Virus record (IMG/VR): IMGVR_UViG_3300018428_000059
Coordinates: 1-39,634 of that record
Length of the DNA stretch: 39,634 nucleotides
Source: a virus
Direction: 5' to 3' (one strand)
The notes under the pieces are model-generated. The model saw only the letters and a list, made by a program, of their open reading frames with translations. It was not told the origin of the DNA and searched no databases. Every line of letters starts with the position of its first letter. Position 1 is the stretch's first letter. Positions 1-39,634 of the stretch are shown in pieces. Both the position numbers and the translations under genes were made by a program.

Positions 1-165
1 ACTTCTACTAACGATGGCATTATAACAGACGAACAACTGGCTGCTCAATATCGTTCGCAAGCTGACGCTTTGTTTAAAGAAGCAAAGTCTTTACGCGAAC
101 AAGCAGAGGAGTTGGTACCTACGAAGAAAAAGAGGTCCAAAGCCAGTGCCCAAGAAGTCGAATAA
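1..165 (+). CDS. C-terminal end of an unrecognised small phage protein (partial)
   Basis: Reading frame 1 is open from the first base to a TAA at 163-165 and encodes the last 54 residues of a protein whose start lies outside the window. The tail is hydrophilic and probably helical, with an Ala/Glu/Leu-rich stretch (AAQYRSQADALFKEAKSLRE) that could form a coiled coil, followed by a basic run (PTKKKRSK). I do not recognise the family. The downstream gene begins inside it at 146 in another frame, a 20-nt overlap that suggests translational coupling. The reading frame and stop are certain; function is unknown. Confidence 0.7.
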   Translation, partial: TSTNDGIITDEQLAAQYRSQADALFKEAKSLREQAEELVPTKKKRSKASAQEVE

Positions 166-457
166 ATTACCCCAGGAAGCAATTAATCATTGGCCAGAGG
201 TATTTGAGGACATCGAAATTGATGTAGTTCCTCTCGAATACCTCCATTCGATTCGTGTTTCGTTTGTCGATGGTAAAATATGGGATATTGACGTTAAAAG
301 AAATAATCAAAAAGTAGAGGATTTAGAAAAATCCTTAGATGAACTGTTCGCTCAATACTCAGATAGTATTGAAAATGTAGATTTTCGTCTTGATACTTTA
401 AAAGTTAAACAAGACATTACTAATAGAACTAGAAAATTCCTTAAATTAAGAAAGTAG
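146..457 (+). CDS. Small conserved-looking hypothetical protein, GTG start
   Basis: This 103-residue protein starts at a GTG, with an AGAGG ribosome-binding site at 132-136 about 9 nt upstream. It has no signal peptide or membrane segment. The centre looks like a small beta region (EYLHSIRVSFVDGKIWDIDV) and the C-terminus is helical and basic (ITNRTRKFLKLRK). It resembles small proteins I associate with head-gene clusters of marine T4-like phages, but I cannot assign a T4 gene number. It overlaps the upstream gene by 20 nt. The late promoter for the next gene begins 18 nt after its stop, so it seems to close the upstream transcription unit, although no terminator is visible. Function unknown. 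Confidence 0.7.
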   Translation: MPKKSNKLPQEAINHWPEVFEDIEIDVVPLEYLHSIRVSFVDGKIWDIDVKRNNQKVEDLEKSLDELFAQYSDSIENVDFRLDTLKVKQDITNRTRKFLKLRK

Positions 458-474
458 CCATTCCGGCGCAATCG

Positions 475-482
475 GATAAATA
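475..482 (+). promoter_or_regulatory. T4-type late promoter (GATAAATA)
   Basis: GATAAATA matches the NATAAATA form of the T4-like late promoter, recognised by RNA polymerase carrying gp55. It lies 39 nt before the ATG at 521, which leaves room for a short leader and the AGGAG ribosome-binding site at 507-511. It would drive the fibre-like gene at 521. Confidence 0.65.
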
Positions 483-491
483 CTAATAACA

Positions 492-499
492 AATAAATA
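492..499 (+). promoter_or_regulatory. Possible second late promoter (AATAAATA)
   Basis: A second NATAAATA match lies 17 bp after the first. Initiation about 6-7 nt downstream would leave almost no leader before the ribosome-binding site at 507-511, so this copy may be non-functional or may serve as a spare -10 element. The DNA here is AT-rich, so chance is possible. Confidence 0.3.
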
Positions 500-520
500 T
501 GTTATCAGGAGTTAACTAGA

Positions 521-2179
521 ATGGCATTACAGATCAGACGTGGCACAGATGCTGAACGTACCGCAGGCGGTGGTGTAGTATTCGCCGAAGGCGAACTTAT
601 ATATGTAACTGACACCGACGCACTATACATAGGTGACGGTTCAACAGCGGGCGGTTTAAAACTTACAGACAGCGCAGGCGCAGTATTAGGAAGTTATATT
701 ACTGCTGACACAATCAATTCAACAATAGATTTACAACAAAACTTAGACCTTAATGGTAACGATATTATTGGAACAGGTAATATTAACATTAACGGAACAG
801 TTACAGCAACAGGCAACATTAACATCGGTGACGATGCTAACACCGATACTGTAGACTTTACTGCAAAGATAACAAGCTCTTTAACTCCAAACGCAGATTC
901 TACACATAACATCGGTGCAATGAATGCACGTTGGAATAATGGTTACTTTACTGGTTTAGTTGTTGACGGACAAGTAGATGCAGTAGCAGTAAATGCAGAT
1001 GTAGTTGCTGATAATTCGTCTGTAATGGTAGACGTAAGTGCTAATGAATTTAATGGCAACTTAACTGGCGATGTTACAGGTAATGTAACTGGTGATGTAA
1101 CTGGTAACGTTACAGGTAATGTAACTGGTAACACAACAGGAACCCATACAGGTGATGTTAAAGGTTCTGTATTCGGCGACGATAGCACCCTAATTATTGA
1201 TGGTATTAATAATACACTAATTGGTAATTTAACAGGAAATGTAAGTGGTGATTTAAGTGGCTATGTTAGATCAGCAAACGAAACAATTATTCTTAATCCA
1301 GGTACCGACGGAACTAATGCTAACTATATTGGTACAGTTCAGGGTAATGTAACTGGTAATGTTACAGGCGACTTAACTGGTGATGTAACTGGTAATGTTA
1401 CAGGTAATGTAACTGGTAACACAACAGGATATCACACAGGTGATGTTACAGGTTCAATATTTGCAGATGATTCTACATTATTAATAGATGCAGTCGGAGG
1501 TACTATTTCTGGATCAGCAATTACAGGTACTGTTACTGCTACATTTGTCGGCGACATAACTGGTAACATTACTACTAATACTATTGATTCTGCAGATTCA
1601 AGTGAAGTTGCAGTAGTTCCTACGTTTAGAGCAAACTCAACTGCATTTATTGATCAAGAATTATTTATTGGTTCTCCTAGAGATACAGGAGGCACACCAC
1701 TAAATCCACAAACACATATTACTCCACTTGTGTTTCAAAACTTTGACTCACTTGCAAGAACCGGTGCAGTATATACTAATACATTAGCATCAAACGATAC
1801 TAATCCTCTTATTAGTTTAGAAATACAATCCGGTGTTACTTGTAATTATGACTTAGCCGTTCTAGGTGAAATGTCAAACACAGATGGCGGATTAGTTGTA
1901 TCCGGACGTGACGGCGCTTCAACACTAGCACAAATAGTACTAACACAATATAATGGTACTATTGGAGTTGAAGCAGAAGAAGACGACGATAATAACTATA
2001 CAACACAAGCAATTATTAACAACGATGTAGCAAACTTTATTACTATGCCTGTTAAGTTTGCTAACATGGATAGTACTACTAGAGACGGTTTAACTGCTGA
2101 AGCAGGTATGGTTATATTTAATACTACAACTACTAAACTACAAGTTTATACAGGTAGTGCGTGGGAAGACTTGCATTAA
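521..2179 (+). CDS. Tail fibre/appendage protein with Mtd-like N-terminus and GNVTG repeats
   Basis: A 552-residue virion-type protein. Residues 1-50 (MALQIRRGTDAERTAGGG, then a 'YVTDTDALYIGDGSTAGG' segment) match the N-terminal domain seen in phage major tropism determinant (Mtd) and other appendage proteins. Residues about 180-320 hold two blocks of short Gly-Asn/Asp-Val-Thr-Gly repeats, typical of trimeric beta-structured fibre shafts. The C-terminus (VIFNTTTTKLQVYTGSAW) is a short motif common at the ends of marine phage fibre-like proteins. The ATG at 521 follows AGGAG at 507-511, and late-promoter motifs lie upstream. It is alone on the + strand here, facing the fibre cluster across a shared terminator. 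Probably involved in host recognition or virion decoration; virion location is inferred. Confidence 0.75.
   Translation: MALQIRRGTDAERTAGGGVVFAEGELIYVTDTDALYIGDGSTAGGLKLTDSAGAVLGSYITADTINSTIDLQQNLDLNGNDIIGTGNININGTVTATGNINIGDDANTDTVDFTAKITSSLTPNADSTHNIGAMNARWNNGYFTGLVVDGQVDAVAVNADVVADNSSVMVDVSANEFNGNLTGDVTGNVTGDVTGNVTGNVTGNTTGTHTGDVKGSVFGDDSTLIIDGINNTLIGNLTGNVSGDLSGYVRSANETIILNPGTDGTNANYIGTVQGNVTGNVTGDLTGDVTGNVTGNVTGNTTGYHTGDVTGSIFADDSTLLIDAVGGTISGSAITGTVTATFVGDITGNITTNTIDSADSSEVAVVPTFRANSTAFIDQELFIGSPRDTGGTPLNPQTHITPLVFQNFDSLARTGAVYTNTLASNDTNPLISLEIQSGVTCNYDLAVLGEMSNTDGGLVVSGRDGASTLAQIVLTQYNGTIGVEAEEDDDNNYTTQAIINNDVANFITMPVKFANMDSTTRDGLTAEAGMVIFNTTTTKLQVYTGSAWEDLH
1089..1428 (+). repeat. Two in-frame direct repeats 288 nt apart inside the fibre-like gene
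   Basis: Positions 1089-1140 and 1377-1428 are 52-nt copies that differ at one base. Each is built from shorter ~12-nt units encoding TGNV/TGDV. The 288-nt period is exactly 96 codons, and the flanking segments also correspond (a GSxFxDDSTLxID stretch follows both copies). This indicates an internal duplication of about 96 residues in the shaft. Confidence 0.85.
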
Positions 2180-2193
2180 AACCACCTCTTAGA

Positions 2194-2216
2194 GCTTATA
2201 TAAGCGTCATACACGC
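2194..2216. repeat. 12-bp perfect palindrome and adjoining short hairpin
   Basis: GCTTATATAAGC at 2194-2205 is a perfect palindrome. It is followed by GCGT/ACGC arms (2204-2207 and 2213-2216) around a 5-nt loop. It lies just after the stop codon at 2179 in the convergent intergenic region, so it may help 3'-end formation or mRNA stability. The role is inferred. Confidence 0.4.
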
Positions 2217-2254
2217 TATCTAATTAAGTACGCATATAAAGTACTACAAGTCAT

Positions 2255-2280
2255 AAAAAAAGGCGCATTGCGCCTTTTTT
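2255..2280. terminator. Bidirectional rho-independent terminator
   Basis: An A run leads into GGCGC (2262-2266), a 3-nt loop, GCGCC (2270-2274) and a T run (2275-2280). The stem has 5 G-C pairs extended by about 6 A-T pairs, and both strands read as hairpin plus U-tract. It sits between the convergent genes ending at 2179 (+) and 2295 (-), so it can end both transcripts. Confidence 0.9.
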
Positions 2281-2294
2281 ATTTTGGCAAGTTT

Positions 2295-4886
2295 TTAAAC
2301 TTTTAAGAATACTTCAACCAATTTTTCACCGTCATTGCTTTCATCACTGTGCAATGCAACGCCTACTAAATCACCTTCACCGTCTACACTTGCAAGGCCA
2401 TCTTGATAAACATATACAGCTTCGCCTTTCTTAACAGGGCCATATATTCTAACTGGAACTCGTCCTTTAAGTGCAACTGCTTGTCCTTCTGCTTCTGCAT
2501 TCATTAAATATGCTGGCTTATCTGATATAACACCTGCTACAACGCCTGTTGCTGTTGCTAGTGCCATTTCAGTATCTTCGTCAGTACTAACTTCAACTAC
2601 TGTACCTACTGGATATTCTTCTGCTGTAGAATATTTTTCTGCTAAGTCAGCAAATGTTGCTGATGTTGCTGTACCAACAAAATTGCCTGATGAAAGTGTA
2701 ATACCATCTGCATCAAATCTACTATGTAATGCTCCGTTTATAGTTACATTCATTACTCCGGTTGCAACTGTTGCATTAGTAGTACCGCTTACAATTTGAT
2801 CTGAGCTGATGCCGCTAATTGCACTATTAAGTCCAGAAATTAAACTATCAACTTCGCCTGTGCTGTAAACACCTAAATTAGTTCTAGCATTAGGTGCTGT
2901 AGTTGCTCCTGTTCCGCCGCCACTAATACCAAGTGTACCTTCGTTTGCAAAACTAAAGTTATCACAATATAAATTAGCAAAGTAACCATCTTTAGTTGTT
3001 CCTGCTTCGTTAACTTGTCCGTAGAACTTACCATCAGCAGTAATATCTTCTGCTGCAAAGCTACCAAACTGGTCTCTTCCTACAATCTTGTTTGCATCAT
3101 TTGATGTAGCAATATCTAGTCCTAATGTTATAACAGCAGATTCTACCGGTGTGCCTTCTTGATCGTTATTAGTATAAACGTTAAGATATTGTCCTTCTAT
3201 ACCACTTCTTGTAGCAACACTAGCGACATATATACCAGCAGTATCTTCTCCTAGTTGAACTGCATTATTAACTGTTGACAAATTGATGTTAACATCTGAT
3301 GATCCGTCAAATACTGCGCTTCCTGAAGCATCTCCTGTAAATGTAATTGTTCTTGGAGTTGTTAATACATCTGCAGATGTTGCAATACCGTTTAACGGTC
3401 CTACAAATTCAGAAGCATGTAATCTTCCTGTTGCATCTCTAACGCCAACAGTATTTGGCTCTGCTGCACCGGTTGATGCTACACTTGCAGCTCTATATTC
3501 AAACTGATTTGGAACTCCTGTTGGAACTTGTAATCTAACAGCCGTTGTTGCTAGACCACTAAATGTATTTGCTGTAAGATTTCCGTTAGTATCTCTTAGT
3601 GCAACTGTTCCGGCTGTAGCACTTGCAGAAGCGTTTACATAGTCTGTTGTCCCGTCAACTCTTAAACTGTCTGCACGAGTAACTCTTGCAGTAACAGCAG
3701 CCGCTGCATCTGAAGAATTAAATAAACCTGTTCCTCTAAACGCTGTACCGTATATGTCTCCGACACTATCTCTAGTAACTAAAGTATCGTTTGTATTTGA
3801 TTTTGTAGCACTTTTATATGTACCGTCACTCAATACAAGATTTGCTTTATCAGTAATACCTTTAAAGTTTGTTGCGTGAATTTCATTCCATCTTAAACTA
3901 CTTGTACCTAAATCAAAAGTGTTATCTAGTGTTGGATTAAATCCTGTTGTTGTAACTGTAGCAGGATTAATAGTTGTGCCTTGTAAGTCTTGTACACTAA
4001 AATGGAGTTTGCCACCATTTATAGTAGAAAGTAATTCCGCTTCTCCATTTGCAACTCTTAATCTTACTTCGTCGTTTGGTCCAATGTTAATACCGTCGTT
4101 ATCGTTAATGTCAACTTGAGTTATGAATACTGGGTTAGAACGTTCTACAAACTCTTCAGCAAGAACTCCTCCTAAACGTAAGGCATTAGAAGCATTACCC
4201 CAGAAATTATAATTATCTTGTGTTACACCATTATTTGAGTTTTCTGTATTAACTAGTGTAATACCTTTTTTGATTCTATCAAATCCGCTAATTGCACTAC
4301 CGTTATCTAATGTAAATTCATCATTACTAACAATAAAAACTGTTGTGTCGTTGACATATCCTCTTAAAATTTTATGTGCATGATCGTTTGGAGTAGGGTC
4401 GCCGTCAACTAATAAATTATCAAAAACTGTCTGCTCTACTACATCAGTTAAAACATTTTGCGCAGCTTTTGGTCCTATTAATACAAAAGGATCGCCAGTT
4501 GTAGATCCGCTATGTGCATATAATTGATTCGTAACATCGTCCCACCACATGTCACCTTTATTAACATTGTTAGTTGTAATAGCAGCACCGGAAGGCTTAG
4601 GTCCAATGTGCAAGTTACCTAGGGATACAAAAACGTTTTCGTCATTTCCGTCATATATTTCGATTTTGTTAGAATCAACATTAAACCATAATTGTCCAGC
4701 AATAGGTCTAGGTGGTTGATTTCTACTTGCAAAGTTTTCTAGTAAGTAAACAAAATTCTCATTTTGAATTTCGCCGTATCCTGAATAGTTCTTACCTATC
4801 AGTTTTAAATCGGTACTATTATCAATAGTTCCGTCTTCGACAACTGTAAGTTCGGAGTTATCAGTTTTAAAAATTGTATAAGCCAT
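2295..4886 (-). CDS. Tail fibre protein, third tandem paralogue (C-terminal Gly/beta domain)
   Basis: An 863-residue protein. Residues 1-230 share a domain with the two genes upstream: a GKNYSGYGEIQNENFVYLLE segment, then GQLWFN, GDMWWD, LIGP, and a 'VFIVSNDEF' / 'KGITLVN' segment. The middle has fibre-shaft character, including the GGGTGATTAPNARTNLGV motif common in phage tail fibres. The last ~110 residues (from ADLAEKYSTAEEYPVGTVVE, then GVISDKPAY and ALKGRVPVRIYGPVKKGEAV) form a C-terminal domain found on many phage fibres and somewhat like the Peptidase_G2/chaperone-type tips; self-cleavage cannot be judged here. AGGGG lies about 9 nt before the ATG and a late promoter lies 28 nt upstream, so it can be transcribed independently. 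It is the last gene of the cluster, ending at the shared terminator. Confidence 0.8.
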   Translation of the reverse strand: MAYTIFKTDNSELTVVEDGTIDNSTDLKLIGKNYSGYGEIQNENFVYLLENFASRNQPPRPIAGQLWFNVDSNKIEIYDGNDENVFVSLGNLHIGPKPSGAAITTNNVNKGDMWWDDVTNQLYAHSGSTTGDPFVLIGPKAAQNVLTDVVEQTVFDNLLVDGDPTPNDHAHKILRGYVNDTTVFIVSNDEFTLDNGSAISGFDRIKKGITLVNTENSNNGVTQDNYNFWGNASNALRLGGVLAEEFVERSNPVFITQVDINDNDGINIGPNDEVRLRVANGEAELLSTINGGKLHFSVQDLQGTTINPATVTTTGFNPTLDNTFDLGTSSLRWNEIHATNFKGITDKANLVLSDGTYKSATKSNTNDTLVTRDSVGDIYGTAFRGTGLFNSSDAAAAVTARVTRADSLRVDGTTDYVNASASATAGTVALRDTNGNLTANTFSGLATTAVRLQVPTGVPNQFEYRAASVASTGAAEPNTVGVRDATGRLHASEFVGPLNGIATSADVLTTPRTITFTGDASGSAVFDGSSDVNINLSTVNNAVQLGEDTAGIYVASVATRSGIEGQYLNVYTNNDQEGTPVESAVITLGLDIATSNDANKIVGRDQFGSFAAEDITADGKFYGQVNEAGTTKDGYFANLYCDNFSFANEGTLGISGGGTGATTAPNARTNLGVYSTGEVDSLISGLNSAISGISSDQIVSGTTNATVATGVMNVTINGALHSRFDADGITLSSGNFVGTATSATFADLAEKYSTAEEYPVGTVVEVSTDEDTEMALATATGVVAGVISDKPAYLMNAEAEGQAVALKGRVPVRIYGPVKKGEAVYVYQDGLASVDGEGDLVGVALHSDESNDGEKLVEVFLKV

Positions 4887-4913
4887 TAGTTTTTACCCCT
4901 GTTACGATATAAG

Positions 4914-4921
4914 TATTTATC
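4914..4921 (-). promoter_or_regulatory. T4-type late promoter (GATAAATA on the minus strand)
   Basis: The minus strand reads CGATAAATACT here, a NATAAATA late-promoter match 28 nt upstream of the ATG at 4886. It sits in the 47-bp gap between two fibre genes and would give the last fibre gene its own late transcript. Confidence 0.7.
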
Positions 4922-4933
4922 GTATTTTGCCCT

Positions 4934-7108
4934 TTATGGTGTGTATGATTCCCAGAAGTTGCTACTACCTGTATTTGCAACTCTATAGTAACGCTTAACT
5001 CGTGTAACACCTAAAGTAACAATACCAGAAGCATTACCTGTAAAGCCGATATCTTCTACTAACTGCTGGTTTGAATCGCCGCCATCTGGACCGCTAATAT
5101 CACTAAAGTCTACACCTATTGAATTATATTGGATGGCTGCTTCAACATCGATACCAGAAACATTACCAACTGAACTGTAAGTATATACTCTTGCAACAGT
5201 GCCAACTCTTTTTTCTGTAGCTGGATACAAGAAGTCAAGTGTGTCAATAATTTGTGCTTCAATAGTTGGAAAACCTACATCTGGCATTCCAGATGTATCT
5301 AGTGTCATCGATACCGGAGCACTTTCAATTTCTGTGTCTACATAATCTTTGTTTGCTGCATCACTTAGTGCGCCTGTGTTTGGATCTGTTGTTGCAAGAC
5401 CTGTAATTTTTACAGGATTTCCATTACTAGTAACTGTAATAGTTGCACCACTATCTATAGTTAAACCGGTGCCGGTAACTTTTAAAGTAGGTACACTTCC
5501 TATCTCGTCAATTAATATACTATTATGAACTCTTAATCTGTCCATAATACCTACATCTCTTAACCCTGGTGCTTCTTCAATTGCAACTCCTAATGAGTCT
5601 TGAGTCATTACAGTAACGTCATCTACCTTAAAGACCTTTCCACTAACTAAGTTTAAGTTATCGCTAACTTCCCAGTTTGTGCCGTTTACTGTATCATTAA
5701 TCCATTTAATATGTTTATCGTTTGCATTACTAAATGAAGCTAAACCTTTAACAATAATGCCTGCGCCATCAGCTGTACTATCTTTTCTTTGCGCAACACT
5801 TGCTGCATACACTTCGGTAGTTAAATCTGCCTGATAAAGTATTCCTGCATTGTTAGCAGTTAATGTATTACCTGAACCAGATAAAAATTCTCCGTTAAGT
5901 GGTTCTAATGTAATTACATTCCTTGCTTCATTAATTTCTTTAAATGATGCTGTTGCTCCTGAATTAGATTGTGTAATAATTTCTCCTGCTTCTAACTGTG
6001 CAGCAAGTGTAGAAGCAATCGCAGTATCCATTGTAAGTACAGTGTCAGTGTGCCCTATTTCAATATTGTAATCGTCAACAGTAAGTGTAGCAGTTTCAAT
6101 AGTAGTGTTACTTCCTTCAACTGTCAAATCACCTCTAATAATAGCGTTACCGTTAACATCTAATGTATCTCTAGGAGCATCGCCTGTAAGCAGATTTACA
6201 CCCATTCTTCTTGTATCTGCTGTTAAAATTAATGCATCGTATTCGTTTGCTTCTGTGTTTAGAAGTCTTACTCTAAAACCTTTATTAACAATAGTGTTTT
6301 GAATATTAGTGTAATCGCCTGATATAAAATATCTCGACTCGCCTGATCTACCAACAGTTAATCCTGACTGGTTTCTAATCGCAATAGAACCAGTAGTTTC
6401 AGAGTTGGCATCAGAAGCAACAAACTGTGAAGCAGTTTTACGTTTTCTTAATCCTGTTGCAGGATCCACTTCGTCTGTAATGAGAGAGTTAGCTGCATCT
6501 GAAACACCGTAAAATCTAAAGTTATCTTCATCAATAATGTTGATACCTTTTTGTATACTACCTGTGATATTTAACCTTGTTTGTTCAATAACTGTTGGTA
6601 AGTATTCGTCATCACTAATTAGTGCTACAAGAACTCCGCCTACATACAACTTAACAATAGTGTGGTCAACTGATGATCTATCACGTACTGTATCTATTTC
6701 AAATCCTGAAAGCCCTTGTGCTGCACTGTATTGAGGTCCTACTAATACTAAATCACTTCCATCATAAAAGTATAATTTGTTTGTTGCGTTATTAATCCAT
6801 ATATCGCCAGCAACCATTTGTGGTTGTACATTACTAATAATAGGACCATTGGATTTAAACGCAGTTCCGTCGTAAACTTTTAATCTTCCCTCACCGGTAT
6901 CGTACCATAATTGCCCTGTTACAGGAGTATTAGGTGTAGCTGTGCTTGCAAAGTTTTCAAGTATCTTAATTAAATTTTCATTAAGTGCTTCACCAAAACC
7001 TACATAGTTCCTTCCGATAAGTGTAATATCGCAAGATGTAGTATCTACTTGTCCGTCAACTAGTTCCGTTAAAAGCGTACCATCTGTTTTGTTTAGTTTA
7101 TAAGCCAT
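4934..7108 (-). CDS. Tail fibre protein, second tandem paralogue
   Basis: A 724-residue protein with the same N-terminal domain as its neighbours. It shows GRNYVGFGEALNENLIKILE near residue 30, then GQLWYDTGEGRLKVYDG, GDIWIN, LVGPQYS, and 'VALISDDEY' followed by 'QKGINII' near residues 150-190. Residues about 240-290 (GSIAIRNQSGLTVGRSGES) parallel the 729-residue neighbour. The C-terminal third is different: no collar domain and no chaperone-like tip, and it ends SSNFWESYTP. Its ATG overlaps the stop of the preceding gene (TAATG at 7106-7110), and a GGGGA ribosome-binding site lies inside that gene, so translation is probably coupled. Likely a virion fibre or baseplate-attached protein; receptor unknown. 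Confidence 0.75.
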   Translation of the reverse strand: MAYKLNKTDGTLLTELVDGQVDTTSCDITLIGRNYVGFGEALNENLIKILENFASTATPNTPVTGQLWYDTGEGRLKVYDGTAFKSNGPIISNVQPQMVAGDIWINNATNKLYFYDGSDLVLVGPQYSAAQGLSGFEIDTVRDRSSVDHTIVKLYVGGVLVALISDDEYLPTVIEQTRLNITGSIQKGINIIDEDNFRFYGVSDAANSLITDEVDPATGLRKRKTASQFVASDANSETTGSIAIRNQSGLTVGRSGESRYFISGDYTNIQNTIVNKGFRVRLLNTEANEYDALILTADTRRMGVNLLTGDAPRDTLDVNGNAIIRGDLTVEGSNTTIETATLTVDDYNIEIGHTDTVLTMDTAIASTLAAQLEAGEIITQSNSGATASFKEINEARNVITLEPLNGEFLSGSGNTLTANNAGILYQADLTTEVYAASVAQRKDSTADGAGIIVKGLASFSNANDKHIKWINDTVNGTNWEVSDNLNLVSGKVFKVDDVTVMTQDSLGVAIEEAPGLRDVGIMDRLRVHNSILIDEIGSVPTLKVTGTGLTIDSGATITVTSNGNPVKITGLATTDPNTGALSDAANKDYVDTEIESAPVSMTLDTSGMPDVGFPTIEAQIIDTLDFLYPATEKRVGTVARVYTYSSVGNVSGIDVEAAIQYNSIGVDFSDISGPDGGDSNQQLVEDIGFTGNASGIVTLGVTRVKRYYRVANTGSSNFWESYTP

Positions 7109-9297
7109 TATTGTTCATCCCCAGCATAGATCAAGTAGTTAAGTGTTAAGAACGGATTCATAATATCAACAGGTTGACCCAATGAAGTATTAGTATCGAC
7201 ACCGCCTGTACCTTCGTACAATGCACCTGTATCGTTACCAACTAAGTCTGTAACAAGTCTTGTCTTCGAATCCTGGACTGCATTAGCATCATCACTAAAT
7301 GCATAAAACTGTGATCCATCGCCATTGTTATTAACCATATTGTGTTCGTGTTCTGGTAAATTACTAATTTCTAATGTTCTAGTTTCTTGTCCACTTGATG
7401 CACCTAATATATCAGCAGCATCATTAATTGTTCTATTTGCAGCACCTCTAGAGCCCATATTGTCAGCACCTAGTGGGAATCTGCCACGTAAGTCGGGTAC
7501 AGCAAACCAGTTTTCGCCGTCTCCTGTTTCATCCTGTACTTGAGACTGTGATTTAAATCTCCATCTGATCTTATCATGCAATGGCTGATATGCAGAAACT
7601 AGGTAGTTTGAACCGTCACAAACTAACCAACCTGGTGGGATTGGAATATCAGGATCATCAATAATCCCAGCATATGGAACAATAGTTCCAATAGGCGTTA
7701 ACCCTTTAATTTCTGCAAAGATTCTATTACGCGGCATCTTAAAGACACCCTTTGCACCTTTGTTAACAATAAATTCGTCTGTACCATCAGAAGCAACTGG
7801 CGTTTGATTGCCAACTGCGCCTTCTGTTGAAGGTTGATCTGCAATAAAGTTGTTATCAATTACTGTATTAAACGTAACAGTACCTTGTTGTCCATCAAAT
7901 GTTACATTGTTTGCAGTAACCTGTCCTGTCATTCTAAATATAGTCGGAGCTGAAAGTCTATCAGCAAATCCTGAACGTCCCGATACCGATCCTTGAACAT
8001 CTCCTCTTAAACTTCCTACAAATTCTGTAGAATATATTTGAGAAAATACTCTATCCGGTACCCCGATTGTTCTTAAATTGTTTTGATCTGGAAGAATTGC
8101 TGCATTGTATACAGTTTTTAAATCTGAAATGCCTAGACCTGTTAAATCAACACTTGTTGCAGGAATAGAATCTCTATTTCTACCTACAGTTAACGGACCT
8201 TCTATTTTAGCTTGACCTCCAACTGCTAAGTTTTTAGCAATTCCTGCTCCGCCAGCGGTTACAATCGTTCCGCCTGCGATGCTTCCACTATCAGTTAATG
8301 AAGTAATACGTAGCTGTTCGTTAGTCTGTATAGTGCCGTTAACGTCTAATTCTTGCTGCGGACTAACATTGTTGATACCTACTTTTTCTGTACTATCAAC
8401 AGTAACAACAGTAGTATTGTTACCGCTATTATTCATTCTTATTTGTAATGTTGATCCGCTTATTTCATGTTGAAATACACCTGCTTGTCCATCAACATAC
8501 ATTTTTAATTCGTTACTAATACCTACTGAAAGTCCGCCACTATTTTTTATTTTTAATCCATAGTTTGAAATATTTTCAGCATCTTTTCGCATCACGTTTG
8601 CTGCTGTTATAGTTGTACTAGTTAATTCTGAAGGTCCTGGAACAAATAAGTTAAGGGCCTTTTCTGAAATTCCGTTAAACTGAGGTATGCCATCGCCTGT
8701 AATGTCAGCACTTGACAGGTTTATACCTGGACGAAGACCGTTTTCAAAACCTTCGATTGTAGATTTTGGTTCAAATGCTTCACTTGCAACAATAGCAACA
8801 GGTTGTCCTTTTACTTCTATAAACACAACGTCAAACGTTTCGTTATTTGTTGATATAACTTGTCCTGGTCTTGAACCAGTAGCTAGTCCTTCTGCAAATT
8901 CTGGTCCAACCAATACCCATCCAGAACCAGCAAATAAGTATAACTGTTGGTTATCTGTATCAACCCACAAATCGCCAATTACTGAGTTTGCAGCATCAGG
9001 AGCAATATTTGCACGTTTTAAACCACCAGCTGCTACCCACGAACTTCCGTCCCAAAGTTTAAGTTGATCAACACCGGGGCTGTTATCATACCACAGTTGA
9101 CCTTCAACTGGATTTAATGGCTGTGTTGGTGCTGCAAAGTTTTCTAATAGATGCAAAAAGTTTTCTGCGATACTAGAACCATATGCAGTAGTATTACGTC
9201 CAGGAAGTTTTAATGATGTCTCTTGGTTGATTGTATTATCTTCAATTACAATACTACCCTTGTTAACAAAGTCTGAATATCTAATCTCGTATGCCAT
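7108..9297 (-). CDS. Short-tail-fibre-like protein with C-terminal tail collar domain
   Basis: A 729-residue protein, first of three tandem paralogues. Residues 1-200 are the shared N-terminal domain (GRNTTAYGSSIAENFLHLLE, GQLWYDN, GDLWVDTDNQQLYLF, VLVGPEF). From about residue 533 to the end there is a phage tail collar domain like that of T4 gp12 and related fibres: PIGTIVPYAG, PPGWLVCDGSNY, WFAVPDLRGRFPLG, NLPEHEHN and a terminal NPFLTLNYLIYAG. In T4-like phages the collar domain sits near the receptor-binding end of the short fibres, where metal-binding histidines help trimerisation; HEH in EHEHN is a possible counterpart. GAGGTG lies about 8 nt upstream of the ATG. It follows the 205-residue gene by 3 nt, so it is probably read from the late promoter at 9937-9944. 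Confidence 0.85.
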   Translation of the reverse strand: MAYEIRYSDFVNKGSIVIEDNTINQETSLKLPGRNTTAYGSSIAENFLHLLENFAAPTQPLNPVEGQLWYDNSPGVDQLKLWDGSSWVAAGGLKRANIAPDAANSVIGDLWVDTDNQQLYLFAGSGWVLVGPEFAEGLATGSRPGQVISTNNETFDVVFIEVKGQPVAIVASEAFEPKSTIEGFENGLRPGINLSSADITGDGIPQFNGISEKALNLFVPGPSELTSTTITAANVMRKDAENISNYGLKIKNSGGLSVGISNELKMYVDGQAGVFQHEISGSTLQIRMNNSGNNTTVVTVDSTEKVGINNVSPQQELDVNGTIQTNEQLRITSLTDSGSIAGGTIVTAGGAGIAKNLAVGGQAKIEGPLTVGRNRDSIPATSVDLTGLGISDLKTVYNAAILPDQNNLRTIGVPDRVFSQIYSTEFVGSLRGDVQGSVSGRSGFADRLSAPTIFRMTGQVTANNVTFDGQQGTVTFNTVIDNNFIADQPSTEGAVGNQTPVASDGTDEFIVNKGAKGVFKMPRNRIFAEIKGLTPIGTIVPYAGIIDDPDIPIPPGWLVCDGSNYLVSAYQPLHDKIRWRFKSQSQVQDETGDGENWFAVPDLRGRFPLGADNMGSRGAANRTINDAADILGASSGQETRTLEISNLPEHEHNMVNNNGDGSQFYAFSDDANAVQDSKTRLVTDLVGNDTGALYEGTGGVDTNTSLGQPVDIMNPFLTLNYLIYAGDEQ

Positions 9298-9300
9298 TTA

Positions 9301-9918
9301 TTACACCTCGCTAAAACCAGTTAAACTTTGTACTCTAACAGTGTAATCAATCTGTATCAAACGATTCAATGATTTTTGTACTGGATGGAAAATAACATGT
9401 GTAAGCAATCTGCCGTCTGTGCCGTCAACACCTTGGCTTATTAATCCTAATTCATCAAATACATATAAACTTTCTGTATCAGTAGCAGTGTCGAAAGCAT
9501 CTTGACCGTTAGGTTCGCCATAGTCTAACAAACAAGTAACTAATATATCTGTATAGTTTGTGCCGCTAACGTGTCTAGTTTCAATCCTGTTTCTTACAGG
9601 ATCAGTGTTATTACCAGCTTGGTCGTCTACTACTTTATTAAACGTTTGATTGTATAAACTTGCATTAGAGCCTGTACTGTTTGGAGTTAGGTATGTAATA
9701 ATGCCTGTAGGATCAACACTAGTCCCTCCATTTCCAAATGCCATTTTATATATTGGCCCTTGTCCGGCATTAGCAAGAGACTCTGCTAATGCTATACTCA
9801 TGTTTTCATAATGAATAGCATTGCGTTTGTCGATAAGAACTTCGCCACTAGTAGGGTCGTGTATCTTAATGTGTCCCTGCAATAATATTCCGTTTAGATC
9901 TTCAAATTTGTCTGTCAT
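9301..9918 (-). CDS. Conserved-looking virion protein of unknown role
   Basis: A 205-residue soluble protein with no signal peptide or membrane segment. It reads as mostly beta structure, with segments such as LLQGHIKIHDPTSGEVLIDK, MAFGNGGTSVDPTGIITYL and IFHPVQKSLNRLIQIDYTVR. I do not recognise a named T4 homologue. It lies between the giant gp7-position protein and the fibre genes, where T4 encodes gp8-gp11, so a baseplate or fibre-adaptor role is a reasonable inference, though I cannot align it to those proteins. It has its own late promoter (9937-9944), which overlaps the stop codon of the giant gene, and an AGGA ribosome-binding site before the ATG. Confidence 0.7.
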   Translation of the reverse strand: MTDKFEDLNGILLQGHIKIHDPTSGEVLIDKRNAIHYENMSIALAESLANAGQGPIYKMAFGNGGTSVDPTGIITYLTPNSTGSNASLYNQTFNKVVDDQAGNNTDPVRNRIETRHVSGTNYTDILVTCLLDYGEPNGQDAFDTATDTESLYVFDELGLISQGVDGTDGRLLTHVIFHPVQKSLNRLIQIDYTVRVQSLTGFSEV

Positions 9919-9936
9919 GTTATTTTCCTGCTACTG

Positions 9937-9944
9937 TATTTATT
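9937..9944 (-). promoter_or_regulatory. T4-type late promoter (AATAAATA on the minus strand)
   Basis: The NATAAATA match lies 19 nt upstream of the ATG at 9918 and overlaps the stop codon of the giant gene (9940-9942). It would drive the 205-residue gene and the two coupled fibre genes after it, without depending on a full 15.6-kb transcript of the giant gene. Confidence 0.7.
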
Positions 9945-12900
9945 TAGGTAACTCAGTTGTTGCTCCACGTATGAATTCTGCAATAGAATTTTTTGCATAT
10001 CTTAATTGTTCTCCTGGGTTTTGCCACAATTTGCCTATTTTTCTTACAATAAGCACCCTACTATTTGCTTCAGGAGAGTTTAACAATGTAATAATTGCAA
10101 CATTGTCGTCAGTAATAGTAAGTTCAAATTCCGGAGGTAATATAGTATCGCCCTCCGGACTGTCTTGGTTTATAAAGTCTTGTATTAGATTGCCGTCGGA
10201 ATCTACTTTTTGGAATTGATAAGCACTAATAGCATTCTTACGTAATCTCTTACCACTTACAAAAACTTCAAATTCGTCTACTCCCTTTGTAGGAATCCAA
10301 TCTAAAACTATTTGTGTTGACTCGTCCTCTAACTTAATTAGTGTAACCATTTCGTCAGTATAAGGAATAGACTCAGTTATTCCCTGATCCATTATTTCAG
10401 TACCTGCAATATACGAAAGTTTTGGACTTGTTCCGAGTGTGCCTCTTCTTAACTGGCTTACTGTATTTCCGTCAACTTGGAAATATTCAATTCTTTCACC
10501 ATCTATGAATAATACACCCGGAATATTAAGTTCTGTACTAGGTAAAGTCAATCCTGTTGCATCGTCTAGCTCAATAACTTTATCAGTTATACCTAATGGC
10601 TGTGCTAAAAGATATACTTTATCTTGGTTTAGACGCTTGTAGTGTGTCCTATTCAGCATATCTTTAAACATTCTATAACCAAACTTAGCGTTAGTCTTAG
10701 ATCCTGCAAAGTGTATAACCTGTATTCTATCATCCGGTTCTACTTTTCTTATAATTTGAACATACTCGTCCATCTTTGCAAGTCTATAATCAACATTAGG
10801 TGTAAGCAGTTCACCGTTTAGTGTAACCCACAAGTACGCTGTACTTATCGCAGGTTGTCTTAGTTTTATTAGGCCATTATTTAACCTTCTAAAGTCATAA
10901 TAATCATCAGTTCCAGCAACTAAGTTTCCTTGTGCTGCATTAACTCTTGTTTCAATCTGCAAATCTTGGATATCATGTTTGCTAAATTTATAAATTACAA
11001 TTTCTGCGTCTTGAGCCGGTATATCATTGAGTACTATGTTATCACCTGCTTCAATTAATGTAACACTAAGCATGTTATTAGATATTGCACCGCTTTCGGT
11101 TCCTTCTACTGGTATGCTTGGATCGTCATCAAATTGCTCTACTAACTCAGGATATGGTCCAATTAATTCTAATCTATTATTATTATAAGTTTTTACTGTA
11201 GCAGAAATAATTGTACTATCGCCTGTACCTATTTCAACTGTTTCGCCAGGCACAAACGACCCGTTTACATTTGCTAAAATTACTTCTGTATTTTGAGAGA
11301 ATGAATATTCACTAGTGTAAGGAACAAATATTTCTAAATCGTCGCCTATTTGCCCTACGTTGTCAAATAATACAACCTGAGTATTTGCAAAGTCCCAACG
11401 ATAATCTGTTAATAATCCTAGTTTTTCACCGTTAATATACACATCTACTTGGTCTGGACTCAATGTACTAGGTCCAAACTGCGCACTATCTAATGGATAC
11501 TCTCTTCCTGATTCAATAAACCAATGCTGTGTATATCCTGGATACAATATTTTGTTATCAACTCTAACAACAATATTATGACTTAATGGCAATTTACTAA
11601 ACGGAGCAGGATCTGTATTAAATATTACAGTACTTCCGTCACCAATATGTTTATCTATTGTAATTTCACTATAAGATGTTATGCCAGAAACAGCATTTGT
11701 TGCGTCAAATAACGAATAGTGTATAAATGAATTAGCTGGCGGTGCAGTTACAAATCTTAAGCCTAGCATACCGTTATCTGTTTCATAGATACTAGCACTA
11801 GCATTTACACCGTCAATTGTTATATACGAAGATAAATTCTCTCTATAAACTACATTAGTAATAAACTCTAACTTCTCGCCTGTTCCAGTAAAGGCCGAAA
11901 TATCAATTAATGCTTCGCCGTTGTCTCCGATTGACGAAATGTTAATTCTGTCTCCTACTGTTAACGGATTATTCATAACAACTTTATTTTCAACAAAGTT
12001 AATTTCGTAATCCTCGTCTACTTCTAGTATAGATCCGTTTACTTTAACAATAACTGCTTGTTTATTATGCGGTAATGTTTCTAAGAAAAATTCTTGATTA
12101 ATAGTTGCAGTTGCAGTATAATTTCTTGTTGTAATTAGACTGCTTCCATCTCCTGCACGATCGTAAACTTTCATATCCAATGTGTCAAGTAATTGTCCTG
12201 GAACTAATTCTTCCGGTCCTGCCGATGTAGTTGGAGTAATAAAGCCATCGCCGTCAATTGTAATGTCTGCTGCATCTAACCCTGTAGCAGTACCATATGC
12301 AAGATTTCCACCTTCGATCAAACTATCAAAACCAGAAGCAGGTAAGAAACTACCGTCTGATGATGCTTTTCTAATTACTACTACTTGATCTTTAGGTGCT
12401 TCAAATGCTGTATCAGTATAGTATTCTTCAAATTCTTCAACATTTTCTATTACAACAAAATATCTAGGATTACCATCGTCGTCAATGTCAGTTACATAAC
12501 TTGATTCTTCAGTAGTAACTGTTTTCATTATTGCGTTTGGATTTCCTAAAGCAACTATAGTAACGCCGTCTTCTGCAAGATAAGTTTTAGTACTACCGTC
12601 ATAGTTAACATCGTCAACTCGTATACCATTAATGTAAACATTATACTGTTCACCTGCTTCTAACGGCTTGCTTAGTTGAAATCTCTTAGTGCTACCGTCA
12701 GTATAAAATGTTTCATCTTCAAAGTTTTCGTCATACGTATCCCAGGCTGATGTATACCAAGGTTGAGAATCAAATCCTAAATCAGAACCAAATTCAAAAG
12801 ACCTTACTTCTACTCCACCGTAGTCTACACCAGACATTAACTGTCCTAAATCCTTACCATACTGACCTGTTTCAGGATTGTATAACGTATTAATTCTATC

Positions 12901-15900
12901 TGCTGCATTTAATAAATTATAGCTCTTGTTATATTCAACACGTATAACTGTTCCTACAGGTTGAGCCTGTGTTAGTGTAATATAACCCAATTGTCTAGTG
13001 TAAGTTTTAGTACCTTGTTTCTGCTTTATAGTTTCATTATTATAAGAATATTCACTACTTAGTGCTTCAGTCCCGTCAAAGAAAACTTTAATGTTTGCTC
13101 TAGTTAAATCCATTGGCCATTTTAAAGTTAGTTTAAGTTCAATGCCGCCACTTGTGAATTCTTCAACTTCGGATAAGTTTAAAAACTCGTAGTTAGGCGA
13201 AGTTCTATCAAACTTTTGCGTAATACTATAATGTTTAACTTTATTATTACCTAGTATAACAGAAAGTCTAGGCTGTAATCCGCCATCTTCTTGTGTTCCA
13301 ACTATTTCTACAGAAGGAGGACTAGTGTATCCAGATCCTGGATCAGTGATAACTATTGACTTAACACTTCCGCTACCAATAAATGCTTTTGCCTTTGCTC
13401 CGGTTCCGCCACCGCCTGATATAATTACATTAGGAACTTGAGTAAATCCGGTTCCGCCATCTTGTATTTCTATTGCTTCAACTTCAAATGTAAAATTATC
13501 AAGCCAATGTTTTGCTGGATATAATGTTTCATCAAAATTTATTCCAATAAGTACTCCGTCTTGAATTGCAACTTCAGGAGCAACAATCTTGTTTAATTCC
13601 TTATCGTAGAACGGAGCAAGATCAAAATCAGTGGTAACACTCTGAGTATTATCAATTGTATCGTACGATGATAGATATTCACGTATTTTAGCTTTATAAG
13701 GTTTAACTTCGTTTACATAATCTTCGTAACTTTCTAAGTTATCATTTTGGAATGTAGTACGTTGTTCTAATGTTCCAACATTATGTTTTGCTTTAATAAA
13801 GCTGGTTTTAAATGCCCAGTCTACATAATTCTGTTCTGCAAACACATAGCGTAAACTTGCAAAGAATAGTTGATTATATTCCTCCGCTAACTCATCTACA
13901 AAAATATCATCTCTAATTGTTTCAATAATCTTTCTTAATTCGACTGCATTATCATCTTCGAGATATAATTTAGATAAAAATTCAATTGTGCCGCCTTCAC
14001 GACCAACTGTTCTATAACCTGTACTAAGATCAGGAGAATCTAGATTAACAATTTTTTCAAGTAATATCCATCCACCGGAACCTACATTTGAGATTTTAAT
14101 AATATCGCCTAAATCATCATTTAACCCGCTTAGTTGATAATAATCATCTATTAAAAAGTCTATGCCTGTTAACGCACTGTAACCAGTTAAATACCAATCT
14201 TTATATTTCCAAAACTCAGATACATCATAGTATTGTTTATTTGTAATAGACCAAACTCTTGTATCTGGATTCCAACCGTAAATTGTCCAACCTCCGTTAT
14301 TAGTGCTATCTGCACGTACAAGAACACTTAACGGTCTTACAGTAAGTGTAAGACTATCGGTGTAGTTTGTGCCGCCATTAATAATTTCAACACTTGTAAT
14401 AATACCTAAATTATTTAATATCGGTTTTAGTTCTAAGTTTTCACCTGTACCATTAATTTTAATAGTAGGTGCTATTCTATATCCTCGGCCACCATTAACT
14501 ATAGTTACACTAGTAACTACACCATCTTCGATTACTGGCTGTAATATAGCTGTTGCAGCACGTACTGTACCAACAAACTCTAATTCTTGCTCAGTATCGA
14601 TAGCAGTATCATAATGCCCGGAAATAAAAGTCGGAACAGGATCTTTTTCAAATAATTTTGTTGTGTCAAAATTATCTAATATAAGTTGATCTTTAAGTAC
14701 TCTGTTAACTCTTTCTACATATTGTTTTAATGCTTCTTGTCTATTTACAAACCAGCTTTGTCTCGGTCTATTAAGAGATCCGTATTTTTGTTTTACACTT
14801 AACGTTGGATCAGGCACAGGTCTATGATATTTGTCAGAACCTATTAAACTATCAATCCATTTATCTTCAATTACACTCTTAGGCTTACTTGTACTCAGAC
14901 CTTCCGAAATAATTTGATATTCATTATGAATATTATTTTCTTGATTATCGATTGTCCAATAACGGAAATTAATTGCAACATCTGAGTCTGAAAGACTCTT
15001 ATTACAATTATATAAAATAAATCTATCATTACCAAGAATAGTAACAAATTTAAGTCGCTGACCTGCTGGATCTCTAATAATATTTGCAACATCATATGAA
15101 CTACGGCGTCTACTTTCTATATCAGGAGTAACTCGCTTGTTCTTGACCCAGAAATAATATTTCTTAACAAATCCCTGACTTATAGGATCGTATACATCTT
15201 TTTCAACATATTTAGAAGTTCCGTACTTAGAAGTTCCGCTTATTCCTCTTGCTGAGCCAAGGTTTGTATCTGCACGTTGATCCCAAACATCAGGAGCTAT
15301 ATTACTTTCCACCCACTCATAAACATCAATAGATGACCCAGTAGCCAACGATCCCCAAACACTTTGAGAATATATAACACTGCCTTGATTATAATCTACA
15401 TACTTGACTGTGCTTAAATCCCACCATAGTTCTCCTACTTGCTTTTCGCCCCAGGTAGTATATTTTGTTTTCTCTGTTTGATTTCCTACATTATAAAATG
15501 CTGGATCAAAATATGTCTTGTAGGAAAGTTCTTGCTCAGCAAGGCCTGAAATTTTTCCTGCAACAGGATCGATTATATCAAGTCTTGAAAGTAATAAATT
15601 TGTTTTAGTGTTGTATATAAACGATCCTCTAAATTTGTCAACTTCGGGTTGATCAATCGGGCTTCTTATTACGTTCCATATTTTTTGATCTTGTTGTCTA
15701 TGATAAACTGCGACTTTACCAGGGCCGCTGCCATTATTAATTGTTGGTAACCCAACATAGATTTTATTATTTTTAACAAGTACATCCTTGCCAAAATTAA
15801 CAACACTAAAATCAGTATATTCTAAACGTTGACCGTAAACTAACGAATTGTTTATATTTTCGTAGATATAAACAACACCGCTGTCTACTATACGTTTTGC

Positions 15901-18900
15901 AAATTTAGTAAACCCTTTATCAAAAATAGTTTCAACTGGTGATAACGGACTATTAGGATCATTAACATATCTGCCAAGGGTATTACTAGTATCTTGGAAC
16001 CTATCATAGGTTGTGTCTAATATAATATCACCTCTTGCACTTGTTACTACTAACTGATTTCCGTCAAAACCAAGATTTATTCCAAAACCTTCTGTCTGTT
16101 CCTTATTAGGACTATTAAGTATTTGACTTTGCTGGTATGTACCGTTTACATTTTTATAGACATACACTCTACCTTGATACGGTTGATCAGCGTCTGTGTT
16201 AGGTGCTCCTACAGCAATAATATTTCCGTCATCAGAAACTACAACAGACTCTCCATAACTTCTTGCTTCCAAAGGAGCATCAAATTCTTGTATAATTTCA
16301 AAGTGAGAATTTTTAAGTCTGTATATGACTAGTTTATTTCTGTCGCTGTATTCTGCAATCGTTGCTAATATATTTCCAGAATCACTAATATCAAATGTTC
16401 TGCCATATGCTGTAGTTGTTAAGTCAGCAATACTTTCAATGTCACTAGGTATAACTAACCCTGTGGTATTAGGCAAGTATCCTATAAAGTCAACATGGTC
16501 ACCTAAGACTTTCCATTTATTGCTATTAAATTCTTCAGCTTGTATATTTGTAAGTGCTCTATAAAATACATTGTTGTATACTACTATTTGATCTTGATAA
16601 TAATCTGAAACATTACTGTAAATACCTTTAAAGTTAGTATCTCTACCAACTGTCCAATTGTAAGTTTTTCCGTAAATGTCAGTACCATTAACAACAAAAT
16701 ACAATCTTCCTCTACCTGGATTTGTAGTAATATCGTTAGTATGCGTTTCTTTGCTGTTTATTACTAACTTATAAAAATCTCCAGATTGAATAATTTTTAA
16801 AGAAGATGCTAGTTCTCTACCTTCTTCTCTATTAGGAAGAATAAATCCGTTAATAAAATTATATCTGTCAAGTACATCGTCTTTTTCATATACGAAAAAT
16901 GCACCTTCTCTTACAACTTCACTAGCTGCCCTATTTGTATTAATAGGAATATTATCAACTTCTTCCCAGTCATTATTTGAATTACTAGGAACCAATGGTG
17001 TTCTTGGAAGTCCAGGTTTGAATTCTTCTATCCAAGTTAAATATTCAATGCCAGATATAAATTCTGTTTCGTAGATACCTATTTCATCTGAAACATTTGC
17101 ATTTAATGGCAAAATAAATCTCTCAGGCAATGGAAGTTGTTCTGTATGTTGGAAAACTGCTATTTTACCTATATCAGAATCTGCAAGCTGTCGTGATTCT
17201 GTAGTTCCTATTCTTCTTAATTGTCCGTTACCTTCATCCTTATTAAGATACATTGAAGTAGGAGCCAAACCATCAATATATCTAGAACCAAAGCTAAAAT
17301 CACCTGTAACATTCTTTACATATATTCTTGCTTTATCGAGATCTCTTTGATAAAGCACAACTTCTGCTGTTGCCCCGGTAGTTCCTTCACGAACAATATC
17401 CCCCGGAACTAAATCTATCTCAGCAAAAATATCATAGTCAATATATCCATCCCATAAATCTACCGGTACTTGAACCTTGTTAATTATATTGTAGGGATTA
17501 TCGCCAAATCCTTTTGCAGATAAATCAGGTAATGTACCAGATGTACCAGGAATGTCGTTTAGCCAAACTCCAATATAAGGAGATGGCGATTGAGGATCAT
17601 TAAACGCCGAAGTTGCTTTATCTGAGACATTTTTAGGAAGTCTAACTATCCATCTATTATCCAAAAATGTCTGTGTTCCGGCACCAGCAATACCTCTAGA
17701 TTGGTGACTTAACACTCTAACTATATCTGTTTCTTTTTGGAAGGGCTTGTCAACACCTGCTAGAATTTCTACAGGTATTTCATATCTAGTATCTATAGAG
17801 TTTTTATAAGGTAATATGTCTACACTTTCGTGCCATGTTGCATCTGGATTTGAAAAAGTATTAGGATCAAAATTATTTTTTATATCCTTAATAACAAGTC
17901 CGTGCCCATTATCTGTTATTATACCATTTGGATTGTAATTAAATCCTGTTGCAATTTCCCAATAGCCGCCTAAAATAGAGCTTCGGTCTACTGGCTCGTG
18001 TAAAGGTCTTGTATATTCTCCAATTAAGAATGTATCATTAATATATAAAGTTCCTGTTTCTTCAAAAATACCATTTTTATCGTTTGCGTATACAACAAGA
18101 CGACCTAGTTCATTTTTTACATAAACAACAGTAGCATTACCTGTTGGTGTTGTTACTGTATCTCCTGCAGAGACACTCGGAATGTTTAATGGATCTACGA
18201 CATAAAATACTTCTTCGACTTTTCTTCTAATAGTATGAACATTAGTTTCAAAGAAAGTTTTATCAATACCTGGCAATTTATTATTAAACGGCTTATTAAT
18301 TTTTCTTAGAAATCCGTTAAAATCTCCGCCTAGAGGATTTGCTAACTCTCCAGAACCTAATCTAGGACCTATAGGCTCTCCACTAAACCCTATATTAGGA
18401 TTAACAGGAAGTGTTAAATCTTCATCGTAGTATATCTCTAAATAATCATTGCCTAAAACTTTTACAAAGAATTTAACATTTTCTAAACCCTTAACACCTT
18501 CTTGTTCTAAAGTATCAAAAGGAATATTAGGATCACTATTATCAAACTGATCTACAAGAATTGTAATATTATCGTTAGGAACATCAGTAATGATTATTTC
18601 ATCGTTATCCTCTAAGTTATGAGCTGTATCAGTAATTAGTTTCATCGGAGATGCTGATAAATCTATACCAACAATCGAAACTTCTGAAATTGGATTATAG
18701 TTATGAGAAATGTTATCCCATCCTAAATATAATCTATCTCCTATATTACTTCCTTCATAAGCATCTATAGGAGCTCTTACAAGAATATGATCTGTAGTCG
18801 TATCTATTAGAGGTACATCACCTGTTGCTAATAGTTTAATATCTGTATAATCGCCATACAATTTGTATAGTTCAGAACGCCACCTACTTGCACTATCAAA

Positions 18901-21900
18901 TGTTCCAAAGACAACATTGTCTGTCCTTGCTTTTACTGTTCTTCTTGCTTTATAAAGGCTGTTATTATATTGAACTATAGAACCTCTAGTATAATTTGAA
19001 CTTAAATTAAAGTTATCTTTATATGCACTTTTTACATATGTTGAATTAGGTGCTCCTACAATTAAATATTTTCCATCTGGAGACATAGTAACAGCTTCGC
19101 CAAATTTACTACTTCCTGCTGAAAAGTTTTCTGTAGGTTGAATTGTTTGTACTAACGAAAGAGTTCCATTTACAGTGCTTCCGTCATCTTCTCGTTTATA
19201 AACATAAACTTTTCCGTCTCCGTCTAACGGTGAACCAACAGCAACAAATGTTCCATCATCTTGCGATGTAATACTTTCACCATAACTTTGATCTGTAATA
19301 GTTGGATTAACTAAGTCTTCGTCGAAGTTATACGATCCTTCTGCTTTAATTACATTCCATTTTCCAGTTAATGTATTATCTATATTATCAATCCACAGTA
19401 ACTCTCCAGGATCAATATTATTTTCGGCATACTGGTTAGAATCTGTTAGAGTTGCTACACGATTAGAAACAAATTTAGTTATTGTACCTGACAATCCAGT
19501 TTCTTCTTGTGTTAAAGATGCTTCACCTAGTTCTATAGTTACTTGATTAAGTTCACTCGAGACTACTTTATAAAATCCGTCTATATCTACAACATCTATA
19601 ATACCTATAATATCACCTTCTACAAAGTTTGATAACTTGTCTAGTGTAAGTATTGCTGTAGTGCCAAGTGGCGTTGCTGTTGTAATTCTAAATTGTGTAC
19701 CTATGTGCTTATAAACATTCCATTCTTGGCCTTCAAATGTAACCCAAATATAATCTCCTTGTTTTACTTCTTGCAAATCAAGTGTTAAAATGTCATCTTT
19801 ATTTTTTACAGTCCATTGTACGTCACTTTCTCTGACATATCCTGCTGTCTTAAATGCACTATCTGCTCTATATTTGGTAGGGAACGGAGTGTGATCATAG
19901 TGTGACGGCTTTAAGTAAACATTATCTGGTGTTTGTCTATACACTAAATCGGTCTCAGAACCGCTTATACTGTCTACTAATAAAATAGGTTGTGGAGATA
20001 ACCTAAACTTATCTTCCTCTAGTAAAAATTCAACTTCCTCAAATCCGTCAGCAGCACCGTATTGTCCAACTTTTACAGCCCACTCTTCGTAAAATTCTAG
20101 GCTTTCTTTATCAGCTGCACCTAATGCATCAAATAATTTTGTTAACGCATTTTTAGTACCCTTATCAGCAATCATTCCTTGATAGAACTTATACTGACTC
20201 ACATCGTCATTAATAATATTTGCAAGATATTCTCTTTTTTGGTATCCGATAAGGTGCTGTGCAATTTCTTGCTGATTTACATCAAAGTTATCTGTATCTA
20301 AATCGTAAAAGTCTGCAAACTGATTGGTTTTATATTCTAAGTTTGTAACAAGTCCTGGTTGAGGTTTCTCGTTCAATTTATACCAATTAGCATTATTAAA
20401 AAATTCTACACCAGAAATTTTTGTAGTTGCAGTATAATAAAATTCTTTATATTTTACAACATCACCAATTGAATAATCTTTCCATGGTGTCCATTCTGTT
20501 ACAGTTGCTTGATCGTAAATAAATCCAGGAATATTTAATCCGCCGGACCAATCTGCTGTTCTATAACCCAAAACACGAATACGTTCTTGTCTATATCCAG
20601 GTGCTGGATCGTATATTGTATCTTTAAATACAGTTTCATTATCAAGAATAACTACATGCTCTTTTCTAACAACAGGTAGTTTTAAAGCATACAACCCGTC
20701 AGCTGTATTTTTTAATGTTAATTCAAAAGCATTATCTTGTGTTCTAGATATATTACAAAATTCTCTTTGAAGTTTAGTTCCATCAGCTTTAACTATTCCA
20801 TAATCGTAAAATGAATCAAAAATATCATCAACTACAGCATATTCGTTTTTATACGAAACTTTCTGTGCCGATGGACTTAAACTAATAAGAGAGCCCGGAT
20901 CCCAGTTCTGTGTTGTCCAGAATAAAAACTCTCTTGCACTTAATTTCCAATTTTCTACACTTTCAATTTCACTGTTATGATTATCAAACGTAAAACCTAA
21001 TGATTCAAGATATTCGCCATAACCTAATAAAAAGTCAACAACTTCTTGGCTTGTCTTTAATACTGTTCCGTATGGTAATTCTTGAACTGTTCTAGTTTCA
21101 AACGATCTTCTAAATAATGCACTTCTTCCACCAACAACGGGTAATGTTGGTAAGGATGCAAATTTAGTACCATCGAAGTTAGTACTACTAGTATGGGTAT
21201 CTGTTGTTCTAAAATAACGATTATTATAACTTACAACAGTACCTTTTAAATAACGCTTATTTGAATCCCATTCTATAAATGTTTCACTGATGCCACCGAC
21301 ATTGACTTCTGGATCGCTATCCGATACAACATAATTAAAGTACTTAAACACAGGGGAAGTTGCATCATACCCTCTAATAATATATCCTGCTGATGATTTT
21401 TCTACTACTACTGCACTATAAGAAACCAATTCAATTGGACTACTAGTTGTTAAAACAACATCAAAGTTTTCTTCAGGTACAAATACATTGCCTTTGTTTA
21501 ACGGTGTTCTAGAATCTAAAATTAAATTAAACTTAGTTTTATCAGTAAACCCACCAACTTTAAATGCCATTTGGTTTGTAATTCTTGAAAGGTTTTCTTT
21601 ATAAGAATTAAAGTTTACTAAAATATTACTTGCTAGATAATTGGAAATAAAATTTATCAATCCAGAACTATATACCCTAATATCACTATCAGGACTAGTT
21701 GGAAAAACTAAATCTGCTAAACGCAAACGTTTATTAGTTTCGCTATAAACTAATTGACCTGCACTATTTCGAACAGTTCTTAATCTGTCAAAAGACAAAC
21801 CAATGATCTTACTAGGCTGATTTAACATCCATGATTTTAAAAGTGAAAATGGGTATTCAGAACTTTTCCTCCAAGCAGTTTCTGCAGGAGCATGATCTCC

Positions 21901-24900
21901 AAAGGAAAACGATCTTCTAGTAAAGGAATTTACATAGTTTCTTGCATACTTACTATCTAACGGACTTAATAACTGACCTTGATTATTTACAGGCAAATGG
22001 CTTGTTAATCCAGGACGCATAAATTCTGTTTTAATTATTTTATTTTTATTTGGCTCTGCAATTACGCCCTTTTCTAAGTCTTCCCACATAATTAAGTTAT
22101 TACTAGTATAAGGAGCCGGGCCGTATTTTTCTTCCCACCATTTTGGTTTAATACTAAATCCTAGCATTTCCCAAGGATGTGTATGTGGACGATCAGTGTC
22201 GTATGCATACTTGTACACTGCTCTCCAAAATCCAGGTAATAGCTCACCGGATGGTGATTCCATACTTCCATAATTATATGTAAACGAATTATTTCTATTG
22301 TAAAAATCAAAAGTAGTATAATCTATATCACCAACTACACTTAACCAAGATGCAAAATCTTTAAGCATTGTCGAGTTAATATCTGTTCTCGAAAATCCTG
22401 TATTACGATGCTCACCGCCCTGATATTCGTAGATATCTATAATGTCATCGTCGTATTGAACTTTTAAGTTGTTGTAAATTCTTTTTTCTAATTCTAATAT
22501 TAGATCATCTCTATAATCGCCGTAGGCTTTAGTTATAGATCCGTCATGACCTTGTATTACTTCTGTTGGTTCAATATAAGTATTATCAACAAATTTAGAC
22601 GGAACATACTTAGGATATATGCCTAACTTAGTAGGTGTAGGAGGAATATAGCATCCATCGGTAGAGTCATATTCATATATTTCTACTATATCACCTTGTG
22701 CTAAAGGATATGTTATAATACAAAACCCTTCTTCGTTAAATGTATAATCGTCTTCAAAGATAAGTTGTACATCATTAACATATACATTAACCGCTCTTTG
22801 AGAAATAGTATCTAAAGAATAAGGCTGATTTAAGGCAAAATAAATATTTCCTTCTTCAAATATTTCGTATACTAATTGCTTTGCTCCAGAAGTTGGAGCC
22901 ATGTCAGAAAAGTAAAACGGAAGATTATTATTTTTATTCTTGTTTAATTCTCTAAAAATTAAATCGACATGTGCTTTTGGTGTTCCGTCAAAACCTAAGC
23001 TGTCTGCTGTTTGTATAAACAATCTTTTAAACTTAGCATATTCTCTTCTAGAAAAATCTATCGCCTTAATAATATTTGCATCTTTATTTGTAATATGATA
23101 TAGCGAAAGATTAATTGGCCCAGAATGTTGTAAAAACTTTCTACCAAATTTTGAAATATCACCTAGGTCTCTTAAATTTCCTCTCCCAGGATAACTTCCA
23201 AAAAATTCTTCAGCATCTTCTGCTATAGACGCTACATGATCGTTTACTTCGCCTAGTGTAAATGAAGTAATGTCATCATTTGCCGGGTTCTTTTCTAGAT
23301 TACTAGGTAATTCATACAATCCGTTGTTATTTTTAACTGCCGAACTTCTTGTACGTAATACTACAACATCGCCAGTTTCTAAGGGAGTATTAAATCTTAC
23401 AATAGCATTTTGATCTTTAATAATTTCAAAATCTGTTACGTTAAATTTAATTGAATTGTTTACTGTAACACGAATTATTAAATCGTCAAGTGAGCCGCTA
23501 TTTTCGTAAACATCGACCTCAAAATCTGTTTGATCTTGTTCTGCTACGTATTGTCTTAATACACGTTGCCTACTTTCTGTATCAGTTTTAGTCCATCCGT
23601 TAACATTTTGAAACGTTGTTCGATCTGAATACTTCTGTAAAACACAAACGTCTGTTGAACGTGATAATGTATCTAATCCGTTAGTATATGTAAAAGAATC
23701 TGTTAAGAGATTAAAATCAAAAACTAAATCTCCGATATTTTCAATACTACGATAACTTAACGGAAATCCTAATTCAGCATCAACTATACCTGTACCTTGT
23801 CTATAAGAAAATATCTTATTTCCTGTAAAGGTACTGTTAGGATAATATTCGGTATTCCCGTAACTATTTCCGCTTTCGTCAAACAGGTCAAAAAGAGGTT
23901 GCTGATTTACTGTTAACTTTTCTTGGGCCATACTCCAAGAAGTTCCATTATAGTAAAACATTTTTCCTTGATAATTTTGACCGTTTAAAACCAATACTGT
24001 TTCATTTTCTAAAGGAAGTGCGTCACTTTCTTCTATTAAACTAATTTGACGTCTACCTTTATGAGTTAAAAACTTAATTTTAAAGATTTTACCTGCTTCT
24101 CGAATATCTTCTTCAGCAGTAAACAATACACGCATACCGTCTACAAGTTTTACTCCGTCTATACTATAACCTAATGCACCTTCTACGTTAGAAAAAATAT
24201 CTGTTGTAAATGTATCTACTAAGTCCACATTTGATTTATTTTGTGTTCCAAAGTTAAACAGTTTTAATCCTGCATTAAATTCTATAATAGGTCTTGTTGC
24301 ACGAGCTGATTGATCAACACTTACTTCTTGATTATTAATTTTTGCTGCTAGTTCTATAACATCTCTATGGAACCATCTATTATGTCTTGACCATGAATTT
24401 CTATCTGCACTAGAACGATTTATTACAATATAATCTTTTGATGATGCATAACCTGTAGCATTATCAAAAGGTAATCTATCAAATGCATTTACGTCAAAAG
24501 GAATATCTTTGTTTTCTGAAAACCCTGCTGGTATTTCTAAATCTGATTCGGCAATTAATTTTATAGAACTACCAACACCTTCTATATACCATTCTGATTT
24601 AGCGTATTTTTCTGGAGTAACAAACCCTGCAAATGATACTTTCATGCCATTAGAAAGTTCAACACCAGATTCTGTTTTGTATTTTCTTTTACCTAATATT
24701 TCTTTTTCGATATTAATTTCTGTATTCTCTTCAATATCTTTTATCTGAATAAGCCCACTATTATTAATATCGTTGTCAGCAACATAATATAATATTTCAG
24801 GAGCATTAACAGAAACATCAAAAGTAATCTTTCCTTGTTCTACACTTTGATTATCTATTCCATCGTTATATTTGAAAGAATCATCTAATGTTCTTTTTGT

Positions 24901-25557
24901 TTTTATACTAATAGGAGTACCAAGAGTGTCTATTTCAAAAGTATACTTTTGTCCTCGATATAATATTAATGTTGGATTTTGTACAAGTTCATCTGTAGAA
25001 AATACAAAAGCACTGTTGTCTAAATTATTTGCTAATGTAACACCAATAGTACTTTCAATACCTCTTGCTTGTCCAGCAATTCTAATTGTTTGGGGACCAT
25101 ATGGTAACCAATAATACTCTCTAAAGTTTGTAAACTTGTCCCAATCTATATTTGCATTCCAAGAATAGTTTTCTTGTGAATTTAGTAGATCTTGATTTTT
25201 TACATTTCCACCAAATGTTTTTAATTGATTTAAATAATCATTATAATCTTTATAATATGTTACATTTTCAAGATCGTCTTTAACTAATACTGCGGGTTCA
25301 AACTGATAGTCTTGTCTTTCTTGTGTAATATCGCCAACATAGTTATCATCAGCATTATAAGCCTTAGAAACTATACGACCATAATAACCATTTAGTTTTT
25401 CAGCAACACCAGGTTGTGTTAATTGATCTAGTGTTGATTGTAAAAACTTTTTGTTTATATCAGTTCTAAAATAGCGAGGTAATAGTGTTTCGCTCTGTCT
25501 AGATTTTTTTCCATCTGCTGGTAATGGATATTCGTTCTGATTATTTTCGTAAGCCAT
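9940..25557 (-). CDS. Giant (5205-residue) baseplate/tail structural protein in the gp7 position
   Basis: A single uninterrupted frame of 15,618 nt directly follows gp6 (TAATG overlap at 25555-25559; GGAGGTG upstream). In T4 the next gene is 7, whose product is a ~1030-residue wedge protein; this one is about five times longer. Residues 1-170 (including ITQERQDYQFEPAVLV and WDKFTNFREYYWLPYGP) resemble the N-termini of large marine myovirus structural proteins. Internal modules: four chitin-binding (CBM5/12)-like segments near 1428, 1690, 2180 and 2976; FG-GAP/beta-propeller-like repeats near 2089-2172 and 3054-3285; Gly-rich GxGYxxxP repeats near 3680, 3721, 4028 and 4067; and about eight 'VxxNGxxL..DY..GD' beta units from 690 to 5172. 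Residues about 4970-5062 hold a segment like those in phage baseplate proteins (GVLFIDGERIEYF, LRRGTLGT). It may absorb roles of several T4 wedge or fibre proteins. Virion location is inferred from context. Confidence 0.85.
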   Translation of the reverse strand: MAYENNQNEYPLPADGKKSRQSETLLPRYFRTDINKKFLQSTLDQLTQPGVAEKLNGYYGRIVSKAYNADDNYVGDITQERQDYQFEPAVLVKDDLENVTYYKDYNDYLNQLKTFGGNVKNQDLLNSQENYSWNANIDWDKFTNFREYYWLPYGPQTIRIAGQARGIESTIGVTLANNLDNSAFVFSTDELVQNPTLILYRGQKYTFEIDTLGTPISIKTKRTLDDSFKYNDGIDNQSVEQGKITFDVSVNAPEILYYVADNDINNSGLIQIKDIEENTEINIEKEILGKRKYKTESGVELSNGMKVSFAGFVTPEKYAKSEWYIEGVGSSIKLIAESDLEIPAGFSENKDIPFDVNAFDRLPFDNATGYASSKDYIVINRSSADRNSWSRHNRWFHRDVIELAAKINNQEVSVDQSARATRPIIEFNAGLKLFNFGTQNKSNVDLVDTFTTDIFSNVEGALGYSIDGVKLVDGMRVLFTAEEDIREAGKIFKIKFLTHKGRRQISLIEESDALPLENETVLVLNGQNYQGKMFYYNGTSWSMAQEKLTVNQQPLFDLFDESGNSYGNTEYYPNSTFTGNKIFSYRQGTGIVDAELGFPLSYRSIENIGDLVFDFNLLTDSFTYTNGLDTLSRSTDVCVLQKYSDRTTFQNVNGWTKTDTESRQRVLRQYVAEQDQTDFEVDVYENSGSLDDLIIRVTVNNSIKFNVTDFEIIKDQNAIVRFNTPLETGDVVVLRTRSSAVKNNNGLYELPSNLEKNPANDDITSFTLGEVNDHVASIAEDAEEFFGSYPGRGNLRDLGDISKFGRKFLQHSGPINLSLYHITNKDANIIKAIDFSRREYAKFKRLFIQTADSLGFDGTPKAHVDLIFRELNKNKNNNLPFYFSDMAPTSGAKQLVYEIFEEGNIYFALNQPYSLDTISQRAVNVYVNDVQLIFEDDYTFNEEGFCIITYPLAQGDIVEIYEYDSTDGCYIPPTPTKLGIYPKYVPSKFVDNTYIEPTEVIQGHDGSITKAYGDYRDDLILELEKRIYNNLKVQYDDDIIDIYEYQGGEHRNTGFSRTDINSTMLKDFASWLSVVGDIDYTTFDFYNRNNSFTYNYGSMESPSGELLPGFWRAVYKYAYDTDRPHTHPWEMLGFSIKPKWWEEKYGPAPYTSNNLIMWEDLEKGVIAEPNKNKIIKTEFMRPGLTSHLPVNNQGQLLSPLDSKYARNYVNSFTRRSFSFGDHAPAETAWRKSSEYPFSLLKSWMLNQPSKIIGLSFDRLRTVRNSAGQLVYSETNKRLRLADLVFPTSPDSDIRVYSSGLINFISNYLASNILVNFNSYKENLSRITNQMAFKVGGFTDKTKFNLILDSRTPLNKGNVFVPEENFDVVLTTSSPIELVSYSAVVVEKSSAGYIIRGYDATSPVFKYFNYVVSDSDPEVNVGGISETFIEWDSNKRYLKGTVVSYNNRYFRTTDTHTSSTNFDGTKFASLPTLPVVGGRSALFRRSFETRTVQELPYGTVLKTSQEVVDFLLGYGEYLESLGFTFDNHNSEIESVENWKLSAREFLFWTTQNWDPGSLISLSPSAQKVSYKNEYAVVDDIFDSFYDYGIVKADGTKLQREFCNISRTQDNAFELTLKNTADGLYALKLPVVRKEHVVILDNETVFKDTIYDPAPGYRQERIRVLGYRTADWSGGLNIPGFIYDQATVTEWTPWKDYSIGDVVKYKEFYYTATTKISGVEFFNNANWYKLNEKPQPGLVTNLEYKTNQFADFYDLDTDNFDVNQQEIAQHLIGYQKREYLANIINDDVSQYKFYQGMIADKGTKNALTKLFDALGAADKESLEFYEEWAVKVGQYGAADGFEEVEFLLEEDKFRLSPQPILLVDSISGSETDLVYRQTPDNVYLKPSHYDHTPFPTKYRADSAFKTAGYVRESDVQWTVKNKDDILTLDLQEVKQGDYIWVTFEGQEWNVYKHIGTQFRITTATPLGTTAILTLDKLSNFVEGDIIGIIDVVDIDGFYKVVSSELNQVTIELGEASLTQEETGLSGTITKFVSNRVATLTDSNQYAENNIDPGELLWIDNIDNTLTGKWNVIKAEGSYNFDEDLVNPTITDQSYGESITSQDDGTFVAVGSPLDGDGKVYVYKREDDGSTVNGTLSLVQTIQPTENFSAGSSKFGEAVTMSPDGKYLIVGAPNSTYVKSAYKDNFNLSSNYTRGSIVQYNNSLYKARRTVKARTDNVVFGTFDSASRWRSELYKLYGDYTDIKLLATGDVPLIDTTTDHILVRAPIDAYEGSNIGDRLYLGWDNISHNYNPISEVSIVGIDLSASPMKLITDTAHNLEDNDEIIITDVPNDNITILVDQFDNSDPNIPFDTLEQEGVKGLENVKFFVKVLGNDYLEIYYDEDLTLPVNPNIGFSGEPIGPRLGSGELANPLGGDFNGFLRKINKPFNNKLPGIDKTFFETNVHTIRRKVEEVFYVVDPLNIPSVSAGDTVTTPTGNATVVYVKNELGRLVVYANDKNGIFEETGTLYINDTFLIGEYTRPLHEPVDRSSILGGYWEIATGFNYNPNGIITDNGHGLVIKDIKNNFDPNTFSNPDATWHESVDILPYKNSIDTRYEIPVEILAGVDKPFQKETDIVRVLSHQSRGIAGAGTQTFLDNRWIVRLPKNVSDKATSAFNDPQSPSPYIGVWLNDIPGTSGTLPDLSAKGFGDNPYNIINKVQVPVDLWDGYIDYDIFAEIDLVPGDIVREGTTGATAEVVLYQRDLDKARIYVKNVTGDFSFGSRYIDGLAPTSMYLNKDEGNGQLRRIGTTESRQLADSDIGKIAVFQHTEQLPLPERFILPLNANVSDEIGIYETEFISGIEYLTWIEEFKPGLPRTPLVPSNSNNDWEEVDNIPINTNRAASEVVREGAFFVYEKDDVLDRYNFINGFILPNREEGRELASSLKIIQSGDFYKLVINSKETHTNDITTNPGRGRLYFVVNGTDIYGKTYNWTVGRDTNFKGIYSNVSDYYQDQIVVYNNVFYRALTNIQAEEFNSNKWKVLGDHVDFIGYLPNTTGLVIPSDIESIADLTTTAYGRTFDISDSGNILATIAEYSDRNKLVIYRLKNSHFEIIQEFDAPLEARSYGESVVVSDDGNIIAVGAPNTDADQPYQGRVYVYKNVNGTYQQSQILNSPNKEQTEGFGINLGFDGNQLVVTSARGDIILDTTYDRFQDTSNTLGRYVNDPNSPLSPVETIFDKGFTKFAKRIVDSGVVYIYENINNSLVYGQRLEYTDFSVVNFGKDVLVKNNKIYVGLPTINNGSGPGKVAVYHRQQDQKIWNVIRSPIDQPEVDKFRGSFIYNTKTNLLLSRLDIIDPVAGKISGLAEQELSYKTYFDPAFYNVGNQTEKTKYTTWGEKQVGELWWDLSTVKYVDYNQGSVIYSQSVWGSLATGSSIDVYEWVESNIAPDVWDQRADTNLGSARGISGTSKYGTSKYVEKDVYDPISQGFVKKYYFWVKNKRVTPDIESRRRSSYDVANIIRDPAGQRLKFVTILGNDRFILYNCNKSLSDSDVAINFRYWTIDNQENNIHNEYQIISEGLSTSKPKSVIEDKWIDSLIGSDKYHRPVPDPTLSVKQKYGSLNRPRQSWFVNRQEALKQYVERVNRVLKDQLILDNFDTTKLFEKDPVPTFISGHYDTAIDTEQELEFVGTVRAATAILQPVIEDGVVTSVTIVNGGRGYRIAPTIKINGTGENLELKPILNNLGIITSVEIINGGTNYTDSLTLTVRPLSVLVRADSTNNGGWTIYGWNPDTRVWSITNKQYYDVSEFWKYKDWYLTGYSALTGIDFLIDDYYQLSGLNDDLGDIIKISNVGSGGWILLEKIVNLDSPDLSTGYRTVGREGGTIEFLSKLYLEDDNAVELRKIIETIRDDIFVDELAEEYNQLFFASLRYVFAEQNYVDWAFKTSFIKAKHNVGTLEQRTTFQNDNLESYEDYVNEVKPYKAKIREYLSSYDTIDNTQSVTTDFDLAPFYDKELNKIVAPEVAIQDGVLIGINFDETLYPAKHWLDNFTFEVEAIEIQDGGTGFTQVPNVIISGGGGTGAKAKAFIGSGSVKSIVITDPGSGYTSPPSVEIVGTQEDGGLQPRLSVILGNNKVKHYSITQKFDRTSPNYEFLNLSEVEEFTSGGIELKLTLKWPMDLTRANIKVFFDGTEALSSEYSYNNETIKQKQGTKTYTRQLGYITLTQAQPVGTVIRVEYNKSYNLLNAADRINTLYNPETGQYGKDLGQLMSGVDYGGVEVRSFEFGSDLGFDSQPWYTSAWDTYDENFEDETFYTDGSTKRFQLSKPLEAGEQYNVYINGIRVDDVNYDGSTKTYLAEDGVTIVALGNPNAIMKTVTTEESSYVTDIDDDGNPRYFVVIENVEEFEEYYTDTAFEAPKDQVVVIRKASSDGSFLPASGFDSLIEGGNLAYGTATGLDAADITIDGDGFITPTTSAGPEELVPGQLLDTLDMKVYDRAGDGSSLITTRNYTATATINQEFFLETLPHNKQAVIVKVNGSILEVDEDYEINFVENKVVMNNPLTVGDRINISSIGDNGEALIDISAFTGTGEKLEFITNVVYRENLSSYITIDGVNASASIYETDNGMLGLRFVTAPPANSFIHYSLFDATNAVSGITSYSEITIDKHIGDGSTVIFNTDPAPFSKLPLSHNIVVRVDNKILYPGYTQHWFIESGREYPLDSAQFGPSTLSPDQVDVYINGEKLGLLTDYRWDFANTQVVLFDNVGQIGDDLEIFVPYTSEYSFSQNTEVILANVNGSFVPGETVEIGTGDSTIISATVKTYNNNRLELIGPYPELVEQFDDDPSIPVEGTESGAISNNMLSVTLIEAGDNIVLNDIPAQDAEIVIYKFSKHDIQDLQIETRVNAAQGNLVAGTDDYYDFRRLNNGLIKLRQPAISTAYLWVTLNGELLTPNVDYRLAKMDEYVQIIRKVEPDDRIQVIHFAGSKTNAKFGYRMFKDMLNRTHYKRLNQDKVYLLAQPLGITDKVIELDDATGLTLPSTELNIPGVLFIDGERIEYFQVDGNTVSQLRRGTLGTSPKLSYIAGTEIMDQGITESIPYTDEMVTLIKLEDESTQIVLDWIPTKGVDEFEVFVSGKRLRKNAISAYQFQKVDSDGNLIQDFINQDSPEGDTILPPEFELTITDDNVAIITLLNSPEANSRVLIVRKIGKLWQNPGEQLRYAKNSIAEFIRGATTELPK

Positions 25558-28500
25558 TAGTAGCTAACACCTCCACTTGAGCTTGTAATTCCTGTAACAG
25601 TTTCAGAATCTACAAATATTGCACCTTCTGCTTTTAGTTTAGATGCTGTTAAGGATGAAATAACTTCTATGTTATCAACTGTTGCTGAACTAATAAAAAT
25701 CTCGTCTGCTTCTGATTTAATTTCAAACATACTACCAAATGCAAGTGATGTTTGCACTGGCACAATAACTATCGTTGCAAGATCAGGCGATAGTTTATTC
25801 ATAATGTAAGTACTAAGTTCTGAAAAGTAAAATGTATCTCCGAACTCCCAGTTTTCAATAGCAAAAAATTCATCAATTGCTGAAATTACATTTGCTTTTA
25901 ATTCGTTATCGTTAACTACTCTATCAGTATTTTTAACAATTTTAAAAGTAGCTTTTAGATCATCAGATGATTCATTTCCAAAAAGTACTTTATACTTAAC
26001 TGGATGATATATTACTTCATCACTTATTGATTTAATTTTGTTTATTTCAGAACCAAAGTTTGTAAACAATGCATCACTACTAGGTGCTAAAGGTTTAGTT
26101 GTTGTTACACCTGATAGGAACTGTCTAAACTGTGTATCATATTGTCGAGTAAGCATATAAATGTCAATAATATTTGAACTACTAGGATCAATTCTATTAC
26201 TTTCATCTGCACTGTGAACATATTGGAATATAATATTGTCTCTTCCGTTATATGCACGGTAGTTAACTACTAACTCAAGTCTTTCTGTTTCTGTATTGTA
26301 AATCTTAAAAATGTTTTTATCAACAATATAAAAAACTGTATCTGCAGGATAGCTTGATACACCGTTATCTGTTATCACAGTTTCTGTGTCAACTATTACA
26401 ATCCCTGCATCTACCTGATTTACATATCTAAAATCATCAAGATTGTCACCTGTTATATATTGCTCTAAGAATATCCATTTATCTGCATTTCCTGAAGCAA
26501 CAAATTTATCAAAGATTTCAGGATCATCAACTACGCCGTCGTCGTCTGAATCGAAAAATCCAACTTCAATTTTTTTACTATCGACATATCCTTCTTTATC
26601 TCTAAATTCGTTAACAATTTCCCATACAAAAGGAACTGTGAACGGAGTTAAAGAATATCCGCCTTGATTATCTGGACTTTGGTTAATTGACATTAACGAA
26701 ATCCTATCTTTAACAATTTCATTTGTTGCCGGGTCAAATACTTTATCGCCGCTATCAAAATAGAATCTTATTTCTTTATCACTTTCAAAAATATAACGCT
26801 GTCCTCTGTAAGTAATCGTATAAGTTTCGCCATCTGTTTGGAAAAGCAATAACCAGCTAGAATCTAACTGTTGATTAGTTAAGTCACCAGTTTTACCAGT
26901 ACTAAATTGTGATACTACATCTAAGTTATTTTCTAATACAACTCTCCATGTAGAAGTATTAAAGTCATATCGTAGACCAAATGTTTTATATGTAAAAATT
27001 TGATCAGTTACTTGTGTTATAATTTGAGGTTCTAATTCTGTTGTAAAAATTGGTTTAATTTCAGAAAGCAATGCACCTGAAGGTATTATATCGTTAAAAA
27101 CAATAGGTCCTAATCCATCAGCAGTTACATCTATTCCTGGGCCGCTAACACTAACAACCTTAACCCATTTATATGTAGTTGATCCCGGATGATTTGCAGG
27201 TCCTGACATTAAACTTCCGTCAGGCATAAAATGCTGTCCCGGTGGAGAAATAAATTTTAACATTGCACCAGGAGACAAATATTGTAGTGTAGAACCTGTA
27301 AACGAACTAACTCTTAACTTTGTATTATCAGTATCTGTCAAATAACCTGTAGTAATATTTTGACCTTTTGTAATTTGATTCCAAGTTCCACCTAGGTCAT
27401 TAACTAATATTTTAGGAAACTGAGCATAATAAAAATTTCTTACTTTATAATCTTGTAAAATATTTTGAATCTGATTCCTAATAACCCCTTCAATGTCTGT
27501 TCTAGTTGTAAAAGTAAATGTTTCTTTTGTATTTAGAGTTTGTGTATAAATCACTCCGTCTTTACCATAAAGATTTGTTTTACTGTATTTTCCAGTTGCA
27601 TCTAAAAGATCATAATATCTGCTGATTCCGCTTGAAGTTCTGTTTACACTTTTAACTTTTACAATTTCTTGGCTAACTGATAATGGCGCTACATTGTAAT
27701 CTTCTCCAGTAACCATTCTGTTTTGTGTATAATATGTAGCAGGTGCTCGAGTTTTAATCTCATCGTTGGTTTCGGAGATACTAGAATTATCAATTGTATA
27801 TTTCAGCTCAAGACCGATTGTTAACGATTCGCTAGTCCCTGATTTTGTTTGGTAAGGAATAGTAATTGTAATACCTATTAGTTCGTCTGGAGTTATAACA
27901 TAGCTTCTATTAGAACTAACTCTATAATAAACTTTAAATGACCCTTTGGGTAAATTACCAAATGTACCATCAGAGAAAATTAAACTAATTCTATCTTCGA
28001 CACGAGTTAATACACTGTATATGTCTCTAATATTTTTGTTCAGACTATTATAAACAATATTGTTTCCTTCTACAGCTTCAACTTTAGTCCACAAATTAGT
28101 TTCGTTTCCTGTAGAATCAAGTTGATAGAGCCAAGTGTCTGTGTTATTAACATTAATTGCATCTATAGCAACTACTTGATTAGTTGAAGGATTAGTGATA
28201 CTAAACTCGCCTTGATCTAATCTTCCTTGACGGAAGTGTGCAAAAAATCCTGTGTTGTTAGATGCTGCACCTTGTCCGTCATCTCTATACACAAACGCAA
28301 AACTGTTACCAGGTAAGGGAGGTTCTTCTACAATAGAATTACCATCAATATCAGTACTAACAATTTCAAAGATTGAGGATTGTCCATCTACATTTTTTGT
28401 AAAGGAGTATATAGGCAAATCTGTGTTAGTTGCGTTAAGTCTATACTGCTCTGCGCTTACACCATTAACTGTTCCTGTTTTTACAGGTCTTCCGTAAACA

Positions 28501-29003
28501 CCGTTGGCCGGTAATGCAGAATTTAATACTTTAATAAATTGTTCATACCAGTCTTGGTTAGAAATATCATTCCATATAATAGTCTGTCCTGATAAGTTTG
28601 TACCGTTAGAATCATAAATTTCTTCTGTTGTGCTAACAGTTTCAAACTTTAGCAATCCGTTTGCAGTTGTATTACGTTTAGGATTATAGGAAAGCAATCT
28701 TGCTAAACGTAATACACTTTCACGGCGTTCTGCTAGTTCAAGAAAATTTTCACGAGCATTTAAGTCAATACGGAAACTAATATTTTGACCTAGGAAAGCA
28801 ATAAGGTCTATTAGTGCAAGGTATTCACTGGATTCAATGTAGTCGTTAAAGTCCTCCGGATAATTTTGACGGAGGTAGTTAATCATAGTTCTACGCAAAT
28901 TATCAAAGTCGTAGCTTTGGAAATCTGCATTACGGAATGACTGGTAGATACGCTTCCAATCTTCTGATAATAGTAATCTGTTTTGTCTATCTGTTGAGGA
29001 CAT
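25557..29003 (-). CDS. 6: Baseplate wedge protein gp6-like
   Basis: A 1148-residue homologue of T4 gp6, which dimerises to join baseplate wedges into a ring. The N-terminus is the clear signature: LSEDWKRIYQSFRNADFQSY, NYLRQNYPEDFNDYIESSE, then ALIDLIAFLGQNISFRIDLN and ARENFLELAERRESVLRLAR. The C-terminus (near 1080-1120, VPVQTSLAFGSMFEIKSEAD, then ISSATVDNIEVI) also fits gp6. T4 gp6 is about 660 residues, so there is a large central insertion. Around residue 815 it holds an Asp-rich loop, DSDDDGVVDDPE, like calcium-binding loops of thrombospondin type 3 or dockerin repeats. A late promoter lies at 29027-29034 and AAGGAAA before the ATG. It follows gp25 as in T4. Confidence 0.9.
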   Translation of the reverse strand: MSSTDRQNRLLLSEDWKRIYQSFRNADFQSYDFDNLRRTMINYLRQNYPEDFNDYIESSEYLALIDLIAFLGQNISFRIDLNARENFLELAERRESVLRLARLLSYNPKRNTTANGLLKFETVSTTEEIYDSNGTNLSGQTIIWNDISNQDWYEQFIKVLNSALPANGVYGRPVKTGTVNGVSAEQYRLNATNTDLPIYSFTKNVDGQSSIFEIVSTDIDGNSIVEEPPLPGNSFAFVYRDDGQGAASNNTGFFAHFRQGRLDQGEFSITNPSTNQVVAIDAINVNNTDTWLYQLDSTGNETNLWTKVEAVEGNNIVYNSLNKNIRDIYSVLTRVEDRISLIFSDGTFGNLPKGSFKVYYRVSSNRSYVITPDELIGITITIPYQTKSGTSESLTIGLELKYTIDNSSISETNDEIKTRAPATYYTQNRMVTGEDYNVAPLSVSQEIVKVKSVNRTSSGISRYYDLLDATGKYSKTNLYGKDGVIYTQTLNTKETFTFTTRTDIEGVIRNQIQNILQDYKVRNFYYAQFPKILVNDLGGTWNQITKGQNITTGYLTDTDNTKLRVSSFTGSTLQYLSPGAMLKFISPPGQHFMPDGSLMSGPANHPGSTTYKWVKVVSVSGPGIDVTADGLGPIVFNDIIPSGALLSEIKPIFTTELEPQIITQVTDQIFTYKTFGLRYDFNTSTWRVVLENNLDVVSQFSTGKTGDLTNQQLDSSWLLLFQTDGETYTITYRGQRYIFESDKEIRFYFDSGDKVFDPATNEIVKDRISLMSINQSPDNQGGYSLTPFTVPFVWEIVNEFRDKEGYVDSKKIEVGFFDSDDDGVVDDPEIFDKFVASGNADKWIFLEQYITGDNLDDFRYVNQVDAGIVIVDTETVITDNGVSSYPADTVFYIVDKNIFKIYNTETERLELVVNYRAYNGRDNIIFQYVHSADESNRIDPSSSNIIDIYMLTRQYDTQFRQFLSGVTTTKPLAPSSDALFTNFGSEINKIKSISDEVIYHPVKYKVLFGNESSDDLKATFKIVKNTDRVVNDNELKANVISAIDEFFAIENWEFGDTFYFSELSTYIMNKLSPDLATIVIVPVQTSLAFGSMFEIKSEADEIFISSATVDNIEVISSLTASKLKAEGAIFVDSETVTGITSSSGGVSY

Positions 29004-29026
29004 ACTTGCTTTCCTTTATTATACAG

Positions 29027-29034
29027 TATTTATT
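29027..29034 (-). promoter_or_regulatory. T4-type late promoter (AATAAATA on the minus strand)
   Basis: The NATAAATA match lies 24 nt upstream of the gp6 ATG at 29003, in the 57-bp gap after gp25. The spacing allows a short leader with the AAGGAAA ribosome-binding site. It would start the gp6/giant transcript. Confidence 0.7.
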
Positions 29035-29060
29035 AAGATTAGAAAAGTGCGTATATAATT

Positions 29061-29507
29061 TTATGCCAAGATACTGTTATCTTCGTCAAACTTAAAACGC
29101 ATATTTTCTGATATATTATAGGGCAAGTATGTTAAAGAACATTCAATCATAATGCCACTTTCGTAGGTATCAACAACTACTTCGTCAACTTGTACTCTTG
29201 GATCATAGTTAATAATTGTAGTAACATTAGCAGCAATAGCCTGTTTTAATCCTTCTGTCATTGGTTCAAACAATACGTCCCAAATTATAGTTCCAAACTC
29301 TGGATTTTCTAATTTTTCCCCCATACGAATGTGAAAATGATTAATTATGTCTTGTTTAATTAGAGCAATGTCATACAAATTAAAACTTGTATTTTCGCTA
29401 TTAGCCGTAGAAATACCTCTATAAGCTCTACTAGTAACAGGTTCAGTAGGTTTCTTATTTGATTTTATTTGGATTTCTTTGTATAACTTTTTCTCTAATG
29501 TGCTCAT
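29061..29507 (-). CDS. 25: Baseplate wedge protein gp25-like
   Basis: A 148-residue member of the T4 gp25 (GPW_gp25) family, the wedge component that touches the sheath and is conserved in contractile injection systems. Diagnostic stretches are DIINHFHIRMGEKLENPEFG, then TIIWDVLFEPMTEGLKQAI and NYDPRVQVDEV. The length is close to T4 gp25 (132 residues), with a slightly longer N-terminus. It lies between gp5 and gp6. The ribosome-binding site is weak (AGGC), and a CTAAATA motif sits only 6 nt before the ATG, so expression is more likely by read-through from upstream. Confidence 0.92.
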   Translation of the reverse strand: MSTLEKKLYKEIQIKSNKKPTEPVTSRAYRGISTANSENTSFNLYDIALIKQDIINHFHIRMGEKLENPEFGTIIWDVLFEPMTEGLKQAIAANVTTIINYDPRVQVDEVVVDTYESGIMIECSLTYLPYNISENMRFKFDEDNSILA

Positions 29508-29528
29508 AACAATATTTAGCCTACATTT

Positions 29529-32021
29529 TTATGGTAGTGGCCAATCCTCCGGATCAGTGTTTCCTACTTCTGCTTCAATATCTTGTCCAGTAGGCTCAGG
29601 TGAAATGCTTGCTAACGGTACTAAGTCTCCCGTAATCATCTTACTAGCAAAGCCTCTACCTAATCCTATACGATTTCTTGTTTCAGCGCCGCCTTGGTTA
29701 GCATATCCGATTGCTCTACGGAATTCTTCGCCAAGTGCTGCATAATCATAACTGTCCCAACTTATTGATTTTGACTTAATATATCCTACAGCAAGTTTTA
29801 CTGCAACTTCTGGATCATTTGCTAAATCGGGGTTTTCGACCACTTGTGGTACACCACCTAATCCGCCATATCTTCTATAATTATCTTTAAAGGTTAACTG
29901 TATTAACCCTCTACCACGATACTTATAACCTTCATCTTGAGCGTTACCGTATCTACCTCCGTATAATGTATTACCTATTGCAGCAGGACCTGCTGCGGCA
30001 AGTTCTTGTGCAAAAGCATCAGTTTTAACACGACTAGGAAACACTGCACGTAATCTTGAAGCACTATAATTTAAGTTTTCACTTCTCGGTTTAAATCCAC
30101 ATTCTGCCATCGGTTGTGCCATAGCCATACCAAGTGCTTCTGCATTACCCGGAGTTTCGCCAGGAGCAAGTCTATTAGGATCTGCTGTTTTAAGTGCATT
30201 AGCAGGATCTAAGCCTACACCTTTAATAAGTTCACTTAAGAAATATTGTTGCAAGTCTGTAACAGGAACAGGTTTAGCAGGCTGATCTCCTATTGGTCCA
30301 ACTTCTCCTGGTACAACAGTCTGAGGGGCTGCAACTGTATTACCACTAGCATCAGTGACTGTTCCTGAATTGGCTGCGGCAGCGTTCGATTCGTTAACTG
30401 GTCCTGCATCGCTATCTGTATTAATTAACGGTGTTGTTTCCCTTAATGCAGGACTTGGACTTGAACTTGCTTGTGTTTTACTCGGAACAAAAGTTAACGG
30501 ATCTAGATGTTCATGTCCTAACCACGGTTCGTGCACCGGCACACGTACTGGCCAAAGCGCAGATGCTGCGACAGCAGCTTGCGCAGCAGTATCTGCTTCA
30601 GATGCAGAATCAGCTGCTGGCCCGTTCAAATGTATATTAGTACCAGTTGCTACAATATCGCCACCAGCGGCAATATCTGTTTCTCTACCTGAAGTAAAGT
30701 AATTATATCCGCTACTTAAAATTTCTAAATTAGTTTGTGTATGTCTATAGTCTCCAGCAGTGTTAACATCATACGGGCCTTGATTTGTTAATGAATGTTT
30801 TCCAGCAACTATCTTATCTCCTTTTGCACCAATGTATATTTTTTGATCTGCACCAACATAGTGATCTTCATTTGCGCCAACATCCATTTTATGATCGGTA
30901 CCAACTTTAACATCACTATTTTGTCCAACTGTTAATTTATAATTTCTAACAGCATTCATATTAATATCACGTCCTGCTGACATATTAATATCTCTATCTG
31001 TGCTTATGTTTAAGTCATTTTGTGATCTAATACTAATACTATCTTGTGCATAGATATCAATCTTTCCGTTAGATGTTAATTCTATCCAAGCACTTCCTTG
31101 TGCATTGGCAATGTAAATTAAATCTTCACTATTATGTAATAATATTTGGTGTCCGGTACGGGTTCTTAAACGTACTAACTCATCTGCAGGAAGTTGAGGG
31201 ATACCGCCAGTTTCTTCATTTGTAATATCTGCATATTCTTTCCTGCCTTGACCTGCATAACTTTTTCTCAGTTTTGTTTCGTCACCGTCGTCGAATACTA
31301 AACTACTCCCTCCAAGTCTACTTGCATATACCTGAGCTCGCTGTTCTGTAGGTCCTACGGCAGCCCTCGGTGCTCCTGGTCGCTTATCTTTTGGTCCAGG
31401 AGTGCTAATACCAAAAACACTCGACGGTACTTCTCTTCTAGATGACGAAGTTCCAGGTCCTCGCACATTATCATATAGTGTGCCTTGCCTACCTAAAATA
31501 GTATAAAAGTCTGTGTTAACAGGCTTAATATATTTTGTAGGGTCATTGCCTGCGCCTGTTTGTTGACGTTTGTTAAATTCTCCTACAGGTAATTTTTTCG
31601 TATTGTCTTGATTGTTATATTCAGTTCCTGCCCACGGATCAGGAGTCATCCAATTCATATAAGCAGGCGGAACACACCCAATCCAATATCCTTTACTAAT
31701 ATTTCCTTCAGCAAACATTACTAAAACTGTAGTGCCAACATCTGGTGGTATAAACCACATTCCGTAACTTTTTTGTGTAGACTGAAAATTATCATTATCT
31801 AGTACTGCATTTAATGGAGTTGTACCATAGAAGGGAGACAAGTATTTTACTGTGACAATTTGTCCGGATCTTTCAGCTTGGTTACCTGATGTTGTATGCT
31901 TTAATAATTCTACTTGTAAAGTACCCATGTACTTAGGATCAAGTTGAGAAACCACAATCGCTTCATACGGACCTGGATTTCTAACGCTTTTTGGATTTGC
32001 TGGACGATTCTCTGTACTCAT
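29529..32021 (-). CDS. 5: Baseplate hub/cell-puncturing protein gp5-like with C-terminal GH19 lysozyme domain
   Basis: An 830-residue central spike. Residues about 15-130 are an OB-fold domain as in gp5/VgrG proteins (YEAIVVSQLDPKYMGTLQVE, MWFIPPDVGTTVLVMFAEG, GYWIGCVPP). Residues about 270-480 are the repetitive beta-helix needle (IDIYAQDSISIRSQNDLNIS and many further short GxDxxx units). A Ser/Ala/Pro-rich linker follows. Residues about 600-810 match glycoside hydrolase family 19 chitinase/lysozymes: AECGFKPRSENLNYSASRL with probable catalytic Glu640, NTLYGGRYGN, and YRGRGLIQLTFKDNYRRYGG near 697. T4 gp5 instead carries a GH24 lysozyme between OB fold and needle. The start overlaps the upstream stop (ATGA). 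It should locally degrade peptidoglycan as the tail tube penetrates; activity is inferred. Confidence 0.9.
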   Translation of the reverse strand: MSTENRPANPKSVRNPGPYEAIVVSQLDPKYMGTLQVELLKHTTSGNQAERSGQIVTVKYLSPFYGTTPLNAVLDNDNFQSTQKSYGMWFIPPDVGTTVLVMFAEGNISKGYWIGCVPPAYMNWMTPDPWAGTEYNNQDNTKKLPVGEFNKRQQTGAGNDPTKYIKPVNTDFYTILGRQGTLYDNVRGPGTSSSRREVPSSVFGISTPGPKDKRPGAPRAAVGPTEQRAQVYASRLGGSSLVFDDGDETKLRKSYAGQGRKEYADITNEETGGIPQLPADELVRLRTRTGHQILLHNSEDLIYIANAQGSAWIELTSNGKIDIYAQDSISIRSQNDLNISTDRDINMSAGRDINMNAVRNYKLTVGQNSDVKVGTDHKMDVGANEDHYVGADQKIYIGAKGDKIVAGKHSLTNQGPYDVNTAGDYRHTQTNLEILSSGYNYFTSGRETDIAAGGDIVATGTNIHLNGPAADSASEADTAAQAAVAASALWPVRVPVHEPWLGHEHLDPLTFVPSKTQASSSPSPALRETTPLINTDSDAGPVNESNAAAANSGTVTDASGNTVAAPQTVVPGEVGPIGDQPAKPVPVTDLQQYFLSELIKGVGLDPANALKTADPNRLAPGETPGNAEALGMAMAQPMAECGFKPRSENLNYSASRLRAVFPSRVKTDAFAQELAAAGPAAIGNTLYGGRYGNAQDEGYKYRGRGLIQLTFKDNYRRYGGLGGVPQVVENPDLANDPEVAVKLAVGYIKSKSISWDSYDYAALGEEFRRAIGYANQGGAETRNRIGLGRGFASKMITGDLVPLASISPEPTGQDIEAEVGNTDPEDWPLP

Positions 32022-34339
32022 GTTGCTATTACACCCGATCTACCGTCGCCTAACGAAGTATCTTGTTTAGGTGCAGATTGTAATGCGCTGCCATCACCTG
32101 CTGTTCCAGGTTGGCCTACTTCTGCTTCTTGATTTGGTCTTCTAACGACAGACAATATTTGAGAAAATTTATTTCCTTCAATTCTATTTTTTACAAGGTT
32201 AACCCTGTATAAACCACTAAATGCTTTCACAGGAACAGTATCTCCTGGAAATATCATTGTTCCTTTTGATTGACTATAATCTATAGGTGTTCTAAAATTC
32301 AATACAATATCAACTTCTCCTCGTTGGTGATCTATAGTTCCGTCTTCTGTTGTTCCGCTACCTGCACTTGGGCTACTGTAGTTTCCTACACCACTGTCTG
32401 CAATATAATACGGATCACCTAAAATTGTTAATTCCATACTTAATAAATCTACATCACTGTTAACGATTGCTTCATTAAACTGTCTTGCAACTTGTATTGC
32501 CGTATTTGAATAGTCGGCGCCGCCTTCTTGTGCAGAACCGTTTGCTTCGTTTGATTCTCTTGCAGCATTAGTTCCTGACGGTACGGAGGTTGCATCAGCA
32601 CCTTCGTTTGCAACATAACCACTGTTTTGTCCAGACTCGTTTGTTCCTGAATTTTGTTGTTGTACTACACTGGCATTTGCCAATCCTCCATCTGGAGCAA
32701 TTGAGCTATAAAAAGCATTATTAATTGTTATTTCAAAATCTATAATATCTTCGTTTTGACCTGTATAGATATAATTGTATTCTTTAGCTGCTACAAGTTT
32801 TCTTTCTTCTACACCAACACTAGGTCTTGTTGGGCTTTGAAATACCGAACTATGTACAGAATAAGGAACAATCATGTAAACATATACCTTAGGATTTTCA
32901 CCTGTTTTTCGCAGCATCTCTGCATCAGGAACAATATAACATTGTGTTTGTACTCTAAACCAAGGAATATTACCATTATTATCCTCTTCTCTTTGAGTTG
33001 CTGCTTGCTGACCGTATGTACTTAGAATTACTAGTTCTTCAATAATTTTTTCAATGTTTGTTCCTTGAGGAAATTGAAATGTTCTAAATTCATTTGATAT
33101 TTGTATTCTACCGTTATCAAAGAATATTGTTCCGTCATCATTTTCTTTCTGCGTAAACGCAGGAACACCAAACGGAACACTTCCACCTTCCGCCATAGAC
33201 CTAGCAACATTTGCTTTTCCTATCGAATTTATTGTGGCGTCATCTGCAACTAATGCTCGCACTGCGGCAGAGATATTATTATCTGATGCTTGTAAATTTA
33301 TATACGGAGCAGCTACTTCATTAACTCTTTCTATTTCTTCAGGATCTGCTTCGCTTGACGGAATTCCTGTAATCCGTGTATAAATTTCTTCAGGTGTTGC
33401 TGTTGCTCCACTTTCTTGTCCGCCGGAAGCAACATTCGCAAGTCCTAAACCAGATACTAATTCAGTCGGAAAAATAATTATATATTCGTCTTTAGTAAAT
33501 GATTCATTTTTTTCGGCTCTTTCTCTATTACGTTTGTTTATGATGCCTGTTAAACTATCTGGTCCTTTTTGCAAAAGTTCTACAAGATTGTTTCCAGTAA
33601 TTTTAGTTTCTACGTTAACAGTTTGCACTGTATTACTTTGTGCTTGTTCATTCCATGCATATGCTTTTACAGTGTATCTAGATCCTCCGGCAGTTACATC
33701 AAATTCAACATTACTAATTTTAATAGGAAGGTGTCTTACTGTTTTACTATTAGGAACCGGATTTCCTTTATCGTCATAGCCTATAAATTCTATAGAAAGC
33801 ATATATGGTGCCCTATTGTAGTTCGCATGGCCTGCATTTCTTGCTGCAACTTGCAAGGTTTGCAAAAATAATCCCATACTGTAAGGCTCGTGTACTTCAA
33901 AACTAATAACATTTGCATTACTTGTTCGTGTTTTATTAGTTGGAACTATAACTGAATCAATTTCAATATTATCGATAAAATATTCAATTTGTGCATCAGC
34001 TGTTTCATATGCTGTTCTTGCTTTATTGCCTGCACCACCACCTGATCTTAAAACAGTTACAGATGGTGGTGATCTTCTATACGACTGATCTGGAAAATTA
34101 ATTTCACTAGGTGTTAAACAGGATAGCGTAACAATAGAATTAAATGTTGCATACCCTCTTAATTCATTAGGTTGTTTGTTTACAGAATATAATAGCTTAG
34201 GGGGAGTTTGTCTAGCATTGGAAGTATTTTGTGCCGCAGCATTATCTCCCGCGCCGCTACCAACAGAAGCATTTCCAGATTGAACTGTTACATTTGACGA
34301 AGAACTTGAACCTGCTGCGGTATCTGCTGGATCTGGCAT
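32018..34339 (-). CDS. Large baseplate protein, candidate hub (gp27 counterpart)
   Basis: A 773-residue protein between gp53 and gp5. It has a Ser/Ala/Asn-rich start (residues 1-45), then beta-rich segments: VISFEVHEPYSMGLFLQTLQ, YMLSIEFIGYDDKGNPV and KISNVEFDVTAGGSRYTVKA in the first 250 residues. The C-terminal part (MELTILGDPYYIADSG near 640, then GEVDIVLNFRTPIDY, PGDTVPVKAFSGLYRVNLV and GNKFSQILSVVRR) reads like the receptor/hub domain of tail hub proteins, which often end in a 'Y.V..V....F..GKF.Q.L...R' strand pair. No separate gp27 is seen next to gp5, so this protein may fill that role; this rests on position and pattern, not alignment. AGGA lies about 9 nt before the ATG. Confidence 0.7.
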   Translation of the reverse strand: MPDPADTAAGSSSSSNVTVQSGNASVGSGAGDNAAAQNTSNARQTPPKLLYSVNKQPNELRGYATFNSIVTLSCLTPSEINFPDQSYRRSPPSVTVLRSGGGAGNKARTAYETADAQIEYFIDNIEIDSVIVPTNKTRTSNANVISFEVHEPYSMGLFLQTLQVAARNAGHANYNRAPYMLSIEFIGYDDKGNPVPNSKTVRHLPIKISNVEFDVTAGGSRYTVKAYAWNEQAQSNTVQTVNVETKITGNNLVELLQKGPDSLTGIINKRNRERAEKNESFTKDEYIIIFPTELVSGLGLANVASGGQESGATATPEEIYTRITGIPSSEADPEEIERVNEVAAPYINLQASDNNISAAVRALVADDATINSIGKANVARSMAEGGSVPFGVPAFTQKENDDGTIFFDNGRIQISNEFRTFQFPQGTNIEKIIEELVILSTYGQQAATQREEDNNGNIPWFRVQTQCYIVPDAEMLRKTGENPKVYVYMIVPYSVHSSVFQSPTRPSVGVEERKLVAAKEYNYIYTGQNEDIIDFEITINNAFYSSIAPDGGLANASVVQQQNSGTNESGQNSGYVANEGADATSVPSGTNAARESNEANGSAQEGGADYSNTAIQVARQFNEAIVNSDVDLLSMELTILGDPYYIADSGVGNYSSPSAGSGTTEDGTIDHQRGEVDIVLNFRTPIDYSQSKGTMIFPGDTVPVKAFSGLYRVNLVKNRIEGNKFSQILSVVRRPNQEAEVGQPGTAGDGSALQSAPKQDTSLGDGRSGVIAT

Positions 34340-34343
34340 CTAC

Positions 34344-34646
34344 TTAATATCCTAAAAATTTTTGCAAATCATCTGCCTTTGGCAAATAAATTTCTATTCC
34401 TGTTTCTAAATCAAAAACAGGATCTTTAATTACATCCATATTTCTTTGTGCAAAGACCCACCATAACTTGGGAGTTCCGTACACAGAATAAGCTAAAAGA
34501 TCTGGTCTATGATTAAACTGTGGCTGTACTTTATATAACACATCGTCATCACTTGCAGGCACAGACCTGATTGCTAATGTGTCCAAGTATTGCTTATTAA
34601 CTACCCTAGTGTTACCATAAGGACTTGTTGACGTATATTTTGCCAT
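34344..34646 (-). CDS. 53: Baseplate wedge protein gp53-like
   Basis: A 100-residue protein with the T4 gp53 signature: NHRPDLLAYSVYGTPKLWWV followed by FAQRNMDVIKDPVFDLETG and IYLPKADDLQKFLG. The pattern of a LysM-like fold (DLLAY..YG...LWWV.A..N...DP......G..I..P) is typical of gp53 and related wedge proteins. T4 gp53 is 196 residues, so this is a short form keeping the core. Its ATG overlaps the stop of the tube-cap gene (TAATG at 34644-34648), with GGAGGA upstream inside that gene. gp53 completes the baseplate wedge and helps ring formation. Confidence 0.85.
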   Translation of the reverse strand: MAKYTSTSPYGNTRVVNKQYLDTLAIRSVPASDDDVLYKVQPQFNHRPDLLAYSVYGTPKLWWVFAQRNMDVIKDPVFDLETGIEIYLPKADDLQKFLGY

Positions 34647-35488
34647 TAGATGAATCCTCCGCCATTTCCTTTGCTACCTAAGTATCCACCTTGAACAAAG
34701 GTTTGTAAATTAAATTGCGAAACTTTTGCTCTTGAGTATGTTGGTGATACAGTTACCGAAACTTGGCTTTGTGTTGGAGCCCACCCAACTTTCCCTTTTA
34801 GTTCAGGTATTGTTGTGTCCGGAGTTATTTCTCCTGTTATTTGTGTTTTAACATAATCAACGTCTGCAGGCATATCAACTGTAAAGTTTTTAACTACTAC
34901 CGGAACATCAGGAAAAACAAAATCTCCATATCCGTTTAATTTTACAAGGGGTGGCGGAGCACCAGCTTCTGTACTTTGTCCATATGCCATTTTAGTTATT
35001 GCTCTTAAGTAATGTACCATCGCTGTCCAATATTGAGCATCTTTAGCGTTTTCGACAAAGAAGTCTCCTGTAATAACTATATCTTCAATTTGGCTGTTCT
35101 GATATATGTTAAAGGGATAATTACTATGTATAGGCGCCATTGAATCATAATTAGCTGTATGTTGAATTAATATCGTAGGAGTATATGGAAATACTAATCC
35201 GCCAGTAAGTTCAAGAGGTTTTAGAACTTCACTCTGTCCTAGAGTAGCAGGAAGACTTAGCCTAACACGCCAGTCATTTGCTGCACTTGCAACAGTAGCA
35301 TTTGAAATAGTTCTATCAGGTGGTTGAGAATCAACCATACCTAATATTCCTCTAAAAATGCCAGTAGGATCTAATGTATCAAATAGTTGATTTTTTGCTT
35401 GAGCTGCTAAACGATTTCCAGTTTGCTGGATGTCGTTTTTTATGCTGTTAACATTAGAGGTTACTACTTGCTTTAAATTGAAGGCCAT
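34646..35488 (-). CDS. 48: Baseplate tail-tube cap/initiator protein (gp48/gp54-like)
   Basis: A 280-residue protein, first gene of the minus-strand cluster. Diagnostic stretches are LVFPYTPTILIQHTANYDSM, APIHSNYPFNIYQNSQIEDI and VITGDFFVENAKDAQYWTAM, then VHYLRAITKMAYGQ. These fit the tube-like fold of gp48/gp54, which sit on the hub and nucleate tail-tube polymerisation. The position before gp53 fits a baseplate-tube junction role. gp48 and gp54 are related to each other and I cannot separate them firmly from sequence alone; I prefer gp48. AGGAG is 6 nt from the ATG. The upstream 78-bp region holds a CTAAATA late-promoter variant and the divergent gp55 promoter. Confidence 0.75.
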   Translation of the reverse strand: MAFNLKQVVTSNVNSIKNDIQQTGNRLAAQAKNQLFDTLDPTGIFRGILGMVDSQPPDRTISNATVASAANDWRVRLSLPATLGQSEVLKPLELTGGLVFPYTPTILIQHTANYDSMAPIHSNYPFNIYQNSQIEDIVITGDFFVENAKDAQYWTAMVHYLRAITKMAYGQSTEAGAPPPLVKLNGYGDFVFPDVPVVVKNFTVDMPADVDYVKTQITGEITPDTTIPELKGKVGWAPTQSQVSVTVSPTYSRAKVSQFNLQTFVQGGYLGSKGNGGGFI

Positions 35489-35507
35489 ATTATTCTCCTA
35501 TATACAT

Positions 35508-35514
35508 TATTTAG
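35508..35514 (-). promoter_or_regulatory. Possible late promoter variant (CTAAATA on the minus strand)
   Basis: The minus strand reads ACTAAATAATG, differing from NATAAATA only at the conserved first A. It is 20 nt from the ATG at 35488, the same spacing as the better-matching promoters, and no other candidate lies before this first gene of the cluster. It directly abuts the -35 box of the divergent gp55 promoter. Confidence 0.5.
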
Positions 35515-35543
35515 TTGACTTTTTTAAGTGCGTATATTATAAT
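35515..35543 (+). promoter_or_regulatory. Sigma-70 promoter for gp55
   Basis: TTGACT (35515-35520), a 17-bp spacer and TATAAT (35538-35543) make a near-consensus sigma-70 promoter. The ATG of gp55 is 24 nt further on, with TTGGAG as ribosome-binding site. This fits host-polymerase transcription before the late phase. Confidence 0.85.
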
Positions 35544-35566
35544 AGTAGCTTAACTTGGAGATTTTC

Positions 35567-36400
35567 ATGAGAAAACAAAATTATCTAAACAATAAAGATT
35601 TATTAAAGGAGATACACAAATCAAAAAGCAGATTTTCGAGCTTTGTAGATCCAGAATACGCACAATATGATATAATTTTACCTGATATTGAAAAAATTAA
35701 CATTAGAACTATTGCAGAAGCAAAAAGAAATAAAGCAAAACGTCTACAACAACAAGATTTTGAAGCACGTAAACTAGCAGGTGAAAAAGTTAAACTTGCT
35801 GAGTGCGAAATTGATTATCGTAAAATACAAAAGGATGAACTAATCTTTCGTATTATGACGTTTGACCACATTCCAGAAGAGCCAGGTCGTAAAAAGAATC
35901 CAAAGACCGTTGCAGATACAAAAGTAAAACTAAACTTTCCGCCCTTTCAGCATTATAAATTTAATGAAAAAGACGAGCTTGTACTTGTAGGTAAAAGTCA
36001 CTGGGTCGGCGGCATGGAAAACGGATATTTTAGTCAAAAACATGCAAAAGCAACAGACAAACTTGCACTTATGTGGATGAAATTGTGCGAACGCTATGCC
36101 ACAAGAGGCAACGTAAGAGGATATACCTACAATGACGAAATGCGTGGACAAGCAATACTCCAGCTTGCACAGATTGGTTTGCAGTTTGACGAGAGCAAAT
36201 CTAACAATCCGTTTGCATACTACACAGCAGCAGTCACTAACTCATTTGTACGTGTTATCAATCTTGAAAAACGTAATCAAAACATACGAGATGACATCCT
36301 TGAAATGAATGATATGAATCCAAGTTATACCAGACAACACAACGCTGAATGGGAAGCAGCCATGAAACGCGAAAAAGAAGAAAAAGCTAACCAAAACTAA
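35567..36400 (+). CDS. 55: Late-transcription sigma factor gp55-like
   Basis: A 277-residue sigma factor homologous to T4 gp55, which lets host RNA polymerase recognise TATAAATA-type late promoters. The core match is residues about 165-255: CERYATRGNVRGYTYNDEMR, then AILQLAQIGLQFDESKSNNP and FAYYTAAVTNSFVRVINLEK, with NQNIRDDILEM following. This is the sigma region 2 arrangement. I start at ATG 35567: the TTG at 35555 in the same frame is part of TTGGAG, which is the ribosome-binding site 6 nt upstream. T4 gp55 is about 185 residues, so an N-terminal extension of roughly 90 is present, including PPFQHYKFNEKDEL and GKSHWVGGMENGYF. The C-terminus is highly charged (KREKEEKANQN). Own sigma-70 promoter upstream. 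Confidence 0.92.
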   Translation: MRKQNYLNNKDLLKEIHKSKSRFSSFVDPEYAQYDIILPDIEKINIRTIAEAKRNKAKRLQQQDFEARKLAGEKVKLAECEIDYRKIQKDELIFRIMTFDHIPEEPGRKKNPKTVADTKVKLNFPPFQHYKFNEKDELVLVGKSHWVGGMENGYFSQKHAKATDKLALMWMKLCERYATRGNVRGYTYNDEMRGQAILQLAQIGLQFDESKSNNPFAYYTAAVTNSFVRVINLEKRNQNIRDDILEMNDMNPSYTRQHNAEWEAAMKREKEEKANQN

Positions 36401-36429
36401 TTGACTTTCATTTGAAATGATAGTATTAT
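36401..36429 (+). promoter_or_regulatory. Sigma-70 promoter for gp47/gp46
   Basis: TTGACT (36401-36406) starts one base after the gp55 stop, followed by a 17-bp spacer and TATTAT (36424-36429). Spacing and -35 box are the same as in the gp55 promoter. GGAG at 36445-36448 serves the TTG start at 36457. It should drive gp47 and the genes coupled to it. Confidence 0.8.
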
Positions 36430-36456
36430 ATTAATGATTAGTATGGAGAATAAATT

Positions 36457-37467
36457 TTGTTCAAAAAAGCAGCAGTCTTTACAGACATACACTTTGGACT
36501 AAAAGGCAATAGTCGTGTACACAACGACGACTGTGAAGAATTTGTAGATTGGTTTATCGAACAAGCAAAAGAAAACGGTTGCGAAACCGGTATCTTCTGC
36601 GGCGACTGGCACCATAATAGGAACAGTCTTAACCTTACGACTATGGATGCTACTATTCGTAGTTTAGAAAAGTTAGGAAAGGCGTTTGATAAGTTTTACA
36701 TGTTTGTCGGCAACCACGACTTGTACTATAAAGACAAGCGTGATGTAAGCTCGACTATCTTCGGTAAACATATTGATGGTATTACACTTATAGACGAAAT
36801 CTACGAAGAAGATGATGTTGCTCTAGTCCCATGGCTAGTAGGCGATGAATGGAAGAAGATTGAGAAGATTAAAGCCAAATACATGTTTGGTCACTTTGAA
36901 CTTCCAAGTTTCTATATGAACGCTATGGTACAAATGCCAGATCACGGCGACTTACGAGCCCAACATTTTGTAAATCAAGACTATGTGTTCTCAGGACACT
37001 TCCATAAACGTCAAGTACAAGGCAAGATTCATTACATCGGTAATGCATTTCCGCACAACTATGCAGATGCATGGGACGATGAACGTGGCATGATGATACT
37101 TGATAAAGAAAATGGTAAAGAACCAGAATACATTAACTGGTGGAACTGTCCTAAATATCGTACAACTACACTAAGCAAGTTATTAGATCCAGATGCAGAT
37201 ATTATTAAACCTAAAATGTATCTGCGTGTTACTATTGATGTTCCTATTAGTTATGAAGAAGCACAATTTATCAAAGAAACTTACATTAGTACACACAACT
37301 GTCGAGAAATTACACTAATTCCGCAAAAACAAATTGAAGAGATTACTACCGACTTAGACATTTCAGCGTTTGAAAGCGTTGATGAAATTGTATCTAAAGA
37401 AATTACCGCTATTGATAGCGATAACTTTAATAAGAAACTGTTATTAGACATATATCACGAGCTATAA
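36457..37467 (+). CDS. 47: Recombination endonuclease subunit gp47-like (Mre11/SbcD family)
   Basis: A 336-residue calcineurin-like phosphoesterase, close to the length of T4 gp47 (339). The metal-binding motifs are all visible: DIH (10-12), GDWHHN (49-54), GNHD (85-88), GHFE (145-148) and GHFHKR (180-185). With gp46 it resects DNA ends for recombination and recombination-dependent replication in the T4 system. The start is TTG at 36457: no ATG or GTG lies between the promoter and the first metal motif in this frame, and GGAG is correctly spaced at 36445-36448. The stop is immediately followed by the gp46 ATG (TAAATG), so the subunits are made together. Confidence 0.93.
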   Translation: MFKKAAVFTDIHFGLKGNSRVHNDDCEEFVDWFIEQAKENGCETGIFCGDWHHNRNSLNLTTMDATIRSLEKLGKAFDKFYMFVGNHDLYYKDKRDVSSTIFGKHIDGITLIDEIYEEDDVALVPWLVGDEWKKIEKIKAKYMFGHFELPSFYMNAMVQMPDHGDLRAQHFVNQDYVFSGHFHKRQVQGKIHYIGNAFPHNYADAWDDERGMMILDKENGKEPEYINWWNCPKYRTTTLSKLLDPDADIIKPKMYLRVTIDVPISYEEAQFIKETYISTHNCREITLIPQKQIEEITTDLDISAFESVDEIVSKEITAIDSDNFNKKLLLDIYHEL

Positions 37468-39237
37468 ATGATTAAAATTAAAGACCTTACAGTAAAAAAC
37501 TTTATGAGTGTGGGCAATCAAACCCAGGCTGTAGATTTTAACAGAGAAAAGTTGACGTTAGTTTTAGGAGAAAACCTAGACCAAGGTGGTGATGACAGTG
37601 GCTCACGTAACGGCACTGGTAAAACAACTATTATTAACGCACTAAGTTATGCATTATACGGCCAAGCATTAACAAATATTAAACGTAACAATCTTATCAA
37701 CAAAACCAATTCAAAAGGCATGGTTGTCTCTCTCGACTTTGAAAAAGACGGTGTTGAATACCGCATTGAACGTGGAAGGTCGCCTACCTTTTTCAAGTTT
37801 TATATTAACGAACAAGAACAAGAAGAGGACGAGTCACAAGGCGACAGTCGCAAAACACAAGAATATTTAAATAACTTGTTAGGCATGTCTCATGATATGT
37901 TCAAACATATTGTAGCACTTAATACATATTCTGAACCGTTCTTAGCAATGCGTCAGAATGATCAACGTGCTATCATTGAACAACTATTAGGTATAACTAT
38001 TCTTTCCGAAAAGGCAGAAACACTTAAAGAACAAGTACGCCAAACGAAAGAATCTATTACACAAGAAACACTTAAAATAGAAGCTATACAAAGTGCAAAT
38101 AGTAAAATTGAAACTACAATCACAAGTTTAGAAAGTAATCAAAAAGCGTGGCTTGCAAAACGCAGTGCTGATATTATTAAATTAAAAGAGGGCATTGATG
38201 AATTAGAGCATTTAGATATCGAAATAGAACTAGACTCGCATGAAAAACTTCAAAACTGGAACGAATTAAATGCTGCAATAACGGCTCTTAATAAAGAAAA
38301 AAGCACACTCGACTCAGCACTATTACAAGCCGACAAACGTGTTAAAAAGATTGAAAAAGACGTCTTAGATCTCGAAGATGCTATGTGTTATACGTGTGGA
38401 CAAGCACTACATGCAGACAAAAAACAAGAAATTTTAGAAGTCAAAGCAAAAGAGTTAGAAGAAAGTATTGCATATCAAACAGACGTTAGTGGAAAACTAA
38501 CTGAAGTAATTGAAGCAATAAGTGAAATAGGCGACATTAACGGAAGGCCTAATACATTCTATGAAACTGCTAAAGAAGCATATGAGCATAGAAATAATGT
38601 TGACAACTTAAAACAAGCATGGTCTTCAAAGAAAGAAGAATCTGATCCTTATCAAGCACAGATTGACGAACTTAAAAATAGTGCTATACAAGATATTGAC
38701 TGGACTCCGGTTAATGAGCTCACTAATCTTAAAGATCACCAAGAGTTCTTATTGAAACTACTTACAAATAAAGATAGTTTTATTCGTAAGAAAATTATTG
38801 AACAAAATCTAGCATACTTAAACAACAGGCTAACTTATTATCTTGATAAACTAGGATTGCCGCATCAAGTTGTGTTCCAAAATGACCTAAGTGTTGAAAT
38901 TACACAACTAGGCCAAGATTTAGACTTTGATAACTTATCGCGAGGTGAACGTAATAGACTTATACTAGGTTTGAGTTTTGCATTCCGTGATGTTTGGGAA
39001 AGCCTGTATCAAAATATCAACTTGTTGTTTATTGACGAGTTGATTGACAGTGGTATGGATACTGCTGGTGTTGAAGGAGCATTAAGTGTTCTTAAGAAAA
39101 TTGCACGAGAACGTGAAAAGAACATTTTCTTAATTTCACACAAAGATGAATTAGTAGGCAGAGTAAACACTATTCTTAAAGTTATAAAAGAAAACGGATT
39201 TACATCATATGAAAATGATGTAGAAGTTGTAGAATGA
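37468..39237 (+). CDS. 46: Recombination endonuclease subunit gp46-like (Rad50/SbcC family)
   Basis: A 589-residue SMC-type ATPase (T4 gp46 is 560). The Walker A loop is GSRNGTGKTT at 45-54. A long coiled coil runs from about 170 to 400, with a zinc hook CYTC (Cys307, Cys310) near its middle. The ABC signature LSRGER is at 490-495, Walker B LLFIDE at 519-524, and a switch histidine lies in LISHKDEL near the end. All residues needed for ATP-driven gp47 activity and hook-mediated dimerisation appear intact. It starts directly after the gp47 stop and ends overlapping the next ATG, consistent with one operon. Confidence 0.95.
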   Translation: MIKIKDLTVKNFMSVGNQTQAVDFNREKLTLVLGENLDQGGDDSGSRNGTGKTTIINALSYALYGQALTNIKRNNLINKTNSKGMVVSLDFEKDGVEYRIERGRSPTFFKFYINEQEQEEDESQGDSRKTQEYLNNLLGMSHDMFKHIVALNTYSEPFLAMRQNDQRAIIEQLLGITILSEKAETLKEQVRQTKESITQETLKIEAIQSANSKIETTITSLESNQKAWLAKRSADIIKLKEGIDELEHLDIEIELDSHEKLQNWNELNAAITALNKEKSTLDSALLQADKRVKKIEKDVLDLEDAMCYTCGQALHADKKQEILEVKAKELEESIAYQTDVSGKLTEVIEAISEIGDINGRPNTFYETAKEAYEHRNNVDNLKQAWSSKKEESDPYQAQIDELKNSAIQDIDWTPVNELTNLKDHQEFLLKLLTNKDSFIRKKIIEQNLAYLNNRLTYYLDKLGLPHQVVFQNDLSVEITQLGQDLDFDNLSRGERNRLILGLSFAFRDVWESLYQNINLLFIDELIDSGMDTAGVEGALSVLKKIAREREKNIFLISHKDELVGRVNTILKVIKENGFTSYENDVEVVE

Positions 39238-39443
39238 TAGATGATGACACACATGACAAATTAACTAAAGCCTATATGGAATATTTTAAGGCAAATGAAG
39301 CATATGAATCGCGAAAAAGTCATAGAACTCATCAGTCTAGTAGACGATGGTTACGTAAAATTCGTGAATTAGCAAAAGAACGTATGGACGAAATACACGA
39401 AGACTATATAGCCAAAAAAGAGGCAGAGAAAAAAGGCACATAA
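39234..39443 (+). CDS. Small basic helical protein of unknown function
   Basis: A 69-residue, strongly charged protein predicted to be almost wholly helical (KLTKAYMEYFKANEAYESRK, then RWLRKIRELAKERMDEIHED). Its ATG overlaps the gp46 stop by 4 nt (ATGATAG), so translation is probably coupled. Small genes of this type sit after gene 46 in related marine T4-like phages as I remember them, but I know no function. The charge pattern would permit nucleic-acid binding or coiled-coil assembly; that is speculation. Confidence 0.7.
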   Translation: MIDDDTHDKLTKAYMEYFKANEAYESRKSHRTHQSSRRWLRKIRELAKERMDEIHEDYIAKKEAEKKGT

Positions 39444-39454
39444 TAAGTAAGTTC

Positions 39455-39634
39455 ATGCAGTGGACTTATGAAGGCAAAGTAATAGATCAAATACCAGACG
39501 AGTATGAAGGCTTTGTATATCTCATAACCAATCTAAAAACTGGGCAAAAGTACGTAGGCAAGAAACTAGCAAAATTTAAAACTACAAAACCACCTCTCAA
39601 AGGCAAGAAAAACAAACGCAGAGGCTACAAAGAA
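39455..39634 (+). CDS. GIY-YIG-like nuclease domain protein (partial, runs off the window)
   Basis: The frame is open from ATG 39455 to the last base (60 residues). Residues 19-38 (GFVYLITNLKTGQKYVGKKL) fit the opening beta-hairpin of the GIY-YIG nuclease fold, with VYL in place of GIY and YVG in place of YIG. A basic stretch follows (KPPLKGKKNKRRGYK). The catalytic Arg and Glu of the family would lie partly beyond the window. It could be a repair or recombination nuclease, or a homing endonuclease. Its place directly behind gp46, and its 11-nt spacing from the previous stop, favour membership of the replication/recombination operon. No strong ribosome-binding site is seen. Confidence 0.65.
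   Translation, partial: MQWTYEGKVIDQIPDEYEGFVYLITNLKTGQKYVGKKLAKFKTTKPPLKGKKNKRRGYKE

Follow-up and report, generated by a model that had tools for sequence, protein, structure and literature searches.

In bacteriophage T4, the central spike protein gp5 carries a GH24 lysozyme embedded between its OB fold and its needle, and the precursor is cut on maturation. A different arrangement has been known from RaK2-like jumbo phages since 2013, when gp078 of RaK2 was described as a beta-helix followed by a C-terminal lysozyme (PMC3622015), and in 2017 CBB_240, which also has a C-terminal lysozyme after its helix, was detected in virions by mass spectrometry (PMC5259590). We have confirmed the order OB fold, helix, weak M23 domain and GH24 in GAP32 (GAP32_234) and in Vibrio phage 2.275.O. 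In phiKZ, gp181 has been described as a needle-like device that punctures cells and has glycosidase activity (PMC5380687). Finally, the ‘evolved’ VgrG proteins of the type VI secretion system (T6SS), which have a C-terminal effector domain, work in a similar way, with enzyme cargo attached covalently or loaded at the end of a spike resembling gp5, although this is a bacterial secretion system and its effector TseP is a separate protein.

Here we analyse a 39.6-kb virus record (39,634 nucleotides, hereafter the window), itself a fragment, which encodes a gp5-type spike with a GH19 domain after the needle. We regard this domain as probably a peptidoglycan muramidase associated with the virion, attached to the far end of the spike by a tether and needing no cleavage of the T4 type. 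Since an enzyme after the helix is already known from RaK2-like phages, only the combination of GH19 with the tip position is new, and a comparison with T4 alone overstates the novelty of this spike. In the open-licence literature searched, we found no description of a GH19 domain on a baseplate spike, nor of one at the tip of gp5.

Genomic context

The gene of the gp5-type central spike, or baseplate hub (open reading frame P0001; minus strand, 29529-32021; 830 aa), lies among other baseplate genes on the same strand. It is preceded by a gp53-like baseplate wedge (34344-34646; PHROG_7145, E 2.6e-25; PF11246, E 1e-3) and by a virion structural protein in the place of the hub (32018-34339; PHROG_11190), which is gp27-like by position only. 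The next gene after gp5 is a gp25-like baseplate wedge (29061-29507; PF04965, E 3e-8), followed by a gp6-like wedge (25557-29003; PHROG_10646, E 6e-301) and by a giant structural protein of 5,205 aa (9940-25557; PHROG_10938) in which a CBM_5_12 module (E 1.4e-7) and, weakly, an FG-GAP repeat are recognised. This gene order is identical in PA5oct, and in GAP32 it is identical up to gp6.

The isolate phages with a tblastn match to the spike half have genomes of about 280-490 kb in whole-genome records, and one relative of the clade sits on a 261.8-kb contig, from which we infer that the window probably comes from a jumbo phage. Further along the minus strand, three consecutive tail proteins of 863, 724 and 729 aa (2295-9297) have an N-terminal stretch in common (PHROG_15511, PHROG_14394), probably a common attachment module. 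A 552-aa protein on the plus strand (521-2179) starts with an Mtd_N domain of the major tropism determinant type (E 2.5e-9).

Domain layout of the spike

By homology at the sequence level, the protein is a gp5-type spike with the features of the gp5/VgrG type, namely an N-terminal OB fold, a triple beta-helix on its C-terminal side and a baseplate gene neighbourhood. The OB-fold domain (residues ~16-135; minus strand, 31617-31976) has a Phage_base_V (PF04717) match over the Pfam cut-off at residues 84-117 (E 4.8e-5) and a PHROG_13211 match at residues 20-208, and it can be aligned with the gp5 proteins of PA5oct, GAP32 and Atu_ph07. The triple beta-helix or needle (residues ~281-470; 30612-31181, minus strand) is matched by VgrG among PDB sequences over residues 283-383, and by DUF2345 and Gp5_trimer_C at 308-414 (E 2.5e-6 and 5.7e-6, both below the Pfam cut-off). 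In the AF2 model of residues 1-535 the mean pLDDT was 53.7, a poor value, which is not surprising for a single chain taken from a trimeric helix, with 80-90 across residues 320-460; fold matches of this low-confidence monomer model to VgrG, T4 gp5 and R2 pyocin spikes are supportive only.

Between both domains, residues 136-280 (31182-31616, minus strand) hold no enzyme domain: we found no Pfam match there, and no large insertion relative to the 477-aa gp5 of PA5oct, itself enzyme-free. Nor did Pfam give a match to Phage_lysozyme GH24 (PF00959) anywhere in this spike, leaving the slot of the T4 lysozyme without its GH24. The initial annotation had proposed the order OB fold, beta-helix, linker and GH19 domain, with enzyme family and position both unlike T4 gp5, and Pfam, PHROG and PDB sequence matches bear it out on both counts: the OB fold and the triple beta-helix of a central spike with a muramidase-type enzyme are common to T4 and the window, but T4 places a GH24 after the OB fold and ahead of the helix, in a chain that is cut, and the window has a GH19 after the helix. 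With RaK2, CBB, GAP32 and 2.275.O the window shares a homologous OB fold and helix that enclose no lysozyme, and an enzyme placed C-terminally; those phages, however, have a GH24 (PF00959) preceded by a degenerate M23-like domain and lack the E-P-W-x-x-H tip peptide described below, whereas the window has GH19 only, without M23.

A GH19 domain of the endolysin subfamily

The GH19 domain spans residues ~591-800 (29622-30251, minus strand). Its Glyco_hydro_19 match in Pfam (residues 696-747, E 1e-4) reaches 22.6 bits and falls below the 25.5-bit cut-off. This match is not due to chance, because the endolysin family PHROG_181 matches the domain with an E of 2e-32, GH19 endolysins in the PDB match it by sequence (E 1e-12 to 5e-9), three relatives exceed the Pfam GH19 cut-off at the equivalent place, and the AF2 fold agrees. 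A GH19 profile match, on which the assignment in the initial annotation depended, is thus found in PHROG, in the PDB and in the Pfam matches of the relatives. The model, which covers residues 551-830 and was built from an alignment of 28 sequences (window and related loci), gave a pLDDT of 83.9 and a pTM of 0.78 for the domain. Its best PDB fold matches are GH19 endolysins (9eoi, Z 15.6; 8p8e, 15.4; 4ok7 from SPN1S, 14.8), and the GH19-like T6SS effector TseP also matches (Z 14.1).

The GH19 family also includes chitinases, one endolysin has been reported to accept chitin (PMC8547705), and the giant structural protein of the window carries a CBM_5_12 module, all of which would fit a substrate other than peptidoglycan, such as chitin, a capsule or an envelope glycan. 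We consider this very unlikely. GH19 endolysins match the fold with Z scores of 13-16, versus 8-10 for chitinases and about 6 and below for lytic transglycosylases, and endolysins outrank chitinases by sequence too; R690 and G698 correspond to R109 and G118, markers of the endolysin subfamily, and the characterized PaGH19Lys has muramidase activity but none on chitin (PMC12329726).

Glu640 (30102-30104, minus strand) occupies the GH19 proton-donor position (E49 of ELYS) and Glu648 (30078-30080, minus strand) that of the catalytic base (ELYS E58) in alignments to 4ok7, 9ms6 and endolysins. Glu640 had been put forward as the general acid, and it does align with the proton donor, its catalytic role being putative; the motifs MAECGF with Glu640, ENLNYSA (Glu648), YGGRYGN (687) and YRGRGLIQLT (701) also lie where they had been placed. 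Besides both glutamates, Y106, G123-R124-G125, Q128, T130, N134 and Y135 of ELYS correspond to Y687, G703-R704-G705, Q708, T710, N714 and Y715, and within the clade none of these residues varies except in the residue spacing loop; E640, E648 and T710 thereby stand for the endolysin-subfamily set E49, E58 and T130. Previous reports disagree on which glutamate is acid and which is base. A table of GH19 positions lists E49 as the donor in endolysins (PMC8547705), whereas for PaGH19Lys the acid was named as E60, equivalent to Glu648, and the base as E51; an E60Q change abolished most activity (PMC12329726). Both positions are required either way.

A decayed enzyme, retained solely to cap the spike tip structurally or to serve it in binding, might be suspected from the loss of the +1-subsite histidine (ELYS H48), which is Ala639 in the window and its close relatives. 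Such decay is hardly credible, as both catalytic glutamates and the water-coordinating threonine show no variation among 28 relatives and dN/dS values are low (for the GH19 domain about 0.04-0.15 across nine pairs, comparable to the OB fold). Residue 639 (30105-30107) is alanine in the clade of the window and histidine in a deeper sister clade (L056-L080), and H48 is 93% conserved in GH19 endolysins, thus not an absolute feature (PMC8547705); its replacement may tune substrate or activity.

Every one of the 23 distinct full-length clade members (IMG/VR loci) keeps the layout from OB fold to GH19. Mean pairwise identity over 27 clade members is 0.64 for the OB fold, 0.75 for the base of the helix, 0.44 for the helix, 0.74 for the tip region (residues 488-510) and 0.67 for GH19, and falls to 0.46 in the C-terminal tail (residues 801-830; 29532-29621, minus strand), where none of the 30 columns is invariant and the pLDDT stays below 50. 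Purifying selection acts on the GH19 domain. In one relative (L031), the 3′ end of gp5 encodes an additional Thr/Ser-rich extension of ~120 residues past GH19.

Tip peptide and linker

After the helix comes a conserved tip peptide, RVPVHEPWLGHEHLDP (residues 493-508; 30498-30545, minus strand). In the clade of the window it follows the pattern P-x-H/R-E-P-W-x-x-H-E, and 11 of the 23 columns of region 488-510 are invariant, with a dN close to 0. Together with a second homologue scan, seeded with PA5oct, that contributed 80 more loci, an EP[WYFC]..[HE] peptide was found after the helix in 62 of 67 distinct homologous spikes; it was observed in the window, L083, L086 and L087-L166. Seventeen of the 67 are bare spikes ending within 45 residues (1-43) of the peptide, and 24 run past it into GH19 (23 of the window’s clade plus L087); others continue into a GH24 recognised by Pfam or into unrecognised modules. 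Since spikes often stop just after the peptide, the enzyme is an appendage to a spike that is complete without it.

The linker that follows (residues 511-590; 30252-30491, minus strand) has invariant G, P and Q positions, and consists of a part that varies in length and sequence (511-565; mean pairwise identity 0.41 with gaps) and a conserved block, VVPGEVGPIGDQPAKP (566-590; 0.58). With low dN/dS in the enzyme and a variable linker ahead of it, the former has evidently been preserved and the latter left free to change. Fully stretched, a tether of ~80 residues would measure about 28 nm (at 0.35 nm per residue), which is ample for reaching the wall from the tip.

How a lytic domain placed after the needle is released or positioned, and whether this gp5 is cleaved as in T4, had been raised along with its description. 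The GH19 part could be cut off at maturation, for instance within 566-590, and then work on its own, either free as an endolysin or as a distinct enzyme of the virion: processing is known for T4 gp5, the variable linker 511-565 is probably exposed, and the short conserved G/P-rich block ahead of the enzyme could be a processing site. We judge this unlikely, since that block may do no more than pack against the enzyme (pLDDT 64-82), the GH19 domain has no start or gene of its own, and the cleavage in T4 serves an embedded lysozyme that is absent from this spike. Moreover, at least one relative (G002) encodes its own endolysin-like GH19, a second and separate protein of 303 aa with a peptidoglycan-binding-like tail, which is likely its lysis enzyme, so that the spike GH19 need not serve lysis. 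Unlike the embedded T4 lysozyme, an enzyme beyond the needle on a variable linker would need no cut to be freed, and the question of release seems less pressing than it first appeared.

For the tethered muramidase that we favour, the following sequence of events can be proposed. By homology, three gp5 chains would build the OB folds and the triple beta-helix, and each chain runs on past the tip peptide into the ~80-residue linker and then GH19, so that, to judge from trimerisation in the family, three enzymes would hang at the membrane-facing end of the spike. On sheath contraction the spike would cross the outer membrane and carry the GH19 domains into the periplasm, where they would cleave the bonds between MurNAc and GlcNAc, Glu640 acting as acid and Glu648 as base, and open the wall locally for the tube. 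The tether would thus take the place of the T4 solution, exposing the enzyme without proteolysis.

Origin of the spike GH19

In our trees, the GH19 domains of the clade form one well-supported group (100/99), separate from the tip GH19 of L087 and from the GH19 of gp181-type proteins and endolysins. Giant tail proteins of the phiKZ gp181 type (OBP_276 and others; 2,200-2,500 aa) are large virion proteins that also have a GH19 near the C-terminus, but the likeness to the window spike seen here lies in that domain; we take the OBP_276-type proteins to be homologues of phiKZ gp181.

The best phage match of the window GH19 (40.7%) is on another gp5, that of Synechococcus phage BUCT-ZZ01, where however GH19 occupies the T4 slot, after the OB fold and before the helix, and the C-terminus carries an M15-type domain. 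A scan for relatives of BUCT-ZZ01 found none. A single gp5-borne GH19 lineage that moved within the protein was considered, as a first tree joined both domains (86/80, long branches); the join was lost once GH19 sequences from Brachyspira and Saprospiria were added, with an AU test p of 0.30 for holding the two together, and we no longer regard this idea as supported.

Cargo at the spike end in relatives

The nearest isolate spike by sequence is gp350 of PA5oct (34% over 468 residues), detected in virions by mass spectrometry according to its record. In contrast to the window spike, its 477 aa end after the tip peptide, and an M15-type peptidase is found instead on the PAAR protein gp239, whose C-terminal domain is annotated as a muramoyl-pentapeptidase and which the record also places in the virion. 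In other relatives the spike end is a cargo site for GH19, GH24, a lambda-type lysozyme plus trypsin, or unrecognised modules. The gp5 of Atu_ph07 (L086:3905-6502) has a lambda-lysozyme-like domain (1am7, E 7e-6) and then a trypsin-like protease at its end, an unusual spike cargo (PF13365, E 6e-17), and in Sinorhizobium phiM7 gp98 the OB fold and helix are followed by a region matching the Atu_ph07 lysozyme. The tip modules of L098, L122, L124, L152 and L155 (150-370 residues, several of them mainly helical in appearance) gave no PHROG match and no Pfam match beyond the helix; the tails of L098, L122, L135 and L155 had no PDB sequence match, and that of L135 no PHROG match.

These observations, comparative and drawn from sequences, show that the layout of T4 is only one among several ways of arming a contractile spike: within one homologous family, the wall enzyme is found in mid-spike, beyond the needle, on the PAAR cap or at none of these places, and it comes from several unrelated families. 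This wider pattern of one spike end with many cargoes, sometimes on PAAR, would outweigh the single protein described here; it links phage spikes to the way in which T6SS arms VgrG and PAAR with cargo, and offers natural contrasts for testing how enzymes are positioned during penetration. More tentatively, and with some doubt on our side, the far end of the spike in these large myophages could be a standardised dock for unrelated wall-attacking modules, or the PAAR tip could carry them instead, as T6SS loads VgrG and PAAR, with the peptide letting the chain leave the helix and seating the PAAR cap; a PAAR seat or a tip lock is a possible role of the peptide.

A strict either/or between enzymes borne by gp5 and by PAAR was rejected, because in L097-type phages a bare PAAR directly follows a bare gp5, and any complementarity between the two is not strict. 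The window, being a fragment, contains no PAAR gene, and most of 30 records, whose contigs are mostly fragments, gave no PAAR match. Where found, PAAR caps are about 90-100 aa long in G001, Atu_ph07 and BUCT-ZZ01, and PAAR-type open frames of 104-114 aa occur in G007, G008 and G017. The PAAR gene of PA5oct (L226:2102-3124; NC_071039.1, 164101-165123) lies directly after that of ribonucleotide reductase beta, and in G001 a bare PAAR is found near a ribonucleotide reductase beta gene as well (L170).
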